The notes under the pieces are model-generated. The model saw only the letters and a program-made list of their open reading frames with translations, made no database searches and was not told the DNA's origin. From Affinundibacterium baiyunense (GTDB lineage Bacteria > Pseudomonadota > Gammaproteobacteria > Burkholderiales > Burkholderiaceae_D), in NCBI RefSeq assembly GCF_018139645.1, contig NZ_JAGSPM010000003.1, forward strand, positions 124,001 to 188,000: DNA of 64,000 nucleotides. The letters are read 5' to 3'. Made by a program: the position numbers and the translations under genes. This document shows, piece after piece, positions 1-64,000 of this stretch (positions are counted from its first letter, which is position 1; the number at the start of each line of letters is the position of its first letter).

Positions 1-388
1 GATCAGCATCTAAATTACCAGTGGAATGGTGAAAAATCATGCCGTACATATTAGTCTGATTGCGCATATCTGCGCCCGGACAAGCACTGATCACGACAAT
101 AGGACTGCGTTCAACATAGGCACCAGCAACCGCATTTAAGGCACTAAAGGTACTGACACCATATTGCAGGGAAACCGCAGCAAGACCGCGCGTACGCGCA
201 TAGGCATCAGCTGCATAAGTCGCGTCTAATTCATTGATCGCACCTATCGTGTTAATGCCATCAAAATTTTCTAAAGCTTGGGTGAAATGTTTAACGTAAT
301 CACCAGGAATTTGAAACACATCGGTGACATTCAGCTGCAATAAGCGAGTTAGCAGATAATCCGCTACGGTAAATGGTTGGGAACGCAT
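1..388 (-). CDS. Thiamine-diphosphate 2-oxoacid decarboxylase (pyruvate/indolepyruvate decarboxylase family), N-terminal part
   Basis: Translating the minus strand from the ATG at 388 gives an open frame running off the left edge (129 codons seen). The N-terminal TPP-binding (PYR) domain is recognisable: residues near 25-35 read VFQIPGDYVKHF and those near 53-66 read NELDATYAADAYAR, where the Glu is the conserved cofactor-activating residue of this family. Further on, SACPGADMRNQ and FHHSTGN match the pattern of pyruvate and indole-3-pyruvate decarboxylases rather than acetolactate synthase. Such enzymes non-oxidatively decarboxylate a 2-oxoacid to an aldehyde in the cytoplasm. A good ribosome site (AAGGAAG) precedes the start. 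Substrate (pyruvate, indolepyruvate or phenylpyruvate) cannot be decided from this fragment. The frame is partial because of the window edge, not decay. Confidence 0.8.
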   Translation of the reverse strand, partial: MRSQPFTVADYLLTRLLQLNVTDVFQIPGDYVKHFTQALENFDGINTIGAINELDATYAADAYARTRGLAAVSLQYGVSTFSALNAVAGAYVERSPIVVISACPGADMRNQTNMYGMIFHHSTGNLDAD

Positions 389-804
389 GAGATATCTTCC
401 TTGTCATTAATTAACCGGGCGACCTCAACCTCACAAATTGTGATCAATAACGATCAGCACAAACATGTTGACAATCGCAAGTCCGATAACAGCAAATTAC
501 ATGCCAGTTAATAAATTAACTTTGAAAATATCAAATTTAAATAGCGGAACGTAGCATTGATCTATAGGAGAATACGAATTACGCGGCAAGTGATTCTCGA
601 TCAGCTATTCCAACTATTCAGCGTGTTGCCAATGAATAAAGGCTCATCAATTTGACGTGTTAATGATTCGCTTACACGCTAATGCATACCGATACAGGCT
701 AAAATAAAAAGGCACAGACAGAGTTTCCTCTGTCTGTGCCTTTAAACCTGAACACCCGAGTTTAGTTAAAGTCCCTACTTGAAGACCTTATGACTACGGC
801 TAAC
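389..804. other. Intergenic region between decarboxylase and fbp
   Basis: This gap of about 415 bases holds the promoter side of the decarboxylase gene and, at 711-740, the terminator of fbp. An imperfect inverted repeat (GATC-rich, about 441-456) lies about 55 bases upstream of the decarboxylase start and could be an operator, but I cannot assign it. No further coding region is supported. Confidence 0.5.
711..740 (-). terminator. Rho-independent terminator of fbp
   Basis: A perfect 13-bp stem with a TTTC loop starts with GGCACAGACAGAG and ends with its complement. On the minus strand the stem is followed by a T-rich run (the plus strand has AAAATAAAAA just left of 711). It lies about 65 bases past the fbp stop codon, so it most likely ends the fbp transcript. 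Confidence 0.85.
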
Positions 805-1809
805 TCATCCTTCTAAATGATAACGTGTAATCAAATCCACTTCATTTTTTGAGCCTAAGAACACTGGCACACGTTGATGCAATGCGCTTGGTTGAATATC
901 TAACATACGTTGCTTACCATCGGTTGATGCGCCGCCTGCTTGTTCGACGATCATCGACATTGGATTGGCTTCATACATCAAACGCAGTTTACCAGCCTTA
1001 TCCGGTTCACGCTTATCAGCTGGATACATAAAAATGCCACCGCGATGCAAGATACGATGCACGTCTGCCACCATCGAAGCGATCCAGCGCATATTGTAAT
1101 TTTTATTCAGTGGGCCAGTTTTACCTGCCAGCATTTCGTCCACATAACGTGTGACTGGCGGATACCAGTGACGCACGTTGGACATATTGATTGCAAATTC
1201 TTGCGTATCCACCGGAATTTGAATATTACGTTCAGTCAGTACCCAAGCACCCATTTCACGATCTAAGGTAAAGCAATTGACGCCATTACCAGTCGTGAAA
1301 ATCAACATCGTTTGTGGGCCATAAATTGCGTAACCTGCGGCAACTTGTTGAGACCCTTTTTGCAAGAAATCTTGTTCTGTTGGCGCGCCCATACCCTCTG
1401 GCGCTTTTAAAACCGAGAAGATAGTACCAATCGACACATTCACATCGATATTGCTAGAACCATCAAGTGGATCGAACAAGAGCATGTATTCGCCTTGTGG
1501 ATAGCGGTTCGGAATTGGGTGGATGGTTTCCATTTCTTCCGACGCCATCGCCGCCAAATGACCGCCCCACTCGTTCGCTTCTAACAAAATTTCATTGGAT
1601 AAAATATCGAGTTTCTTTTGCACTTCGCCTTGTACATTCTCTGAATGCGCTGTACCCAAGACTTCGCCCAATGCACCTTTACCAACCGCATGACTAATAG
1701 TTTTGCAAGCACGTGCAACAACCTCGATTAACAGGCGCAATTCTGCGGGGATATTATTATTGAGCCTTTGCTCTTCGACCAAAAAACGGGTCAGACTAAT
1801 GCGTTTCAT
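805..1809 (-). CDS. fbp: Fructose-1,6-bisphosphatase class I
   Basis: 334 residues, the usual length for class I FBPases. The enzyme hydrolyses fructose-1,6-bisphosphate to fructose-6-phosphate and phosphate, the committed step of gluconeogenesis, in the cytoplasm. The metal-binding signature DPLDGSSN is at residues 113-120, with the upstream acidic metal ligands in ASEEME (89-94). The C-terminal part carries the substrate-binding segment GGIFMYPAD and the conserved [16 protein letters not shown] start [10 protein letters not shown]. The gene lies 48 bases downstream of pepN on the same strand and could be read through from it. It is followed by a strong terminator at 711-740. No sign of damage. 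Confidence 0.97.
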
Positions 1810-1857
1810 ATTGTTCCTTCTTTAAAATAAATCTGGTGATTGTTCTGTTGGCGATCC

Positions 1858-4527
1858 TTACGCCGCCAAAGCCTTCGTTACCACTTCTAATACATCCTTA
1901 GATAGTTTCTTCGTCGCTGCTACTTTTTGCAAAGCCGCTTTCATTAATGCTTGATTAGCTTTGGGATACTTGGTCCATCTATCCATGCTACGAGACAAGC
2001 GCGCTGCGACTTGCGGATTGAGTTTATTCAAGGCAATCACGCACTCAGACCATAAAGCATAACCACTACCGTCAGCCGCGTGGAAGCGTGCTGGATTGGC
2101 GTTACAGAAGGCGAAAATCAAACTCCGTGCACGATTCGGATTACTCATGCTAAACGCCTTGTGCTGCATCAAAGCGCGTACTTGCTCCACATCCGTTGTC
2201 GGCGCCGTCGCTTGCAGTGTGAACCATTTGTCGATCACCAAAGCTTCGCTTTCAAACTCTTTGTAGAAGTGTGCTAACACTTGTTTGCGTGTCTTGCTAT
2301 GCGCTTTATCCAAAGCTGAAGAACAATGCAACATCGCGCTCAAAGCCGCGATACGGTCAGTCATGTTTTCTGCTTCTTGATACTGGGTATGCGCTAAAGC
2401 ATAGGTGGCTGCGTCTGGCCACTCGACTAAATACGCTAAAGCGCAATTTTTCAATGCACGCTTGCCCGCAGATTGTGCATCAGGGCTGTATTTGCCTGGC
2501 GTCAAATTGTCTTGATAGGCTTGCAGCAAATCTGCCTTCAAATGCTGCGCCAGAGTCGTGCGCACAAATTGACGTGCAGTATGGATACTATGCGGATCAG
2601 CGATTGCCATTTCCTCCGCAATCATCACTTCAGACGGTAAGGTCAGCACCAATTCACGGAAGGCAGGATCGAGATGTTGATCGTTTAAAGTCTTACGCAA
2701 TGCTTGTATGAACAAATCATCTAAGCTCAATGCTTCACCCTTTTGTACCGCACTTACCAAGTTTAACGAACGGCGCATCGCCAATCGTTGTCCAGCTTCC
2801 CAACGACAGAACGGATCGCTATCGTGTGCTAACAAATGCGCTAATTGCTCGTCGCTATAATCGTATTCCAAAATCACTGGTGCAGAAAAATTACGCAAGA
2901 TTGATGGCGTGACTTCACGATCAATATTGATGAACACAAAGCTTTGCTGCGCTTCTTTTAATTCCAAAATCTTGGTCGTAGCAATCGCAGATTCACCTTG
3001 CAATTGCAGAGGAATATCGTTTCCTTCTGCATCAATCAAACCGACGGCGACAGGAATATGGAAAGGTAATTTCTTTGCTTGCCCAGCAGTCTTAGGACAC
3101 GATTGACTCAAGTTCAAGGTATACGTTTTTGCATTGGCGTCGTAGCTAGCATGCGCCTTCACATGTGGGGTACCGGCTTGGCTGTACCAACGTTCAAACT
3201 GCTTGAGATCGCGGCCATTCGCATCCGCCATCGCCGTACGGAAATCATCGCAAGTCACCGCATGTCCGTCATGACGCTGAAAGTATAAATCCATCCCTTT
3301 GCGGAAGCCTTCGTGGCCCAGCAAGGTGTAATACATGCGCACTACTTCGGAACCTTTTTCATACACAGTCACGGTGTAGAAATTATTGATCTCGACGAAC
3401 GAGTCAGGACGCACAGGATGCGCCATCGGACCTGCATCTTCAGGGAATTGCAATTGGCGTAGCACGCGTACATCTTCGATGCGTTTGACCGCGCGCCCAG
3501 TCTCGTTGCCAACCAGATCACCAGAAAATTCTTGATCGCGGAAGACGGTCAATCCTTCTTTCAAAGACAATTGAAACCAGTCGCGACACGTGACGCGATT
3601 TCCCGTCCAGTTGTGAAAATATTCGTGACCAACTACCGATTCAATCCCTGCATAATCGGTATCGGTCGCCACGCGAGAATTCGCTAGCACGTACTTGGTA
3701 TTAAAAATATTCAAGCCCTTGTTTTCCATCGCGCCCATATTGAAATCGCTGGTGGCGACGATCATGAAACGATCAAGATCCAACTCTAAACCAAAACGCT
3801 CTTCATCCCAGCGTATGCTGTTTTTCAATGAATCCATCGCGTGTTGGGTTTTATCGAGATTGCCCTCTTCTACCCACACTTGCAGCAAAACTTGACGGCC
3901 GGATTTGAGCTTATATTTTTCTTCTTGGCACACCAACTTACCAGCGACTAAGGCAAATAAATAAGACGGCTTTTTGAATGGGTCTTCCCACTTCGCATAA
4001 TGTCGACCATCATCAAGATCACCTTGCTCTATCAAATTCCCGTTAGAAAGAAGCACTGGGTACAATTTTTTATCACCGCGTAACATAACGGTGTAACTCG
4101 CCATCACATCAGGGCGATCAGGGAAATACGTGATCTTGCGGAAACCTTCCGCCTCACATTGGGTAAAGAAATTACCATTAGAAACGTATAAACCCGACAT
4201 CGTAGTGTTTTTGTCGGCGGCAATCGCCGTTTCAATTTCCAACGTCACCTGATCAGGTGCATTGCTGATCACTAGACGTTCTTTATTCAAGCTGTAAGCG
4301 GACTTTTTCAGATTGACACCATTCATGCGCAATTGCAGCAGCTTGATATCTTCACCAAACAAGACCAAATCTTTTTCCGCGCTATCATGATTGCGCCGCA
4401 TCGTGATACGGGTAGCAACATGGGTACGTTGCGGGTGTAAGTCGAACCCCATCTCTACGGTATCGACCCAAAATCCGGGAGCAACGTAGTCTTTACGATA
4501 AATCGTGACGGGAGTAGCAATATTCAT
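1858..4527 (-). CDS. pepN: Aminopeptidase N (M1 family)
   Basis: A gluzincin aminopeptidase that removes N-terminal residues from peptides in the cytoplasm. The exopeptidase motif GAMEN falls near residues 262-266, and the zinc site HEYFH near 299-303 with its distal Glu in LKEGLTVFRDQEF. These positions nearly match E. coli PepN, which supports the start chosen here (MNIATPVT, preceded by AGCAGGAC). An in-frame ATG seven codons upstream (MRKPEQD) and a longer extension are possible but add residues the family does not need. The protein is about 889 residues, and the C-terminal helical DUF3458-type domains are intact up to the alanine-rich end. fbp follows on the same strand. Confidence 0.96.
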   Translation of the reverse strand: MNIATPVTIYRKDYVAPGFWVDTVEMGFDLHPQRTHVATRITMRRNHDSAEKDLVLFGEDIKLLQLRMNGVNLKKSAYSLNKERLVISNAPDQVTLEIETAIAADKNTTMSGLYVSNGNFFTQCEAEGFRKITYFPDRPDVMASYTVMLRGDKKLYPVLLSNGNLIEQGDLDDGRHYAKWEDPFKKPSYLFALVAGKLVCQEEKYKLKSGRQVLLQVWVEEGNLDKTQHAMDSLKNSIRWDEERFGLELDLDRFMIVATSDFNMGAMENKGLNIFNTKYVLANSRVATDTDYAGIESVVGHEYFHNWTGNRVTCRDWFQLSLKEGLTVFRDQEFSGDLVGNETGRAVKRIEDVRVLRQLQFPEDAGPMAHPVRPDSFVEINNFYTVTVYEKGSEVVRMYYTLLGHEGFRKGMDLYFQRHDGHAVTCDDFRTAMADANGRDLKQFERWYSQAGTPHVKAHASYDANAKTYTLNLSQSCPKTAGQAKKLPFHIPVAVGLIDAEGNDIPLQLQGESAIATTKILELKEAQQSFVFINIDREVTPSILRNFSAPVILEYDYSDEQLAHLLAHDSDPFCRWEAGQRLAMRRSLNLVSAVQKGEALSLDDLFIQALRKTLNDQHLDPAFRELVLTLPSEVMIAEEMAIADPHSIHTARQFVRTTLAQHLKADLLQAYQDNLTPGKYSPDAQSAGKRALKNCALAYLVEWPDAATYALAHTQYQEAENMTDRIAALSAMLHCSSALDKAHSKTRKQVLAHFYKEFESEALVIDKWFTLQATAPTTDVEQVRALMQHKAFSMSNPNRARSLIFAFCNANPARFHAADGSGYALWSECVIALNKLNPQVAARLSRSMDRWTKYPKANQALMKAALQKVAATKKLSKDVLEVVTKALAA

Positions 4528-4786
4528 GTCCTGCTCTGGTTTTCGCATAAATTTCACCCAAATGAATAAAAACAACTGTCGAAAGTGGTGTTATTCGGCA
4601 GAAAAAATTGGAAGCGCATATTTTACCAAGCACAGACACTGGAAGGCTGCAAATCTCAACAATTGCAGTGAGATAATCGTCACAAGGTAATCAAAGCAAG
4701 CTGAGATGGGGGGGAAATCAAGAAATTAGATAAAAATCCACCACAAGCAGAAAAATATTGTTACCAAACTCGGATCGTTCACGTTT

Positions 4787-4819
4787 ATTCCTTATTCATT
4801 CCTTACTCATTCCTTATTC
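4787..4819. repeat. Three tandem copies of an 11-bp unit
   Basis: ATTCCTTATTC, ATTCCTTACTC and ATTCCTTATTC follow each other without spacer in the divergent region between pepN and the lipoprotein gene. The period is close to one helical turn. It could be a regulator array or simple slippage; nothing else identifies it. Confidence 0.6.
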
Positions 4820-5013
4820 GATACTAATGGAGTTCGAAGTGAGATTTTTTAAAGTGGTATGCAAACCGTTTCAAGCACATCGAGAATTTCGACGTTGATC
4901 TATGACAGCGACTTTCGTGACTTTGTGGATCATGTTAGAGTCACAACAATCGATGCAATTCACTTGGTTCTATGTAGTTCTAGTATCATCGAGCAATACC
5001 GGAGGCAAACATC

Positions 5014-5724
5014 ATGAAAAAATTTACAGCTAGCTTACTCATATTCAGTGCTTTTTTACTTACAGGATGCGCGAGCACTTTCACCAGCAATATCAAGACG
5101 GTTAATCAACTACCGGAGGTATTACCGCAAAAATCCTACACCTTTGTTGAACATGCCGAACAAGCTAAAGAACCAGAATATTTACATGCGACCGAAGACC
5201 TTAAAGCACGTTTGCAAGAATTAGGTTTTAGCGAGGCTGCAGCTGAAAACGCAGCGCTAAAAGTTGGCTTACAACTGATCTCGATTCCCGGCAATGTTCA
5301 CGTCTCTTCACTATACGGGCCAGTCAGTTACATCGTTACCCCATCTGGTCTGGTGATTCCTATGGGAGGCTTTAATTCCTTCCCTATGTATTCTGGCTTT
5401 TTGCGCTACCCCTACTACCCTATGCGAGTACGCTCCGTGTTCTATCCACGTTATATCCGACCAATTTATTCACCTTGGGCATTTGGTCGTTTAAATGATC
5501 CATTTTATGGAGCTCAGTTAGAGGCTCGCCAATACTTTGATCATGGCATTGAAATCAGTATTAATGATGCAAAAACAGGAAAATTATTGTATTCAGTCAC
5601 CGCAAAAACAACTCAGGCTGATGAGAATATTGATCCTTATATCGCCTTACTAGTAGAAAGCGCTTTGCGTGAATTTCCAAACAAGACCGGTGAAAGCAAA
5701 GTAGAAATCGAGTTAGAAAAATAA
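5014..5724 (+). CDS. DUF4136-like outer-membrane lipoprotein
   Basis: 236 residues. The first 20 are a lipoprotein signal with lipobox LTGC, so the mature protein starts at Cys19 and is lipidated. The next residues are not Asp, which favours outer-membrane sorting. The body resembles DUF4136 proteins: an N-terminal segment of the type KSYTFVEHAEQ, a central Pro/Tyr/Gly-rich stretch (about 95-165, many YP, FY and RY pairs), and a C-terminal segment GIEISINDAKTGKLLYSVTAK typical of the family. Function is unknown. Ribosome site ACCGGAGG lies upstream of the ATG. It is monocistronic, ending in a terminator at 5761. The family call is from memory of pattern and is moderate. Confidence 0.75.
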   Translation: MKKFTASLLIFSAFLLTGCASTFTSNIKTVNQLPEVLPQKSYTFVEHAEQAKEPEYLHATEDLKARLQELGFSEAAAENAALKVGLQLISIPGNVHVSSLYGPVSYIVTPSGLVIPMGGFNSFPMYSGFLRYPYYPMRVRSVFYPRYIRPIYSPWAFGRLNDPFYGAQLEARQYFDHGIEISINDAKTGKLLYSVTAKTTQADENIDPYIALLVESALREFPNKTGESKVEIELEK

Positions 5725-5760
5725 GCTTGTTTCATAAAAATCTATTAGCACCATCAAAAA

Positions 5761-5796
5761 ATGCCCCGATACAACAAAGCATCGGGGCATTTTTAT
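5761..5796 (+). terminator. Bidirectional terminator between lipoprotein and DUF1631 genes
   Basis: ATGCCCCGAT and its exact complement ATCGGGGCAT flank a 10-base loop. T-rich sequence follows on the plus strand and an A-run precedes it, so it can serve the plus-strand lipoprotein gene and also the minus-strand DUF1631 gene that ends at 5869. Confidence 0.85.
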
Positions 5797-5868
5797 TGGG
5801 GGTATTTTTATAGGCGGTATTTTTTGCCTAACTTGCTGGTCCACAAAAGCAAAAAGTCAGCTTATTTT

Positions 5869-8106
5869 TTACACTGCTAAATCTCGCAAGGCATGGCTGA
5901 GAGCACGATCTACCAAAGAATTGGCCAAAATAGTGCTGACTGTTCCGGCTCGATATTTGGCTTCCAAATCCGTGTTTGTAATAGAAAATGCCTGATCTCC
6001 TTGGCGATTTGCAAAAATAAAGCTACCGCGTTTCGGGCTAATCCACGCTAACTTATAGCGGGTCACTTGTTCTGCATCTTCGCTAAAAGCCAGCCACATT
6101 CCTCGCTCTAAAGCAGCGACCTCTTTACTTGCCTCGTCTTCTTCTTGGACATTTTTGTCATGCACAAATCGCTCTAATCGACGGTTACTAGCACGCTGTG
6201 CGATATTGACGGCGATTTCCAATTGACGACGAGGCGACAATTCCAACGGAGCTCGGGCCATCGCCGCATGACGTTCAGCTAGCTTGGAGAAAAATAAAAC
6301 ACGGTCTGGTTCATCCCACCGAATCGCATTCAACCACGCATTGAGTAAAGTCAGCATTGCAGGTAACTTTGCAATCAACTCTTTACGCTCTTCTGGGCTA
6401 TTCTTGGGTTTAAGACTCCAGATCAAATCATCCATCGTCTTTAAGGCATTTTCCAACGCATGCGGTTTTTCTTCTTTAACGCTATGCGCAATAGTCAAAA
6501 TGCGTATCCACTGCTCTTCTAAGAACACTTCTAAGAAACCCGCTACCTCGCCAGTTTCGACCCGGATTGCCACATCATGTTCGGCAAATTCCCTTGCGAT
6601 TCGCATCTTTTCTGCACTTAATGCGGTTTGTACGGGTTGGCTAATCGCCATCTGCGCTTTCGATTCTTCTTCCTTCAAATACGATTCTAAATCTGAGACG
6701 ACATCGGAAAACAAATCGATATGCTCATCAAACTCGGATTGCACGCGCTCTATTACATCGCCAATCACGCCTAGTAATGGGTCTGGATTGCTAGACTCTT
6801 GATCTAACAAAATACCAGAGCTACCGAGCATATCGAGTAAGGTGCGCGCTGGATGTGATTCTCTAAAAAAGAAATCACGATCAAATAAAACGACTCGCAC
6901 AATCGGAATTTGTAATTGCGCAATCATGTTTTTCATATCGCTGCCCAAGCTTGGATCAGCAAAAATATAATCAAACATTCGAGCAAGTAATTCAATTGTG
7001 TTCCGCTCGAGCAAACTGAGTTTTTGTGCTGACGGCGAATGCAACACTTTGTGCAAACGCGATCTTAACTGCGTCGTATTACTCTCAGTTTCTGCATAGC
7101 GGATTTGCATCTCACGCAAATCTTCAAAAAACTGTTGGTCGATACTCGCTTTGTCAGCATGATCTTCTTCCGCATCATGATCTAGTTGATTGGTCAAGGT
7201 GTCGCTAACCATCGCTAGGCTACTCAAGCCGTGATCAGGATCGGTGTACGGTAACTCAATTTGTCCGGAAAATACGCGCTTCAATTTATCTTGAAGATAC
7301 GGATCCATATTGAACGATTTTTGCACAGGCAAATAAACTGAATTCCCGGTTGAAGCATCCGCCAAATCGTCACCATCTGGACGAATACCACGCGCCATTA
7401 AGGCTTGGTTGATTTCATCTAATATAGGATGCAATTGCAAAAACACCGCTGGCTGCAATAATCGCAAAATTAATAAATGCGAAGCGGGATTGGGATCTAA
7501 TTCCATCCACGCCTGATGCACCGCTTTTACAAAGATTTCAGGCCGAAAAGGATTTTGCGAAACATCAATTGGCATGCGGTTTAATATGCGTCCTATCAAA
7601 GTGTTAAGCATCACTAAAGGTTCCGCATTCAACACTTCTAGCGCATGACTCGCATTGCGTAGCAAAATCTTGCCTTCCATTTCCTCATAGGTTTGCGCCG
7701 TGTTGTCTAAATACTGCTGATCTTTCTTGACGCGTTTTCTTGTATTAAAAACACTTACCTCGCGACTTAAAGCAGCATTAATCTGGCTCGCGACCAGACG
7801 ATAAAAGTTTGTACTATTTCGCTTTATGAGTTGATGGGCATCTAGACTAATACGCGCCTCTTCTGGTCGCACTGCTTGATCAGAAAGTTTAAATAATTGT
7901 TCTGCCAAACGATTGGACAGTGCCTCTAGCTGAGAGGAGACCAAATTCGTAGCCAACGGCACCATACTTTGTAAAATCAATAAACGCGAAGCACTCGAAG
8001 ACTCCAAGACTTTATTTTCACGCAAGTGCCCAGTCGCGGGCTTGCCTACGCTGGTAGCATCTTTCGCTGCATTTGCAACAGTTGGAGAAATTGGCGTGGA
8101 ATCCAT
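5869..8106 (-). CDS. DUF1631 family protein
   Basis: 745 residues, cytoplasmic (no signal or membrane segment). It is largely alpha-helical and acidic, with a C-terminal block reading YKLAWISPKRGSFIFANRQG, followed by a segment ending LVDRALSHAL. That tail is the hallmark of DUF1631, a betaproteobacterial and gammaproteobacterial family of unknown function that is sometimes misnamed thymidine phosphorylase. The tail resembles a small PilZ-like beta fold, so a nucleotide-second-messenger link is possible but only a guess. Acidic and glutamine-rich segments occupy the middle. A small membrane-protein gene lies just upstream on the same strand. Confidence 0.8.
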   Translation of the reverse strand: MDSTPISPTVANAAKDATSVGKPATGHLRENKVLESSSASRLLILQSMVPLATNLVSSQLEALSNRLAEQLFKLSDQAVRPEEARISLDAHQLIKRNSTNFYRLVASQINAALSREVSVFNTRKRVKKDQQYLDNTAQTYEEMEGKILLRNASHALEVLNAEPLVMLNTLIGRILNRMPIDVSQNPFRPEIFVKAVHQAWMELDPNPASHLLILRLLQPAVFLQLHPILDEINQALMARGIRPDGDDLADASTGNSVYLPVQKSFNMDPYLQDKLKRVFSGQIELPYTDPDHGLSSLAMVSDTLTNQLDHDAEEDHADKASIDQQFFEDLREMQIRYAETESNTTQLRSRLHKVLHSPSAQKLSLLERNTIELLARMFDYIFADPSLGSDMKNMIAQLQIPIVRVVLFDRDFFFRESHPARTLLDMLGSSGILLDQESSNPDPLLGVIGDVIERVQSEFDEHIDLFSDVVSDLESYLKEEESKAQMAISQPVQTALSAEKMRIAREFAEHDVAIRVETGEVAGFLEVFLEEQWIRILTIAHSVKEEKPHALENALKTMDDLIWSLKPKNSPEERKELIAKLPAMLTLLNAWLNAIRWDEPDRVLFFSKLAERHAAMARAPLELSPRRQLEIAVNIAQRASNRRLERFVHDKNVQEEDEASKEVAALERGMWLAFSEDAEQVTRYKLAWISPKRGSFIFANRQGDQAFSITNTDLEAKYRAGTVSTILANSLVDRALSHALRDLAV

Positions 8107-8151
8107 AGCTTACTCAGAATAATGATTCAAATCGGCAACAACCATTTTGCA

Positions 8152-8301
8152 CTAAGGCGTATGATAAGCCTCGGTCGCGAATGTGATTAGCACAATCAAT
8201 GCAACTGCAGCTAACAAAATAAGAAGAAGTCGCCCGAACTTGGGGCTGCCATCATCCTCAGTAGAATGCTCTTTGGTTTCTGGGGAATTCTCTGATGCCA
8301 T
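8152..8301 (-). CDS. Small single-pass membrane protein
   Basis: 49 residues from the ATG at 8301 (MASENSPETK). An acidic, polar first half ends in PKFGR and is followed by one hydrophobic helix (about residues 24-42, LLLILLAAVALIVLITF) and a short tail, so an N-in/C-out topology is likely. The frame extends upstream to a TTG at 8340, but that adds an unlikely leader. The ribosome site is weak (GGGAAAG, rather far). It lies 45 bases before the DUF1631 gene on the same strand and could be cotranscribed. I do not recognise a family. It may be a genuine small protein; coding is supported mainly by its hydrophobic helix and intact frame. Confidence 0.5.
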   Translation of the reverse strand: MASENSPETKEHSTEDDGSPKFGRLLLILLAAVALIVLITFATEAYHTP

Positions 8302-8438
8302 AAAGATTTGTTGCTTTCCCAAATTAAAATTTAAGGACAAACGGAATGCTTGAGTATAAGTTGTTTTCCATTAATTCGACTAGTCGTTCTCAAGCCGAGG
8401 AAAAGAAAAATAAGCATTCTCTAAGATTGAACGAGAAA

Positions 8439-8462
8439 AATTATTCTTTTAATTATTCTTTT
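8439..8462. repeat. 12-bp tandem duplication
   Basis: AATTATTCTTTT occurs twice in a row just past the stop codon of the EamA transporter gene. It is probably slippage in AT-rich DNA, although the T-rich strand has no hairpin to make it a terminator. Confidence 0.5.
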
Positions 8463-8477
8463 ATAGCACCAAGCGCA

Positions 8478-9374
8478 TTATTTACGACTCAACAAATACA
8501 TCCCGACAATAACTAAACTGGAACCAATTAACTGCCAAACGGTAATCGCTTCATTCAAAAAAATATAAGCGAATATCAAGGTTGATACGGGACCTATCAT
8601 GCCAGCCTGAGACGCCTTTGGAGCACCTATCTTCTGAATGGCAAACATCGTTAGAAATACCGGAAACACAGTACAGGCGATCGCATTTACAACAGATAAA
8701 GAAACCACTTGCCAAGACTGAATCAAATGATCGATCGGTTTCAATAACAAAAACTGCAAAATACATGCCACACTCGAGACGCACATAGCGTATGAAACCA
8801 AACGTAATGAACCAATTCTTGCAACCATTTCGCCAGACTGAATCAAATACGCGGCATACGCCAACGCAGATCCCAACACCAAACCCGCGCCAAGGATAAC
8901 CTGATTCCCATTAAAAGAAAGATCATGCATGAAAACCAGTACGATCCCGAGATAGGCTATCCCAAGTGAGAGGTATTCAATTGGACGAATTGAGCGTTTG
9001 AACCACCACACATGGATCAGCAATACAAAGGAAGGCGTTAAAAACAAGATCAAACGCTCAAGGCCAGCCGAAATATATTGAAGTCCTAAAAAGTCTAAAA
9101 AACTCGACAAATAATAACCAACGAATCCTAAACCTACTAAGCGCCAACGATCTGTCGAGGCGAGTGGCGCTTGTTGACGGCTTTGCCACCACGCGATTGC
9201 GCCAAAGACTGGCAAAGAAAAAAGCATGCGGAAGGCGATTACCGTGACCGCATCAAGCTGATATTGATACAACAGCTTAGCGACTATCGCTTTTGCTGAA
9301 AACAAAATTGCCCCAGCAATTGCCAAACTAAGACCTATCAGTTGCTTACGACGATCAAATTGTGTGGACTGCAA
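8478..9374 (-). CDS. EamA/DMT-superfamily transporter
   Basis: 298 residues with about ten hydrophobic helices arranged as two EamA repeats (roughly 12-145 and 155-296). The second ends in the typical hairpin FAYIFLNEAITVWQLIGSSLVIVGMYLL. DMT proteins export or exchange small metabolites across the inner membrane; the substrate cannot be read from sequence. The start is TTG at 9374: no in-frame ATG occurs before residue 49, and a good ribosome site (GGGGAG, 6-7 bases upstream) supports it. The gene lies 70 bases downstream of the RstB-like kinase on the same strand and may be transcribed with it. Confidence 0.88.
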   Translation of the reverse strand: MQSTQFDRRKQLIGLSLAIAGAILFSAKAIVAKLLYQYQLDAVTVIAFRMLFSLPVFGAIAWWQSRQQAPLASTDRWRLVGLGFVGYYLSSFLDFLGLQYISAGLERLILFLTPSFVLLIHVWWFKRSIRPIEYLSLGIAYLGIVLVFMHDLSFNGNQVILGAGLVLGSALAYAAYLIQSGEMVARIGSLRLVSYAMCVSSVACILQFLLLKPIDHLIQSWQVVSLSVVNAIACTVFPVFLTMFAIQKIGAPKASQAGMIGPVSTLIFAYIFLNEAITVWQLIGSSLVIVGMYLLSRK

Positions 9375-9444
9375 GAATTACTCCCCATAGTAGAAAATCG
9401 TAGATCACGCCCAGCAAGACTATTCGTCACTGTTAGAGACAAAA

Positions 9445-10785
9445 TTAAATCGGCAAACGAATATCAAAGCGCGCACCACCAATTTCCGATTTAAGAACCG
9501 ACACACTGCCGCCATGCAACAAGACAATCTGCTTCACGATCGACAAACCCAAACCAAACCCGCCAGTAGCACGATCGCGACTACGATCTAGACGATAAAA
9601 AGGTTCAAAAATCTTTTCCATATCGTTATCGGGAATACCTGCGCCATCATCTTCTACGGTAATCAAGCATTGATCGCTGTCTTGCCGCACTGAAAAAATA
9701 ATCCGCTGCTCGGCATACTTGAATGCATTCTTCAATAAGTTTTGAATTGCGCGAACAATCAGACGTTGATCGACTTGAAGCAACAAATCGTTCTCCGCTA
9801 AAACTGTCTGCAGTTGCAAATGTGCGGGCATTGGCGGTAAATGTTGCAAACATTCTTCGACCAAGACTTTAGCATCCAGTTGTACCTTACTTAGCTGCCC
9901 TTGCGCTTCCAACTTAGCCATATTGAGTAACTCAGATACTAGCGTATTCAACTCGCTCAAATCTGCTTGCATCGCCTGAATTCTTTGCTTACGTTTTTCT
10001 TGCTCAGCACTCGCCTGCTTATCCTCCACTTCACTGTCAGCGCTATCCTGCAAAATTTCTAGCGCAAATTCTAAACGTGCGATTGGCGTTCTAATTTCAT
10101 GCGAGACTGAATGTAAAAGATTTTTTTGCGCACGAATCAGCTGTTCAATCCTGCCCGCCATCAAGTTAATTTGTTGCGCTAAGGGATAAATACTTGCCTT
10201 GCTCGAAGTTGTCGCACGTGCAGATAATTCCCCCTCGCCAATCGCAGTTGTCACGCGGGACAGAGCTTGAATATCTCGCCAGTGCGCTCTCGACCAAAAG
10301 GCAATCGGAATCAAGAGGACAAAGGCGACAATGACAAAACGAACGATCTCAAGTCGGATATTAAACCAATAATCAATCGGTAAATTTTGTGCATACAAGA
10401 CATCTTCGTCACTACCGATATAGCGTTCACCATCAAGGTCAACACGACGAAACAATGCACGATTCGCAGCATCTATGACGATTTTACCGTTTTGCAATTT
10501 CTTTACTTGAGCACGATCGATTTTCTCTAGCGCTTGCGCGAGCGGGATCAATTCAAATTGAACTTGTGAAACTTCTCGCACCTTATTTAAGCGCGCTAGC
10601 CACTCATCCGTCGCTGCCTTATCAATATATTGCTCAATCAAAAAAATTTGCGGCGCTGCCTGACGCTCTGCATTCTTTTCAATTGGATCACCGAATAACC
10701 CAGTAATCACGGCATACACCAGCACCGTGGCGAACGCGATAGACAGTAATACGGGGATTAAAAAACGTAGAAAGAGGCGATTCAC
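9445..10785 (-). CDS. RstB-like sensor histidine kinase
   Basis: 446 residues. TM1 is at about 8-30, a periplasmic domain follows to about 145, TM2 is at 147-165, then HAMP (to about 218). The dimerisation/phosphoacceptor helix carries the H-box HSVSHEIRTP (His229). The ATP-binding domain ends with the G-boxes DDGAGIP and GGFGLGLSIVKQ. The arrangement and the H-box match the RstB/OmpR-coupled kinases. The periplasmic domain contains the DLDG..YIGSDEDVLYAQNLP segment seen in RstB-type sensors. The likely partner is the OmpR-type regulator at 14152-14850, with three envelope genes between them on the other strand. The signal is unknown. Confidence 0.88.
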   Translation of the reverse strand: MNRLFLRFLIPVLLSIAFATVLVYAVITGLFGDPIEKNAERQAAPQIFLIEQYIDKAATDEWLARLNKVREVSQVQFELIPLAQALEKIDRAQVKKLQNGKIVIDAANRALFRRVDLDGERYIGSDEDVLYAQNLPIDYWFNIRLEIVRFVIVAFVLLIPIAFWSRAHWRDIQALSRVTTAIGEGELSARATTSSKASIYPLAQQINLMAGRIEQLIRAQKNLLHSVSHEIRTPIARLEFALEILQDSADSEVEDKQASAEQEKRKQRIQAMQADLSELNTLVSELLNMAKLEAQGQLSKVQLDAKVLVEECLQHLPPMPAHLQLQTVLAENDLLLQVDQRLIVRAIQNLLKNAFKYAEQRIIFSVRQDSDQCLITVEDDGAGIPDNDMEKIFEPFYRLDRSRDRATGGFGLGLSIVKQIVLLHGGSVSVLKSEIGGARFDIRLPI

Positions 10786-11114
10786 GAGTACCCTCGGTCG
10801 CCATGTATGACTGCTAGATTATTGCAAAAACACCACATTAAGATTCTCCTCGCCAGCTATTTTATAAGAATGTCTATGCCAAACACGAGATTTTTAAGCG
10901 TTTTCGTAGGCTTTGCGCACATTTTGAAACTTTGTACAAATTGACGACAAATTCCGTTTAATTCGAGGAAGACTTGAATTTGAATCAATTTTAAGATGTG
11001 AACACTGCATGCAACACTGTTGATAGCAGAGCGCATTCACACTAACACACTGACTTAATCCATTTAGACAATTTAGCCAATCGACTAGCCCCAATTCGTG
11101 CAAAGGAATTTCGA
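10786..11114. other. Divergent promoter region, RstB-like kinase / PrcB-like lipoprotein
   Basis: 329 bases between two divergent genes. It is AT-rich and must hold both promoters. A TTGTACAAATTGACGACAA stretch near 10933-10951 contains TGTACA and could be a regulator site, but I cannot match it confidently to the RstA box. No small gene is supported. Confidence 0.4.
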
Positions 11115-12323
11115 ATGTCAGCTTTTAATTTTCGTCTCAAAGCAATTTCTCTGGCCACCACACTAACCCTCACATTAAGTGGCTGTGGCGGTGATGGCGG
11201 TGTTAAGCAACAAGACCCCGCAAAAATCGCACCACCGATCGCTAGTAATGAATTTTTGAACTTGGTAAAAGATGCCAGTTGTGCGAACTTTAGAAATCGC
11301 CTGTTCATCGTCGATCAAAAATATGTCTTGTGGGATAAAGCAGGCAACTGCGCGGATGCGTCCTATGCACAAAATTTGTATGGCAATAATGTGCAAAGTT
11401 TGCTTTGTACTCATGCAGATTCAATCGCTGGGCCACGCACAAGTTGCACCGACACGACAGCAGAAAGTTTATTTAAAACGATGATTCAAAACCTAGACAA
11501 AGCTGACCTCGGCTTGGGATCTGGACATCAAGTACAAAGTTTAAATATCCCTGCACCAGCGAGCAATGTGATTGCGATCAAGGGATTGTCTGCACCGTTT
11601 TACCGTGGCAACAACCCGCAAAATACCGTCATTAAAGACCAAGCTAGTTGGAACACGTTTTGGACACTCGCCAATATTAAACAAGACGCTGGCTTGTTGA
11701 TACCGGATTTCAATTCAAAAATGGTTCTAGTGAATTTCTTTAAAACAGCGAATAACTGCAGCATTACACGCTTCTTACGACTCAATTCAGACGGTCAAAA
11801 ACTAAGCGCGCATTACTTCCAAGAAGAAAGAATCGCGATTGCGAGCTGTGATCCCGAAAGCCCGACCGCAAGCACACCTATGCACATGGTCGAGACACCG
11901 AAGATAGGCTTACCAGTAGAGTTCACCGATGTCAGTAAATCCTTAGTGACGCAAAAAACGATCACGAGTGGATTTAATTCTGGCATCCAAGATACACGTA
12001 ACTTAGTCATTAAAGATCAAGCCACTTGGAATAGCATTTGGCAAGCGCACAACAAAGAAAGTAATGCGTCGCAAGCGCAAATTGATTTCTCAAAGAAAAT
12101 GCTGATCGCCGTATTTCTTGGATCTCGCGGATCAGGCTGCAACAATATTAGCGATTTACGTATATGGCGTAACAATGGCAAATTGGCAGTAAGCTACTAC
12201 GAGACTGAACCTGCACCACATAATGTATGCACAGCGGTGATTACAACACCTTATTACATCGCTGAGATTGATCAAAGTAATGAGCCGGTGGAATTTAACT
12301 CTGTGAAGGTTCCAGTGAATTAA
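11115..12323 (+). CDS. Lipoprotein with two PrcB-like domains
   Basis: 402 residues. The signal peptide ends in the lipobox LSGC (Cys near residue 24), followed by a Gly/Asp linker. Two similar domains follow: about 165-280 (VIKDQASWNTFWTLANI, FNSKMVLVNFFKTANNCSI) and about 290-400 (VIKDQATWNSIWQAHN, DFSKKMLIAVFLGSRGSGCNN, ending with a TTPYYIAEI strand). This arrangement, a WxxxW helix then DFSKxM[LV], is that of the PrcB C-terminal domain known from the Treponema dentilisin protease complex. The first copy has diverged. The N-terminal 30-150 region carries several Cys residues and is unassigned. It is the first gene of a plus-strand trio (with MipA and an unknown exported protein) enclosed by an RstAB-like pair. 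PrcB assignment is by motif only. Confidence 0.7.
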   Translation: MSAFNFRLKAISLATTLTLTLSGCGGDGGVKQQDPAKIAPPIASNEFLNLVKDASCANFRNRLFIVDQKYVLWDKAGNCADASYAQNLYGNNVQSLLCTHADSIAGPRTSCTDTTAESLFKTMIQNLDKADLGLGSGHQVQSLNIPAPASNVIAIKGLSAPFYRGNNPQNTVIKDQASWNTFWTLANIKQDAGLLIPDFNSKMVLVNFFKTANNCSITRFLRLNSDGQKLSAHYFQEERIAIASCDPESPTASTPMHMVETPKIGLPVEFTDVSKSLVTQKTITSGFNSGIQDTRNLVIKDQATWNSIWQAHNKESNASQAQIDFSKKMLIAVFLGSRGSGCNNISDLRIWRNNGKLAVSYYETEPAPHNVCTAVITTPYYIAEIDQSNEPVEFNSVKVPVN

Positions 12324-12462
12324 ACCAATTTATTTCTGTAGATCGAAGGCATTTCAATCCCACATTTATATGAATCAAAATTGAAATACAACCCTGAAAT
12401 TATTTCTCAATTGTAAAATGCTGAAGGGTACCCATCTTTTTTTGCAATTTTGAGAATTTACA

Positions 12463-13323
12463 ATGAAGAAAATAACCAGCTTTTTGATCGCTGCCTGTGC
12501 TTTGAGCCAGGCAGCAAATGCGCAAAGCCCAGCACAGAACCTGATGCCCGATGGGAGTCATGATATGTACTTAGGCTTAGGTGTTCTATCGCGCCCTTTA
12601 TATGAAGGCGCTGCGAATACAAAACGCGTTGCCGTCCCTGTCTTACAAATGCAATGGAGTAATGGATTATTTGTAGCAGGAATGAGTGCTGGCTTGCACA
12701 TGTCAAATCAGTATGGTCATGAGTTTGGTCCCATCATAATGCTAGAACCAAGTCGCACACCCGATGGAACATCGAACGCAATCCAATCACCTGCTTATGG
12801 TCATTCGAGCGCAGTTGGTCCAGGTTTGGACGAAAAAAGCCTCAACAAAAATAACCGATTGGTGGGCATGGATAATATTCATACTCGCGTGCTGGCAGGC
12901 GGCTTCTACAATTTCCATGTCAGCGAGAACTTATGCAACACCAATACCCTAGTGTTTGGCGCAGGTAACAACCGCCAAGGAATCCGCTTAAGTTCTGACC
13001 TTCGATATCACTTCAAAGATATTGCACGTCACCACCAATTAATCGTCGGCGTTGGTGTCAACCTTGTCAACAAAGCCTATTCCAATAGCTATTTTGGGGT
13101 CACCGAAGTTGAAGCGGGACGCAGCATTAATCCACAGTTTGAGTCCAGCGCAGGAATAAAAAACATTCATGCAGAAGCTTTTTGGAATTGGAATTTAAAC
13201 GCCTCATGGTTAGTAACCTCCAAACTCAGCTTAAGCCAATTAGTTGGAAACGCCAGTAAAAGTCCATTAGTTGAACGCAAAACGAATGTCTATGTATCAA
13301 CCGCACTTGCTTATCGTTTCTGA
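12463..13323 (+). CDS. MipA/OmpV family outer-membrane protein
   Basis: 286 residues with a cleavable signal (MKKITSFLIAACALSQAANAQS) and a beta-barrel pattern of alternating hydrophobic strands ending in ...VYVSTALAYRF, with the C-terminal Phe used by the Bam machinery. The segment YLGLGVLSRPLYEGAANTKRVAVPVLQMQWSNGLF is split here by the family: GLGV..RPLYEGA and VLQMQW..GLF are the typical MipA/OmpV strands. MipA was described as an MltA-interacting scaffold, but most members have unknown roles and are often next to two-component genes, as here. It lies 139 bases downstream of the lipoprotein gene and 50 bases upstream of the next. Confidence 0.88.
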   Translation: MKKITSFLIAACALSQAANAQSPAQNLMPDGSHDMYLGLGVLSRPLYEGAANTKRVAVPVLQMQWSNGLFVAGMSAGLHMSNQYGHEFGPIIMLEPSRTPDGTSNAIQSPAYGHSSAVGPGLDEKSLNKNNRLVGMDNIHTRVLAGGFYNFHVSENLCNTNTLVFGAGNNRQGIRLSSDLRYHFKDIARHHQLIVGVGVNLVNKAYSNSYFGVTEVEAGRSINPQFESSAGIKNIHAEAFWNWNLNASWLVTSKLSLSQLVGNASKSPLVERKTNVYVSTALAYRF

Positions 13324-13373
13324 ATGAATCAAAGCTCTTTTATCTCAACCACTTATAAGTAAGTTAGCTCACC

Positions 13374-14129
13374 GTGAAACTCTGTAACGCATTATTCGCC
13401 CTAATCACACTGACTATTGCACCGCATGCATTAGCGCAGTCTGCTGGCGAACCAATACGTGCGAAAGACGCTGAATGGATGAGTTACCGCGATGCGTATA
13501 AATCAATGCTTTGGTTTGAGAAATATGGAAAAGCAAAAAATCTGATTCAGCTCCAACTACAAATTATTCCAACAGATAAATCACTTCCAATTGATCAACT
13601 GAAATTACGTATTTTAGGAAAATCCACCCATCTGGATTTACCTCTTGATTCACTGGGGCGTACCTCATTGCCCTTATTAAAGGCAGCCTACGATGACAAT
13701 GCAGAACTAGTCCTTAATCAAAAAGAAGGACAAGCCGCATTTCGCTTTAGAACGAGTATTAATCTCAGAGCCGATGGAATTTATGAATTGGCTGACCTCC
13801 GTGCCGCTTGCGAACAAACACTTGCTTACCAATCCTATATTGAACCATCTAAATTTCGTGATAAACGATGTGTTGGCGTGCGCTTTGCGTTTGCAAAGAA
13901 AGATACTAGCGCGAACGTCGAATTCAAATACTTAACGCAAAGTACAACGCTAGCGCTTAGTGAAAATACTGGTTTGTGGCCTGACAGCCCGCCCCAATTT
14001 AAAACAAGCAATGTGATTTTTGGCGCGCCCGGAAATGTTGCGAACTACACGCAAGCCAACCTCAAAATAGAAAAAGGGCAGATACATACACGTACCAGCC
14101 CTGTAGCAATCATCGCCCTGATCGAATAA
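13374..14129 (+). CDS. Exported protein of unknown function
   Basis: 251 residues from a GTG start. A clear Sec signal is present (residues 1-21, cut after ALA-QS), so it is periplasmic. The mature part starts with DAEWMSYRDAYKSMLWFEKYGKAKNLIQLQ and continues with beta-rich sequence. Two Cys (in LRAACEQTL and DKRCVGV, about residues 143 and 162) could form a disulfide. I do not recognise a family. It follows mipA by 50 bases and is the last gene of the trio that lies between the RstA-like regulator and the RstB-like kinase, so an accessory or signal-sensing envelope role is plausible but inferred from position only. Confidence 0.75.
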   Translation: MKLCNALFALITLTIAPHALAQSAGEPIRAKDAEWMSYRDAYKSMLWFEKYGKAKNLIQLQLQIIPTDKSLPIDQLKLRILGKSTHLDLPLDSLGRTSLPLLKAAYDDNAELVLNQKEGQAAFRFRTSINLRADGIYELADLRAACEQTLAYQSYIEPSKFRDKRCVGVRFAFAKKDTSANVEFKYLTQSTTLALSENTGLWPDSPPQFKTSNVIFGAPGNVANYTQANLKIEKGQIHTRTSPVAIIALIE

Positions 14130-14138
14130 ACGATCAGG
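14117..14138. other. Hairpin over the stop codon of the exported-protein gene
   Basis: CCTGATCG and CGATCAGG form an 8-bp stem around AATAAA, which includes the TAA stop. No T-run follows on either strand, so it is not a classic terminator. It sits exactly between two converging genes and may slow readthrough. Confidence 0.4.
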
Positions 14139-14151
14139 ACAGAATTCAAAT

Positions 14152-14850
14152 TTATTCCCAAGCAGAAGGTGAGAACAAATAACCTTCGCCCCACACCGTT
14201 TTGATCTTTTCTGAATTTTGATCATCGAAACGACGACGCAAGCGTGAAATCAAGTTATCAATACTCCGATCAAGCCCATCGAATTCAATACCACGCATTT
14301 TCTTCAAAATATCGTCGCGTGATAAGACTTTTCCAGGTGACTCAACTAGCACCATCAACAACTTAAATTCTGTATTCGACAAATCGACGATTTGTTGACG
14401 CCAATGCACCACTCGATCGCTACGAGAAATACTCAAGGCACCAAACTGTAACCCATCATTGTCGACGGCATTGCTAGAGCTGGTTGCACCCTGAATTCGT
14501 CTTACCAAAGCACGCAAACGCGCCAACAATATCCGCGGCTGCACGGGTTTACTGACAAAATCATCGGCACCTTGCTCTAATGCAGAGACTTCGTCGTAGG
14601 AATCTTCACGGGCGGTTAAGATCAAGATCGGCGCACGACTAATTTCGCGAATCTGGCGGCACACCACCATGCCGTCCAAGCCAGGCAACATTAAATCTAA
14701 TACCACCATATCCGGCGACGTCGCTTGAAAGTGTGCCAATGCCAAATCACCTCGTGGCACTAAGTCAACAGCAAACTCATAGGCCTGCAGATATTCGATA
14801 ATTAAACTGGCGAGGCGCTCATCATCCTCCACTAACATCACACGAAACAT
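14152..14850 (-). CDS. OmpR-family response regulator (RstA-like)
   Basis: 232 residues from the ATG at 14850, which is 7 bases after AGGAG; an upstream in-frame ATG sits too close to that site. The receiver domain has the acidic pair ED..D, phosphoacceptor Asp52 in VVLDLMLP, a Thr in ILTAREDS and the Lys of VSKPVQP. A winged-helix DNA-binding domain covers about 130-230, with IDNLISRLRRRFD as the recognition helix. It most likely pairs with the RstB-like kinase at 9445-10785, though the two are 3.4 kb apart with plus-strand genes between. The gene is followed by no obvious terminator and converges with the exported-protein gene. Confidence 0.9.
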   Translation of the reverse strand: MFRVMLVEDDERLASLIIEYLQAYEFAVDLVPRGDLALAHFQATSPDMVVLDLMLPGLDGMVVCRQIREISRAPILILTAREDSYDEVSALEQGADDFVSKPVQPRILLARLRALVRRIQGATSSSNAVDNDGLQFGALSISRSDRVVHWRQQIVDLSNTEFKLLMVLVESPGKVLSRDDILKKMRGIEFDGLDRSIDNLISRLRRRFDDQNSEKIKTVWGEGYLFSPSAWE

Positions 14851-15035
14851 AGGCATTCTCCTTTGCTCCATTGTATAAGGACTACATTACAACAGCAATC
14901 CTCCAAACATAAAGAAAAGAGCTAAGACACTGATATTTAATGCGGAGATGAAATACGATCAGCGGCTAGCTGTGGCCGGAGGCGATTTACAATCAGACCA
15001 CACCGATAAGTTAAGTAAAGATTAAACCAAGCGTT

Positions 15036-16334
15036 TTAACTAGGCAAAACAACGGCACGCTGTGGAAATTGTACACAGAATTTACTGCCGACATTGACAG
15101 TCGATTCAATCAACAATTGTGCATCATGACGAATTAATACATGCTTGACGATTGCTAAGCCCAAGCCTGTTCCTTGGGTTTCACGCGAGCGACTTTTATC
15201 AACCCGATAAAATCGTTCGGTTAAGCGTGATATGTGCTCTTGACTGATACCAATGCCATTGTCCTGAACCACACACTTTGGACCTTGTGGTGTGTTCTTC
15301 CAAATGACCTTTATTTCGCCGTGTTCTGGCGTATAGCGCACCGCATTGGTTACCAAATTACTGATCGCACTACGAATTTCGTCGCTACTACCGTGAATAT
15401 CTGGTCCATCAAAATCTAAACTAATTTGATGTTTACCCGCTGATAAGGCCTGCGCCTCTTGGCAAATATGGCGCAACATCAAATGCATATCAATGTGTTC
15501 TGCGCGTACTTTAAATTCAGTTGATTCTAAGCGACTCAAGGTCAGCATATCCTCAACCAATCGTTGCATACGCTCGCCCTGCTCTATCATCAACTTCACG
15601 TGCGAAGAACGAATCGATACTTCCATATCCGGCTGCATCGCAGCGATCTCTAAAAAGCCATTGATTACGGTTAATGGAGTACGTAACTCATGTGATGCAT
15701 TGGCGATGAAATCACGGCGCATCATATCGATACGTTCTGATTCGGTAATATCATGGGTAACCAGAATTTGACGTCGATTTTCAAACGGAATCACGTGCAC
15801 GATTAATTTGCGATCACGTAAAGATAAGGTCAATGGCGTATCGTAACGACCAAGAATAATGTAATCAATAAACTCCGGTGCGCGTACGAGGTTGGTGACG
15901 CGCATACCCTTGTCACGCGACAAATCCAAACCCAAATGATGTTCTGCAATTGGATTACACCACTCCAGAAACATCACGTCGTCCATGATCACCAAACCAT
16001 CCGGCAATAAGGTCATCGCTTGTCGAAAGCGAGCTAACCATTCTGCCAATTCAGATTGATTTTTTTCGTCGCCACGACGCAATTTGTAGAGCCGCGAAAA
16101 AATTTCAGTCCATGCACCCCAACCATCAGGAAGTCGCGCGCTATTGGGATTATCCAACCAATCAGACAAGTTCAATAAATATTGCAATTGCACCACAATC
16201 AACACGATCATGCTAATCAGTGCAAGTGCTAAACCTGTCACCACACCAAAAAAGTACGCAGCTACCGCCGACATTGCCAGAATGATCGTCATACGGACGG
16301 CCGCTGAAATCCAAAAAACGAGATGTGGGCGCAT
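15036..16334 (-). CDS. phoR: Phosphate regulon sensor kinase PhoR
   Basis: Two adjacent membrane segments fill the first 60 residues with almost no periplasmic loop, the PhoR layout. A PAS domain (about 105-200) follows, then the H-box ASHELRTPLTVINGFLE, whose His is residue 220 counting from the upstream TTG. The ATPase domain carries QDNGIGI and TQGTGLGLAIVKH. PhoR phosphorylates PhoB when phosphate is scarce and is held off by PstSCAB-PhoU. I place the start at ATG 16334 (MRPHLVFW); a TTG five codons upstream is possible, and neither has a good ribosome site. It is the last gene of the pst-pho cluster, 60 bases after phoB. Confidence 0.95.
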   Translation of the reverse strand: MRPHLVFWISAAVRMTIILAMSAVAAYFFGVVTGLALALISMIVLIVVQLQYLLNLSDWLDNPNSARLPDGWGAWTEIFSRLYKLRRGDEKNQSELAEWLARFRQAMTLLPDGLVIMDDVMFLEWCNPIAEHHLGLDLSRDKGMRVTNLVRAPEFIDYIILGRYDTPLTLSLRDRKLIVHVIPFENRRQILVTHDITESERIDMMRRDFIANASHELRTPLTVINGFLEIAAMQPDMEVSIRSSHVKLMIEQGERMQRLVEDMLTLSRLESTEFKVRAEHIDMHLMLRHICQEAQALSAGKHQISLDFDGPDIHGSSDEIRSAISNLVTNAVRYTPEHGEIKVIWKNTPQGPKCVVQDNGIGISQEHISRLTERFYRVDKSRSRETQGTGLGLAIVKHVLIRHDAQLLIESTVNVGSKFCVQFPQRAVVLPS

Positions 16335-16409
16335 TATTGAGTGATTCAAATTAAAGACTGAGAAAGAATATCTCCGTCATGATAAGACAAAACTATCGAT
16401 TAAAATTTT

Positions 16410-17099
16410 TTACTTTTCCGACAGCATATAACCAACGCTTCGAATTGTTTTAATCAATCCTTCCGCATTCTTTAAAACTTTGCGCAAACGTAGCACATGC
16501 ACGTCAACGGTACGTTCTTCGATCACAACATGATCGCCCCATACTTTGTCTAATAGCTGGCTGCGAGAAAACACACGTTCTGGGTGAGCCATGAAGAACT
16601 TTAATAATTTATATTCTGCGTGACCAATCTCGATTTTCTTGTCGTCTATCTTGACTGTGCAACTAACAGGATCTAAATGCACATTGGCAATCACTAAACT
16701 CGTTTGCGCATGCTCTGGACTCTTACGACGCAACATGGCCTTGATGCGTGCAGTTAATTCACGCGGAGAAAATGGTTTGGTGATGTAATCATCTGCGCCA
16801 TGATCGAGTCCAGAAATCTTGTCCTCTTCCATGCTTTTTGCAGTCAACATAATGACCGGCATTTCATTGAAGTTGCGATCGGAACGGATTCTGGATAACA
16901 ATCGCAATCCGCTTTGGTCTGGCAGCATCCAATCTAACAAAATTAATTGTGGCGTGCGATGTTGCAAGAATTCCCAAGCCTCTGCAGTATTGCCAACGGC
17001 AACTGTGTTCCAACCTGCCGCACGTAAAGTAAAACTAATCAACTCACTAATCGCAGGTTCATCTTCTACGATCAAAATCGTGGTTTTATCAACTGACAT
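16410..17099 (-). CDS. phoB: Phosphate regulon response regulator PhoB
   Basis: 229 residues. The receiver domain has ED at 12-13, Asp56 in LILLDWMLP, Thr in IMLTAKS and Lys in ITKPFSP. The OmpR-type winged helix (about 130-228) includes the recognition segment VIEERTVDVHVLRLRKVLK, very close to E. coli PhoB. It binds direct-repeat Pho boxes; three strong candidates lie in this window upstream of pstS, ppk1 and the olsB-like gene. The translation start has no Shine-Dalgarno sequence and is preceded by a tandem repeat containing two TATAAT hexamers. Confidence 0.96.
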   Translation of the reverse strand: MSVDKTTILIVEDEPAISELISFTLRAAGWNTVAVGNTAEAWEFLQHRTPQLILLDWMLPDQSGLRLLSRIRSDRNFNEMPVIMLTAKSMEEDKISGLDHGADDYITKPFSPRELTARIKAMLRRKSPEHAQTSLVIANVHLDPVSCTVKIDDKKIEIGHAEYKLLKFFMAHPERVFSRSQLLDKVWGDHVVIEERTVDVHVLRLRKVLKNAEGLIKTIRSVGYMLSEK

Positions 17100-17100
17100 A

Positions 17101-17130
17101 GGATTATATTTTTTAGGATTATATTTTTAA
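17101..17130 (-). promoter_or_regulatory. Tandem 15-bp repeat with two -10 hexamers before phoB
   Basis: GGATTATATTTTTTA is followed directly by a near-identical copy. Read on the minus strand each copy contains TATAATCC, a consensus -10. The proximal hexamer ends only a few bases before the phoB ATG, so a transcript from it would be leaderless, and one from the distal copy would have about a 14-base leader without a ribosome site. Confidence 0.5.
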
Positions 17131-17192
17131 TTGTTTACACAGAATAAGTAATAGCGGTGCGATCGATTTCATTCACACCGCTACTTCCCAAC

Positions 17193-17912
17193 TTATACTT
17201 GTGGTGTCGCTTTATCTTGTTTGCTAGCGACGTAATCGGAATGGCGAATATCGCGACCTTCAACGATATAAATCGTATGCTCAGCAATATTCTTCGCATG
17301 ATCGCCAATTCGTTCTATCGCTTTGGCTACCCACAAAGCGTCGAGAGCGAAAGAAATCGTGCTCGGGTCTTCCATCATAAACGTAATCAAATTACGCATG
17401 ATCGAACGAAAGTCACTGTCGATAATTTCATCAAATGCGATTAACTGCACTGCTTTTGCATCATCATGGCGTGCAAATGCGTCCAACGATTGATGCAACA
17501 TCTGACCAACGCTATTGGCCAAAACACGTACCGTTTCATATCCGCTAAACATCGCGTTGCTACGATTTTTATGCATCATTTCTTGTGCGATACGCGCGAT
17601 CTTGGTTGATTCATCACCGATACGCTCTAAGTCGGTAATTACTTTACCAGTCGCCATCACGGTACGTAAATCATTCGCAGCTGGTTGACGTTTAACGATC
17701 AAGTGACTACACATATCATCAAGCATGACTTCTAGGCGATTCACTTCTTCGTCTGACTTCACCACCGCTGCTGCATGTTCACTGTTACCGGTGCGATAGC
17801 AAGACATCGCATCCTGAAAATGGTTTTCTACTAAACCGCCCATTAACAACACTTGGGAACGGATTGCTTCTAAATCGTGATTGTACTGACTCGATGAATG
17901 TTCGCCTGTCAT
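17193..17912 (-). CDS. phoU: Phosphate signalling protein PhoU
   Basis: 239 residues made of two three-helix PhoU repeats, each carrying the metal-binding pattern: DLERIGDESTKIAR in the first half and AIERIGDHAKNIAEH in the second. PhoU links the Pst transporter to PhoR and dampens phosphate uptake. It lies between pstB (56 bases upstream) and phoB (93 bases downstream) in the standard order. Start ATG with a ribosome site GGAGC. Intact. Confidence 0.96.
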   Translation of the reverse strand: MTGEHSSSQYNHDLEAIRSQVLLMGGLVENHFQDAMSCYRTGNSEHAAAVVKSDEEVNRLEVMLDDMCSHLIVKRQPAANDLRTVMATGKVITDLERIGDESTKIARIAQEMMHKNRSNAMFSGYETVRVLANSVGQMLHQSLDAFARHDDAKAVQLIAFDEIIDSDFRSIMRNLITFMMEDPSTISFALDALWVAKAIERIGDHAKNIAEHTIYIVEGRDIRHSDYVASKQDKATPQV

Positions 17913-17968
17913 GTTAGCTCCTGAATTCTGATTGATCGTCTACGGTGTTTGCAATGTACTCGCCAAAA

Positions 17969-18754
17969 CTAGCCAAAACGGCCAGTAATATAATCTTGGG
18001 TCTCTTTGCGTACGGGATTCATAAAGATATTATCGGTCTCACCAAACTCGACTAATTCGCCCAAATACATATAGGCGGTGTAATCGGAACAACGCGCAGC
18101 TTGTTGCATATTGTGCGTCACGATCGCGATCGTATAATCTTCTTTCAACTCGTTAATCAACTCTTCAATTTTTACTGTAGAAATTGGGTCTAGCGCCGAA
18201 GTCGGTTCATCTAACAGCAAGACCTCTGGCTTCACCGCAACGCCGCGCGCAATACACAAACGCTGCTGTTGACCACCAGACAAGCTTAATCCACTACTGC
18301 TCAATTTATCCTTAACCTCGTTCCACAAGGCCGCTTTCTTCAATGACCATTCAACACGTTCATCCATCTCACCTTTAGAGAGGTTTTCGTATAAGCGAAC
18401 ACCAAAGGCAATATTGTCATACACCGACATCGGGAACGGAGTTGGCTTTTGAAATACCATACCCACTTTTGCACGCAACATATTGATATCTTGGCCAGGC
18501 AACAAAATATTTTGGCCATTGTAAATAATTTCACCAACAGCTTTTTGACCTGGATACAAGTCATACATGCGGTTAAAAGTGCGCAACAAAGTCGATTTAC
18601 CGCAACCAGAAGGACCGATGAAAGCAGTCACTTTCTTGTCATAGACCTTCAAATTCACGTCATGCAAACTGCGGTTATTCCCATAATAGAAATTCAAATT
18701 CTTCGTTTCGATGCAAGCTTTTTGCTCTACAACTGGTTTTGTATTTGGAATCAT
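17969..18754 (-). CDS. pstB: Phosphate ABC transporter ATP-binding protein PstB
   Basis: 261 residues. Walker [11 protein letters not shown]-loop in [12 protein letters not shown], signature [14 protein letters not shown], Walker [13 protein letters not shown] and H-loop VTHNM are all present. The [10 protein letters not shown] segment and the C-terminal [11 protein letters not shown] are specific to PstB. It powers high-affinity phosphate import with PstC and PstA at the inner membrane. It starts 16 bases after pstA. Confidence 0.97.
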
Positions 18755-18770
18755 GATGTTCAGCTCTAAA

Positions 18771-19631
18771 TTATTTATGCACTTTTTGTGCGAATACAGT
18801 ACGTGACAGAATATTCAATGCCAATACGCTAAAGGTCACTAACAATGCACCGGTCCAAGCCAGACCACGCCAATTGTCATAAGGACTCATCGCGAATTGA
18901 TAAATAACGACTGGCAAATTCGCCATCGGTTTATTCATGTCGGTATTAATAAATTGGTTGTTCAATGCGGTGAAAAGCAAAGGCGCCGTCTCACCGGAGA
19001 TGCGTGCAACCGCCAACAAGACACCGGTCAAAATACCTGCCTTAACCGCTTTCACACGAATAAATAATGCTACTTTCCAACGCGGAGCACCTAACGCAAA
19101 TGCAGCTTCTCGCAAGCTTGTTGGAACCAACGCCAACATATTATCGGTAGTGCGCACAACAACAGGAATCGCGATCAGAGAAATTGCTAAAGTACCCGCC
19201 CAACCAGAGAAGTGTTTAATGTGTGCCACGTAAATCGCGTACACAAATAGGCCAATCACCACTGATGGTGCAGACAACATAATGTCTGTCACAAAGCGCG
19301 TCAAATCGCTAAACCAATTTTTCTCGCCATACTCTGCCAAGTAGATCCCTGCCAATATGCCGATTGGTGTACTGATCAAAGTCGCAAAACCAACCATCAT
19401 CAAGCTACCTAATAATGCATTGGCTAAACCACCGCCTTCTTCACCTGGAGCTGGCGTCGCAGTGGTAATGACTTCCCAGCTTAATGAGCCCAAACCTTTG
19501 CTGACCAAAGTCAACAAAATCCACATTAAGAAAAACACGCCTAAAGCCATCGCCGCGGTAGAAAAGAAAATACCAATCTTATGCTTGCGCAAACGCGACT
19601 TATATACAGAATTCACAGCAGCTTGGGTCAT
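18771..19631 (-). CDS. pstA: Phosphate ABC transporter permease PstA
   Basis: 286 residues with six membrane helices and the permease coupling loop [10 protein letters not shown]-type motif (here [17 protein letters not shown]). An N-terminal basic stretch, SRLRKHKIG, precedes TM1. The start codon overlaps the pstC stop (ATGA), so the two are translationally coupled. It forms the phosphate channel with PstC. Confidence 0.96.
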
Positions 19632-20605
19632 TTCACACCTTCTTTTCTTTTCATACCTAACAGCAGCAATTTTGCCGAAGCCAAGACCACGAACGTAATT
19701 ACAAACAAGATTAAACCAAGTAAGAATAAGGAAGCGACATGCAATTCAGATTCTGCTTCGGCAAATTCGTTCGCGAGACTAGAAGCGATACTATTTCCAC
19801 CTGCAAATAAAGACCAATGTAATTTATGCGCGTTACCGATCACAAAGGTAATTGCCATAGTCTCACCGAGTGCGCGCCCTAACCCCAACATCACACCACC
19901 AATCACACCGGCTTTAGTGTATGGCAACACAACTTTACGCACCACTTCCCAACGTGTACAACCTAAGCCGTAGGCAGATTCTTTCAATACTGGCGGCACA
20001 ATTTCAAACACGTCGCGCATTACGGATGCAATAAACGGGATAATCATGATGCCCAGAATGATGCCAGCTGTTAGTACGCCAATCCCAATCATCGAACCTG
20101 AGAATAAAACGCCAACGACAGGCAACTTACCTAAAGTGCTTGCCAAAAATGGCTGTCCATAAGTGCTGAAAAATGGGGCGAATACGAATAAACCCCACAT
20201 GCCGTAAATAATACTAGGCACACCTGCCAACAATTCAACCGCGGTACCGAGTGGACGTTTTAGCCAAACTGGGCAGATCTCTGTTAAAAATAAAGCGATA
20301 CCAAAACTAATTGGAAACGCGATCAGCAAGGCGATACCTGAAGTCACTAAGGTACCAACGATCGCAATCATGCCGCCGTATTGATCATTGATTGGATCCC
20401 ACTCAACGGTGGTGATAAAGGCAAATCCAAATTCTTTCATTGCCGGTAAAGCGCCATAAAATAGCGACACGACGATACCGACTAAAACGAGTAAGACTAT
20501 TAGCGCAAAGCTAAAAGTCAATTTATGAAACAGAAAATCCTGCAATTTCTGTTTCCGCATAGTTGAGCTATGTATCATGGTTTGTGTGGTTTGAGTACTT
20601 GTCAT
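19628..20605 (-). CDS. pstC: Phosphate ABC transporter permease PstC
   Basis: About 325 residues from ATG 20605 ([10 protein letters not shown]). The frame extends to a TTG at 20659, but AGGAAG upstream of 20605 and family length favour the inner start. Six transmembrane helices; coupling loop [22 protein letters not shown]. It overlaps pstA by four bases. The 172-base gap to pstS contains a stable hairpin, a common arrangement that lets pstS mRNA accumulate above the membrane components. Confidence 0.95.
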
Positions 20606-20690
20606 CACTTGACTATCTTCCTGTATTTCATCCCGAATCGATGCAGATGAAGAGTTCAAAGCTGGAGTAGATATTTTTACTTTTTATGTG

Positions 20691-20721
20691 CAAACATCCC
20701 AACGTGTGGTCGGGATGTTTG
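20691..20721. other. Hairpin between pstS and pstC
   Basis: CAAACATCCC pairs with GGGATGTTTG, a 10-bp stem with an 11-base loop. In the minus-strand transcript it is followed by an A-rich, not U-rich, stretch. It therefore looks like an mRNA-stabilising 3' structure for pstS more than an intrinsic terminator. Confidence 0.55.
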
Positions 20722-20777
20722 TGTCTTACTTACTTCACAATAATCAAATCAATCTAACGATTTAAAAGATTTAGAAG

Positions 20778-21821
20778 TTAATATAATGCTTTACCAGATG
20801 CATCTTTCAAGTTCGCTTTCCAGCTAGCTTGGATCAATTTCACGACATCTGCTGGCAATGGAACGTATTCCAATTCAGTCGCCATGGCGGAGCCGTTTGC
20901 AAAAGCCCAGTCGAAGAATTTCACAACTTCTTGTGTATTCGCTGCATTCGCAGGTACTTTATGTAACAAGATGAAAGTTGCACCACTGATAGGCCATGTT
21001 GCTTTGCCTGGTTGGTTCGTCAAAATCACGCCCATACCTGGTGTTTTTGCCCAATCTGCACCAGAAGCAGCTGCTTTAAAGTTAGCGTCATCTGGTTGTA
21101 CAAATTGACCATCCAAGTTTTTCACTTGTGTGTGTGTCATTTTGTTGCGTTTCACGTAAGCATATTCAACGTAACCGATAGAACCTTTGATACGTTGCAC
21201 GTTTGCAGCAACACCTTCGTTACCTTTACCACCCAAGCCAACTGGCCATTTCACTGCAGTACCAGAGCTCACAGTAGATTTGAATTCTGGGCTTACCTTA
21301 GACAAATAATCTGTCCAGATAAATGTTGTACCAGAACCGTCAGAACGATGTACTACAGTGATATCTTCCGCTGGCAATTTCACACCTGGATTGATTGCAG
21401 CGATTTCAGCCGCATTCCACTTAGTAACTGTACCCATGTAAATCTTTGCCAATACTTCACCAGTCATTTTCAATTGGCCTGGTGCAATCCCTTCCAAGTT
21501 CACGACAGGTACAACACCACCGATCACTGCTGGGAATTGCATCATTCCATCAGAGTTCAAATCTTCGATTTTCAATGGCATATCAGTTGCACCAAAATCA
21601 ACTGTTTTTGCTTTAATTTGTTTAATACCACCACCAGAACCGATGGATTGGTAATTGATAGTATTTCCCGTTGCTTTTTTGTAAGCATCAGCCCATTTTG
21701 CGTAGATTGGATAGGGGAAAGTCGCGCCTGCACCAGTGACTTCAGCAGCATGCACAGACGAAAAAGCCAACGCAGCACCAGCTGCCATGACTAAAGACTT
21801 AACAATACGATTAAATTGCAT
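20778..21821 (-). CDS. pstS: Phosphate ABC transporter substrate-binding protein PstS
   Basis: 347 residues from ATG 21821, placed behind GAGGT. A longer frame to 21896 would bury the signal peptide. Sec signal MQFNRIVKSLVMAAGAALAFSSVHA is cut before AEVTGAGATF, the conserved mature start. The phosphate-binding segments GAGATFPYP, SIGSGGG, GATDMPL and HRSDGSGTTF are intact. It binds phosphate in the periplasm and delivers it to PstCA. It is the first gene of pstSCAB-phoU-phoB-phoR, controlled by the Pho box at 21955-21972. Confidence 0.97.
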   Translation of the reverse strand: MQFNRIVKSLVMAAGAALAFSSVHAAEVTGAGATFPYPIYAKWADAYKKATGNTINYQSIGSGGGIKQIKAKTVDFGATDMPLKIEDLNSDGMMQFPAVIGGVVPVVNLEGIAPGQLKMTGEVLAKIYMGTVTKWNAAEIAAINPGVKLPAEDITVVHRSDGSGTTFIWTDYLSKVSPEFKSTVSSGTAVKWPVGLGGKGNEGVAANVQRIKGSIGYVEYAYVKRNKMTHTQVKNLDGQFVQPDDANFKAAASGADWAKTPGMGVILTNQPGKATWPISGATFILLHKVPANAANTQEVVKFFDWAFANGSAMATELEYVPLPADVVKLIQASWKANLKDASGKALY

Positions 21822-21938
21822 ATTGACCTCGTGTAATTGGGAAAACGATTCTTCAAGCTTAATAAAAATCTTTATAAAACCTGTATGTGACTTCATGAAT
21901 TAAGCAATTTGCTTGTGCACTGAAATAACATGGATCGA

Positions 21939-21972
21939 ACTGTACTAGCCCAATATGACAAGAATATGACAG
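21939..21972 (-). promoter_or_regulatory. Pho box and -10 of pstS
   Basis: On the minus strand CTGTCAT-ATTC-TTGTCAT (21972-21955) is a near-consensus PhoB direct repeat. Ten bases further lies TACAGT (21944-21939), the expected -10. Spacing matches known Pho promoters, in which the box replaces the -35. Confidence 0.9.
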
Positions 21973-22013
21973 ACTTTAATGATCTATGAAATATTTGAAC
22001 TGCGGAAATATTT

Positions 22014-22047
22014 CTGTCACAAACTTGTCATAATTAATAATTACAAT
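22014..22047 (+). promoter_or_regulatory. Pho box and -10 of ppk1
   Basis: CTGTCAC-AAAC-TTGTCAT (22014-22031) is followed after exactly ten bases by TACAAT (22042-22047). This predicts transcription from about 22054, which rules out a ppk1 start at the TTG at 22050. Confidence 0.9.
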
Positions 22048-22124
22048 CTTTGCAGGACTTGGCTACTTTGCTTGCCAAGCAGCGTGTTTATTTAGTTCAA
22101 AATCGTTTAAAACGAAAAATTGCA

Positions 22125-24338
22125 ATGATCAATCCGGATGTCATAAACAATGTCATTGACACGACAGAAGCAATAGAGGTTAATGCAAATTCCTCTTCTT
22201 CAACAGGCGCTAGCATGAGCCACAAAGCGACAAACGATAGCGAATCGGCATTAATGACAAGCCTAGGCTTGCCGCGATCAGCAATCTATTTAGATAGAGA
22301 ACGATCACAAATCGCATTTAACTGGCGCGTGTTGGCACAGGCGGAAGACAAAAGCATTCCTTTATTAGAGCGCTTGAAATATTTATGTATCGTTGGCAGT
22401 AATCTAGACGAGTTCTTTGAAGTACGCGTAGCTAGTTTATTGGCGCAAAATACCATCGATGGGCAACTGGCCCAACACGCCGCCTTCACTAGCATGATGG
22501 AACGTATCGATAAAGAGTGTCACGCGTTAGAGACACGTCAATACGAAGTATTAAACCAAGATATCTTGCCAGCCTTATCGCGCAAAGGCATCCATTTATT
22601 ACGTCATACCGAAAGAACCGAAGCCCAGCGCGCTTGGGTGAAATCCTACTTCGATCGTGAGGTCCGTCCCTTATTAACACCGATAGGTTTAGACCCAGCG
22701 CACCCCTTCCCCCAAGTTGTTAACAAAAGTCTCAACTTTATTGTCTCGCTGGCGGGTAAAGATGCGTTTGGACGAGGCACCGCAATCGCCATTGTCAAAG
22801 CACCGCGCGTTTTACCGCGTGTCATCAAAATTCCCGACGAGTTAACAGAAAAAGGACAAGCTTTCTGTCTGTTGTCTTCGGTCATACATGCGCATATTGG
22901 TGATTTATTTAATGATCGAGAAGTTCTCGCTTACTCGCAATTTCGCGTGACTCGTGACAGTGATTTATGGGTGGATGAAGATGAAGTAAAAAATCTACGT
23001 CAAGCTTTGCAAGGAGAATTGCAAGGTCGTCAATTTGGTATGGCGGTTCGCCTAGAAGTTGCCAAAAATTGCCCTGAATCTTTGTCACAATTTTTGCTGG
23101 AACAATTTTCTCTGAGCAAAGACCGTCTCTATGCGGTCGATGGCCCAGTCAATATGGTGCGATTATCTGAGTTAATCGACCATGTGAATCAAGCAAACCT
23201 GCGCTTCCCAGCCTTTTCAGCCAAATCGGACTCCAAGCTTGCACAAAAAAATATTTTTGATGTTTTAAACAAACAAGATATTTTATTGCATCACCCATTT
23301 CAGCCGTTCCAAACGGTAATTGATTTCATCCGAACGGCATCGCTTGATCCCAACGTCTTGGCAATCAAGCAAACTATTTATCGTACCGGCATGAATTCCG
23401 ATTTAATGGAATCGCTGATCACCGCTGCACGCATGGGCAAGGAAGTCACGGTGGTAGTCGAATTAATGGCGCGCTTTGATGAAGAGGCGAATATCAATTG
23501 GGCAGATCGCTTACAAAGAGCTGGCGCTCAAGTTGTGTATGGCGTGGTCGGTTTAAAGACGCATGCAAAACTAGCCTTAGTGATTCGCCGTGAAGAAGGC
23601 GGGGGCTTGCGTCATTATGCGCATTTAGGGACTGGCAATTACCACCCTTCCACCACCCGTTTTTACACAGATTTTGGTTTACTCACGGCTCACCCCAAAA
23701 AAGCAGCTGAAGTCAACGAAGTGTTTATTCACTTAACAGGTTTAACCAAGCCGAAAAAATTAGAACACCTGTGGCTCGCACCTTTCTTCTTACAACCCAA
23801 AATCATCAAGGCAATTCGGAATGAAGCACGTATCGCACGTGAAGGTCGTCCCGGCCGCATCATCGCAAAAATGAATGCATTGGTCGATGAATCGGTGATC
23901 CGTGCTTTATATGCTGCCTCAGCAGATGGCGTCAAAATCGACCTGATCGTTCGTGGTGCCTGTACTTTACGACCTGGTGTTCCTGGTTTGTCTGAAAACA
24001 TTACGGTGCGCTCTATCATTGGACGCTTCTTAGAACATTCACGTATCTATTATTTCCGCAATGATTTGCAGCACGATGTTTATCTGGCGAGTGCAGATTG
24101 GATGAGCCGAAATTTATTCCGTCGTATTGAAGTTGCCTTTCCAGTCTTAGAAAAGAGCCTGAAAAAACGCATTATCTCCGAAGGTTTAGACCCCTACTTA
24201 AAAGATAACCAAAATGCTTGGGTGCTTGACTCTGACGGTAGTTATGAACGCAAAAAAGTTCGTGGCAAACAGAAGCCATTTAGCGCACAACAATATTTGA
24301 TGCAGACTTTAGGTTCGCCTGAATCAGAAGATAACTAA
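22125..24338 (+). CDS. ppk: Polyphosphate kinase 1
   Basis: Up to 737 residues. It makes polyphosphate from ATP reversibly and is membrane-associated. Domain order is N (RERSQIAFNWRVLAQAEDKS, the PPK1 start), head, C1 and C2. The autophosphorylated His lies in THAKLALVIRREEG and the second essential His in RSIIGRFLEHSRIYYF. Start choice is uncertain: ATG 22125 is the first after the predicted transcription start, but ATGs at 22215 and 22254 would give the usual length near 690. The residues between them are Ser/Asn-rich and look dispensable. Its Pho box diverges from that of pstS. sixA follows after 19 bases, a likely operon. Confidence 0.95.
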   Translation: MINPDVINNVIDTTEAIEVNANSSSSTGASMSHKATNDSESALMTSLGLPRSAIYLDRERSQIAFNWRVLAQAEDKSIPLLERLKYLCIVGSNLDEFFEVRVASLLAQNTIDGQLAQHAAFTSMMERIDKECHALETRQYEVLNQDILPALSRKGIHLLRHTERTEAQRAWVKSYFDREVRPLLTPIGLDPAHPFPQVVNKSLNFIVSLAGKDAFGRGTAIAIVKAPRVLPRVIKIPDELTEKGQAFCLLSSVIHAHIGDLFNDREVLAYSQFRVTRDSDLWVDEDEVKNLRQALQGELQGRQFGMAVRLEVAKNCPESLSQFLLEQFSLSKDRLYAVDGPVNMVRLSELIDHVNQANLRFPAFSAKSDSKLAQKNIFDVLNKQDILLHHPFQPFQTVIDFIRTASLDPNVLAIKQTIYRTGMNSDLMESLITAARMGKEVTVVVELMARFDEEANINWADRLQRAGAQVVYGVVGLKTHAKLALVIRREEGGGLRHYAHLGTGNYHPSTTRFYTDFGLLTAHPKKAAEVNEVFIHLTGLTKPKKLEHLWLAPFFLQPKIIKAIRNEARIAREGRPGRIIAKMNALVDESVIRALYAASADGVKIDLIVRGACTLRPGVPGLSENITVRSIIGRFLEHSRIYYFRNDLQHDVYLASADWMSRNLFRRIEVAFPVLEKSLKKRIISEGLDPYLKDNQNAWVLDSDGSYERKKVRGKQKPFSAQQYLMQTLGSPESEDN

Positions 24339-24357
24339 TCATATTGAGGAAATGTCG

Positions 24358-24837
24358 ATGGATCTGATTCTCTGGCGCCATGCGGAAGCCGAACCCGGAA
24401 ATGAAGAACTCGCCGATGCGCTACGCCGCCTGACGCCTAAAGGTCACAAACAAGCGCAAAAAATGGCGTATTGGTTAGACAGCGTGTTGCCGGACAATTG
24501 CCGGATTCTGGTCAGCCCAGCAATTCGCGCCCGCGAAACCATGATGCCACTTGCCAAGTTGAATCGAAAATTCAAGATTGCCGCAGAGATTAATCCTGAA
24601 GCGAGTGCCGACGATTTACTCAAAGCGGCCAATTGGCCAGACTCAAGAGAAACTGTGATGCTAGTTGGGCACCAACCCAGTCTAGGTGATGTGGCAGCAC
24701 GCTTAATTACACCCAAACAAAATGAGTGTGCTGTGCGCAAAGCAAACGTCTGGTGGATTACACAAAAGGAACGCGATGGTGAAGGCTTGCGTACCTATTT
24801 AAAAGCAATTATGTCGCCTGATTTGGTCATCAAATAA
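24358..24837 (+). CDS. sixA: SixA-type histidine phosphatase
   Basis: 159 residues from ATG 24358, seven bases after GAGGA; an ATG two codons earlier is too close to that site. The RHG catalytic core LWRHAEAEPG opens the protein, the second conserved segment is SPAIRARET, and the second catalytic His lies in LVGHQPSLGDVA. E. coli SixA removes phosphate from phosphohistidine proteins. Here it sits directly behind ppk1, so a phosphate-stress role is possible by position. No regulatory element separates it from ppk1. Confidence 0.88.
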   Translation: MDLILWRHAEAEPGNEELADALRRLTPKGHKQAQKMAYWLDSVLPDNCRILVSPAIRARETMMPLAKLNRKFKIAAEINPEASADDLLKAANWPDSRETVMLVGHQPSLGDVAARLITPKQNECAVRKANVWWITQKERDGEGLRTYLKAIMSPDLVIK

Positions 24838-24987
24838 GATCAAAACCGCCCTTGCTCTACTTGATCACTTATTTATCGATAGCGGCGATTGATATCAAAA
24901 TTTTATCACTAACAGTCATATTAACCGATTCAACTTAGCTGACTTGAAGCTACCCAATTCAGCCAATTCTATCGAAGCAGCAATAAC

Positions 24988-25845
24988 TTATACCGGCACG
25001 GCAATATGCTGTGGCTCAACTGCCTGCGCATATGGCACTACATCGTGCCAAGTAATCAGCCGTAATTCGCCATCCGCTTCCTCAATTAAGGCCGACAAAC
25101 TTTCTACCCAATCACCATCGTTGCAGTAAATAATACCGTCAATATCCCGGATTTCTGGTTTGTGAATGTGCCCACAGATCACGCCGTCTAAACCACGTTT
25201 GCGAGCTTCGTCGGCTAAGGCATCTTCAAACTTGGTAATATAACTCACCGCGTTCTTGACCTTCAGCTTGAGGTACTGCGATAAAGACCAATAAGGTAGT
25301 CCGGCACGCGCGCGCCATTGATTAAAGACTTGATTAATTTTCAGAATCACCGTGTACATACTATCGCCTAGATAAGCCAACCACTTTGCACAAGCAATGA
25401 CGCCATCAAATCGATCTCCATGCAAGACCAACATGCGCTTACCATTTGCGGTGGTATGAATTAATTCATCGCGCACTTGAATGCCACCGAAATCCAGTTC
25501 AATAAATTGACGAGCAGCTTCATCGTGATTTCCCGGAACGAAAATCACATTGGTTCCCTTTTTTGCTTTCTTCAGCACGGTTTGCACGATGTTGTTATGA
25601 GTTTGATCCCAATACCAACGCCGTTTCAATTGCCAACCATCGATGATGTCGCCGACCAAATACAAAGTTTCTGATTCGGTCGATTTTAAAAATTCTAGCA
25701 AGCGTTTAGCTTGGCAGCCGGGCGTGCCAAGATGCAGATCAGATATCCAGATAGTTCGAAAATGTTTGATGTCTTTCTTCGGCGTTTTAGATGGCTTTAA
25801 AAGCTTTTGCATTTTCTTATCGAGAAACTGATCTGCTGGCATCAT
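24988..25845 (-). CDS. PlcP-like metallophosphoesterase (LpxH-related)
   Basis: 285 residues, soluble. The calcineurin-type metal motifs are DLHLG, GDIIDGW, GNHDE, HGD and GHIHKPE, in order. The segment WYWDQTHNNIVQ and the end YCNDGDWVES match the subfamily usually annotated UDP-2,3-diacylglucosamine diphosphatase-like, to which Sinorhizobium PlcP belongs. PlcP is a phosphate-starvation phospholipase C that releases diacylglycerol from phospholipids. The start codon overlaps the stop of the OlsB-like gene (ATGA), so the two are coupled. The Pho box upstream of the pair supports PlcP over true LpxH. The enzyme activity is inferred. Confidence 0.82.
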   Translation of the reverse strand: MMPADQFLDKKMQKLLKPSKTPKKDIKHFRTIWISDLHLGTPGCQAKRLLEFLKSTESETLYLVGDIIDGWQLKRRWYWDQTHNNIVQTVLKKAKKGTNVIFVPGNHDEAARQFIELDFGGIQVRDELIHTTANGKRMLVLHGDRFDGVIACAKWLAYLGDSMYTVILKINQVFNQWRARAGLPYWSLSQYLKLKVKNAVSYITKFEDALADEARKRGLDGVICGHIHKPEIRDIDGIIYCNDGDWVESLSALIEEADGELRLITWHDVVPYAQAVEPQHIAVPV

Positions 25846-26609
25846 TTTGCAATATCCTCGGTCCCGTAGTGTTTAGCGTAACGAGTATCTAAATTCGCGA
25901 TCGGCAACATCACAAATAAATCCGCACTATGAAAATCCGGGTCCCAAGCAGGCTCGCCACCTATCCATGCACCAGCGCGCAAATAGCCTTTTAAAAGTGG
26001 AGGAATACGCGCCTCATAGCCCTCATCCATATTTTCAAGAGGAAATGGCAAATGTGGTGTAACACGATATTCAAGGGGAGCAAATTCTTGATCTTTGAAA
26101 TTGCGGTAGATCGCTGCAGCATTGTGTCCGCCGTCGGCCAAGCTAATGCTGGCGCAACCAATCAGGAATTCACAACGCTCACGACGCATATATGCAGCCA
26201 AACCGGCCCACAACAACATAATCACGGCACCGCTACGATAATCCGGATGTATGCATGCTCGACCAGCTTCGGCGATACTGCCACGTATGTTTTGCAAGCG
26301 AGATAAGTCGAACTCACCTTCGGAATAGTAACGTCCAATCTGACGTGCCGCATTTGGGCTCAAAATCCGATAGGTACCGACAACTTTCAAGGATTTGGTA
26401 TCACGTACAATTAAGTGATCGCAGTATTCGTCAAATTCATCTTTATCTAGACAATCATCATTTGCCAAAGCAGTCAGCCCCATTGCTTCGATAAAGACTT
26501 TGTAGCGCAGGCGCTGCACTTCTTTCACTTCTTTTTTTGTACTCGCAAGACTGAGACTTAATTTGGAAAAACTAGGATTAGCATCCCCGGGTATCGTCAA
26601 CACTCGCAT
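25842..26609 (-). CDS. OlsB-like N-acyltransferase (ornithine-lipid synthesis family)
   Basis: 255 residues from ATG 26609 behind AAAGGAG; the frame extends seven codons to a TTG that lies before that site. The fold is the GNAT-like Acetyltransf_5 family, sometimes labelled hemolysin: LRYKVFIEAMG, then a GTYRIL core strand, AEAGRACIHPDYRSGAVIMLLW (two parts: AEAGRACIHP and the pantetheine-binding turn) and LIGCASISL. OlsB transfers a 3-hydroxyacyl chain from ACP to ornithine, the first step to ornithine lipids. No OlsA-type second acyltransferase is adjacent. Coupled to the PlcP-like gene and preceded by a double Pho box, it fits membrane lipid replacement under phosphate limitation. Confidence 0.8.
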   Translation of the reverse strand: MRVLTIPGDANPSFSKLSLSLASTKKEVKEVQRLRYKVFIEAMGLTALANDDCLDKDEFDEYCDHLIVRDTKSLKVVGTYRILSPNAARQIGRYYSEGEFDLSRLQNIRGSIAEAGRACIHPDYRSGAVIMLLWAGLAAYMRRERCEFLIGCASISLADGGHNAAAIYRNFKDQEFAPLEYRVTPHLPFPLENMDEGYEARIPPLLKGYLRAGAWIGGEPAWDPDFHSADLFVMLPIANLDTRYAKHYGTEDIAK

Positions 26610-26647
26610 GCGCTGGTCTCCTTTATTCAAATCAGCATTTAGGCTGC

Positions 26648-26703
26648 AGAATAAAGAGCGAATACTTCAAGACTGTGACAGTTGCATGTCCGTTTTATGA
26701 CAA
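26648..26703 (-). promoter_or_regulatory. Double Pho box and -10 of the olsB-plcP pair
   Basis: On the minus strand four 7-mers with 4-base spacers follow in an 11-bp period: TTGTCAT (26703-26697), CGGACAT, CTGTCAC and TTGAAGT (ending 26664). The first and third match the PhoB consensus closely; the second and fourth are weaker. Ten bases on is TATTCT (26653-26648), the same spacing as at pstS and ppk1. Confidence 0.75.
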
Positions 26704-26831
26704 TGTAAAACTACAACAAATAATGAGTGTGGCGTCGTAGCGATAGACATCTTAGTGACATTCCATGAAAACCCCCAACAAGTAAAAGAAATATTGCATA
26801 ATCACAATTATTCTAAAATCAAGGAGGCAAA

Positions 26832-27515
26832 ATGAGCATCGCACTAACCGTTTTTGTAAAAGCGCTCATTGTGGTACCAGTCACCCTGCTACCGATTCTC
26901 AACCCTATCGCCGTTGCGCCAATTTTTTTATCAATGACTGGTCCTATGGATCAAGTGATGGCAAATCGGCTTGCCAAGCGAATCGCGATTAATTGCTTCT
27001 TTCTATTGATGGGAGCCGTTTTTATTGGATCTTATGTGCTCGACTTCTTTGGTATCTCATTACCGATTGTGCGCGTCGCCGGTGGTATCGTAGTCGGCAT
27101 GGCAGGTTGGAAATTACTGAACGATCAAGGTCAAGATAAATTGCGCAACTCAGTCGCGGCATCTGCTGGCAATTGGACCAAAGAAGAATTACGTCGCCAT
27201 AGTTTTTACCCGTTTAGTTTCCCTCTGACAGTTGGGCCTGGTGCGATTGCTGCATCAATTACTTTAGGTGCGCAATTACCAAACAAACCGGTCGATTGGC
27301 TGATCACAGGTTTGGCTGCGACGATAGGCGTGTTTCTGACCACGATTGCGATTTTCTTGTCATATCGCTTTGCGCGCAATTTAGAAAGTTTCTTGGGTGA
27401 TGTTGGCGCAACTGTATTGATGCGTTTGTCCGCATTTATCTTGCTGTGTATCGGTATTGAAATTGGCTGGTCTGGCTTCTCTGAATTATTAGAAGATCTG
27501 AAAATGCGCCGTTAA
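26832..27515 (+). CDS. MarC family integral membrane protein
   Basis: 227 residues with six hydrophobic helices. The N-terminal LLPILNPIAVAPIFLSMT (NP motif) and the mid-protein YPFSFPLTVGPGAIAA (second family motif, with the GPG turn) are typical of MarC/YhgN proteins. The family sits in the inner membrane; its function is unsettled, and the original link to multiple antibiotic resistance was withdrawn. A strong ribosome site, AAGGAGG, precedes the ATG. It diverges from the OlsB-like gene and ends in a shared terminator at 27579. Confidence 0.9.
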   Translation: MSIALTVFVKALIVVPVTLLPILNPIAVAPIFLSMTGPMDQVMANRLAKRIAINCFFLLMGAVFIGSYVLDFFGISLPIVRVAGGIVVGMAGWKLLNDQGQDKLRNSVAASAGNWTKEELRRHSFYPFSFPLTVGPGAIAASITLGAQLPNKPVDWLITGLAATIGVFLTTIAIFLSYRFARNLESFLGDVGATVLMRLSAFILLCIGIEIGWSGFSELLEDLKMRR

Positions 27516-27578
27516 TGAAATATAAGTTAGCAATTCTCTTGTGAGTTAGAACTGCTCTAGCGTATTTTGAAATAAAAA

Positions 27579-27626
27579 AATGGCTTGTTGATGAATGTGA
27601 TTTATCACACCAATCAACAAGCCATT
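27579..27626. terminator. Bidirectional terminator between marC and a small gene
   Basis: A 14-bp stem AATGGCTTGTTGAT is closed by its exact complement at 27613-27626, with a small GTGAT/ATCAC hairpin inside the loop. A-runs lie left and T-runs right, so it works for both converging genes. Confidence 0.85.
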
Positions 27627-27699
27627 TTCTTATTTAGCTTGCCACATAATTCTGGTTTGTTCTTCCGAGCCAAATTCATACATGCATTGCTTAAGTCAC

Positions 27700-28014
27700 C
27701 TAAGCGTTTTCCACATCATTCGTGCTTGCATCTTGCAACATCAAAGCATGCTCAACTTGCGTTGATTCGTCACCAACACGGCTTTTCCAAGCTTTCAAAA
27801 AATAAATTCGCTCAAGTTCAGTCGGTGCTTGATGCCACAATACCATCAAGGTTCCTTTGTGATCATGCAGCTTAGCGAGTTTGATAATGCATTCATGATT
27901 GCCATCTGCATCGGCTAAAGCGATCGCATATCCATACACACGATTCAAACGTTCTATCCGATCTGGTTCGGTTTCACTATGCGTGGCTGAGATTTTTGCG
28001 TGATCTAGAAACAT
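27700..28014 (-). CDS. Small conserved-looking protein of unknown function
   Basis: 104 residues, soluble and acidic, from an ATG with a strong ribosome site (TAGGAGAAG). No signal or membrane segment. The middle holds a beta-rich stretch YGYAIALADADGNHECIIKLAKLHDHKGTLMVLWH, which is a plausible small alpha/beta domain, and the tail is Asp/Glu/Asn-rich. I do not recognise a family. It stands alone between the marC terminator and tsaD. Coding is supported by the ribosome site and codon pattern. Confidence 0.65.
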   Translation of the reverse strand: MFLDHAKISATHSETEPDRIERLNRVYGYAIALADADGNHECIIKLAKLHDHKGTLMVLWHQAPTELERIYFLKAWKSRVGDESTQVEHALMLQDASTNDVENA

Positions 28015-28375
28015 AGACTTCTCCTAACATCCTTAGAATATGAAGAACTTCATTCTAGCCCATCCCCTCACCAATCGGCACAATTTGTGCGTGAATTTGA
28101 TCGCATAGACTTGATAATCACCGTAGCCATACAACGATTCAAACAACAATTGCATGATTGGCTCGAATCAGGTGCGTATTGCTTCGGATAGATGATCAAA
28201 TATGATCGGATTAATTGAAATACCTGAATCACACGATCAAAGCAGCAAGGCTCTCCTTAGTTAATATCTTACTCATAGACATCGAATCGGCCTCGGATTG
28301 CAAAAAGCGATCAATAGCTATGCTTTATAATGCGGGATAATTTTCCACATCATCGCATTTTCTTAAAATTTCATC
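28015..28375. other. Intergenic region upstream of tsaD
   Basis: This 360-base gap separates the divergent small gene and tsaD. The only clear signal is a TATAAT at 28326-28331, about 45 bases before the tsaD ATG and a likely -10, with no good -35 at standard distance. I see no other gene or structure in it. Confidence 0.45.
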
Positions 28376-29416
28376 ATGATCGTTCTTGGTATCGAATCTT
28401 CTTGTGACGAGACTGGCATCGCTTTATACGATACCCATCGCGGATTGTTGGCGCATGCCTTGCACTCTCAAATCGCCATGCATCAAGAATACGGCGGCGT
28501 GGTGCCAGAACTCGCATCACGCGATCATGTCAAACGTGCACTTCCTTTGCTTCGTGAAACTTTAACGAAAGCCCAAGTACAAGCGGCAAACATCGATGCC
28601 ATCGCCTACACCCAAGGTCCGGGTTTAGCAGGCGCGCTTTTAGTAGGGGCGTCCGTGGCCTGTGGATTAGGTTTAGCATTAGACAAACCACTAATTGGCA
28701 TCCATCATTTAGAAGGCCACTTACTATCGCCACTACTCGCCAGCCAGCCGCCTGAATTTCCTTTTATTGCTTTACTCGTTTCTGGTGGGCACACACAATT
28801 GATGCGCGTCGATGGCGTCGGGCAATACAGCTTATTAGGTGAGACGCTGGACGATGCTGCAGGTGAAGCATTTGATAAATCAGCCAAATTGCTCGGACTC
28901 GATTATCCGGGTGGCCCCGCCATTTCTAAATTAGCACAGAGCGGCGATCCATTGGTACATCAATTTCCACGGCCGATGCTACATTCGAAAGACTTGAATT
29001 TCAGTTTTTCTGGACTCAAAACTGCTGTTCTTACCGCAGTAAAAAAATATCCAGAGGCATTGACTGACAATGACAAAGCCAATGTCGCACGCGGTTTTGT
29101 CGATGCGATTATTGATGTTCTAGTAGCTAAGTGCCAAACTGCGATGAAACAAACTGGATTAAAACGCTTAGTTATCGCAGGTGGCGTAGGTGCCAACCAA
29201 CAATTGCGTGCGGCACTCAATGCAGCAGCCAATGCATCGAATCCGAAAAAACGATTTCAAGTCTATTATCCAGAACTAGAGTTTTGCACCGACAATGGCG
29301 CCATGATTGCTTTTGCGGGAGCTATGCGCTTGCAAGCCTACCCCGAACTAGCAACAAAAAATTATAGCTTCAACGTGCGCCCGCGTTGGCCATTACACGA
29401 ATTGGTTTCTGCATAA
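28376..29416 (+). CDS. tsaD: tRNA N6-threonylcarbamoyladenosine transferase TsaD
   Basis: 346 residues. TsaD, with TsaB and TsaE, places threonylcarbamoyl on A37 of ANN-decoding tRNAs. It starts [16 protein letters not shown], the invariant family opening. The metal-binding motif is HHLEGH (near residue 110), followed by [10 protein letters not shown], and near the end [10 protein letters not shown] and [13 protein letters not shown] close the ASKHA fold. No Shine-Dalgarno sequence is seen before the ATG. TsaE is encoded at 37959 in this window. It ends in a bidirectional terminator. Confidence 0.97.
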
Positions 29417-29467
29417 AAAATCCCTCGTACCCGATGAACTGAAGCCCAGTAGGTCGAGGGATTTTTT
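29415..29467. terminator. Bidirectional terminator between tsaD and plsY
   Basis: AAAAAATCCCTCG at 29415-29427 pairs with CGAGGGATTTTTT at 29455-29467 around a 27-base loop that can pair further. It overlaps the end of tsaD and lies past the end of plsY. Confidence 0.8.
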
Positions 29468-29531
29468 CTATTCAATGTGAATTGCAGAGCCTGCGATAAA
29501 GAACGCTTCTAGTTCAGTAAAGTCAAAGATC

Positions 29532-30137
29532 TTATTTTTTCTTACTACCAATACGACTCTCTTTACCGCTCATTAAATTCGCAATGTTTTGTGCATGACG
29601 GTAAATCAGTAAAGCGCTCATCACGGCGACAGCTAGCAAAGTGAAGTTTGCGCCGAATAGCAAACCGTAATAGAACGGAGCAAACAAAGAAGCGATGAGC
29701 GCCGCCAACGATGAATAGCGAAATGCATACGCAACGATTAGCCATGTCGCGAAAGTGGCTAATCCTAACCAAACATTAATCGCTAACAAAACACCCAAAG
29801 CAGTCGCAACACCCTTACCGCCAACAAATTTAAAGAAGACGGGCCATAAATGACCAACGAAGACCGCCAATCCTACGAGCGCAACCGTGGTATCCGACAA
29901 ATTAAATTGATCTTGATAAACCATCGCTAACCAAACCGCAAGCCAACCTTTAAAGCCATCACCGACCAGCGTCAATGCCGCAGCAGCTTTATTCCCAGAA
30001 CGCAAAACATTGGTAGCGCCTGGGTTTTTAGAGCCATAAGTGCGCGGATCGGACAATCCAAACAAACGACTGACTACCACCGCAAAGGAAATCGATCCGA
30101 TTAAATATGCCACCACTATGGCAATCGCTGCGTTCAT
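29532..30137 (-). CDS. plsY: Acyl-phosphate:glycerol-3-phosphate acyltransferase PlsY
   Basis: 201 residues with five membrane helices. The three cytoplasmic motifs are [21 protein letters not shown] (glycerol-phosphate loop) and [13 protein letters not shown], all intact. PlsY makes lysophosphatidic acid from acyl-phosphate in the inner membrane, the first step of phospholipid synthesis. It ends with a short basic tail (ESRIGSKKK). Converges with tsaD. Confidence 0.95.
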
Positions 30138-30275
30138 CTACTTCTCCATCCTATTATTTTAGATTTCATTCAACTATTTTTCGGCCGGATTTACTCATAA
30201 GCGAATATCCAGACGAGCGCGACATTCTTACACATCGAGATATGAAACTCTAGTGTTTAACCAAGCGCAACAATG

Positions 30276-30761
30276 CTACAAAGCACAGTTGACTGGCTTG
30301 GCAGATAATAAGTCGACCAATAATTGTGGCGCAATGCCGATCAAATACCCTCGACGCCCCCCATTCAAATAGATTTTTTCTAGGTCCAAGATAGATGCTT
30401 CCACATAAACCGGCATTGTCTTTTTGGTGCCGAAAGGAGAAGTGCCGCCAATCATGTAACCCGAATGACGCTGTGCCACTTCTGGTTTGCAGGGTTCTAC
30501 TGACTTACAGGCAATCTGACGTGCCAAATTTTTGGTAGAAACGGTTTTATCGCCATGCATTAAAACGATCAGGGGTTTAGCCTGTTCATCTTGCATCACC
30601 AAAGTTTTTACTACGACATGCTCTTCTACCCCTAGCTCGCGTGAAGAAACTGCAGTGCCGCCATGGTCTTCATACGCATACGGATGTTCCGTAAAAACGG
30701 CGCCACGTTTTCGCAATAATTGGGTTGCCGGTGTTTCTGATACGTGTTCTTTTTTTGCCAA
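30276..30761 (-). CDS. ybaK: Cys-tRNA(Pro)/Cys-tRNA(Cys) deacylase, YbaK/EbsC type
   Basis: 161 residues of the YbaK editing-domain family, which hydrolyses mischarged Cys-tRNA(Pro). The substrate-pocket Lys lies in VVKTLVM, and the conserved GYMIGGTSPFGTKKTMPVYVE strand-loop is present in two pieces (GYMIGGTSPFG, KKTMPVYVE). The start is TTG at 30761: the frame has no ATG for about 55 codons, and GAGAGA lies six bases upstream. It lies 35 bases downstream of xerD on the same strand. Confidence 0.9.
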   Translation of the reverse strand: MAKKEHVSETPATQLLRKRGAVFTEHPYAYEDHGGTAVSSRELGVEEHVVVKTLVMQDEQAKPLIVLMHGDKTVSTKNLARQIACKSVEPCKPEVAQRHSGYMIGGTSPFGTKKTMPVYVEASILDLEKIYLNGGRRGYLIGIAPQLLVDLLSAKPVNCAL

Positions 30762-30796
30762 GATAGTTCTCTCAAGCTCTACAAAATTGCATTATT

Positions 30797-31729
30797 TTAA
30801 CCGCGTGGGTGGTGCTGTGCATGCAGTTGTTTTAAACGTTCACGTGCGACATGCGTGTAAATCTGCGTTGTGGAGATATCTGCATGCCCCAGTAATAATT
30901 GCACCACGCGTAAATCGGCACCATGATTGAGTAAATGTGTCGCAAACGCATGACGCAATGTGTGAGGCGACAGAGGCGCGGTAATTCCGGCTAGCGCCGC
31001 GCATTTCTTAATCACCACCCAAAACATTTGCCGTGTCATCGCACCACCGCGTGCAGTAACAAATAAGGCATCATCAATCTGTCCGTTTAAGATTGCTGGC
31101 CTGCCTTCACTCAAATAGCGTTGCAGCCACATCCGCGCTACTTCACCAAAAGGTACCAAACGCGTCTTACTACCTTTCCCCGTCACACGCAAAACACCAT
31201 CATTTAAACTAACTTCAAAGGCCTTCAACGATACCAATTCTGTCACCCGCAGACCACAGGCATAGAGCAGTTCAAGCATGGTGCGGTCGCGCAATCCCAG
31301 CGGGGTCTGGTCATCTGGCGCTTGTAATAGCGATTCAACTTGCGCTTCACTTAAGGTCTTAGGCAAACGATCTGGCTGCTTGGCTGATTTAAGTTTGGTA
31401 CAAGGATTAACTGCAATTTGATGTTGGCGAAATGCTTGCTGGTAGTAACGCTTTAACACCGACATACGGCGATTCACCGAGGTCGCTTTAGAACTCTGAT
31501 GTTTGGCAGCAACATAAGAAAAAATATCGACTTCGCTTACTTGTAATAAATGCTTTTGATGGGTTTGATGTAACCATTCGGCAAACAAACGCAAATCACG
31601 ACGATAGGCATCCAAAGAGTTTTTTGCCAAACCATCTTCCAACCATAAGCTATCGCAAAACTGATCAATTTGCGCTTGTACTATAGCTGGCAACTCTACC
31701 GATACAGGCTTTTCAGCGGGTTTTACCAC
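30797..31729 (-). CDS. xerD: Tyrosine recombinase XerD
   Basis: 310 residues. The N-terminal SAM-like core-binding domain (about 10-105) is followed by the catalytic domain with Arg in CGLRVTELVSL, Lys in TGKGSKTRLVPFG, HTLRHAFATHLL, LGHADIS and the nucleophile in STTQIYTHV. This is a complete Xer set, and the QIYTHVARERLK tail is that of XerD, which resolves chromosome dimers at dif. GTG start with AGGAG six bases upstream, overlapping the end of ogt by seven bases. No dif-like site was found in the window. Confidence 0.95.
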   Translation of the reverse strand: MVKPAEKPVSVELPAIVQAQIDQFCDSLWLEDGLAKNSLDAYRRDLRLFAEWLHQTHQKHLLQVSEVDIFSYVAAKHQSSKATSVNRRMSVLKRYYQQAFRQHQIAVNPCTKLKSAKQPDRLPKTLSEAQVESLLQAPDDQTPLGLRDRTMLELLYACGLRVTELVSLKAFEVSLNDGVLRVTGKGSKTRLVPFGEVARMWLQRYLSEGRPAILNGQIDDALFVTARGGAMTRQMFWVVIKKCAALAGITAPLSPHTLRHAFATHLLNHGADLRVVQLLLGHADISTTQIYTHVARERLKQLHAQHHPRG

Positions 31730-32268
31730 ATCGACTCCTGATGTTGCGTTGATTCTGGCTGACTATACTCTGGCACGCCTTCCAAGCGCAGTAGGTAACG
31801 TTTAACGCCTAAATGAAATCCCGTCACATCATCATGATGTGCGAAGCCTCCGAGTCCACCTGATGCCGTCACGCGGTGACAAGGAATGATCAATGGAAAC
31901 CAATTCGCACCACACGCCTGTCCTACTGCGCGCGGTGCCGATCCGATCAGATGTGCGATTTGACCATAGGTGCGCACTTGGCCACGCGGAACACTAGAAA
32001 TAGCCTGCCATACTTTGTGCTGAAACGCCGTTCCTACAGACTTTAACGGCAAATCAAATTGGAAATCAGGATCAGCGAAATAGCGTGTAATTTGTTCAGC
32101 AGCGCTTTGCGCGATAGCGTCGCTCGGCGCTTTCTCTTGGAAGCGCTGAGGTAAATAGACTAGCTCACTTAATTCTGCGTTTTCAGTGCGCACACCGATG
32201 TAACCAAACGGTGCGGGAACGATTGCCGAAAAAATAGCCGCTTCAATGATTGATTCGGGAGTTGCCAT
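31723..32268 (-). CDS. ogt: Methylated-DNA--protein-cysteine methyltransferase
   Basis: 181 residues from ATG 32268. The suicide alkyl-acceptor Cys is in WFPLIIPCHRVTASGGLGGF, and the helix-turn-helix recognition part is VRTYGQIAHLIGSAPRAVGQA, where the Arg finger is AVGQA-adjacent. It repairs O6-alkylguanine in one turnover. The first 80 residues are a degenerate N-terminal domain as in Ogt. No Ada-type zinc domain is attached, so Ogt fits better. It overlaps xerD by seven bases. A structured leader or separate small RNA with a terminator lies just upstream. Confidence 0.93.
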   Translation of the reverse strand: MATPESIIEAAIFSAIVPAPFGYIGVRTENAELSELVYLPQRFQEKAPSDAIAQSAAEQITRYFADPDFQFDLPLKSVGTAFQHKVWQAISSVPRGQVRTYGQIAHLIGSAPRAVGQACGANWFPLIIPCHRVTASGGLGGFAHHDDVTGFHLGVKRYLLRLEGVPEYSQPESTQHQESMW

Positions 32269-32322
32269 CACATTTCCATTCTTAAGAATAACGTGATTGT
32301 CCTACAGAAATGCGCAAGAAAA

Positions 32323-32347
32323 AAGGCGCATCCACTGGATGCGCCTT
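32323..32347 (-). terminator. Strong intrinsic terminator upstream of ogt
   Basis: AAGGCGCATCC-ACT-GGATGCGCCTT, an 11-bp stem with a 3-base loop. In the minus direction a run of T follows. It lies about 55 bases before the ogt start and about 205 bases after the extended -10 at 32559, so it either ends a small RNA or attenuates ogt. Confidence 0.85.
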
Positions 32348-32552
32348 CTAAAATTTTTCACGTTTGTGCTGTTTAGTCTCTTCGAACAAGGACTCAGCTT
32401 ATCTTGAAACGCGAATCTCCCCCCCTTTTGACTGCGCCCTATTGGGCACTATTATTGCACTTCCATAACCTGTATCAGGAGCGAATATGGCTTTGTTTTT
32501 TCTCCTGCCTTAAAAGAATTCGCGATCACTTGATCCAGCGAATTATTAAAGT
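32323..32552 (-). ncRNA. Candidate structured small RNA or attenuated ogt leader
   Basis: A minus-strand unit bounded by an extended -10 (TGC-TATATT, 32567-32559) and the terminator at 32323-32347, with no credible open frame. Hairpins seen: CAGGAG/CTCCTG (32476-32481 with 32502-32507) and GCGCCC-TATT-GGGCAC (32434-32449). AATTCGC at 32517-32523 can pair with GCGAATT at 32538-32544. Alternatively, ATTCGCG at 32518-32524 can pair with CGCGAAT at 32410-32416, so two folds exclude each other. A run of seven G in the RNA lies beside that last segment. I could not match it to 6S, tmRNA, SRP, TPP or glycine riboswitch patterns. Confidence 0.55.
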
Positions 32553-32558
32553 TTGCGA

Positions 32559-32567
32559 AATATAGCA
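32559..32567 (-). promoter_or_regulatory. Extended -10 promoter of the candidate RNA
   Basis: The minus strand reads TGCTATATT. The TG one base before TATATT makes an extended -10, which tolerates the weak -35 (TTGTCT lies at a 20-base spacing). Predicted start near 32552. Confidence 0.5.
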
Positions 32568-33019
32568 TGGCAAATCAAAAAAATAGACAAGGCTTTTGAT
32601 TAAAAAAAGCTTTGTTGCATTTGTGCTTCTGCAGCAGAGAAAGATCGCAAATTACAAAAAAAATGTGCTAAATCAAAAATGATTTATTTAATTTACCATA
32701 GGGAAATATTGGTAATTCCGTAGAGAAATTTTTGGATGTGAACGATATGCTTAAAATATGCTTGCCAATGTAAAACGCGATATTCGAGCCTCAATATGAG
32801 TCAAGAATTTTGTGTCACATATGTATTAAAACGAAGCAAGCAAGCAAATTCGACACGCCAGGATACATATGCGTCCGAAATTAGAAGGAAATAAGCTCAC
32901 TGGCTCACCGACAAAGACCACAACATGTAATCTGGTAATTGGATAAAATCTTTTGCTGATTCACATTGACTAGAACAAGCGAGAGCAACCAATTTTTACT
33001 AAGATACAAAGAAGAAACC
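32568..33019. other. AT-rich intergenic stretch between the RNA and dctP
   Basis: About 450 bases, very rich in A and T and without a supported gene or terminator for dctP. It contains runs of A and short direct repeats (AAGCAAGCAAGC near 32835). I see nothing else that can be named. Confidence 0.4.
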
Positions 33020-34075
33020 TTATTTCAAACCTAGCGCTTGCGCCTCTTTGTGCACACTTTGAATCAGTTCTTTTCCGATTCGCGCCTCCATGGACTGCTG
33101 CACCGGCAGTAAGACGCGTACCCATTCTGCACGTTCTTTTTCGGTTGGAACATAGATCATTGTCTTACCAGATTTTTTCACGGCGTCTAAGGCATTATCG
33201 TTTTCAATCTGAGCAATCGTATTTGCATATTGTGTTGCAGATTGCATGGCCTTATTTAATTCGGCACGGATATCGGACGGCAATCCATACCAAAACTTTT
33301 TGTTCACAATCACCGCGTAACCAAGATAACCGTGATTAGTGATCGTGACGTGCTTCTGAACTTCGTGCATCTTTTGCGTGTACAAATTAGATGGGGGATT
33401 TTCCGTACCATCGACCACGCCTGCCTGCAATGCTTGATAAACTTCTGAAAAAGCCATCGCATGAGGAATAGCGCCGAGAGAACGCATCTGAGCATCGAGC
33501 ACTTTGGAAGACTGTATGCGTAGTCTTTTGCCTTTCAAATCACTAGGCCCACGCATCGGTACATTCGACGACATAACTTTGAAACCATTATCCCAAAAGC
33601 CTAATCCAGTAATACCTTTTTGTTCCAACTTAGCCAATAAGCTTGCACCCACTGAACCTTGTGTAACTCGATGTAAAACCTCGCGATTTTGAAAAATATA
33701 AGGCAAATCAAATACTTCAAACTCCTTAATGCCAAGTGGACCAAACTTTGCCAAAGATGGCGCTAACATTTGCACCGCACCGAGTTGCAATGCCTCTAAT
33801 TCTTCTTTGTCTCTATACAGCGTACTATTGGGATAAAGTTCAACCTTAACTCGTCCCTTAGTTGCTTTCTCTGCTATCTCTTTAAATCGTTGTGCGGCTT
33901 TACCTTTCGGTGTATCACTGGCAACAACATGACTAAATTTGATCACAATCGGAGTTTGCGCGAATGCAATTGAACTCGCGCCTAAGCCAATAGCACTTAA
34001 CAAGCATGTACTAGTCGTCACAAGTAAGCGCTGTAGAGTCTGTCGCTTACACGAGCGAAATTCTTGCTGAAGCAT
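33020..34075 (-). CDS. dctP: TRAP transporter solute-binding protein, DctP family
   Basis: 351 residues. A long Sec signal (cut near residue 39, SIAFAQ-TP) leads into KFSHVVASDTPKGKAAQRFK, the DctP opening. The ligand carboxylate-binding Arg is in GKRLRIQSSKVLD, and the family GVVDGTENPPSNLYT segment is intact. It binds C4-dicarboxylates in the periplasm. The membrane subunits DctQ and DctM are not next to it; its 3' flank is 450 bases of AT-rich DNA. It is divergent from the sensor kinase/regulator pair at 34220-36840. Confidence 0.9.
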   Translation of the reverse strand: MLQQEFRSCKRQTLQRLLVTTSTCLLSAIGLGASSIAFAQTPIVIKFSHVVASDTPKGKAAQRFKEIAEKATKGRVKVELYPNSTLYRDKEELEALQLGAVQMLAPSLAKFGPLGIKEFEVFDLPYIFQNREVLHRVTQGSVGASLLAKLEQKGITGLGFWDNGFKVMSSNVPMRGPSDLKGKRLRIQSSKVLDAQMRSLGAIPHAMAFSEVYQALQAGVVDGTENPPSNLYTQKMHEVQKHVTITNHGYLGYAVIVNKKFWYGLPSDIRAELNKAMQSATQYANTIAQIENDNALDAVKKSGKTMIYVPTEKERAEWVRVLLPVQQSMEARIGKELIQSVHKEAQALGLK

Positions 34076-34137
34076 GAGTATCCCCGAGTCTATTTTTTAT
34101 GGAGTCATTATTAGCCGTTCCGGCGCCAATTTACAAC

Positions 34138-34151
34138 TGTGGTTAACCACA
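34138..34151. promoter_or_regulatory. 14-bp perfect palindrome between dctP and dctS-like gene
   Basis: TGTGGTTAACCACA lies in the 144-base divergent region, with an imperfect second palindrome (TGTCgCCAgatGGtGACA, 34153-34170) beside it. Either could bind the LuxR-type regulator encoded at 36232. No published consensus was matched. Confidence 0.45.
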
Positions 34152-34219
34152 ATGTCGCCAGATGGTGACAAAAGCCTGTCAAAGTGTGCATTCAACAGTA
34201 GTTCAGCTACACTTTTAAT

Positions 34220-36223
34220 ATGAAAATCAAGACCTTATCCAGCCAACGATTCCCAACCACGCTACCGTGGATGTTACCTATCGTGCTGGTTTTATTGTTT
34301 GTTGCGGTTTTAATCTGGCTACCGTGGCAAGCGCAAAGGATGGAAACCAATGAGCGCCAAGAGCAACTCATCGCTGATACGCTGTGGGTAGAACAAGCAT
34401 TGCAATTTCAACTCAATCGACATCAAGAAAGTTTGTCGAATATCGCAGAAGATTTCGCTAGCGGCAAAGTCAGCGTCGAAGTACTCAAAGCACGCTTAAA
34501 TTTATACGCAACGAATAATCATGAAATTGGCGAGCTCGCATTGTGGGATGTGCGTGACAAGCTAGTTGCCAGCAATATTGAATCGGGTACAAAATCTCCA
34601 CCTAACTCCTTGATCGAAGCTCTCCAGTCGAACGCCAATTTCACTCAGAAATTACACAAAGCCTCGTGCGTTAAAAGCCAACAACAAGTCGCTACCCTGT
34701 ACTGCCGCTTTCCTTTATTCCGCGATACCACGTATCTCACCAGCGTGACGGTTAGTTATCGCTTGCAAACCTTATTGGATGAAACCGTACCATGGTGGTT
34801 TGCACAAGAAAACGAAATTTCGCTGTTGGATCAAGACGAAAAAATACTAGCAAAACGCGCTGCTGCTGGGGCTGGAAAAAATGTCTATACCCACAATCGA
34901 GCGCTTGATTTTCCGCAATTAAGTTTGAGTCTACATACCAATAGCACCAAGGCTGAACCAAAATTACTGTCTAACTTATTGGTGGTCTCAGTAGTACTAC
35001 TCTCCCTAGGATTAGTTTGGAGCCTGATCGCGCTGTGGCGAGATATCAATCGACGCTTGCAGGCAGAAGGAGCGCTGCGCAAAGAAGCGATGTTTCGGGC
35101 GGCAATGGAGAACTCTTTAATTACCGGCTTGCGAGCCCGTGACATGGAAGGTCGACTCACTTATGTCAATCCATCCTTCTGCAAAATGCTTGGCTTCCCA
35201 GCAGAGGAATTAATAGGAAAACTGCCTCCTATGCCTTATTGGGCGCCGGAAGAAATTACCGAATACGAAAATCGCTTCGCACAAATACTAACTGGCACGG
35301 TACAACCTGAAGGTTTTGAAACCATCTACCAACGTGCCAATGGCGAACGATTTCCAGTGTTAATTTATGAGTCGCCGTTGGTGGATGAAAATGGCAAGCA
35401 AACTGGTTGGATGAGTTCGATTTTGGACGTATCCGAACTCAAACGCGCGCAAGAACTAAGTCGCCAACAAGAAGAAAAATTACATCAAAACGCACGTTTA
35501 GCGACGATGGGAGAAATGGCATCAATGCTGGCGCACGAGCTCAATCAACCACTCGCAGCGATCTCTAGTTATGCAACCGGTGCGCTAAATATTTTGAAAC
35601 AAAGCGATCAGGTCAACACACTATCTCTGACCGATGCCCTAGAGAAAACGACGCAACAAGCCCAACGTGCAGCGCAAGTCATACGCAGTGTCCATCAATT
35701 CGTCAAAAAGCGCGAAGCTAGTCGTGCTTTGTTTCATATCCAAACCTTACTACAAAGTGTGATGCCCTTGATCGCACTACAAGCGCAAAGTGCGCATATC
35801 CACGTGCAATATCAAATCGATCCTGATTTGCCAGAAGTCTTTGGCGATCAAGTTCTGATTGAGCAAGTGATATTAAATCTGACCCGAAATGCCATCGAAG
35901 CCATGCACGATGTCGCCTATGCAAAAAGACAAATGCAAATACATGCACACCTGATTGCTGACCCACATTTACCGCACAGTCGCTCGCTGCTGGTGCAAGT
36001 CATCGATCAAGGACACGGGATTGCGCCAGAAGTCGCCGAACAATTATTCTCGCCATTCTTTTCCACCAAAGCGGCTGGTATGGGCATGGGTTTGAATATC
36101 TGTAGAACTGCGATAGAGTTTCATGGTGGCAGCTTAAAGTATCGCGCCAATCCCGCAGGTGGTACGGTATTTGAATTTACGCTTCCCTGCGACGCTCATA
36201 AAGATGATCTGCATAAGGAGTAA
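34220..36223 (+). CDS. PAS-containing sensor histidine kinase (DctS-like)
   Basis: 667 residues. TM1 (about 17-36), a periplasmic domain to about 250, TM2 (about 255-275), a PAS domain (about 290-415, with NPSFCKMLGFPAEEL), a short coiled linker, the H-box MLAHELNQPLAAIS (His near 439) and an ATPase domain ending FSPFFSTKAAGMGMGLNICRTAIE. The HELNQPL box is that of the DctB/DctS/FixL group. It likely senses C4-dicarboxylates and phosphorylates the regulator that follows by eight bases. Divergent from dctP. Confidence 0.87.
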   Translation: MKIKTLSSQRFPTTLPWMLPIVLVLLFVAVLIWLPWQAQRMETNERQEQLIADTLWVEQALQFQLNRHQESLSNIAEDFASGKVSVEVLKARLNLYATNNHEIGELALWDVRDKLVASNIESGTKSPPNSLIEALQSNANFTQKLHKASCVKSQQQVATLYCRFPLFRDTTYLTSVTVSYRLQTLLDETVPWWFAQENEISLLDQDEKILAKRAAAGAGKNVYTHNRALDFPQLSLSLHTNSTKAEPKLLSNLLVVSVVLLSLGLVWSLIALWRDINRRLQAEGALRKEAMFRAAMENSLITGLRARDMEGRLTYVNPSFCKMLGFPAEELIGKLPPMPYWAPEEITEYENRFAQILTGTVQPEGFETIYQRANGERFPVLIYESPLVDENGKQTGWMSSILDVSELKRAQELSRQQEEKLHQNARLATMGEMASMLAHELNQPLAAISSYATGALNILKQSDQVNTLSLTDALEKTTQQAQRAAQVIRSVHQFVKKREASRALFHIQTLLQSVMPLIALQAQSAHIHVQYQIDPDLPEVFGDQVLIEQVILNLTRNAIEAMHDVAYAKRQMQIHAHLIADPHLPHSRSLLVQVIDQGHGIAPEVAEQLFSPFFSTKAAGMGMGLNICRTAIEFHGGSLKYRANPAGGTVFEFTLPCDAHKDDLHKE

Positions 36224-36231
36224 GGCTAAGC

Positions 36232-36840
36232 ATGTTACATATTGTTGACGATGAAGAAGTTGTGCGCGATGCCTTATTATGGTTGGCTAGCTCACGCCAG
36301 ATCGAGGCAAAAACCTATGTCAATGGCGAGACATTTCTGGCTGCCATCGATGCGGCAGCGGTATCCGATGCAGGGTTTTGTGCATCAAAACACGGTGATT
36401 GCCTATTGCTCGATGTGCGGATGGCAGAACTCAGCGGCACTGCCTTATTCGACATTCTCAGCGCGCGTCAATTAACCCAACGATTGCCCGTCATCTTTTT
36501 AACTGGTCATGGTGATGTACCAATGGCAGTCGATAGTCTCAAACGCGGCGCCTTTGATTTTTTTGAAAAACCATTTAATGACAATGCCTTAATGGATAGA
36601 GTAGAACAGGCATTGCAGCAATCGCTGAAAGCGGGCGAAGCGCACCAAGTTCAACTGCGCTTACAAAGCTTATCGCAACGCGAACACGAAGTTTTAGAAT
36701 TGATCTTACAAGGCAAAATGAATAAGAATATTGCCGACGAACTTGGTATCAGCATGCGTACTGTTGAAGTCCATCGCGCGCATATTTTTGACAAAATGCA
36801 GATCAAGTCCGCAGTTGAGTTAGCTGGTTTGTTGAAATAA
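36232..36840 (+). CDS. FixJ/DctR-type response regulator
   Basis: 202 residues. Receiver domain with DDEE at 6-9, phosphoacceptor Asp61 in CLLLDVRMAELSG, Thr in IFLTGHGDVPMAV and Lys in FFEKPFND. A LuxR-type helix-turn-helix covers about 140-200 (LSQREHEVLELILQGKMNKNIADELGIS in two parts; SMRTVEVHRAHIFDKM). No sigma-54 domain, so it is DctR-like rather than DctD-like. A strong site AAGGAG overlaps the dctS-like stop. The pair very probably controls dctP. It ends two bases before the end of convergent queG. Confidence 0.88.
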   Translation: MLHIVDDEEVVRDALLWLASSRQIEAKTYVNGETFLAAIDAAAVSDAGFCASKHGDCLLLDVRMAELSGTALFDILSARQLTQRLPVIFLTGHGDVPMAVDSLKRGAFDFFEKPFNDNALMDRVEQALQQSLKAGEAHQVQLRLQSLSQREHEVLELILQGKMNKNIADELGISMRTVEVHRAHIFDKMQIKSAVELAGLLK

Positions 36841-36842
36841 TT

Positions 36843-37913
36843 TCAGTCCAGATGTTGTGCTAATGCCCATGTAATATGCTCACGCACCATCTCAGAACTA
36901 TCATCAAGCCGCGCTTGTAAAGCCTTGACGATATCGGCACGTCCTTTGAACTCACTAGCCGCATTTCCCAAACCGACCGCCAGATTACGCAACCATCGTT
37001 CGTAACCGATACGACGAATCGGACTTCCTTCCATTCTGCGTAAAAAATCGGCTTCACTCCACGCGAACAATTCCAACATCGTACGCTGATCCAAGCCGTG
37101 TCGGACATCAAAGTCATTCAAGGTCGCAGGCTGTGCAAATTTGTTCCAAGGACAGTAAAGCTGACAATCATCACAACCATAGACACGATTACCAATCAAA
37201 GAACGGAATTCAAGCGGTATCGCGCCGTGCAGCTCTATCGTTAAATAAGAAATACAACGTCGCGCATCTAATTGATAAGGAGCGACAATCGCTTGCGTCG
37301 GGCAAACGGTAATACAAGACTGACATTGACCACAATGATTACTAGTGGGCGGATCCACTGGCAAAGGAATATCAACAAGAATCTCGCCCAAGAAAAACAA
37401 AGATCCGGCTTCACGCGTCAATAACAAAGTGTGCTTACCGCGCCAACCGAGGCCAGCCTGCTCCGCTAAGGCCACCTCCATCACGGGTGCAGAATCGGTA
37501 AATACCCGATAACCAAAATCTCCAAGCTTTAAGGCAATCGCATCAGCCAATTGCTGTAAGCGTTGCCGCAAGACTTTGTGGTAGTCGCGTCCACGCGCAT
37601 AAATCGAAATCACCGCTTGATCGGCCGCCCGCGTTTTCTCAACATCGCGCCAATCCTTAGTTGTATCGCTCGGGAGATAATCCATTCTCGCGGTAATTAC
37701 CCGCACTGTTCCGGGTACCAATTCATCGGGCCGATAACGCTTGCTGCCATGGCTTTCCATATACGTCATATCACCATGAAACCCAGCGGCAATCCAAGCT
37801 TGGTACCGTTCAACTACATGCGACAAATCCACATCACTAATACGTATATCGGCAAAGCCCGCTTGCTTGCCAAGTTCTTTGATTTCTTGCGCAAGTTGGA
37901 CGTAATCAGTCAT
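36843..37913 (-). CDS. queG: Epoxyqueuosine reductase QueG
   Basis: 356 residues from ATG 37913 (MTDYVQLAQEI); a longer frame to 38054 reaches into tsaE and has no support. QueG reduces epoxyqueuosine to queuosine in tRNA using cobalamin and two [4Fe-4S] clusters. The clusters are bound by CGQCQSCITVCPTQAIV and DDCQLYCPWN, with the cobalamin-domain segment ARGRDYHKVLRQRLQQL. The C-terminal HEAT-like repeat ends ...REHITWALAQHLD. It is divergent from tsaE, and the two starts are 45 bases apart. Confidence 0.95.
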   Translation of the reverse strand: MTDYVQLAQEIKELGKQAGFADIRISDVDLSHVVERYQAWIAAGFHGDMTYMESHGSKRYRPDELVPGTVRVITARMDYLPSDTTKDWRDVEKTRAADQAVISIYARGRDYHKVLRQRLQQLADAIALKLGDFGYRVFTDSAPVMEVALAEQAGLGWRGKHTLLLTREAGSLFFLGEILVDIPLPVDPPTSNHCGQCQSCITVCPTQAIVAPYQLDARRCISYLTIELHGAIPLEFRSLIGNRVYGCDDCQLYCPWNKFAQPATLNDFDVRHGLDQRTMLELFAWSEADFLRRMEGSPIRRIGYERWLRNLAVGLGNAASEFKGRADIVKALQARLDDSSEMVREHITWALAQHLD

Positions 37914-37958
37914 GTTATGGTATGTTTTGAGCCTTCTAAGGCAGCAAAAGAATTCAGA

Positions 37959-38444
37959 ATGCAACATTATAAAACAAGCTTGGCAGATGAAGCAGCGACC
38001 CAAGCACTGGGCAAAAGTTTGGCACAATGCTTGCTGGCTGGCATCGTGATTCATTTACACGGTGATCTTGGTGCAGGTAAAACTGCGCTCACCAGAGCCA
38101 TTTTGCACGCAGCGGGTCATCAAGGCACCGTCAAAAGCCCGACTTATACCTTAGCAGAACCATATGAAATTCTCGTCAAAGGCGAAGTGACCAAGTTAAT
38201 GCATTTCGACTTGTATCGTATGCGTAGCGCAGACGAATTTATTGAAGCTGGCTTTCGTGATGAGATGAATGAAAAAACCATCTGTATTATTGAATGGCCA
38301 GAAAAAGGAGATGGCATTTTGCCTTTACCTGATTTAGCAATACATTTTACTATTGCAGAAATCGGACGCGAGGTAGAATTACGCGCTTTATCAGACAAGG
38401 GTAATATCTGTCTAAGTCAATTGCACTTTGCACCAAATCTTTAA
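37959..38444 (+). CDS. tsaE: tRNA threonylcarbamoyladenosine biosynthesis ATPase TsaE
   Basis: 161 residues from ATG 37959 (MQHYKTSLADEAATQ). The open frame runs far upstream through queG, and another ATG at 37917 is possible. The P-loop is HGDLGAGKTALTRAIL, followed by VKSPTYTLAEPY, the switch segment MHFDLYRM and IIEWPEKGD, all TsaE signatures. It powers the TsaBD complex that modifies tRNA A37. It overlaps nothing downstream; amiC starts 13 bases after its stop, a likely operon. Confidence 0.93.
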   Translation: MQHYKTSLADEAATQALGKSLAQCLLAGIVIHLHGDLGAGKTALTRAILHAAGHQGTVKSPTYTLAEPYEILVKGEVTKLMHFDLYRMRSADEFIEAGFRDEMNEKTICIIEWPEKGDGILPLPDLAIHFTIAEIGREVELRALSDKGNICLSQLHFAPNL

Positions 38445-38457
38445 GTTGACCTTCATC

Positions 38458-39780
38458 ATGTCTAGTCGCACTCCTGCTCATCGTCGTACCTTCCTCAAAG
38501 CAGGTTCTACCCTTTTGCTATCGGTCATCGCACCAATGACTGCCAACGCCATGCAAATTTTAGCAGTGCGGGTTTGGCCGGCAGCGGACTATACGCGCGT
38601 CACCCTAGAAAATGATGCTGAACTCAAAGCGAGCCATTTTTTAGTCAAAGATCCGAATCGCATGGTGGTGGATATCGAAGGTTTGACTTTGAACGCAACC
38701 TTAAAAGATCTGGTCGCAAAAATACAAACTAATGATCCCTATATCAAACAAGTCAGAGTAGGACAAAATCGCCCGAATGTGGTGCGGCTAGTGTTTGATT
38801 TAAAAGAAGAAATTAACCCACAAGTTTTTAGCCTAAAACCAATTGGTGACTATCAACATCGCTTGGTATTTGATTTATATCCAGCCAATCCAGTTGATCC
38901 TATCACCGCCTTAATTGAAAAAGGTGAGTGGCACAAAGATGATGCCTTGACGGCTGCCATGTCAGGCAATAACAAAAACGAAAATGCCGCAAATAACAAC
39001 AATAAGCACGACAACAAGAGCGACAATAAAGCAGAACAAAAAACCGATAAACCAGTAACGAATCAACAAATTCGCATGATCACCATTGCCCTTGATCCTG
39101 GTCACGGTGGCGAAGATCCGGGCGCAATTGGTCGAGCAGGCAGTCGCGAAAAAGATGTAGTGTTGGCAATCGCCAAACGCCTTAAACATCAATTAGAACA
39201 AGAAGACAATATGCGCGTGATGTTAACGCGCGATGGCGATTATTTCGTACCGCTACAAACTCGCGTCAAAAAAGCGCGTGGTGTACAAGCAGATTTATTT
39301 GTATCAATTCACGCTGATGCGTTTATCGAACCCAGAGCACGTGGCTCTTCTGTATTCGTGCTCTCAGAAAAAGGGGCAAGCTCAACCGCAGCACGCTGGC
39401 TGGCAAAAAAAGAAAATGATGCAGATTTAATCGGTGGCATCAATCTTAAAGATCAAGATAAACAATTAGCAGGCGTTTTACTCGATCTCTCAACCACAGC
39501 GCAGATCAACGACAGTATGAAAGTCGGCAAGGTCGTGTTAAAAGAAATTTCGGGCGTCAATCGTTTGCACAAACCTGCAGTAGAACAAGCAGGATTCGCG
39601 GTCCTAAAAGCGCCCGACATCCCTAGCATTTTGATTGAGTCAGCCTTCATCTCCAATCCTGAAGAAGAAGCCCGTTTGACCGATGAAGCCTATCAAAATG
39701 AATTAGCAGAAGCGATCGTTCGTGGAATTAAGAAATACTTTGCCAAGAATCCACCTTTAAACCGTGGCAAGATTGCTTAA
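38458..39780 (+). CDS. amiC: N-acetylmuramoyl-L-alanine amidase AmiC
   Basis: 440 residues from ATG 38458; an upstream ATG at 38428 lies inside tsaE. The N-terminus holds a twin-arginine signal (RRTFLKAG) ending near TANA. An AMIN domain (about 33-150) targets septal peptidoglycan. A low-complexity Asn/Lys linker follows (about 165-200, NNKNENAANNNN and so on). The amidase_3 zinc domain covers about 205-425, with the metal ligands in ALDPGHGGEDPG, the Glu in SREKDVVLAIA, the His in VSIHADAF and the catalytic Glu in ILIESAFISN. It splits septal walls during division. Longer linker than in E. coli AmiC. Confidence 0.94.
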   Translation: MSSRTPAHRRTFLKAGSTLLLSVIAPMTANAMQILAVRVWPAADYTRVTLENDAELKASHFLVKDPNRMVVDIEGLTLNATLKDLVAKIQTNDPYIKQVRVGQNRPNVVRLVFDLKEEINPQVFSLKPIGDYQHRLVFDLYPANPVDPITALIEKGEWHKDDALTAAMSGNNKNENAANNNNKHDNKSDNKAEQKTDKPVTNQQIRMITIALDPGHGGEDPGAIGRAGSREKDVVLAIAKRLKHQLEQEDNMRVMLTRDGDYFVPLQTRVKKARGVQADLFVSIHADAFIEPRARGSSVFVLSEKGASSTAARWLAKKENDADLIGGINLKDQDKQLAGVLLDLSTTAQINDSMKVGKVVLKEISGVNRLHKPAVEQAGFAVLKAPDIPSILIESAFISNPEEEARLTDEAYQNELAEAIVRGIKKYFAKNPPLNRGKIA

Positions 39781-39911
39781 ACCGATACTGTTTTACTTGC
39801 TTAGGGAAGATACAGAGAGGGTGAAATCCGCACCGCGAGTCTCTTCAATACTTATGCAATCTATCAACACTATTCTCTAGGATAGATTCTTCTCAGTGTA
39901 GTGTCGCTTAA

Positions 39912-40080
39912 CTCTCCCTTCTCTCGCTAGCGGGAGAAGGGCTGGGGATGAGGGACGTTCAGATTCAAATTAGATTTTGCACTCACACATAGTAGTTCTT
40001 TCTATGTATCTTCATTCAGCTTTTTTCGTGTGCTGAACTACCCTCACCCCTGCCCCTCTCCCGCTTGCGGGAGAGGGGTA
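39912..40080. repeat. REPIN-like inverted pair of REP palindromes
   Basis: Two GC-rich hairpins, one at 39912-39955 (CTTCTCTCGCTAGCGGGAGAAG core, with GCTGGGGATGAGGG on its right) and one at 40039-40080 (CCCTCACCCCTGCCC then the core CTCTCCCGCTTGCGGGAGAG). They are homologous and in opposite orientation, 83 bases apart, so the whole folds on itself. This is the layout of REP doublets (REPINs) that are mobilised by RAYT transposases. No RAYT gene is in the window. It lies between converging amiC and metQ. Confidence 0.8.
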
Positions 40081-40158
40081 ATCTAGATCGATCCTAGTTC
40101 GAATCCAGATCGAATACACATACCCGTTCCAACTCTATCTCTGCGATTCATTTTTTAA

Positions 40159-40965
40159 CTAAAACGCAGGGACAACCGCTCCCTTGTAACGTTCTTGAAT
40201 AAACTTCTTCACCTCGGGCGAATTTAAAGCTGCTGCCAATTTCTTAAACGCTGGACTGTTCTTATTATCTTCACGTGCGACCAACAAATTGGCATATGGT
40301 GAATTCGCATCTTCGATAAATAAGGAATCTTTTAAGGGATTTAATTTTGCTTCAATCGCGTAATTGGTGTTGATCAATGCCAGATCGACTTGTCCTAAGA
40401 TACGTGGCAAAGTCGCCGCTTCCAACTCTTTGAATTTAAGACTCTTCGAATTTTCAACGATATCTTTTTTGGTCGCGGAAATATTGTTCATATCCTTTAA
40501 TTTCAATAGTCCTTGCTTTGCCAACAAAATCAAAGCACGGCCAGAATTAGCTGGATCATTCGGAATTGCAATCGTCGCACCGTTTGGCAAATCACTGAGT
40601 TTTTTGTATTTGCTGGAGTAGCCCGCAAATGGTTCTACATGTACTTTCACTAGCGGCACTTGCAAATCATTTTTATGACTTTTCTTAAATTCGTTTAAGT
40701 AAGGCTGAGTCAAATAATAATTACCATCAAGACGCTTTTCGTTAACCTGCACGCCAGGTTGGATGTAGTCAGTGAACACTTTGATTTTTAGCGTTACACC
40801 TTGCTTTGCTAACTGAGGTTTTACGAACTCTAAAATCTCGGCGTGTGGAACGGGATTAGCTGCAATCGTCAATGTTTCTTGTGCTTGCGCCACATTCGCG
40901 CATAGCAATAGACTCAATCCAGCAAGGGTAAAAACGCGACGACTTTGTTGATATAAAACGGACAT
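40159..40965 (-). CDS. metQ: D-methionine-binding protein MetQ
   Basis: 268 residues. Sec signal ending VAQAQ-ET without a lipobox, so it is a free periplasmic protein, unlike E. coli MetQ. NLPA-family opening LTIAANPVPHAEIL, with YYLTQPYLNEF, PNDPANSGRALILLAKQGL and NYAIEAKL. It delivers methionine to MetNI. It is the last gene of metN-metI-metQ, 108 bases behind metI. Confidence 0.93.
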   Translation of the reverse strand: MSVLYQQSRRVFTLAGLSLLLCANVAQAQETLTIAANPVPHAEILEFVKPQLAKQGVTLKIKVFTDYIQPGVQVNEKRLDGNYYLTQPYLNEFKKSHKNDLQVPLVKVHVEPFAGYSSKYKKLSDLPNGATIAIPNDPANSGRALILLAKQGLLKLKDMNNISATKKDIVENSKSLKFKELEAATLPRILGQVDLALINTNYAIEAKLNPLKDSLFIEDANSPYANLLVAREDNKNSPAFKKLAAALNSPEVKKFIQERYKGAVVPAF

Positions 40966-41073
40966 AAAAGCTCTCTGTATTTTGTTAAATTCTTTGTGGA
41001 AATTTTTTCTCGTCTGTACGGCAAGCTGATTAAAACTCCTTCCCCTTCGAGGTGCAGTAGTTAGAGCCAGCGA

Positions 41074-41733
41074 TTATTTGCGTGTAAATTTAGCGACCAA
41101 CAGATCGCCCCACCATTGGAACAACTGAACCAAAATCACTAAGATCGCCACAGTTACGATCATGACCTCGGTTTGAAAACGTTGATAACCATAACGCAAA
41201 GCTAGATCACCCAAACCGCCGCCACCGATCACGCCCGACATCGCGGAATAAGATACCAAGGCAATCGTCGTCACCGTAGCTGCTGCTAGCAAGCCAGGCA
41301 AGGCTTCTGGCAGCAAGGCCTGCAAAATAATTTGATGCGTTTTAGCACCCATTGCCTGACATGCTTCGATGATGCCCTTATCCACTTCACGCAAGACATT
41401 TTCGACCAAGCGCGCAAAGAAAGGTGTCGTTCCTATCACCAAAGGTGGAATCGTTCCTGCTACACCTAGAGACGTCCCGACCAAAATCAAGGTTAAGGGA
41501 ATCAAAACAATCAGCAAAATAATAAATGGCACCGAGCGCAGCATATTCACGACAAACGATAACAATGCATAAATCCCGCGCTGTTCTAGCAACTGCTTTT
41601 TACCTGTCAAAAACAGCAGCACGCCCAAAGGTAGGCCCAACAAGATAGTGAAAACCAAAGACACACCAGTCATAGTCAATGTATCCAAGGTCGCTTGCAG
41701 AATATCTTCCCAATCAATCACTGAAAAATCCAT
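41074..41733 (-). CDS. metI: Methionine ABC transporter permease MetI
   Basis: 219 residues with five membrane helices. The permease EAA loop reads GIIEACQAMGAKTHQIILQALLPEALPG in two parts (EACQAMGAKTHQII, LLPEALPG), and the end carries GGGGLGDLALRYGYQRF, which is specific to MetI. The start is one base after the metN stop, so the two are coupled. Confidence 0.95.
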   Translation of the reverse strand: MDFSVIDWEDILQATLDTLTMTGVSLVFTILLGLPLGVLLFLTGKKQLLEQRGIYALLSFVVNMLRSVPFIILLIVLIPLTLILVGTSLGVAGTIPPLVIGTTPFFARLVENVLREVDKGIIEACQAMGAKTHQIILQALLPEALPGLLAAATVTTIALVSYSAMSGVIGGGGLGDLALRYGYQRFQTEVMIVTVAILVILVQLFQWWGDLLVAKFTRK

Positions 41734-41734
41734 C

Positions 41735-42811
41735 TTAGTTCTCCTGTGTTTGATCTGGCGTGGAATTAATCGAACTCTGCACCAAATGATTCAAGACATC
41801 TACGCGAATATTCGCTTGCCCCAGCAGCTTTAAGACTTTATCGATTTCAACTTCTGAACCAAGCACTTCCACAATTAATTGGCCATAGGGAGTATTTTTA
41901 ATGCGAGCGATCACGCCCTGTAAAATGGTGATCTCGGCACTGGTCTGCGCGGTAATACGACTTAATATCGGTTCATGCGTCGCATTTCCTACATACGTTA
42001 GACGTAATAAATAACTGTGCTCGGCGACATTTCCACGCTGTGCCAATTCTTGCAACAAACTCAGATCTAGCGCTTGATTCTCTGCTACCAAACTTTGCGT
42101 AACAGCGTGTCGCGGATGCAAAAACACTTCGACCACATTGCCAGTTTCGACAATCTCGCCGCTATCAATAACCGCAACCCGATCACAAATGCTGCGGATG
42201 ACTTGCATCTCATGCGTAATCAATACAATCGTTAAGCCCAACTTTTGATTGATATCGAGCAGCAAGCGTAAAATCTGTTGCGTCGTTTCGGGATCAAGTG
42301 CCGAGGTTGCTTCATCACATAATAGTAAATGCGGATAATTGGCCAATGCGCGCGCAATCCCAACTCGTTGTTTTTGACCACCAGATAATTGCGCTGGATA
42401 TTTATTCGCATGCTCTTGCAAGCCTACCAAATCAATCAACTCGGCAACCCGTTTTGTACGTTCTTCAGTTGTATATTTTCCAGTCAATTTAAGTGGAAAT
42501 TCAATGTTTTGCGCGACGGTTTTCGCACTCAACAAATTGAAATGTTGGAATACCATACCAATCCGTTGACGCAGACTTTGTAACTGCGATGCATCAAATT
42601 GCGTGATATCTTCGCCCTCGAATACGACCTTGCCACGCGTAGGTCGCTCTAATAAATTTAAAGCACGCAACAAAGTGCTTTTACCAGCACCGGATCGACC
42701 AATGATGCCAAACACTTCGCCTTGCGCGATGTGCAAATTGATATTACGTAGCGCAGAAACCTGTCGTCCCTGCACCAAATAATCTTTTTCTAATTGCGCG
42801 ATTTCTATCAC
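41735..42811 (-). CDS. metN: Methionine ABC transporter ATP-binding protein MetN
   Basis: 358 residues from GTG 42811 (VIEIAQLEK), behind AAGGG; the frame extends to a TTG twelve codons upstream. Walker A GRSGAGKST, signature LSGGQKQRVGIARAL, Walker B LLLCDEATSALD and the H-loop LITHEM are intact. The C-terminal NIL domain (about 270-340), which senses cytoplasmic methionine and inhibits transport, is present (LLRLTYVGNATHEPILSRI; YGQLIVEVLG). It is the first gene of the operon. No SAM riboswitch is visible upstream. Confidence 0.95.
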   Translation of the reverse strand: MIEIAQLEKDYLVQGRQVSALRNINLHIAQGEVFGIIGRSGAGKSTLLRALNLLERPTRGKVVFEGEDITQFDASQLQSLRQRIGMVFQHFNLLSAKTVAQNIEFPLKLTGKYTTEERTKRVAELIDLVGLQEHANKYPAQLSGGQKQRVGIARALANYPHLLLCDEATSALDPETTQQILRLLLDINQKLGLTIVLITHEMQVIRSICDRVAVIDSGEIVETGNVVEVFLHPRHAVTQSLVAENQALDLSLLQELAQRGNVAEHSYLLRLTYVGNATHEPILSRITAQTSAEITILQGVIARIKNTPYGQLIVEVLGSEVEIDKVLKLLGQANIRVDVLNHLVQSSINSTPDQTQEN

Positions 42812-42962
42812 GGAGGAATTCCCTTTTGGTTGTTCGCAATTGAGCAAAAATTGAGCAAAGCCGGATAAAGCTAAGTCAAGATAAGGAACATTCTATCGAA
42901 GTCGCTTATCTCTATCCAATCTTTTAAAAAGCTTAGCTTATAAGCTCAAAGCATTTAGTGAC

Positions 42963-43283
42963 TTATACACTAGAATCACATGCAACATCGGCCGCAATAG
43001 AGCGTCGAACCCAACGACGAAACATGGGTTCTAAAAATACAGGAAGAGAATTGAGATAGTATGCGGGCCGCAACAGCATGCCGCATCGATATTGCCTAGA
43101 CTCGGCATGCCATTCTAGCGCACGGCAAGCGCCGCGCCATTGCCACAAGAAGAGTCGGGAAACGGGACAAGGACTAGCTAAACAACAAACACCACAGCCA
43201 TTACAAGCTTGTCCCACTATTGGTTTTGTTGGTGCCTCGGGCTGACACCATATCACTTGATGATCATGCCCCGAGGATTTCAT
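42963..43283 (-). CDS. Cysteine-cluster (YkgJ/CxxCxxCC-like) protein
   Basis: 106 residues with CNGCGVCCLASPCPVS and two more Cys (GACRALEW, YRCGML), a pattern like the zinc- or iron-chelating CxxCxxCC family. The last third is hydrophobic and basic (AYYLNSLPVFLEPMFRRW). It is soluble or loosely membrane-bound; its function is unknown. It starts 16 bases after the dedA stop codon on the same strand, with only a weak ribosome site, so it is probably translated from a dedA mRNA. Confidence 0.7.
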   Translation of the reverse strand: MKSSGHDHQVIWCQPEAPTKPIVGQACNGCGVCCLASPCPVSRLFLWQWRGACRALEWHAESRQYRCGMLLRPAYYLNSLPVFLEPMFRRWVRRSIAADVACDSSV

Positions 43284-43299
43284 CGCTGATCAAACTAGC

Positions 43300-43950
43300 T
43301 TAAGAGGACTTCTTAACAAATAATTTACGACCGAACTTCCAAGCCAAGCCAAGAATAATTGGAACGATCGCCGCGCCTACACCAACCATCACAATAATCG
43401 ACAGATTATTTTTAATCAGTGGAATATGCCCAAAATAGTAACCAGCCAAAACCAAGGAAACGATCCATAGGATCGCGCCGAGTACATTGTAGAACTGGAA
43501 ATTACGATGACTCATTTCGGAGAAGCCGGCAACGAACGGAGCAAAAGTACGCACGATAGGCGTAAAGCGCGCTAACACGATGGTTTTACCACCATGTTTC
43601 TCATAAAAAGCATGTGTCTTTTCCAACGCAGCTTTATCAATCCAACGTGAGTTACTTGCCATCACCTTATGGCCGACTGTACTACCTATCCAATAATTAA
43701 TCGAATTACCGGAGATCGATGCGAATAAGAGAATTGCAATCAAAAACCAAGGGTCCATTGCACCTGCGGCACAAAAAGTCCCTGCAATAAATAACAAAGA
43801 ATCACCTGGCAAGAATGGAAAAATAACAAAAGCGGTTTCACAAAACACAATCGCAAACAGCACGACATAAATCAGCGTGCCATATTGTTCGATTAGTTGC
43901 CCCATCTTATCGACATGCAACACCATATCTAAAAACTGCATAAAATCCAT
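43300..43950 (-). CDS. DedA family membrane protein
   Basis: 216 residues from ATG 43950 (a TTG three codons upstream abuts the ribosome site). The conserved VTG/SNARE-associated core is present: E in FCETAFVIFPFLPGDSLLF (the FLPGD motif), G.SINYWIGSTVGHK and the Arg pair in VLARFTPIVRTFAPFVAG. DedA proteins support membrane homeostasis and proton-motive force, probably as undecaprenyl-phosphate or lipid flippases. Divergent from mutL. Confidence 0.92.
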   Translation of the reverse strand: MDFMQFLDMVLHVDKMGQLIEQYGTLIYVVLFAIVFCETAFVIFPFLPGDSLLFIAGTFCAAGAMDPWFLIAILLFASISGNSINYWIGSTVGHKVMASNSRWIDKAALEKTHAFYEKHGGKTIVLARFTPIVRTFAPFVAGFSEMSHRNFQFYNVLGAILWIVSLVLAGYYFGHIPLIKNNLSIIVMVGVGAAIVPIILGLAWKFGRKLFVKKSS

Positions 43951-44050
43951 AATGCTCAACTTTCTTTGTGGGCAAGTTCTACTGATTATATTGAGTAAAA
44001 AGTCACGCGAGATCGCCTCGCGGCGACATCATACACTAAGCGAACACAGT

Positions 44051-44065
44051 TATAATGACAGCATG
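44051..44065 (+). promoter_or_regulatory. Consensus -10 immediately upstream of mutL
   Basis: TATAAT at 44051-44056 ends six bases before the mutL ATG (44063). The -35 is weak. A transcript from here would begin at or within a base of the A of the start codon, a leaderless mRNA. No ribosome site precedes the ATG. Confidence 0.55.
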
Positions 44066-45955
44066 ACGACAACATTAACTCCCCGCCCAATTCAGGCACT
44101 GCCTGATCACTTAATTTCTCAAATCGCCGCTGGCGAAGTAGTGGAACGCCCCTCTGCCGTAGTAAAAGAATTACTCGAAAATGCATTGGATGCTGGCGCC
44201 TCAAGTATTACGGTGCGGCTTGAAGAAGGTGGCGTCAAACGGATTGCAATCATTGATAATGGACGCGGCATTCCAGCAGATCAGTTACCGCTTGCCGTTC
44301 AACGCCACGCCACTTCAAAAATCAGCTCGCTAGAAGAATTAGAAAATGTTGCGACACTTGGCTTTCGCGGTGAAGCATTAGCATCGATCTCTTCGGTTGC
44401 TATTCTCACTTTGACGACACGTACCGCCGATGCGCCACATGCTTGGCAAATTGAAAATGGCAAAATCACTCCTTCCTCGGGCGCACAAGGCACCACCGTC
44501 GATGTCCAAGATTTGTATTACAACACACCTGCAAGACGCAAATTTTTAAAATCCGAACAAACTGAATTTGGTCATTGCGCTGAGGTGGTACGCCGGATTG
44601 CACTAGCACGACCCGACGTATCATTTTCTCTGTCGCACAACGGCAAAACCGTCGATCATTGGAATGTCAGCGCTATCGATAAACGCAGTGCCACCATTTT
44701 GGGCGAAGGTTTTGCGAATGCGCGCTTGCCTATCGACGAATGTGCAGGTCCATTGCGCTTACATGGTTTTATTGGTTTACCAACCGCATCAAAAGGTCGC
44801 GCAGATGCACAGTATTTTTATGTAAATGGCCGCTTTGTTCGCGACAAATTATTAACACATGCAGTGCGCGCAGCGTATCAAGATGTTTTGCATGGTGATC
44901 GCTATCCATCTTATGTCATCGCGCTCGATCTCGATCCCGCCTTGGTAGATGTGAATGTCCATCCGTCCAAGATTGAAGTACGTTTTCGCGATAGCCGTGC
45001 CGTGCACCAATTTGTTTTCCATGCGGTGAATCGCGCGTTAGCGCAAACCTCTGCAACCTCTTTTGGTACCGTACCCGCGCCCGCTACGGCTGGAATCGGC
45101 GAAGTGCAAAACAATAGCGGACGACTGCCATGGATAGGCGGCGAACAAACCAGCTTTTCAGCGCAATTTGCATCACCAGCTTTTGCTATCAAAGATAGTG
45201 ACTTGAACCAAAGCGGTGGCTTCAGCAGCAATAGCGGCGGCACTGGTTACGATTACAGTTTCATGCAACAACGTGCGCAAGGCGCAGGAGTCGCTCAGTC
45301 CGCAGAAAGCTATGGTGCTTTTTTTGGCGACAAATCAGCAAAAGGGCCGGAATCACATTTACCCAACGTCGATCATCCACTTGGCTTCGCTCTGGCGCAA
45401 CTACACGGCATTTATGTTCTGGCACAAAACAGCAAAGGTTTAGTGTTAGTCGATATGCACGCTGCACACGAACGCATCTTGTACGAACAACTCAAAAATG
45501 CTTTAGATGAAAACGCAATGCCTGTGCAGTCGTTGTTGATTCCAATGACTTTTCACGCCGACGGCGTTGAAGTGGGCACCGCTGAAGAGAATCAAGATAT
45601 TTTAAAATCCTTAGGTTTTGATATTGCTGCCATCTCACCGACCACATTGGCAGTGCGCGCGGTTCCTGCACTATTGAAGAACGCTGACGCCCAATCTTTA
45701 GCGCGCGATGTATTACGCGAAGTTCGAGAATATGGCGGTTCTCGCGTGTTAATCGATAGACGCAATGAGTTGCTCGGCACCCTCGCCTGCCACACCGCAG
45801 TACGTGCCAATCGCAGTTTAACCATCGTCGAAATGAATGCCTTACTACGTCAAATGGAACAAACCGAACGCGCCGATCAGTGCAATCATGGACGTCCGAC
45901 TTGGGTGCAATTGGGATTAAATGACTTAGATAGAATGTTTATGCGTGGGCAGTAA
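44063..45955 (+). CDS. mutL: DNA mismatch repair protein MutL with endonuclease motif
   Basis: 630 residues from ATG 44063 (MTTTLTPRPIQALPD). The N-terminal GHKL ATPase domain has ENALDAGA, DNGRGIP, TSKI and GFRGEAL. A Gly/Ser/Gln-rich linker runs from about 340 to 440. The C-terminal domain carries DMHAAHERILYE (near residue 463), which fits the DQHA(X)2E(X)4E metal site, as well as ACHTAVRA and CNHGRPT. MutL of this type nicks DNA itself, in contrast to the E. coli protein that relies on MutH. miaA follows after 143 bases, the common betaproteobacterial order. Confidence 0.96.
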   Translation: MTTTLTPRPIQALPDHLISQIAAGEVVERPSAVVKELLENALDAGASSITVRLEEGGVKRIAIIDNGRGIPADQLPLAVQRHATSKISSLEELENVATLGFRGEALASISSVAILTLTTRTADAPHAWQIENGKITPSSGAQGTTVDVQDLYYNTPARRKFLKSEQTEFGHCAEVVRRIALARPDVSFSLSHNGKTVDHWNVSAIDKRSATILGEGFANARLPIDECAGPLRLHGFIGLPTASKGRADAQYFYVNGRFVRDKLLTHAVRAAYQDVLHGDRYPSYVIALDLDPALVDVNVHPSKIEVRFRDSRAVHQFVFHAVNRALAQTSATSFGTVPAPATAGIGEVQNNSGRLPWIGGEQTSFSAQFASPAFAIKDSDLNQSGGFSSNSGGTGYDYSFMQQRAQGAGVAQSAESYGAFFGDKSAKGPESHLPNVDHPLGFALAQLHGIYVLAQNSKGLVLVDMHAAHERILYEQLKNALDENAMPVQSLLIPMTFHADGVEVGTAEENQDILKSLGFDIAAISPTTLAVRAVPALLKNADAQSLARDVLREVREYGGSRVLIDRRNELLGTLACHTAVRANRSLTIVEMNALLRQMEQTERADQCNHGRPTWVQLGLNDLDRMFMRGQ

Positions 45956-46098
45956 TGTCATCAAACGCCTTGTTCGGGCGCATCGCATTGTTGCACTTAA
46001 TTGCAATGCCGACGTAACGCTCCGTCGTGCGCCTAGCACTGCATCCCGACTCAACTATTTTCTGACACTACTAAATCTCCAGAATTTTTTCTAAAAAT

Positions 46099-47028
46099 AT
46101 GCAACAACAAAAAATCATCGCCATCATGGGACCGACCGCTTCCGGCAAAACCGCAGCGGCATTGGCGATTGCGCGTGAAGTTCCTGCTGAAATTATCTCG
46201 GTTGATTCGGCATTAGTGTATCGCGATATGAACATAGGCACGGCAAAACCCAATGCCGAAGAACTCGCCGCTGCTCGGCACCATCTGATCGACATTATTG
46301 ACCCGAGCGAAGCGTATTCGGTTGCCCAATTCTTAAGCGACAGCGCCAGACTGGTCAAAGAAATACAAGAGCGCGGCAAGCTTCCTATCTTGGTTGGCGG
46401 CACCATGATGTATTACAAAGCACTCATCAACGGCATCGACGATCTGCCACCGGCTGATCCAGCCATCCGCGCGCAACTTGATGCCGATATGGCAGAGATT
46501 GGCGCACCGGGCTTACATGCACGACTAGCGCAAGTTGACTCCATCACTGCCGCACGTCTACAGCCCAACGATAGCCAACGGATACAACGCGCGCTAGAAA
46601 TCTATCAGCTCACGGGTCAAGCAATGTCCGCACTGATCGCGCAACAGCCTAGAGCCGCCGCTCCTTTCGACTTGTTGCCGATTTCTTTAGAACCAAGTGA
46701 GCGTAGCTTCCTGCACGATCGCATCGCCAAACGCTTCGATCTGATGCTTGAACAGGGTTTTATTGACGAAGTACGTGCGCTCAAATCAAGACCCGAACTC
46801 AACGCTGATCTGCCATCAATACGTTGCGTAGGCTATCGCCAAGCTTGGGATTATTTAGGCGGCAGCATCAACTACCAAGAAATGCGCGAACGCGGCATCA
46901 TCGCCACCCGCCAACTCGCCAAACGTCAACTCACTTGGTGCAGATCGATTCCAGATCGACACATAGTTGACTGCACAAAAGATAATATTAATCAGCAAGT
47001 TCTACAATGCGCGTTCGCCAACAGATAA
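46099..47028 (+). CDS. miaA: tRNA dimethylallyltransferase MiaA
   Basis: 309 residues. Transfers dimethylallyl to A37 of tRNAs that read codons starting with U. P-loop GPTASGKT (residues 11-18), [51 protein letters not shown] and [10 protein letters not shown] are all conserved, and the end carries [14 protein letters not shown]. No clear ribosome site precedes the ATG. No terminator was found before the tRNA gene 120 bases downstream. Confidence 0.96.
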
Positions 47029-47106
47029 TTCAAACTGTAGAGATAAAAGAAATTAAGCGATCTTAAGCAATTTTAATAAATTCACAGCAGCATTTCAGAT
47101 TAATTC

Positions 47107-47135
47107 TTGACGCATTAAACTTCCACTGGCATAAT
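47107..47135 (+). promoter_or_regulatory. Sigma-70 promoter of tRNA-Met
   Basis: TTGACG (47107-47112), a 17-base spacer and CATAAT (47130-47135). Predicted start near 47142, a few bases before the mature tRNA. Confidence 0.8.
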
Positions 47136-47147
47136 CTTGGGCTTCTT

Positions 47148-47224
47148 GGTGATATAGCTCAGTTGGTTAGAGCACAGCACTCATAATGCTGGGGTCGGTG
47201 GTTCAAATCCACCTATCACCACCA
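47148..47224 (+). tRNA. tRNA-Met (anticodon CAT), elongator type
   Basis: 77 bases with encoded CCA. Acceptor stem GGTGATA pairs fully with TATCACC, so the first pair is closed and it is not an initiator tRNA. The anticodon loop CTCATAA has CAT at 47182-47184 in the stem CAGCA/TGCTG. The T loop is GGTGGTTCAAATCCACC. Closely resembles elongator tRNA-Met; a tRNA-Ile2 with lysidine also has CAT but a different stem sequence. Confidence 0.95.
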
Positions 47225-47230
47225 GAACAC

Positions 47231-47258
47231 AAAGCCCTGTTAGCATTAACAGGGCTTT
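47231..47258 (+). terminator. Terminator of tRNA-Met
   Basis: AAAGCCCTGTTA and its complement TAACAGGGCTTT around a GCAT loop, followed by TTTTGTTT. Confidence 0.88.
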
Positions 47259-47666
47259 TTTGTTTCTTCACTACACCCTTGTTTTTTGCTTTGCAAAATA
47301 CACATTTCTTCGACCACAGCACAACTGACGCAACAAACAAAATAGTCTCATTGTCGAGCATTCATTAAAACTGTGCGAAATTCCTCAAGTCAAGCGTAAG
47401 ATTTATTTTTTTCAGCAATCTCTAATAAGGTGAACTTTGCCATCCGATTTAAAACCACGGGCTCTTTTTGAAGAGTTGCTTACGCGAAAAAAATACCTCT
47501 CTCAGAAGCACTCACATTCTTTCTGAAAAAAAAATGGCACACCTTACACTAGTCTGCGTCTCAATTTATCCTTGAAATTCATGGGGGAGATGCGCTCTGC
47601 TTAGTTGAACAGAATGAGCATGAGTTAACGTTTTCGGAGTCTCGCTTTCAAAATACTGAGCAGTAC
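47259..47666. other. Non-coding stretch after the tRNA
   Basis: About 400 bases with many stops in every frame. From about 47558 an open frame without a start codon leads into the small gene at 47667 and may be its decayed front. No other feature is seen. Confidence 0.4.
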
Positions 47667-47981
47667 ATGCTTACAATTAAAGACATGGCCGCATTAGACT
47701 CTCACGTTCAAAGCGGCTATCTGGTCTTTTCTGATTTAGGTTTTCAAGTTGAAGAAATTCCGCCAGATAGCTACTGCGCGTTGCAATTCGCTTCAACCTT
47801 TCGCATCGTGGGAGACAAGCTTGGTGCAGAATCATTAGTTGAACGAGTCAGAGCCTTCACACATTTTTTCACTCATCAACTCGCCATAAAATGTCTCGCG
47901 GACGTTGCAAAACTCTTCTCCTCAACTATCGCTGAATTGAACAACGAAGCTCGTCTCTCAGAAAAAAATAACCAAACTTGA
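47667..47981 (+). CDS. Short open frame, probably remnant of a larger gene
   Basis: 104 residues, soluble, charged, without signal or known motif. The same frame continues upstream for about 35 codons of plausible protein (FILEIHGGDALCLVEQ) but has no start, and no ribosome site precedes the ATG at 47667. Next to it lies a clearly decayed EAL domain gene. I think this is part of the same decayed locus rather than a working gene; I do not recognise its family. Confidence 0.3.
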   Translation: MLTIKDMAALDSHVQSGYLVFSDLGFQVEEIPPDSYCALQFASTFRIVGDKLGAESLVERVRAFTHFFTHQLAIKCLADVAKLFSSTIAELNNEARLSEKNNQT

Positions 47982-48147
47982 AGCCATTTACGGTGAGCTA
48001 TCTTTTTTTGACCGGGTATCGGTACACACCGTTTACCATAGCAAAGGTCGCGATAAAAAAATTATTTAGAGAGGTGAATTTACCCAAAGAAGTGCACCGC
48101 GATCTTCGCCGTAATGAGTCCGATTTTTTCTAGTCGGAATTCGCACC

Positions 48148-48402
48148 CCCAGTGGCAGCATGATTCACGCCGTCCGAATTTCACTCGGCATTATTGAAGA
48201 GAATGACCTGCTAAAAATCGCCAGCATCGCTTAGCATAAAGAATAAATTTGAATCGAAGTCATCGCTAAAGATTCAGACTTCGTGAAACAACATCAATTA
48301 TTGCAACAGATGGCTTGTGATTATGGGCAAGGTTACTGGTACTCAAAACCCTTGCCCGAGGCTACTTTTATGGATTTCTTAGATGCCAAATCGAAAACCT
48401 AA
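48148..48402 (+). pseudogene. Decayed EAL-domain phosphodiesterase, C-terminal remnant
   Basis: In one frame the sequence reads a degraded EAL-domain end: SLGIIEENDLLKIASIA, then three stops in short order around 48232-48252, and then IEVIAKDSDFV...CDYGQGYWYSKPLPEATFMDFL up to TAA at 48402. The pattern IAS.A.....IEVIA...QLLQQM.CDYGQGYWYSKPLP is the last part of EAL domains, which degrade cyclic-di-GMP. The catalytic front part is lost and the stops cannot be read through, so it is a pseudogene. Confidence 0.75.
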
Positions 48403-48431
48403 AGCCTAATTCGAACATCCCAGATCAAACA

Positions 48432-49850
48432 TCAACGAATCACAAAATGGTTAACAACTTCACGCAGGTGCCCCGCTTGTTCTAACAGACTCTCTGATGC
48501 TGCGGTGGCTTGTTCGACTAGAGCCGCATTCTGCTGTGTCATGCTATCGATATCGTTCACTGCTGCATTGATTTGCCGTATTCCAGCATTTTGCACTTCA
48601 CTCGCTGCGGCGATTTCCGCCATGATGTCGGCGACATGCTTAACGCTATTAACAATCGCCTCCATGGTTTGACCAGCTTCATCAACCAAGCGACTTCCCT
48701 GATCCACTTTTTGTGTGGAATTGCCAATCAGTTCTTTGATCTCTTTTGCCGCACTTGCACTACGTTGCGCCAAGCTACGCACCTCAGATGCGACCACCGC
48801 AAAACCACGCCCCTGTTCACCCGCACGTGCTGCTTCGACCGCCGCATTCAATGCCAAAATATTGGTCTGAAATGCGATGCCATCAATCACACCGATAATA
48901 TCTACGATCTGTTTGGAACTGTCTTTGATCGAGCCCATAGTTTGCACGACCTCACTGACCACTTCACCACCTTTACGCGCAATGTCAGAAGCCGCCAGCA
49001 CCAATTTATTGGCTTGAATCGCGTGCTCAGTATTTTGCTGCACTGTTACCGTCAATTTATCCATGGTGGCAGAAGTTTGATCGAGTGAATTTGCTTGAGC
49101 TTCAGTTCTATTCGATAAATCAGCATTGCCATCAGCCATTTCACGTGATGCACTGATAATCGCGTCGACACCATTTTTAACTTCACTGACGGACTTGTGC
49201 AGCATCTCAATCACGTAGACCAATGCCTTACCAGAATCACTAGCGGGATGCATTTCATGATCACGCAAATTAATCACCCCATTTTGTCCATCTAACTCAG
49301 AGGTATAGTTCATCAACTCAATTTCTTGCACGCGATCGCGATTAATCTGCACGGCAATGTAGGACAGCACTGCTGCTTCTACAATCACATAAGCGGCATG
49401 CATCAGAAAAATAGCAAAGCTTGGCTTGGTAAAACAAATCACACCAAAACCTAATTCTTGCAGATAACCAAAACTAGCGTGATGCACCGCGATGGTTAAT
49501 GCCGCGACCAAGATCACGCGCCAATCAGCATAGATCAATAAGAACGCTAAAAATGCGAAGATGCCAAAATGCAGCTCGGTCATGCCTAATGCCTGTTGTA
49601 TGTGCAAAGCACAAAAAGACATCAGGGCAAATGCATTGACTAAGCGTGTGACTAACTGCCCCGGAAAAACATACATCAAATAGGCCGGCACTAATAACAA
49701 AGGCAAACCAACGAAGAATGCCATCTTCCAGGTGTCATGCCAACTTGCTAAAGCAAGCGCAAATAATTGCATACCAATTAAGATCACAAAAATCAGCGTA
49801 TCTGATTTTGCATAGGTAGCGTCCAATTTGGACAGCAGTTGGTTTGACAT
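48432..49850 (-). CDS. Methyl-accepting chemotaxis protein with multi-pass N-terminal sensor
   Basis: 472 residues. The first 180 residues hold about six hydrophobic helices with short loops rather than the usual periplasmic domain, a MASE-like sensor in the membrane. After a linker, the cytoplasmic four-helix signalling domain (about 215-470) has the conserved hairpin [42 protein letters not shown] in several parts ([36 protein letters not shown]). It has no HAMP domain. It controls CheA; its ligand is unknown. It ends at the edge of the decayed EAL region. Confidence 0.9.
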
Positions 49851-50463
49851 AGAGAACTCCAGAAAAGCAAAACACCGAGGATCGATGTTAAAAAATATGA
49901 GCTTTCCTCAGTTTACTCTAATCGACTTTGATCCACATCAAGTTTGACAAGAAAGGCGTTGAAGTCGCCCACTAGAACATAGGTAGTCTTGTTAAGACTT
50001 ATTGAATGATTCTAAGCTTTTTATTAAAGAGGAATTTTACAAAGATTACGAAGTGCGATTGATGCGCTATCGTCACAATTCAATCATGTGGCCGACAGGA
50101 TATTGCAACCTGTTCGACTTTAAAATCGCATGTTTGAAAATACGTTGACATGATGTATCTTCACCATGACTGCGGGTGAATTGCGCGTAATTACCAACCT
50201 CACACAAGGCGTTTCACCCGATGACTAACAGTAGGAACCTTGCTCACTAAGGACTTGCTGAACACTCACTTAGGTGCGCAAGCTTTGGTGAAACTTTGTA
50301 CTGTTTTACTACTATAACTGATCAAAATATGATCTAAGACTTACCTAAGCATTACTTAATTAAATACGTCAATTGAACAACGCGACAATCAAAACATCTG
50401 TATCTGCTAAACCAATATTGACTCTAGATACAAACTACATTACGTCTATAAGACGACACAAAT
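49851..50463. other. Intergenic region upstream of the chemoreceptor
   Basis: About 610 bases without a supported gene. It must hold the chemoreceptor promoter. I see no terminator, tRNA or repeat in it. Confidence 0.4.
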
Positions 50464-50736
50464 TCATTCCGCAGCCATTTTAGCTTTTTCAGCAGCAGTC
50501 AAACGTTTCGCACGAATTTCTACCACTTGACTTACAGTCATTTGTGCCAACTCTAAATCGTAAGCAAGTTTATCTTCAGCGCTCATACGTTTTGCGCTGA
50601 CTGTCACGGTCTGAATCGGTGCAACTGATGCCTCAACTTCTGTTGTGGTCGCAACGTTGACGATACCAACAAAAATGAGTGATGTTAAGCAAGCGGACGC
50701 GGCAGAAACGATCGCAGTTGCAGTAAATGTTTTCAT
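50464..50736 (-). CDS. Small exported/membrane protein, paralog A
   Basis: 90 residues. MKTFTATAIVSAASACLTSLIFVGIVNVATTT is a hydrophobic N-terminal helix (signal or anchor). The rest has two copies of one motif: TVTVSAKRMSAEDKLAYD and VVEIRAKRLTAAEKAKMA, pattern V-x-[VI]-x-A-K-R-[ML]-[ST]-x-x-x-K. Ribosome site TGGAG precedes the ATG. A paralog (51607) shares the N-terminus almost exactly, and both have a conserved 56-base block upstream. I do not recognise the family. Confidence 0.7.
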   Translation of the reverse strand: MKTFTATAIVSAASACLTSLIFVGIVNVATTTEVEASVAPIQTVTVSAKRMSAEDKLAYDLELAQMTVSQVVEIRAKRLTAAEKAKMAAE

Positions 50737-50833
50737 GATTATTCTCCAAAGTTAGATTCAAAAATAGTGCGAAATGTCATTTGATTTCGCTGCTTATTTA
50801 ATCGATTTGCACTTCGTTTTGCATTTCGATGTG

Positions 50834-50889
50834 TGTACTATATCCAAGCAAAAAATCAAGTTCTAGGGCAATGCGACGAACTGCAAAAT
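50834..50889 (-). promoter_or_regulatory. Conserved upstream block of paralog A
   Basis: A 56-base block with strong similarity to 51946-52001. Shared minus-strand elements include TTCGTCGCAT, TAG.ACTTGA and GATA.AGTACAC. Position and conservation suggest a common promoter or operator about 100 bases before the start codon. Confidence 0.55.
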
Positions 50890-51606
50890 TGCGCGACCGA
50901 AATACGGAAATGCGGGAATTAAAGTAAGCAATCCATGCACGAATGTAGTTCACCTCTTAGGTAAAAAGCGCCTTATGAAATTGCGGAGATATTCAAAGAA
51001 ATAATGTACTTTTGTGCCGACGATACACTCCGATTTCAAATCAACTTGAAAGCGAATTGATAGCAGCTTGAAGATAAATGGGAAATGACTAGAATAGGAA
51101 AAAAATTGCAATGAAGGTGTATGCAAAATAATTTGAAAATGCTTTGAAAATAATTCTCTCTGTAGTGCTAACGCACCACCTATACACGTACAAAGAATAT
51201 GCACAAAAACAAACTGTCGGCATCAGCCACAATCAGCTGTATTGAGAAGTTTTTGATCGATCTGTGGGTAAGTAAAGGCGGGAAAACAAATGAGTGCCTG
51301 AGGAGATGTGCTACTACTTAAATCTCTTCATCGCCGCTCTGAGGATAGACAACGGCGGATTTACTTTAACTACGCAAGAGCTGGCACTCGAACTCTTGTT
51401 TGTGACTTTAACTTTGACGTCAACTCTGATTTCATTCATGACTATATTCAGAACTTTTTCATGATGAAATTGACGCTTATTTTGCCACCTTATTTTTCTA
51501 AATTATCTAGCGCGATTTAATGACGTTTAAACCAGCTACATCACATCAAAAAATTTAACGCGATACGACAATTTAGCAATGTCATTCAACTATCTGCAGG
51601 ACTGAA
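50890..51606. other. Intergenic region between the two paralogs
   Basis: About 700 bases with several open frames of low quality on both strands and no supported gene, terminator or RNA. AT-rich. Confidence 0.4.
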
Positions 51607-51870
51607 TTACTCTGAAACCATCGCTGCTTTTTGTTCTGGCGTTAAACGCTTAGCGCTAATCACCACGGTTTGCATCATTGATGTTTCTTGATCATAAGCG
51701 AGTTTTTCTGCTTCTGTCATACGAGCATGACGCACTGTCACTGTTTGTATCGGTGCTGGTGAAGCTTCTACTTGGGTGGTCGTTGCCACATTGACGATAC
51801 CAACAAAAATCAACGATGTTACGCAAGCAGAAGCTGCAGAAACGATCGCGGTAGCGGTAAGTGTTTTCAT
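51607..51870 (-). CDS. Small exported/membrane protein, paralog B
   Basis: 87 residues. The first 32 are nearly identical to paralog A (MKTLTATAIVSAASACVTSL). The two motif copies here are TVTVRHARMTEAEKLAYD and TVVISAKRLTPEQKAAMV. Ribosome site TAGGAG precedes the ATG. Same orientation as paralog A, 1.1 kb away. A 9-bp hairpin (CATCGAATC-GT-GATTCGATG, 51925-51944) lies in its leader. Function unknown. Confidence 0.72.
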   Translation of the reverse strand: MKTLTATAIVSAASACVTSLIFVGIVNVATTTQVEASPAPIQTVTVRHARMTEAEKLAYDQETSMMQTVVISAKRLTPEQKAAMVSE

Positions 51871-51945
51871 GATATTTCTCCTAAAGATGTCGTTTAATAA
51901 GATTTAAGTTTTACTGTTTTCTTGCATCGAATCGTGATTCGATGG

Positions 51946-52001
51946 GTGTACTGTAATCAAGCTTTAAGTCAAGTGCTATCGACATGCGACGAAATGCAAA
52001 A
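51946..52001 (-). promoter_or_regulatory. Conserved upstream block of paralog B
   Basis: Counterpart of 50834-50889 with the same length and order of elements (TTCGTCGCAT, TAGCACTTGA, GATTACAGTACAC on the minus strand). Confidence 0.55.
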
Positions 52002-52167
52002 AGCACGGGATTAAGCTACAAAATCGGCACTTAAACGACAAATGGGAGAGCGACACAGGTAAGCGAATACCTACCTGAAGTCTCAGCTAGCTTACATTCG
52101 CTTACTTCATGCTACATAAGGAAATGAAATCTACCTGAGACCCGCGTAGTGATGGCAGCTAGTTGAT

Positions 52168-54114
52168 TTAACGACTATGTGAAGTCAAAGTCGCGAGAGG
52201 GGTGGCGAGGCTAACGCCTGGAGCTTGCGTGCGTGCAGCGGGCTTTTTGGAAACGGGCATGGCTTCATCTAGACGCTCATCAGCCTCACCCGACATTAAG
52301 CCTGCAGCGCCTGGATTGCGCCCCATTGCTACACCGACCGCTAACATATCAATCACCAGCAAATGCAAAATACGGCTTACCATAGGCAAGTGCGTAGTGA
52401 CATCTTCAACATGATCAACAATCAAGGCGATATCTGCTTTACGAATTAAGGGGGAATGACTGGCGGCAATCGCGATAATTTTGGCGCCACGTTCGCGCAC
52501 CTTCTCAGCCACTTCAATTAATTCTGGCAAGCGACCGCTGCTACTACTGATAACCACCACATCGTTTTCACCTAAAACACTTGCAGACAACAGCTGTAAA
52601 CGTGAATCAGTATGCGCGATACTAGGAATACCTAAACGTAAGAATTTAAATTGCGCATCTTGCGCGACCACACCATAGTGACCAATCGCGTAAAACTCTA
52701 ATTTGTTCGCCCTACTGATGCATTGAATCGCGCGCTCTATCATGTCGCGGTTTAATTGATTACGCACTTGCAAAATCGATGAGGCGGTATTTCCCAACAC
52801 CTTGGCACCTAACTCCAGTGCAGAATCATCGTCCGTGACTTGAATATGTGTGACTGGCACCGTGCCAGTTAGACCAGAAGCCAATCGTAATTTGAAGTCA
52901 GATAAGCCTTCGCACCCCAAGGAACGGCAGAAGCGAATCACAGTTGGCTGACTGACATCGGCAGCACGTGCAATCTCGGCGATCGGATCATTCACCACCG
53001 CTCTCGCATGTGCCAACACATGATCTGCAACGCGCAGTTCAGCTGGTGACAAATCTGCTCGAATCCGACGAATTTGCCCCAAGATTGCCGAGCCCGGTTC
53101 GGTCTGCAAGGTACGCAATTGGGCGTCTAAGATGGCGGCAGCCCCCATAAAAGTTGCATGCTCAGCTGTGATCACAAATGTTGGAATGGCGGCGACATAG
53201 CGACTAAACCGCCCTTTCTCCTCAAATCGAGCGCGGAAACTCGAAGCGGCAAAATACTCGCCCAAACGTGGCACGATACCGCCGCCAATATAAATCCCCC
53301 CCATCGCCCCCAGAGTGACCGCGAGATTGGCCGCTGCGGTTCCTAGTAATGCGCAAAATACATCCAGCGCTTCAACACATTGCAGATCAGTTCGATCAAG
53401 CGCACGTTGGGTGATTTCTGGCGCGGTCAACTCCTGTGCTTGCGTTTGCACATAGTCGGACAAAGCTTGATAAATCAACTCTAAGCCTGGGCCTGAGACC
53501 AAGCGTTCAAATGAGACATGGGAAAAATGTTTCCATACATAACGCAAAATCGCAATTTCTCGCTCATCACGCGGTGCGAAGCTGGTGTGACCACCTTCCG
53601 AACCCAAAGAAATCCAACCATCGCCCGCTGGAATCAAACCCGAGGTACCTAAACCACTACCCGGCCCCAATAAGCCGATCACACTTTGCTTGCGCGCTTC
53701 GCCACCACCAATTTGCTGCACATCGTTCGGTCCAAGTCTAGGCAATGCCATCGCTAGCGCGGTGAAATCATTGACGATCAACAATGTATCCAAGCCCAAC
53801 TTCTGCCGCATTTCTTCAATCGAAAACTGCCAATGGTAGTTGGTCATACTGACTTGATCACCATCGACAGGATTGGCGATGGCGACTGCAGCATGTTCAA
53901 TATGAAGATCTGGCAAGCTTTGTAAATATGCCTTCACGGCTGAATAGAAATCGGCGTAATCAGCACACAGCAAAGAGTGCGTATATTGAAAATCGCCCCG
54001 CCCCATTTCCAAAGTAAAGCGTGCATAAGTACCGCCAATATCTGCCAATAAATGGGGTGTCTGATATTGCGCAATTTGCGCGGTTGAAGTGCGAGCAACT
54101 GGATGGGCTTGCAT
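52168..54114 (-). CDS. Bifunctional glucokinase / RpiR-family (HexR-like) regulator
   Basis: 648 residues. Residues 1-330 are a glucokinase of the bacterial Glk type: LLADIGGTYARFTLE (phosphate 1), VNDFTALAMALP (catalytic Asp), GPGSGLG, GSEGGHTSF and GGIYIGGGIVPRL. Residues about 340-415 form an RpiR helix-turn-helix (AELRVADHVL, IAEIARAADVSQPTVIRFCRSLG), and 440-590 a SIS sugar-phosphate-binding domain (FYAIGHYGVVAQDAQFKF, VVVISSSSGRLPELIEV). The fusion is known from Burkholderia and Ralstonia. It phosphorylates glucose and probably represses sugar genes until a phosphorylated intermediate binds. The tail (600-648) is Pro/Ala-rich. Divergent from the second glucokinase. Confidence 0.93.
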   Translation of the reverse strand: MQAHPVARTSTAQIAQYQTPHLLADIGGTYARFTLEMGRGDFQYTHSLLCADYADFYSAVKAYLQSLPDLHIEHAAVAIANPVDGDQVSMTNYHWQFSIEEMRQKLGLDTLLIVNDFTALAMALPRLGPNDVQQIGGGEARKQSVIGLLGPGSGLGTSGLIPAGDGWISLGSEGGHTSFAPRDEREIAILRYVWKHFSHVSFERLVSGPGLELIYQALSDYVQTQAQELTAPEITQRALDRTDLQCVEALDVFCALLGTAAANLAVTLGAMGGIYIGGGIVPRLGEYFAASSFRARFEEKGRFSRYVAAIPTFVITAEHATFMGAAAILDAQLRTLQTEPGSAILGQIRRIRADLSPAELRVADHVLAHARAVVNDPIAEIARAADVSQPTVIRFCRSLGCEGLSDFKLRLASGLTGTVPVTHIQVTDDDSALELGAKVLGNTASSILQVRNQLNRDMIERAIQCISRANKLEFYAIGHYGVVAQDAQFKFLRLGIPSIAHTDSRLQLLSASVLGENDVVVISSSSGRLPELIEVAEKVRERGAKIIAIAASHSPLIRKADIALIVDHVEDVTTHLPMVSRILHLLVIDMLAVGVAMGRNPGAAGLMSGEADERLDEAMPVSKKPAARTQAPGVSLATPLATLTSHSR

Positions 54115-54275
54115 AGATTTCCAAAATCGAAGTTTTACGGATCAAATCTGAACAAAGCGAATACGCTCAAAACACGCGCAACTCACTCATGGTTAGTGCC
54201 TACCTCGCTCTTGTCTTGCATCAAGCAGCACTGAAATGCAAATAAAGATGCAAGTAAAAAAGCAAGAGATTGCAT

Positions 54276-54290
54276 TGTAGTCTGACTAAA
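54276..54290. promoter_or_regulatory. Weaker HexR-type half-matched site
   Basis: TGTAGTCTGACTAAA fits TGTA-N7-TACA with one mismatch. It lies about 160 bases upstream of the HexR fusion gene and could be a third operator. Confidence 0.35.
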
Positions 54291-54358
54291 CTAATTTTGG
54301 ATATATCAGTCAACCAGGTATTTTTTGTAAATATTTGATTGACTATTCGGCACATTTT

Positions 54359-54373
54359 TGTAACTAGACTACA
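54359..54373. promoter_or_regulatory. HexR-type operator 1
   Basis: TGTAACTAGACTACA, a 15-bp TGTA-N7-TACA palindrome like the HexR consensus TGTAATTAAATTACA. In the divergent region between the HexR fusion and the second glucokinase. Confidence 0.6.
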
Positions 54374-54628
54374 GAATCATCATGTAATCACAAGCTTTGC
54401 AACATAAGAAAAATTGATAACAATCAAGTTTTTACGGATGATTAAGCATCTAAAATGACATCAATAAACGATCAAAATCAAATAGTTAGCATTAAGTTTG
54501 ATTAGATCTATAGAGCGAGCTACCGTTTTATCTGACTACAATCGCATTCTCGCAAAATCTTTCATTCGAGGAAAACCACACTTTCCACGAAATTCGGAAT
54601 TTCAATACGAAAATAATTGCCACTTTTA

Positions 54629-54643
54629 TGTAGTTTTGCTACA
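54629..54643. promoter_or_regulatory. HexR-type operator 2
   Basis: TGTAGTTTTGCTACA, a 15-bp palindrome with five paired bases per arm, about 105 bases before the second glucokinase ATG. Same pattern as operator 1. Confidence 0.6.
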
Positions 54644-54746
54644 TTCATTCCAATTATCTCGGTATAAGTTGAATTATCTTGGCTCGCCTAATCGCAGAAA
54701 TATCAACTTAAACAGAATACGATTCACGCTATAGGAATAACCCGCA

Positions 54747-55757
54747 ATGACAACCGCATCGAATTTGCCGTCTACACCAACTGCCCCCTACCCTTGGCTG
54801 ATTGCCGATATTGGCGGTAGCAATGCGCGTTTTGGCTGGGTCACTGCTGCTGGCGCTGAAATTACGCAAGTCAAAACCTTAGCCGTCGCCGACTTTGCGA
54901 CACCAATTGCGGCTAGCGAAATTTATCTACAGCAATTGCAGCAAGAATTAGGTAAACAATATCAAGCCCCCCGATGCGCCGCCTTTGCGGTTGCAACAGC
55001 GGTGGGACAAGAACAAATTCAGTTCACCAATAGCCATTGGAAATTTACGCGAACAGAAGTCAAAGCGGCATTGCAACTAGACCGCTTTATTGCGCTGAAC
55101 GACTTTGAAGCGCTGGCATTATCTTTACCACGCTTAAAGGCGGAACAAATACGCGCTCACGGCGCCCTACCAGAACATTCAGGAACACTTGCCGTAGTCG
55201 GGCCGGGCACTGGCTTGGGCGTCGGATCGGTGATTGAGACGCGACATGGTTGGATTGCGATTCCTGGTGAAGGTGGTCATGCGACACTTGCAGCAACGGA
55301 TGATTTTGAAGCTAGTGTCTTGAATCACGCGCGGCTAGAGTTTCATCATATTTCTGCAGAGCGCTTGCTATCAGGCATAGGTTTACCAGTTCTATATCGC
55401 GCAGTAGCACGAAGCTTACAACTACAATCCGAAGAGCTCAGCACAGAACAAATCGTTGAACGTGGATTACAAGCTCAAGATGCCGTTTGCGCCAAAACTT
55501 TAGACTGTTTCTGCGCACTACTAGGTAGTTTCTGCGGCAATATCGCATTGACGGTAGGCGCACGTAGTGGACTCTATATTGGCGGTGGCATCGTACCGCG
55601 TCTGGGCGATTACTTTTTCACATCGCGCTTCCGTAGCAAGTTTGAAGCAAAAGGTCGCTTCCAATCCTATCTGCAACAAATCCCAACTGCACTCATCACG
55701 GACACGTTGGCGGCACTGAGTGGCGCAGCGTTTGCAATCGAACAAAGTGAAGAGTGA
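54747..55757 (+). CDS. glk: Second glucokinase
   Basis: 336 residues. Same family as the N-terminal half of the fusion at 52168: LIADIGGSNARFGWV, LNDFEALALSLPRL, GPGTGLGVGS, IPGEGGHATLA and SGLYIGGGIVPRLGDYF. It makes glucose-6-phosphate from glucose and ATP. Having two Glk genes in divergent neighbours suggests duplication, with one copy fused to a regulator. AGGA lies ten bases before the ATG. Two GH13 genes follow downstream and would release its glucose. Confidence 0.93.
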   Translation: MTTASNLPSTPTAPYPWLIADIGGSNARFGWVTAAGAEITQVKTLAVADFATPIAASEIYLQQLQQELGKQYQAPRCAAFAVATAVGQEQIQFTNSHWKFTRTEVKAALQLDRFIALNDFEALALSLPRLKAEQIRAHGALPEHSGTLAVVGPGTGLGVGSVIETRHGWIAIPGEGGHATLAATDDFEASVLNHARLEFHHISAERLLSGIGLPVLYRAVARSLQLQSEELSTEQIVERGLQAQDAVCAKTLDCFCALLGSFCGNIALTVGARSGLYIGGGIVPRLGDYFFTSRFRSKFEAKGRFQSYLQQIPTALITDTLAALSGAAFAIEQSEE

Positions 55758-55764
55758 ACCCTAT

Positions 55765-55858
55765 GCAGCGCTGCGCATTTTTTTCTAAATTCTCGTTATT
55801 CTCCCAAGAGACCTTACTATCCCCACATAGTAAGGCGTGTAGCAGCGCTGCTTTTTTT
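55765..55858 (+). terminator. Candidate terminator or attenuator after glk
   Basis: Two direct copies of GCAGCGCTGC, each followed by a T-run (55765-55784 and 55842-55858), and between them a 9-bp hairpin CCTTACTAT/ATAGTAAGG (55812-55835). The second copy with TTTTTTT looks like an intrinsic terminator or part of an alternative fold. It speaks against a coding start before 55860 for the next gene. Confidence 0.5.
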
Positions 55859-55921
55859 CTATCAAGTTACTTAATTACGCAGCTTTCGCAATTAGTACAG
55901 GCAAAAAAAGCACGATCACTC

Positions 55922-57871
55922 ATGCGCTCCTCAATAACGATCAGAAGTGCATGCCAGCGATTTTTTGATGTCACGCTATTTTCAGCACAACTCAGAATAC
56001 TATTAACAACGCTAATCGCCAGTGTAGTCACAATGCCGACGGTAAATGCGCAGCAATCACAATATCAAATCAATCGTGTAGAACCTGCTTCTTGGTGGAT
56101 AGGGATGAAAAACCCAGAAGTGCAATTGATGGTGCACGGAATAAATATCGCTGAACTTAGTCCGAAAATTTCTTATCCTGGTATCAGCATCACACACGTA
56201 CATCGCAGCGACAATCCTAACTATTTATTCATCGATCTAAAGATCGCAGATCAAGCCAAACCTGGTGCGCTCACCATCCAATTTTTACAAGCATCAAATA
56301 AAACAAAAAACTCTACTGCAAAAGTTGCAAGCAGCATCAAGTTTGAATTACAAACTAGACGCGCAGGCTCTGCACAACGCAAAGGATTCACTCCTAGTGA
56401 CGCGATTTATTTATTGATGCCAGATCGTTTTGCGAATGGCGACACAGGCAACGACAATCAACACAACTACAGCGACAAACTTGCACGTGATGTCCCAGGT
56501 GGTCGACACGGAGGTGATCTACAAGGCATGCGGCAACATCTCAACTACATTGCAAAAATGGGATTTACGATGGTATGGCCGACTCCATTGGTCGAAAATG
56601 CGCAAGAGATTAATTCTTACCACGGCTACGCGGCAACCGACTTCTATCGCATCGATCCACGCTTTGGTAGCAATCGCGATTATCAGCAATTCGTACAAGA
56701 AGCAAAAGCAAAAAACATCGGCGTGATCCAAGACGTTGTACTGAATCATATTGGCTCGAATCATTGGTGGATGAAGGATTTACCGAGCAAGGATTGGCTC
56801 AATTTTCCGAAGCAATATACGGAAACCAACCATATTCGCAGTACCTTGCAAGACACGCACGCCGCGCAAATTGATAAACAAAAATTTGCAGATGGTTGGT
56901 TTGTTAAAACCATGCCGGATTTGAATCAGCGCAATCCCTTTCTAACCAAGTATTTAATCCAAAACAGTTTATGGTGGATCGAGTTCGCAGATCTATCCGG
57001 CCTACGCACGGATACCTATTCCTACTCGGATAAAACGTTTCTAGCGAGTTGGTCGCAACGCGTGATGGAAGAATACCCACAGTTCAATATCGTCGGTGAA
57101 GAATGGAGTATGAATCCAAACATCGTCGCCTACTGGCAGCGCGGCAAACAAAACCATGACGGATATCGCTCTTCAGTTCCCAGCTTGATGGATTTCGCTA
57201 CCTATCAAGCCTTGCACGCGAGCTTAGTCGGTGGCTATGGCAAAGACGTCGACATGATGAGCATGTACGAGACGATTGCCAATGATTTCATTTACGCTGA
57301 CCCAGACAATTTAACCATTTTTGAAAGCAATCACGACACCCCACGCATATTTTCAGCACTGAATGAAGATGTCGATTTAAACAAACTTGCATTCACCATG
57401 CTCGCAACACTACGTGGTATTCCACAAATGTTTTATGGCGCAGAAGTCTTGATGACCAGCCCCAAACAGCGCGATGATGGCAAAGTCCGGGGTGATTTTC
57501 CAGGCGGTTGGGAAGGTGACGAAGTCAATGCATTTACCGGAAAAAATTTAAGCGCCGCGCAACAAGACATGCAAAATTTTGTAACGCGTTTATTCAATTG
57601 GCGTAAAACCGCTAGCGCAATTCATCACGGAAAACTGCTTCACTTTATTCCTGAAAATAATTGCTATGTGTACTTCCGCAGCGACGCCAAACAGAAAGTA
57701 ATGGTCATTATTAATCGCAACGAAAAAGCACTCCAACTCGACTTATCTCGCTTTAATGAAGCACTTCAAGGAAGTCAGCGTGCGATTGAGATTTTGAATA
57801 ATCGTGCTTTGGTTTTAGACAAAACACTCCACGTCAACGCCAAGTCAGCAATGATTTTGGAGTTGCACTAA
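55922..57871 (+). CDS. GH13 cyclomaltodextrinase / neopullulanase-like amylase
   Basis: About 649 residues from ATG 55922; the frame is open to a GTG at 55754 but that part contains the hairpins above. A signal-like hydrophobic stretch ends near TVNAQQ. An N-terminal beta domain (about 45-155, RVEPASWWIGMKNPEVQLMVHG) is the cyclomaltodextrinase N-domain. The (beta/alpha)8 barrel has region I DVVLNHIG, region II GLRTDTYSY (nucleophile Asp), region III IVGEEW (acid Glu) and region IV FESNHDTPRI (Asp). It is SusA-like: it cuts maltodextrins, cyclodextrins or pullulan, in the periplasm. Start uncertain. The next GH13 gene follows by 43 bases. Confidence 0.85.
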   Translation: MRSSITIRSACQRFFDVTLFSAQLRILLTTLIASVVTMPTVNAQQSQYQINRVEPASWWIGMKNPEVQLMVHGINIAELSPKISYPGISITHVHRSDNPNYLFIDLKIADQAKPGALTIQFLQASNKTKNSTAKVASSIKFELQTRRAGSAQRKGFTPSDAIYLLMPDRFANGDTGNDNQHNYSDKLARDVPGGRHGGDLQGMRQHLNYIAKMGFTMVWPTPLVENAQEINSYHGYAATDFYRIDPRFGSNRDYQQFVQEAKAKNIGVIQDVVLNHIGSNHWWMKDLPSKDWLNFPKQYTETNHIRSTLQDTHAAQIDKQKFADGWFVKTMPDLNQRNPFLTKYLIQNSLWWIEFADLSGLRTDTYSYSDKTFLASWSQRVMEEYPQFNIVGEEWSMNPNIVAYWQRGKQNHDGYRSSVPSLMDFATYQALHASLVGGYGKDVDMMSMYETIANDFIYADPDNLTIFESNHDTPRIFSALNEDVDLNKLAFTMLATLRGIPQMFYGAEVLMTSPKQRDDGKVRGDFPGGWEGDEVNAFTGKNLSAAQQDMQNFVTRLFNWRKTASAIHHGKLLHFIPENNCYVYFRSDAKQKVMVIINRNEKALQLDLSRFNEALQGSQRAIEILNNRALVLDKTLHVNAKSAMILELH

Positions 57872-57914
57872 CTCTGTAGCAAAGCAAACCATCCCCCCCC
57901 AACGAGGTCACATC

Positions 57915-59261
57915 ATGAAAAATTTACTGTTCTCACTCTTACTTAGTATCGGCGCTCTGAGCGCCATGCCAGCGACTGCACAAACACGTAGCGAAGTAGT
58001 GCATCCAGCATGGACAAAAAATGCCACCATTTATGAAGCGAATATTCGCCAACATTCTAAAGAAGGTAGTTTTCAAAAATTTGAAGAATATTTGCCCGAG
58101 CTCAAAAAAATGGGCGTCAAAGTCATTTGGCTAATGCCAATTAATCCTATCGGTGAAAAGAATCGCAAAGGCACCTTAGGTAGCTACTACGCAGTGCGCG
58201 ATTACAAAGCTGTCAATCCTGAATTTGGCACACCAGCCGACTTCAAAAAACTCGTAAAAGCCATCCATGCGCAAGGTATGTATGTGATTATTGATTGGGT
58301 ACCAAATCACACTGCATGGGATCATCCATGGACTGAAAAGCATCCAGAATTCTATAAGAAAGACAAGGACGGTAAGTTCGTACCACCGGTACCAGATTGG
58401 GCTGACGTGATTGCGCTCGACTATAGCAATCAACAGTTGCGTAAAGAAATGGTCGATGCAATGCGCTTCTGGCTCACTGAATACAATATCGATGGCTTCC
58501 GTTGCGACGTTGCCGCGATGGTACCGACTGATTTCTGGAATGACACGCGCAAAGAACTCGATAAAACGAAAAAAGTCTTTATGTTAGCCGAAGCACATGA
58601 GTTTGAATTGCACGAGAAAGCATTCGATATGACTTATGGCTGGCAATACAAGGATTTATTTAATGAAATCGCCCAAGGCAAAAAATCAGTAAAAGATTTA
58701 GATGCTTACTTAAATGGGGAAGAAAAAAATTACCATGCCGACGCCTATCGTATGTTGCATATCACCAATCATGATTTGAATAGTTGGGAAGGCACAGAAT
58801 TTGTACGTCTTGGCGATGCAGTAGAAACTTTCTTGGTCTTATCAAACATCATGAAAGGCATGCCTTTGATGTATAGCGGTCAAGAAGCAGGGAATAACAA
58901 GGCATTGAACTTCTTTGAACGCGATCCTATCGAATGGAAAGCGCATCCATTCAAACAGCTCTATACCAAACTGTTTCAATTAAAGAAAACCAACAAGGCT
59001 TTGTGGAATGGCGTGGCGGGTGGCGAAATGCAACGTATCCACACTGGTGCAGATGACAAGGTATTTGCATTTACCCGTGAAAAAGATGGTAACAAAATTG
59101 TGGCGATTTTTAACTTATCGAATCAGGCACAAACTGCCGATGTTCAATCCGCGCTAGCAAAAGGCAAACTACGTGATATTCATAGTGGCGCAAAAGCACC
59201 ACTTGGCTCCAACGTCAAATTTAATCTCAAGCCCTGGGAATACAAAGTGTTTGCGCAATAG
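57915..59261 (+). CDS. Alpha-amylase family glycosidase (GH13)
   Basis: 448 residues with a Sec signal (cut near PATAQT-RS). The barrel carries region I DWVPNHTAWD, region II DGFRCDVAAM (nucleophile Asp near 197), region III MLAEAHE (acid Glu near 227) and region IV ITNHDLNSW (Asp near 286). The C-terminal beta domain is short (KVFAFTREKDGNKIVAIFNLS). Likely hydrolyses alpha-1,4-glucans to maltose or glucose outside the cytoplasm. GAGGTCAC precedes the ATG. It forms an operon with the upstream GH13 gene and ends in a terminator at 59391. Confidence 0.88.
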   Translation: MKNLLFSLLLSIGALSAMPATAQTRSEVVHPAWTKNATIYEANIRQHSKEGSFQKFEEYLPELKKMGVKVIWLMPINPIGEKNRKGTLGSYYAVRDYKAVNPEFGTPADFKKLVKAIHAQGMYVIIDWVPNHTAWDHPWTEKHPEFYKKDKDGKFVPPVPDWADVIALDYSNQQLRKEMVDAMRFWLTEYNIDGFRCDVAAMVPTDFWNDTRKELDKTKKVFMLAEAHEFELHEKAFDMTYGWQYKDLFNEIAQGKKSVKDLDAYLNGEEKNYHADAYRMLHITNHDLNSWEGTEFVRLGDAVETFLVLSNIMKGMPLMYSGQEAGNNKALNFFERDPIEWKAHPFKQLYTKLFQLKKTNKALWNGVAGGEMQRIHTGADDKVFAFTREKDGNKIVAIFNLSNQAQTADVQSALAKGKLRDIHSGAKAPLGSNVKFNLKPWEYKVFAQ

Positions 59262-59390
59262 GAAAAATACAGTATTATGCTTGCCACATAAATGCTAAAT
59301 GAATGCTCAATTCTTAGCGCAAAGCAGTAATACCAGTTTGTAGCAGAGGTAGTAGGAAGAGACGAAGTAGCACCAAGAAAATCAAACTAT

Positions 59391-59430
59391 AAAAAAACAC
59401 CAGCGTGTGATTTAAACGCTGGTGTTTTTT
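59391..59430 (+). terminator. Terminator of the amylase operon
   Basis: CACCAGCGT (59398-59406) pairs with ACGCTGGTG (59416-59424), flanked by AAAAAAA and TTTTTT, so it can act in both directions. Confidence 0.85.
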
Positions 59431-59573
59431 ATTATGCGCTTACTTTATTAACTTGCTTTTTGCTCTATAGACAGCAGTAAATAAAATGACCTAGCCTCAA
59501 CAATCAAATCGAAATGCACTCAAAACAGCGAAAAAACAAATCCATCAGATTTTTTATCCAGCTGACAGCTAAT

Positions 59574-59615
59574 TTGATCTAGCTCAAGACGCATGCTGCA
59601 GTGCGCAACTACACT
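59574..59615 (+). promoter_or_regulatory. FNR-type box and -10 of ompW
   Basis: TTGATCTAGCTCAA (59574-59587) has one mismatch from TTGAT-N4-ATCAA. Its centre lies 29.5 bases before TACACT (59610-59615), which is exactly the class II (-41.5) layout of FNR-activated promoters. Confidence 0.7.
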
Positions 59616-59691
59616 GTTTCCATCGGGTTTAGGAAACAAATCACTAAACCAAAAGAATCAAAATTTGTATTAATAACCAAGGAAAATGAAA

Positions 59692-60303
59692 ATGAAAAAG
59701 CTCGTTCTCGCACTCTCTTTAGCATCAGTTGGTTTCATCAGCGCAGAAGCAATTGCACAAGATAGCCCATGGTTGGTTCGTGCTCGTGTTGTTAATATCG
59801 ACACAGCAAACAAATCTGATCAAGTTGGAGGCGTTGGCGCGGAAGACCGTATCACAGTCGGCAAAAAGACAATTCCAGAAATCGATATTTCTTATTTCTT
59901 CTCACCAAACGTATCTGCTGAATTGATTTTGACTTACCCACAAAAACACGACGTGTATTTGGATGGTAACAATATTGGTACATTCAAACATTTGCCACCA
60001 ACATTGTCTGCTCAATATCACTTTGCTCCAAACTCCAACATCAACCCATACCTCGGCGTTGGTGTGAACTACACAAACATCTCTAAAGTGAATTTGTTGG
60101 GTGGCAAAGGCAGTTTGGAAAGCAGCAGCTTTGGCCTGTCTGTACAGGCTGGTGTTGATTTCGCAATCGACAAAAACTGGTCTTTAAACTTAGACGTGAA
60201 AAAAGTACAAATTCGTAGCGACGTAAAAATCGCTGGCGCGAAAGCAAGTGCGGTTAAAGTTGATCCATTGTTGATCGGTGTTGGTGTAGGCTACCGTTTC
60301 TAA
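59692..60303 (+). CDS. ompW: Outer-membrane protein OmpW
   Basis: 203 residues from ATG 59692, eight bases behind AAGGA; an ATG two codons earlier is too close. Sec signal ends EAIAQ-DSPW, and WLVRARVVNIDT is the usual OmpW mature start. Eight-strand barrel pattern with ISYFFSPNVSAELILTYPQKH and PPTLSAQYHFAP..NPYLGVGVNYT (family motifs), ending in GYRF. OmpW forms a narrow hydrophobic channel and is often induced under low oxygen, which fits the FNR-type box upstream. It ends in a terminator at 60334. Confidence 0.94.
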   Translation: MKKLVLALSLASVGFISAEAIAQDSPWLVRARVVNIDTANKSDQVGGVGAEDRITVGKKTIPEIDISYFFSPNVSAELILTYPQKHDVYLDGNNIGTFKHLPPTLSAQYHFAPNSNINPYLGVGVNYTNISKVNLLGGKGSLESSSFGLSVQAGVDFAIDKNWSLNLDVKKVQIRSDVKIAGAKASAVKVDPLLIGVGVGYRF

Positions 60304-60333
60304 TCTAAGTTTCAATTAGAGACTAAAAGCAAT

Positions 60334-60366
60334 AAAGTCGCCGTGCTGGTAGCGCGGCGACTTTTT
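60334..60366. terminator. Terminator between ompW and glcF
   Basis: A 14-bp stem (AAAGTCGCCG inner TGCT with GGT loop and its complement, CGGCGACTTT) is followed by T on the plus strand. It lies 25 bases past the glcF stop and may also serve it. Confidence 0.85.
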
Positions 60367-60390
60367 TCTTTATCGAACCAAGTTCGATAC

Positions 60391-61872
60391 TTAGGATACT
60401 TTTGCCTTCTTCGCTTTGGCTGCGTTTATTAATTTCTTTTTGCTTTGTTTTTTCTTTGCTAGATTGGTCTTCGGATCTAGTGCCACAGTTGTCTTATCGT
60501 TGACAGCATGTGACGCATTTTCAGAATGGCTTGTTGAACTTTGCGCAGGCAGTACAACTGTCTCAGCGTTCTCTGCCACTAAGATAGGTGCAAGCGACTC
60601 TTTGGTCGTGGTAAGCAATTTATCCATCGCCTGATCGAGTACTTCTACCCAATGCAAGACGGGAATTTTTGTCGCTACCTGTAAATGCTGCTGACACGCC
60701 ATATTCGCACTGATGATGATATCTGGCTGAGTTTGCTCTAATGCAGCGATTTTATTGTCACGTAACTGTCTCGCCAAAGTCGGCTGCAATATCGAATACG
60801 TACCAGCAGAGCCACAACACAAATGGCTATTCTCGCAGCTACGCACATCAACACCAAGACTAGCTAGTATTTTCTCTAACTTACCTCGTACTTGCTGCCC
60901 ATGCTGCAAACTACATGGCGCATGCCAGGTCAGTTTTTGTAGAATATCGCCACCGACTAAGGCGATTAATTCTGGTAAGAAGTTCATTAGGTATTCACTC
61001 AAATCCACAGTCAGCGAACTAATGCGTTTTGCCTTTTCTGCATACGCTGCATCATGCGCTAACAAAGTGGCGTAATCTTTGACCGTAACACCGCATCCCG
61101 ACGCTGTCATCACAATCGCTATCTCCGCTTGCGCTGACTCTGTAGCCTGATTGATGATCGACCACCACGTATCGATATTTTGTCTTGCCGCTGCTTGAGC
61201 GCCAGAGACATCACTCAAATGTAATCGCACAGCGCCACAACACTCCGCCTCTGTCGCCACTATCGATTCGACCTGCAAACGCTGCAATACCCGCTTGGTT
61301 GCTGCATTAATATTCGGCGCTAAACTGCCTTGTACACAGCCCTCAAGCAAAATGACCTGACGCTGATGTTGAGCAGTGTTTGTCGAAATTGAAGTTGAGG
61401 TAAGTGCTGTTATGGCTGGAATTTTTTCTTGTAATTGCTGCGGCAATACAGGCTTCAAGCGGCGTCCCCACCTTAGGGCATGTTGAAACAAGCGAGGATT
61501 ACTCAAACCATTCTTCAATGCTGAGCGGAACATTTTTTGTGACCAAGAACGAGCAACTTGCAGCTCGACGATACCTCGTCCAATTTCTAGTAATCGTCCA
61601 TATTGAACACCAGAAGGACAAGTCGTCTCGCAACTACGGCAAGTCAAGCAGCGATCCAAATGCGTCTGTGTTTTTTGCGTCGCTTGTTTGCCTTCTAGCA
61701 CTTGTTTAATCAGATAAATCCGTCCGCGTGGCCCGTCGAGTTCGTCACCCAATAATTGATAAGTCGGGCAAGTCGCATTACACATTCCGCAATGGACACA
61801 CTGGCGCAAAATCTGTTCAGCCTCTTGCCCCTCCGTTGTGTGCTTATATGTTTCGCTGATGTTGGTTTGCAT
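60391..61872 (-). CDS. glcF: Glycolate oxidase iron-sulfur subunit GlcF
   Basis: 493 residues. Two ferredoxin-type [4Fe-4S] sites are CVHCGMCNATCP (near 21-32) and CLTCRSCETTCPSG (near 70-83), followed by two CCG domains (LLEGCVQGSLAPNI, ATEAECCGAVRLH; HAPCSLQHGQQV, ENSHLCCGSAGTY). It passes electrons from GlcD to the quinone pool at the membrane. After the normal end near 430, there is a ~60-residue low-complexity tail (VAENAETVVLPAQ... ending KKKQSKKKLINAAKAKKAKVS), Lys/Ala-rich, absent from E. coli GlcF. It follows glcE by 48 bases. Confidence 0.94.
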   Translation of the reverse strand: MQTNISETYKHTTEGQEAEQILRQCVHCGMCNATCPTYQLLGDELDGPRGRIYLIKQVLEGKQATQKTQTHLDRCLTCRSCETTCPSGVQYGRLLEIGRGIVELQVARSWSQKMFRSALKNGLSNPRLFQHALRWGRRLKPVLPQQLQEKIPAITALTSTSISTNTAQHQRQVILLEGCVQGSLAPNINAATKRVLQRLQVESIVATEAECCGAVRLHLSDVSGAQAAARQNIDTWWSIINQATESAQAEIAIVMTASGCGVTVKDYATLLAHDAAYAEKAKRISSLTVDLSEYLMNFLPELIALVGGDILQKLTWHAPCSLQHGQQVRGKLEKILASLGVDVRSCENSHLCCGSAGTYSILQPTLARQLRDNKIAALEQTQPDIIISANMACQQHLQVATKIPVLHWVEVLDQAMDKLLTTTKESLAPILVAENAETVVLPAQSSTSHSENASHAVNDKTTVALDPKTNLAKKKQSKKKLINAAKAKKAKVS

Positions 61873-61920
61873 ACTTGGAGACCACTAAGTTGAATAATTC
61901 AAATTAAACCGAAAAACCAC

Positions 61921-62991
61921 TCAAGAAAACAATTGACCGCGATTAAAGACCGATGCGGGATCAAAACTTTTCTTGAGCTGCTGATGAATATTTAAAAGCG
62001 GTGCACTCAGTGGCGTAAAAATAGCTTGTGTTGGATCTGCATAGCGAAACTGCGTCAAGTGCCCACCCATTGCTTGCACCTGTTCACGCAAAGTAGGAAT
62101 CGGCTCGTGTGTCCATAACCATCGTTGCGCACCACCCCATTCAATCAATGACTTTGCTTTTATTTTTAAAGCTGGCGCAGTCGATGGTAACGATACGCGT
62201 AGCAAAGCTAAGCCATCTTCAGGAATAAAAAAGTGATGTTGATGCTCACGTAAACTCTGCCAAAACAATTCCATCTGCGGCAACTCCAGTCCACCTAATT
62301 TTTGTTTTGCCAAACGTAATGCAGATTCAGAACCCGACAAGCGAACTAGCAAACGCCCTGCATGATAAGAACTCGCCGATATCGGCAAAGCTTGACCCGC
62401 CCAAAGGTTCAAGACATGCAAGGCATCCTGTTCGGACATCGCAAATGTCAGACTGGTTTCGCATGCTGGGCGCGGCATTACCTTCAGAGTGATATCCAAC
62501 AGCAAGCCTAAACTACCGAGCGAACCAGCCATTAATCGCGACACATCGTAGCCCGCGACATTCTTCATGACTTGTCCACCAAAGCGCAGAAACTCGCCTT
62601 TACCGTTCATCATCGATACACCAAGTACGAAGTCGCGTAGTGCTCCATGTGTTGCTCGTCGCGGGCCCGATAAACCAGCAGCGACCATACCGCCAATGGT
62701 TGCATTCGCGCCAAAATGCGGTGGTTCAAACGCCAGCATTTGGCCATGTTGTGCCAGCAAATCTTCGATCTCGCACAATGGGGTGCCAGCGCGCGCGGTG
62801 ATGTATAACTCCGTCGGTTCATAGCTGATGACACCTCGGTATGGATGTGTATCCAATATATCGCCCGCTTCAGGATTGCCATACCAAGACTTGCTAGCAC
62901 CACCTTGTATGCGAAGCGATGAACCAGCCTCGCCCGCAGTCAAAATCTGTAGTCGAAACTGCTGTAACAATTCATTGTAGGTATCACTCAT
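61921..62991 (-). CDS. glcE: Glycolate oxidase FAD-binding subunit GlcE
   Basis: 356 residues from ATG 62991 (MSDTYNELLQQF). FAD-binding type 4 (VAO) fold: RIQGGASKSWYG, GVISYEPTELYITARAGTPL, LAFEPPHFGANATIGGMVAAGLSGPRR and RDFVLGVSMMNGKGEF, with NVAGYDVSRLMAGSLGSLG. GlcE works with GlcD and GlcF to oxidise glycolate to glyoxylate. It lacks the C-terminal cap of GlcD, as usual. It begins 24 bases past glcD. Confidence 0.93.
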   Translation of the reverse strand: MSDTYNELLQQFRLQILTAGEAGSSLRIQGGASKSWYGNPEAGDILDTHPYRGVISYEPTELYITARAGTPLCEIEDLLAQHGQMLAFEPPHFGANATIGGMVAAGLSGPRRATHGALRDFVLGVSMMNGKGEFLRFGGQVMKNVAGYDVSRLMAGSLGSLGLLLDITLKVMPRPACETSLTFAMSEQDALHVLNLWAGQALPISASSYHAGRLLVRLSGSESALRLAKQKLGGLELPQMELFWQSLREHQHHFFIPEDGLALLRVSLPSTAPALKIKAKSLIEWGGAQRWLWTHEPIPTLREQVQAMGGHLTQFRYADPTQAIFTPLSAPLLNIHQQLKKSFDPASVFNRGQLFS

Positions 62992-63015
62992 CGTCAAGTT
63001 CAGTTCTCTTTCAGA

Positions 63016-64000
63016 TTAAAAGCGTGATAGATCAGGAAATCCAATTTTTCCCTGGCTGACTTGCATACGCCCAAATTCGGCGCAGCGATTTAAGCTGGGA
63101 ATAGCTTTACTCGGATTAAGTAGATTCAAAGGATCAAAGGCATGTTTGACACCAAAGAAACTCAGCAATTCCTCGGCATTAAATTGCACGCACATCGCAT
63201 TGAGTTTCTCTATCCCTACGCCATGTTCGCCAGTGATACTGCCACCGAGTTGAACGCAGAGTTCCAAAATATCATTGCCGAATGCCTCTGCTTTTTCTAA
63301 AGCTCCCGGCTGATTAGCATCAAATAAAATCAAAGGATGTAAATTCCCATCACCGGCATGAAACACATTTGCGCACACCATCTGATAACGAAGTTCCATT
63401 TGGCGAATCGCGTTTAATACTTGTGCCAAATGTTTGCGAGGAATGGTGCCGTCCACACAATAATAATCCGGTGATATTCTGCCTGCAGCGGGAAACGCGT
63501 TTTTACGCCCCGACCATAATTGTTGGCGCTGCTCCTCACTAAACGACACCGTCAAATTGCTAGCGCCTGCGGCTTTTAAAACGGCGCTCATACGCGCAAT
63601 TTCTTCAGCAACTTCTTCTGCATTGCCGTCCGATTCGCATAAAAGAATTGCCGCTGCGTCGGTGTTGTAACCAGCGTGAACAAACGGTTCCACCATTCTG
63701 ATCGAGGTTTGATCCATCATCTCTAATCCAGCGGGAATAATCCCTTCTGCAATGATTTGTGCCACAGCATGTCCGGCTTGTTCTAGTTCAGAGAATGAAG
63801 CAATAATCACTTGTGCAGTTTGCGCCTTCGGAATTAACTTGACAGTCACTTCGGTGACAATGCCGAGCATACCTTCTGAACCAATAAAAACCGCGAGCAA
63901 ATCCAAGCCGGGAGCGTCCAAAGCTTGGCTACCCAATTCTAAAACCTCACCATCGATCGTGACGATGCGCAGGCTTAAGACATTATGTATGGTCAGCCCG
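63016..64000 (-). CDS. glcD: Glycolate oxidase FAD-linked subunit GlcD, C-terminal part
   Basis: The frame is open to the right edge (328 codons), so the N-terminal third of the gene lies outside the window. Visible: IHNVLSLRIVTIDGEVLELG of the FAD domain, FIGSEGMLGIVTEVTVKLIPK, and the FAD-oxidase C cap with CANVFHAGDGNLHPLILFD and GSITGEHGVGIEKL. These are typical GlcD features. It takes electrons from glycolate (or D-lactate). Gene order glcD-glcE-glcF is the standard operon. Confidence 0.95.
   Translation of the reverse strand, partial: GLTIHNVLSLRIVTIDGEVLELGSQALDAPGLDLLAVFIGSEGMLGIVTEVTVKLIPKAQTAQVIIASFSELEQAGHAVAQIIAEGIIPAGLEMMDQTSIRMVEPFVHAGYNTDAAAILLCESDGNAEEVAEEIARMSAVLKAAGASNLTVSFSEEQRQQLWSGRKNAFPAAGRISPDYYCVDGTIPRKHLAQVLNAIRQMELRYQMVCANVFHAGDGNLHPLILFDANQPGALEKAEAFGNDILELCVQLGGSITGEHGVGIEKLNAMCVQFNAEELLSFFGVKHAFDPLNLLNPSKAIPSLNRCAEFGRMQVSQGKIGFPDLSRF

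Follow-up and report, generated by a model that had tools for sequence, protein, structure and literature searches.

A candidate PhoB-controlled olsB-plcP operon for membrane lipid remodelling in Affinundibacterium baiyunense and its relatives

The window, by which we mean the whole analysed stretch of 64,000 nt, belongs to a 4.27-Mb assembly of 91 contigs from the same genus as Undibacterium griseum. Two overlapping genes lie on its minus strand. The first, olsB (25842-26609), encodes an OlsB-like, putative ornithine N-acyltransferase of 255 aa and starts with an ATG at 26609-26607, ahead of which is AAAGGAG. The second, plcP (24988-25845), encodes a predicted PlcP-type phospholipase C of 285 aa that would act inside the cell; the ATGA at 25845-25842 is common to the olsB stop and the plcP start. 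Phosphate genes, identified as ORFs with tblastn matches in relatives, occupy 15036-24837; we named them by eye from the sequence and take the order to be phoR-phoB-phoU-pstB-pstA-pstC-pstS on the minus strand and ppk1-sixA on the plus strand, followed by plcP-olsB on the minus strand. In relatives having the olsB-plcP pair, ppk1 is within the fetched stretch in 11 of 20. No OlsA-like ORF adjoins the pair among the window ORFs. A preliminary description of this DNA had reported the ATGA overlap, the position beside the pst-pho genes and the lack of an adjacent OlsA, and the ORF coordinates agree with it on each of these points.

Upstream of olsB, the minus strand carries four half-site units of 11 bp: TTGTCATAAAA (26703-26693), CGGACATGCAA (26692-26682), CTGTCACAGTC (26681-26671), and the degenerate TTGAAGTATTC (26670-26660). 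The predicted PhoB box proper (26686-26703, minus strand) comprises TTGTCATAAAA and CGGACAT from units 1 and 2, and 10 nt separate the last half-site from the -10 hexamer TATTCT (26653-26648, minus strand). No element of the array is missing in the window: three better half-sites are followed by TTGAAGT, 10 nt and TATTCT. The spacing is the same at the reference Pho boxes of pstS (21955-21972, minus strand; TTGTCAT, 10 nt, TACAGT) and ppk1 (22014-22031, plus strand; TTGTCAT, 10 nt, TACAAT); olsB has the 11-bp direct half-sites and the -10 at 10 nt by which we define a Pho-type promoter. On its own, the fourth unit matches the consensus poorly; it is credible because its phase is conserved in relatives, many of which keep both the phase and the sequence of units 3 and 4.

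To score such sites, we used a matrix trained only on the divergent Pho boxes that lie between pstS and ppk1, the window's two included (window and eight relatives, 17 distinct sites); the matrix and the first scan were seeded with what we take to be the E. coli-type Pho consensus. The olsB site scores 12.9, and both strands of the 64-kb window contain six matches of at least 12.8, two of which are the matrix's own training sites. The predicted olsB box exceeds chance expectation. Hence the half-sites in an 11-bp period and the -10 spaced as at pstS and ppk1, noted earlier, are confirmed at the sequence level at 26660-26703. Further Pho-box-like matches occur at 44055 (minus strand, score 13.7) and 18625 (plus strand, score 18.3), the latter overlying coding sequence of pstB, which runs on the other strand.

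We then ran the same matrix upstream of olsB in relatives, calling a box significant at p ≤ 0.05 in dinucleotide shuffles; the promoters compared are related to one another and do not represent independent events. Of 21 olsB-plcP regions, selected so as to cover different genera, 20 had a box; so did 18 of the 20 regions tested (from 47) that have olsB but no plcP, and 10 of 20 tested plcP-alone regions of other families. We considered a -10 phased if TANNNT was found 10, 21 or 32 nt past the best box, i.e., 10 nt past a phased half-site position. This was the case for 31 of the 35 olsB promoters scoring at least 7 (16/18 and 15/17), and no TANNNT was seen at other offsets from 0 to 44 in these 35 promoters. 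In a second, overlapping set, 24 of 32 olsB loci returned by the search had p ≤ 0.05; outside one genus, g6, the numbers were 20/21, and all 20 loci scoring at least 7 kept the -10 phase. A cruder scan with the consensus yielded p ≤ 0.05 in 16/32 loci; among the 32 were two truncated loci with misplaced starts (L074, L089). In g6 (L042, L079-L087 and L090), the olsB-plcP pair is kept and the box is mostly missing: it is significant at 4 of 11 olsB loci and not significant at seven, while neither of the two loci scoring at least 7 has a phased -10. A few g6 loci keep only a sequence resembling the fourth unit together with a phased TANNNT. Thus, the pair can also occur where no clear Pho box is seen.

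The best NCBIfam matches of the 255-aa protein are two OlsB equivalog models, which, judging by their names, were built on Brucella- and Rhodobacter-type enzymes. The scores, 162.2 and 157.6 bits, are below the respective cut-offs of 320 and 350, while the GlsB model yields only 21.7 bits. The protein contains an Acetyltransf_5 GNAT domain (PF13444, 123.7 bits) and shares 32.6% identity with an S. meliloti homologue. By these matches it is OlsB-like, with ornithine as the putative substrate. A search for a second OlsB in the genome produced only a 23.5-bit partial match. The preliminary description suggested looking for OlsA elsewhere in the genome. The OlsA profile search identified four PF01553 genes, the best of which (L004:1312-2046) scores 111.4 bits against a cut-off of 300; 193 of 195 family genomes have this candidate, whereas 147 have olsB. 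Being nearly universal in the family, it is not diagnostic, and hence we do not assign a dedicated OlsA. Possibly, a shared acyltransferase of the PlsC/OlsA type finishes the ornithine lipid.

The diacylglycerol (DAG) released by PlcP is not a building block of ornithine lipid, and therefore OlsB is not the sink of DAG. This established point, together with the sub-cut-off OlsB scores and the missing dedicated OlsA, could be explained if PlcP were the main business of the locus and OlsB merely shared its promoter: DAG would end up in a betaine lipid or a homoserine lipid, with ornithine lipid as a minor product, or OlsB would make an N-acylated amino acid that is not lyso-ornithine lipid. We regard this as rather unlikely, given that OlsB models rather than GlsB are the best matches, and that olsB has its own Pho box in nearly all tested relatives lacking plcP. 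We favour reading olsB-plcP as an operon that PhoB activates to remodel membrane lipids, which is probably correct as a whole; what the enzymes do, that the genes are co-transcribed and induced, and which lipids result are inferences.

The second protein was identified by profiles and phylogeny. Two LpxH models, NF003743 and TIGR01854, match it with 47.5 bits against a cut-off of 134 and with 42.6 bits against 190.35, respectively. A separate LpxH is encoded elsewhere in the genome (279 bits), and 192 of 195 sampled family genomes likewise have one scoring above the cut-off. A maximum-likelihood tree of 38 rows separates 29 PlcP-type proteins from nine LpxH with support of 100/100. The PlcP clade includes a Sphingomonas PlcP, whose gene is followed by one for a glycosyltransferase, and S. 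meliloti PlcP, to which the window protein is 49.4% identical. We recognised S. meliloti plcP by its neighbours, genes for an AHL synthase and a LuxR regulator, which we take to be sinI and sinR. In the AlphaFold model of the phosphoesterase (pLDDT 81.1, pTM 0.73), the top eight solved folds are LpxH at 21-24% identity, and therefore the structure confirms only the superfamily. We conclude that, by sequence, the phosphoesterase is PlcP-type and not LpxH.

This agrees with the preliminary description, which called the protein PlcP and would have taken clustering with LpxH, or the lack of another LpxH in the genome, as evidence to the contrary; neither was observed. Its remark that such proteins are usually annotated as LpxH holds for S. 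meliloti PlcP, whose record reads UDP-2,3-diacylglucosamine diphosphatase. Such record names, the fold and the weak profile match are what an additional LpxH with a role in lipid A synthesis, with the neighbouring olsB serving general envelope work, would have in its favour, but this is very improbable given the sub-cut-off profile scores, the true LpxH here and in nearly all relatives, the tree split, and the coupling of plcP to agt, GT28 and btaA genes described below.

We looked for genes that could use the DAG made by PlcP, searching for agt, a gene for a DAG glycosyltransferase of the Agt type, with the Sphingomonas plcP neighbour as a query (E ≤ 1e-30). In the family sample, agt was found in 61 of 195 genomes and directly follows plcP in 58 of these 61; olsB, plcP and agt stand in a row in 46/195. 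One agt genome only lacks plcP: in G250 (L320), agt is located directly after olsB and no plcP was found in the genome, as if it had been lost from the trio. Genes of the DUF3419 (btaA) family are present in 14/195 genomes, 12 of them Undibacterium. Among 102 genomes with plcP (G344, with a plcP fragment, was left out), 60 have agt, 14 have a btaA-family gene, and none has both, although the weight of this exclusion (0/74) is reduced by shared ancestry. The link between btaA and plcP is mostly that of a single lineage (12/14 genomes), and the DUF3419 gene of G292 (75 bits, no tblastn match to btaA queries) probably belongs to another subfamily. Of the 28 plcP genomes with neither gene, 16 have a GT28 gene of the MGDG-synthase/UgtP type after plcP and two have a more distant GT4 match (29-30%); in the fetched stretches of the other ten, no match to a DAG-using gene was found. 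Thus, with agt, GT28 or btaA genes beside or with plcP, PlcP keeps company with DAG users, as expected of a phospholipase C. In all 16 GT28 cases, the UgtP-type gene is followed by a gene for a protein of about 170 aa (L112, L113, L114, L294, L296-L298, L305, L308-L315), the L269 copy of which has no Pfam match. L269 (G297) combines several of these genes on one strand at 255-6582: a phoU-like ORF, btaA, a GNAT-like gene, plcP, a UgtP-type glycosyltransferase, and the 170-aa protein, so that two DAG-using enzymes surround a single plcP.

The pair itself recurs. The 195 family genomes include 103 with plcP, 147 with olsB (146 listed), and 99 with both; in 71 of the 195, all from the 103 with plcP, olsB immediately precedes plcP (<200 bp). 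These counts share ancestry and come from draft genomes that sample larger groups. In the sample of the order, plcP is found in 135/250 and olsB in 184/250 genomes, the two genes, by eye, being mostly apart. Of 578 relatives, 80 named loci were kept; 33 have an olsB match, in 25 of them (counted by eye) directly upstream of plcP. The loci with the pair include Acidovorax, Curvibacter and Limnohabitans, and Comamonadaceae loci have olsB-plcP-ppk1-sixA on one strand. The pair is thus confirmed to recur both within the family and among Comamonadaceae. Neighbourhood by chance or general linkage, with fortuitous half-sites, would suit the 47 of 146 listed family olsB genomes without plcP, the mostly separate positions of the genes in other families (judged by eye), and g6, where the pair shows little sign of a box, but it is hardly credible in view of direct adjacency in 71 family genomes, of a phased -10 in 31/35 scored promoters with none at other offsets, and of phasing in all 20 loci outside g6 that score at least 7 in the second set. 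One genome, G417, has three plcP and three agt copies with equal scores on contigs C2 and C17, either a duplication or an assembly artefact.

Neither agt nor a UgtP-type gene was found at the examined Undibacterium plcP loci, while btaA was detected in 12 of 13 sampled Undibacterium genomes, the one without a detected btaA being G390, which has plcP. In the own genome, btaA is unlinked to the window (contig C47, L268:3774-5012; PF11899, 279.4 bits) and has a predicted Pho box (TTGTCATAAGC CTGTCAC, 10 nt, TAGAGT) that ends 59 bp before the ORF start. A box with p ≤ 0.01 was found at 10/10 tested Undibacterium btaA loci, and all 12 fetched loci have two half-sites, 10 nt, and TANNNT (position relative to btaA by eye); outside the genus, the L269 box is not significant (p 0.1). 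BtaA of U. griseum is 42-45% identical to eight of nine matches in plasmid records, the ninth being at 25%, and matched no solved structure. The own-genome BtaA is more diverged, with 40% identity to U. griseum and 29% to Rhizobium leguminosarum. In S. meliloti and R. leguminosarum, btaA is followed by a gene for a SAM-dependent methyltransferase. With the S. meliloti methyltransferase as a query, we found no ortholog-level BtaB in 39 genomes of the genus (best score 53 bits) and only a 20-bit partial match in the own genome; a diverged or unrelated methyltransferase could escape this single alphaproteobacterial query. As no BtaB was found and the own BtaA is diverged, its product is uncertain.

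Taken together, these data suggest the following scheme. When phosphate is scarce, PhoB would bind the 11-bp-phased half-sites and recruit polymerase to the -10 lying 10 nt beyond the last of them, switching on olsB-plcP and btaA together. PlcP would cleave phospholipids inside the cell into DAG and the phospho-headgroup, from which phosphate would be recovered. Independently, OlsB would N-acylate ornithine, using acyl-ACP, to start the phosphorus-free ornithine lipid, which would be finished by an O-acyltransferase encoded elsewhere, perhaps the shared one mentioned above. DAG would be consumed by a separate Pho-boxed enzyme, in Undibacterium BtaA, yielding diacylglyceryl-homoserine, and in many relatives by the glycosyltransferase encoded right after plcP. 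The lipid replacement proposed in the preliminary description is upheld as far as the PlcP-type enzyme, the Pho-type promoter and the recurrent pair are concerned, but it had missed the fate of DAG, for which OlsB is not the sink.

All kinds of components are known. According to the accessible parts of the respective papers, plcP, olsB and btaAB of S. meliloti are under PhoB, and PlcP-made DAG feeds DGTS (PMC3972451); a plcP mutant of Phaeobacter loses DGTS (PMC4796936); PlcP and OlsAB are absent from a phoBR mutant of Pseudomonas putida BIRD-1 (PMC5082522); plcP-agt operons occur in SAR11, methanotrophs and Pseudomonas aeruginosa (PMC4796936, PMC9239053, PMC8528852); and olsB of Burkholderia sensu lato has predicted Pho boxes, with its conserved context given as "data not shown" (PMC7814305). 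The S. meliloti enzyme set is similar in outline (PlcP 49.4%, OlsB-like 32.6%, U. griseum BtaA 42%) and is under Pho control, as is predicted here. By contrast, the S. meliloti record has plcP apart from olsB and a methyltransferase gene after btaA, whereas here olsB and plcP overlap beside the pst-pho genes and no BtaB was found. Our proposed scheme agrees in content with that of S. meliloti (PMC3972451) but is wired differently: olsB and plcP overlap, the part that uses DAG can be exchanged, and no BtaB was recognised to go with BtaA. Like the plcP-agt operons in the accessible descriptions, 58 family genomes have plcP adjoining a DAG glycosyltransferase gene, but here olsB stands in front, and Undibacterium, in which no agt was found, has btaA elsewhere. 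In P. putida BIRD-1, both PlcP and OlsAB are Pho-dependent in one cell, as would be the case here, while olsA adjoins olsB and the locus tag of plcP is far from theirs (PMC5082522). The Burkholderia sensu lato study likewise has OlsB with predicted Pho boxes in Burkholderiales, but its accessible text names no plcP partner (PMC7814305). In the Burkholderia and Cupriavidus loci that we examined, some on short contigs, no olsB match was found near plcP. Our literature search, which covered few subscription journals, found no named olsB-plcP or olsB-plcP-agt operon, and the olsB-plcP pairing and the partner lipid look new.

If the scheme holds, a single promoter links the breakdown of phospholipids with the first step towards a replacement lipid, and an exchangeable third part (Agt, a UgtP-type enzyme or unlinked BtaA) decides which DAG lipid is made. 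The scheme would then allow a clear test of the reason for joint induction of ornithine lipid and DAG lipids; it also flags the mis-annotation of PlcP as LpxH, and it suggests that Undibacterium may produce lipids of the betaine type or related ones.

The neighbours of btaA may be relevant to the nature of these lipids. A GNAT-like gene of 350-390 aa adjoins btaA in nine of 12 Undibacterium loci and in G297 outside the genus (L273:2476-3603, with homologues in L272, L274-L278, L316, L317 and L269); its product has at most a sub-threshold match to PF13480. In the remaining three of the 12 loci, including the own genome, an MTA/SAH nucleosidase gene is beside btaA. Aminocarboxypropyl transfer by BtaA would release methylthioadenosine, and therefore such a neighbour fits, although it may be a coincidence. 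We tentatively propose, as a conceivable but doubtful model, that in Undibacterium the Pho-boxed BtaA adds homoserine to PlcP-derived DAG, that this homoserine is not trimethylated, and that in most sampled species the GNAT-like enzyme encoded beside btaA instead of BtaB alters the amine, e.g., by acylation. This would give a new class of phosphorus-free lipids alongside ornithine lipid from the olsB-plcP operon. Homologues of the GNAT-like gene were found in 12 plasmid records, eight of which were inspected, and these contexts neither prove nor disprove a lipid role. In five of the eight (Paraburkholderia, Roseateles, Paenibacillus, Shinella zoogloeoides and Rhizobium sp. BT03), the homologue clusters with KASIII-like, oxidoreductase and MBL-fold genes, and in four of these also with F390/CoF-synthetase-like genes. 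On two Deinococcus plasmids, the partner gene was considered as a possible BtaA and rejected, as it has only a weak ATP-grasp match. In the Rhizobium rhododendri plasmid record, which is unannotated, the GNAT homologue adjoins a DUF3419-like ORF.
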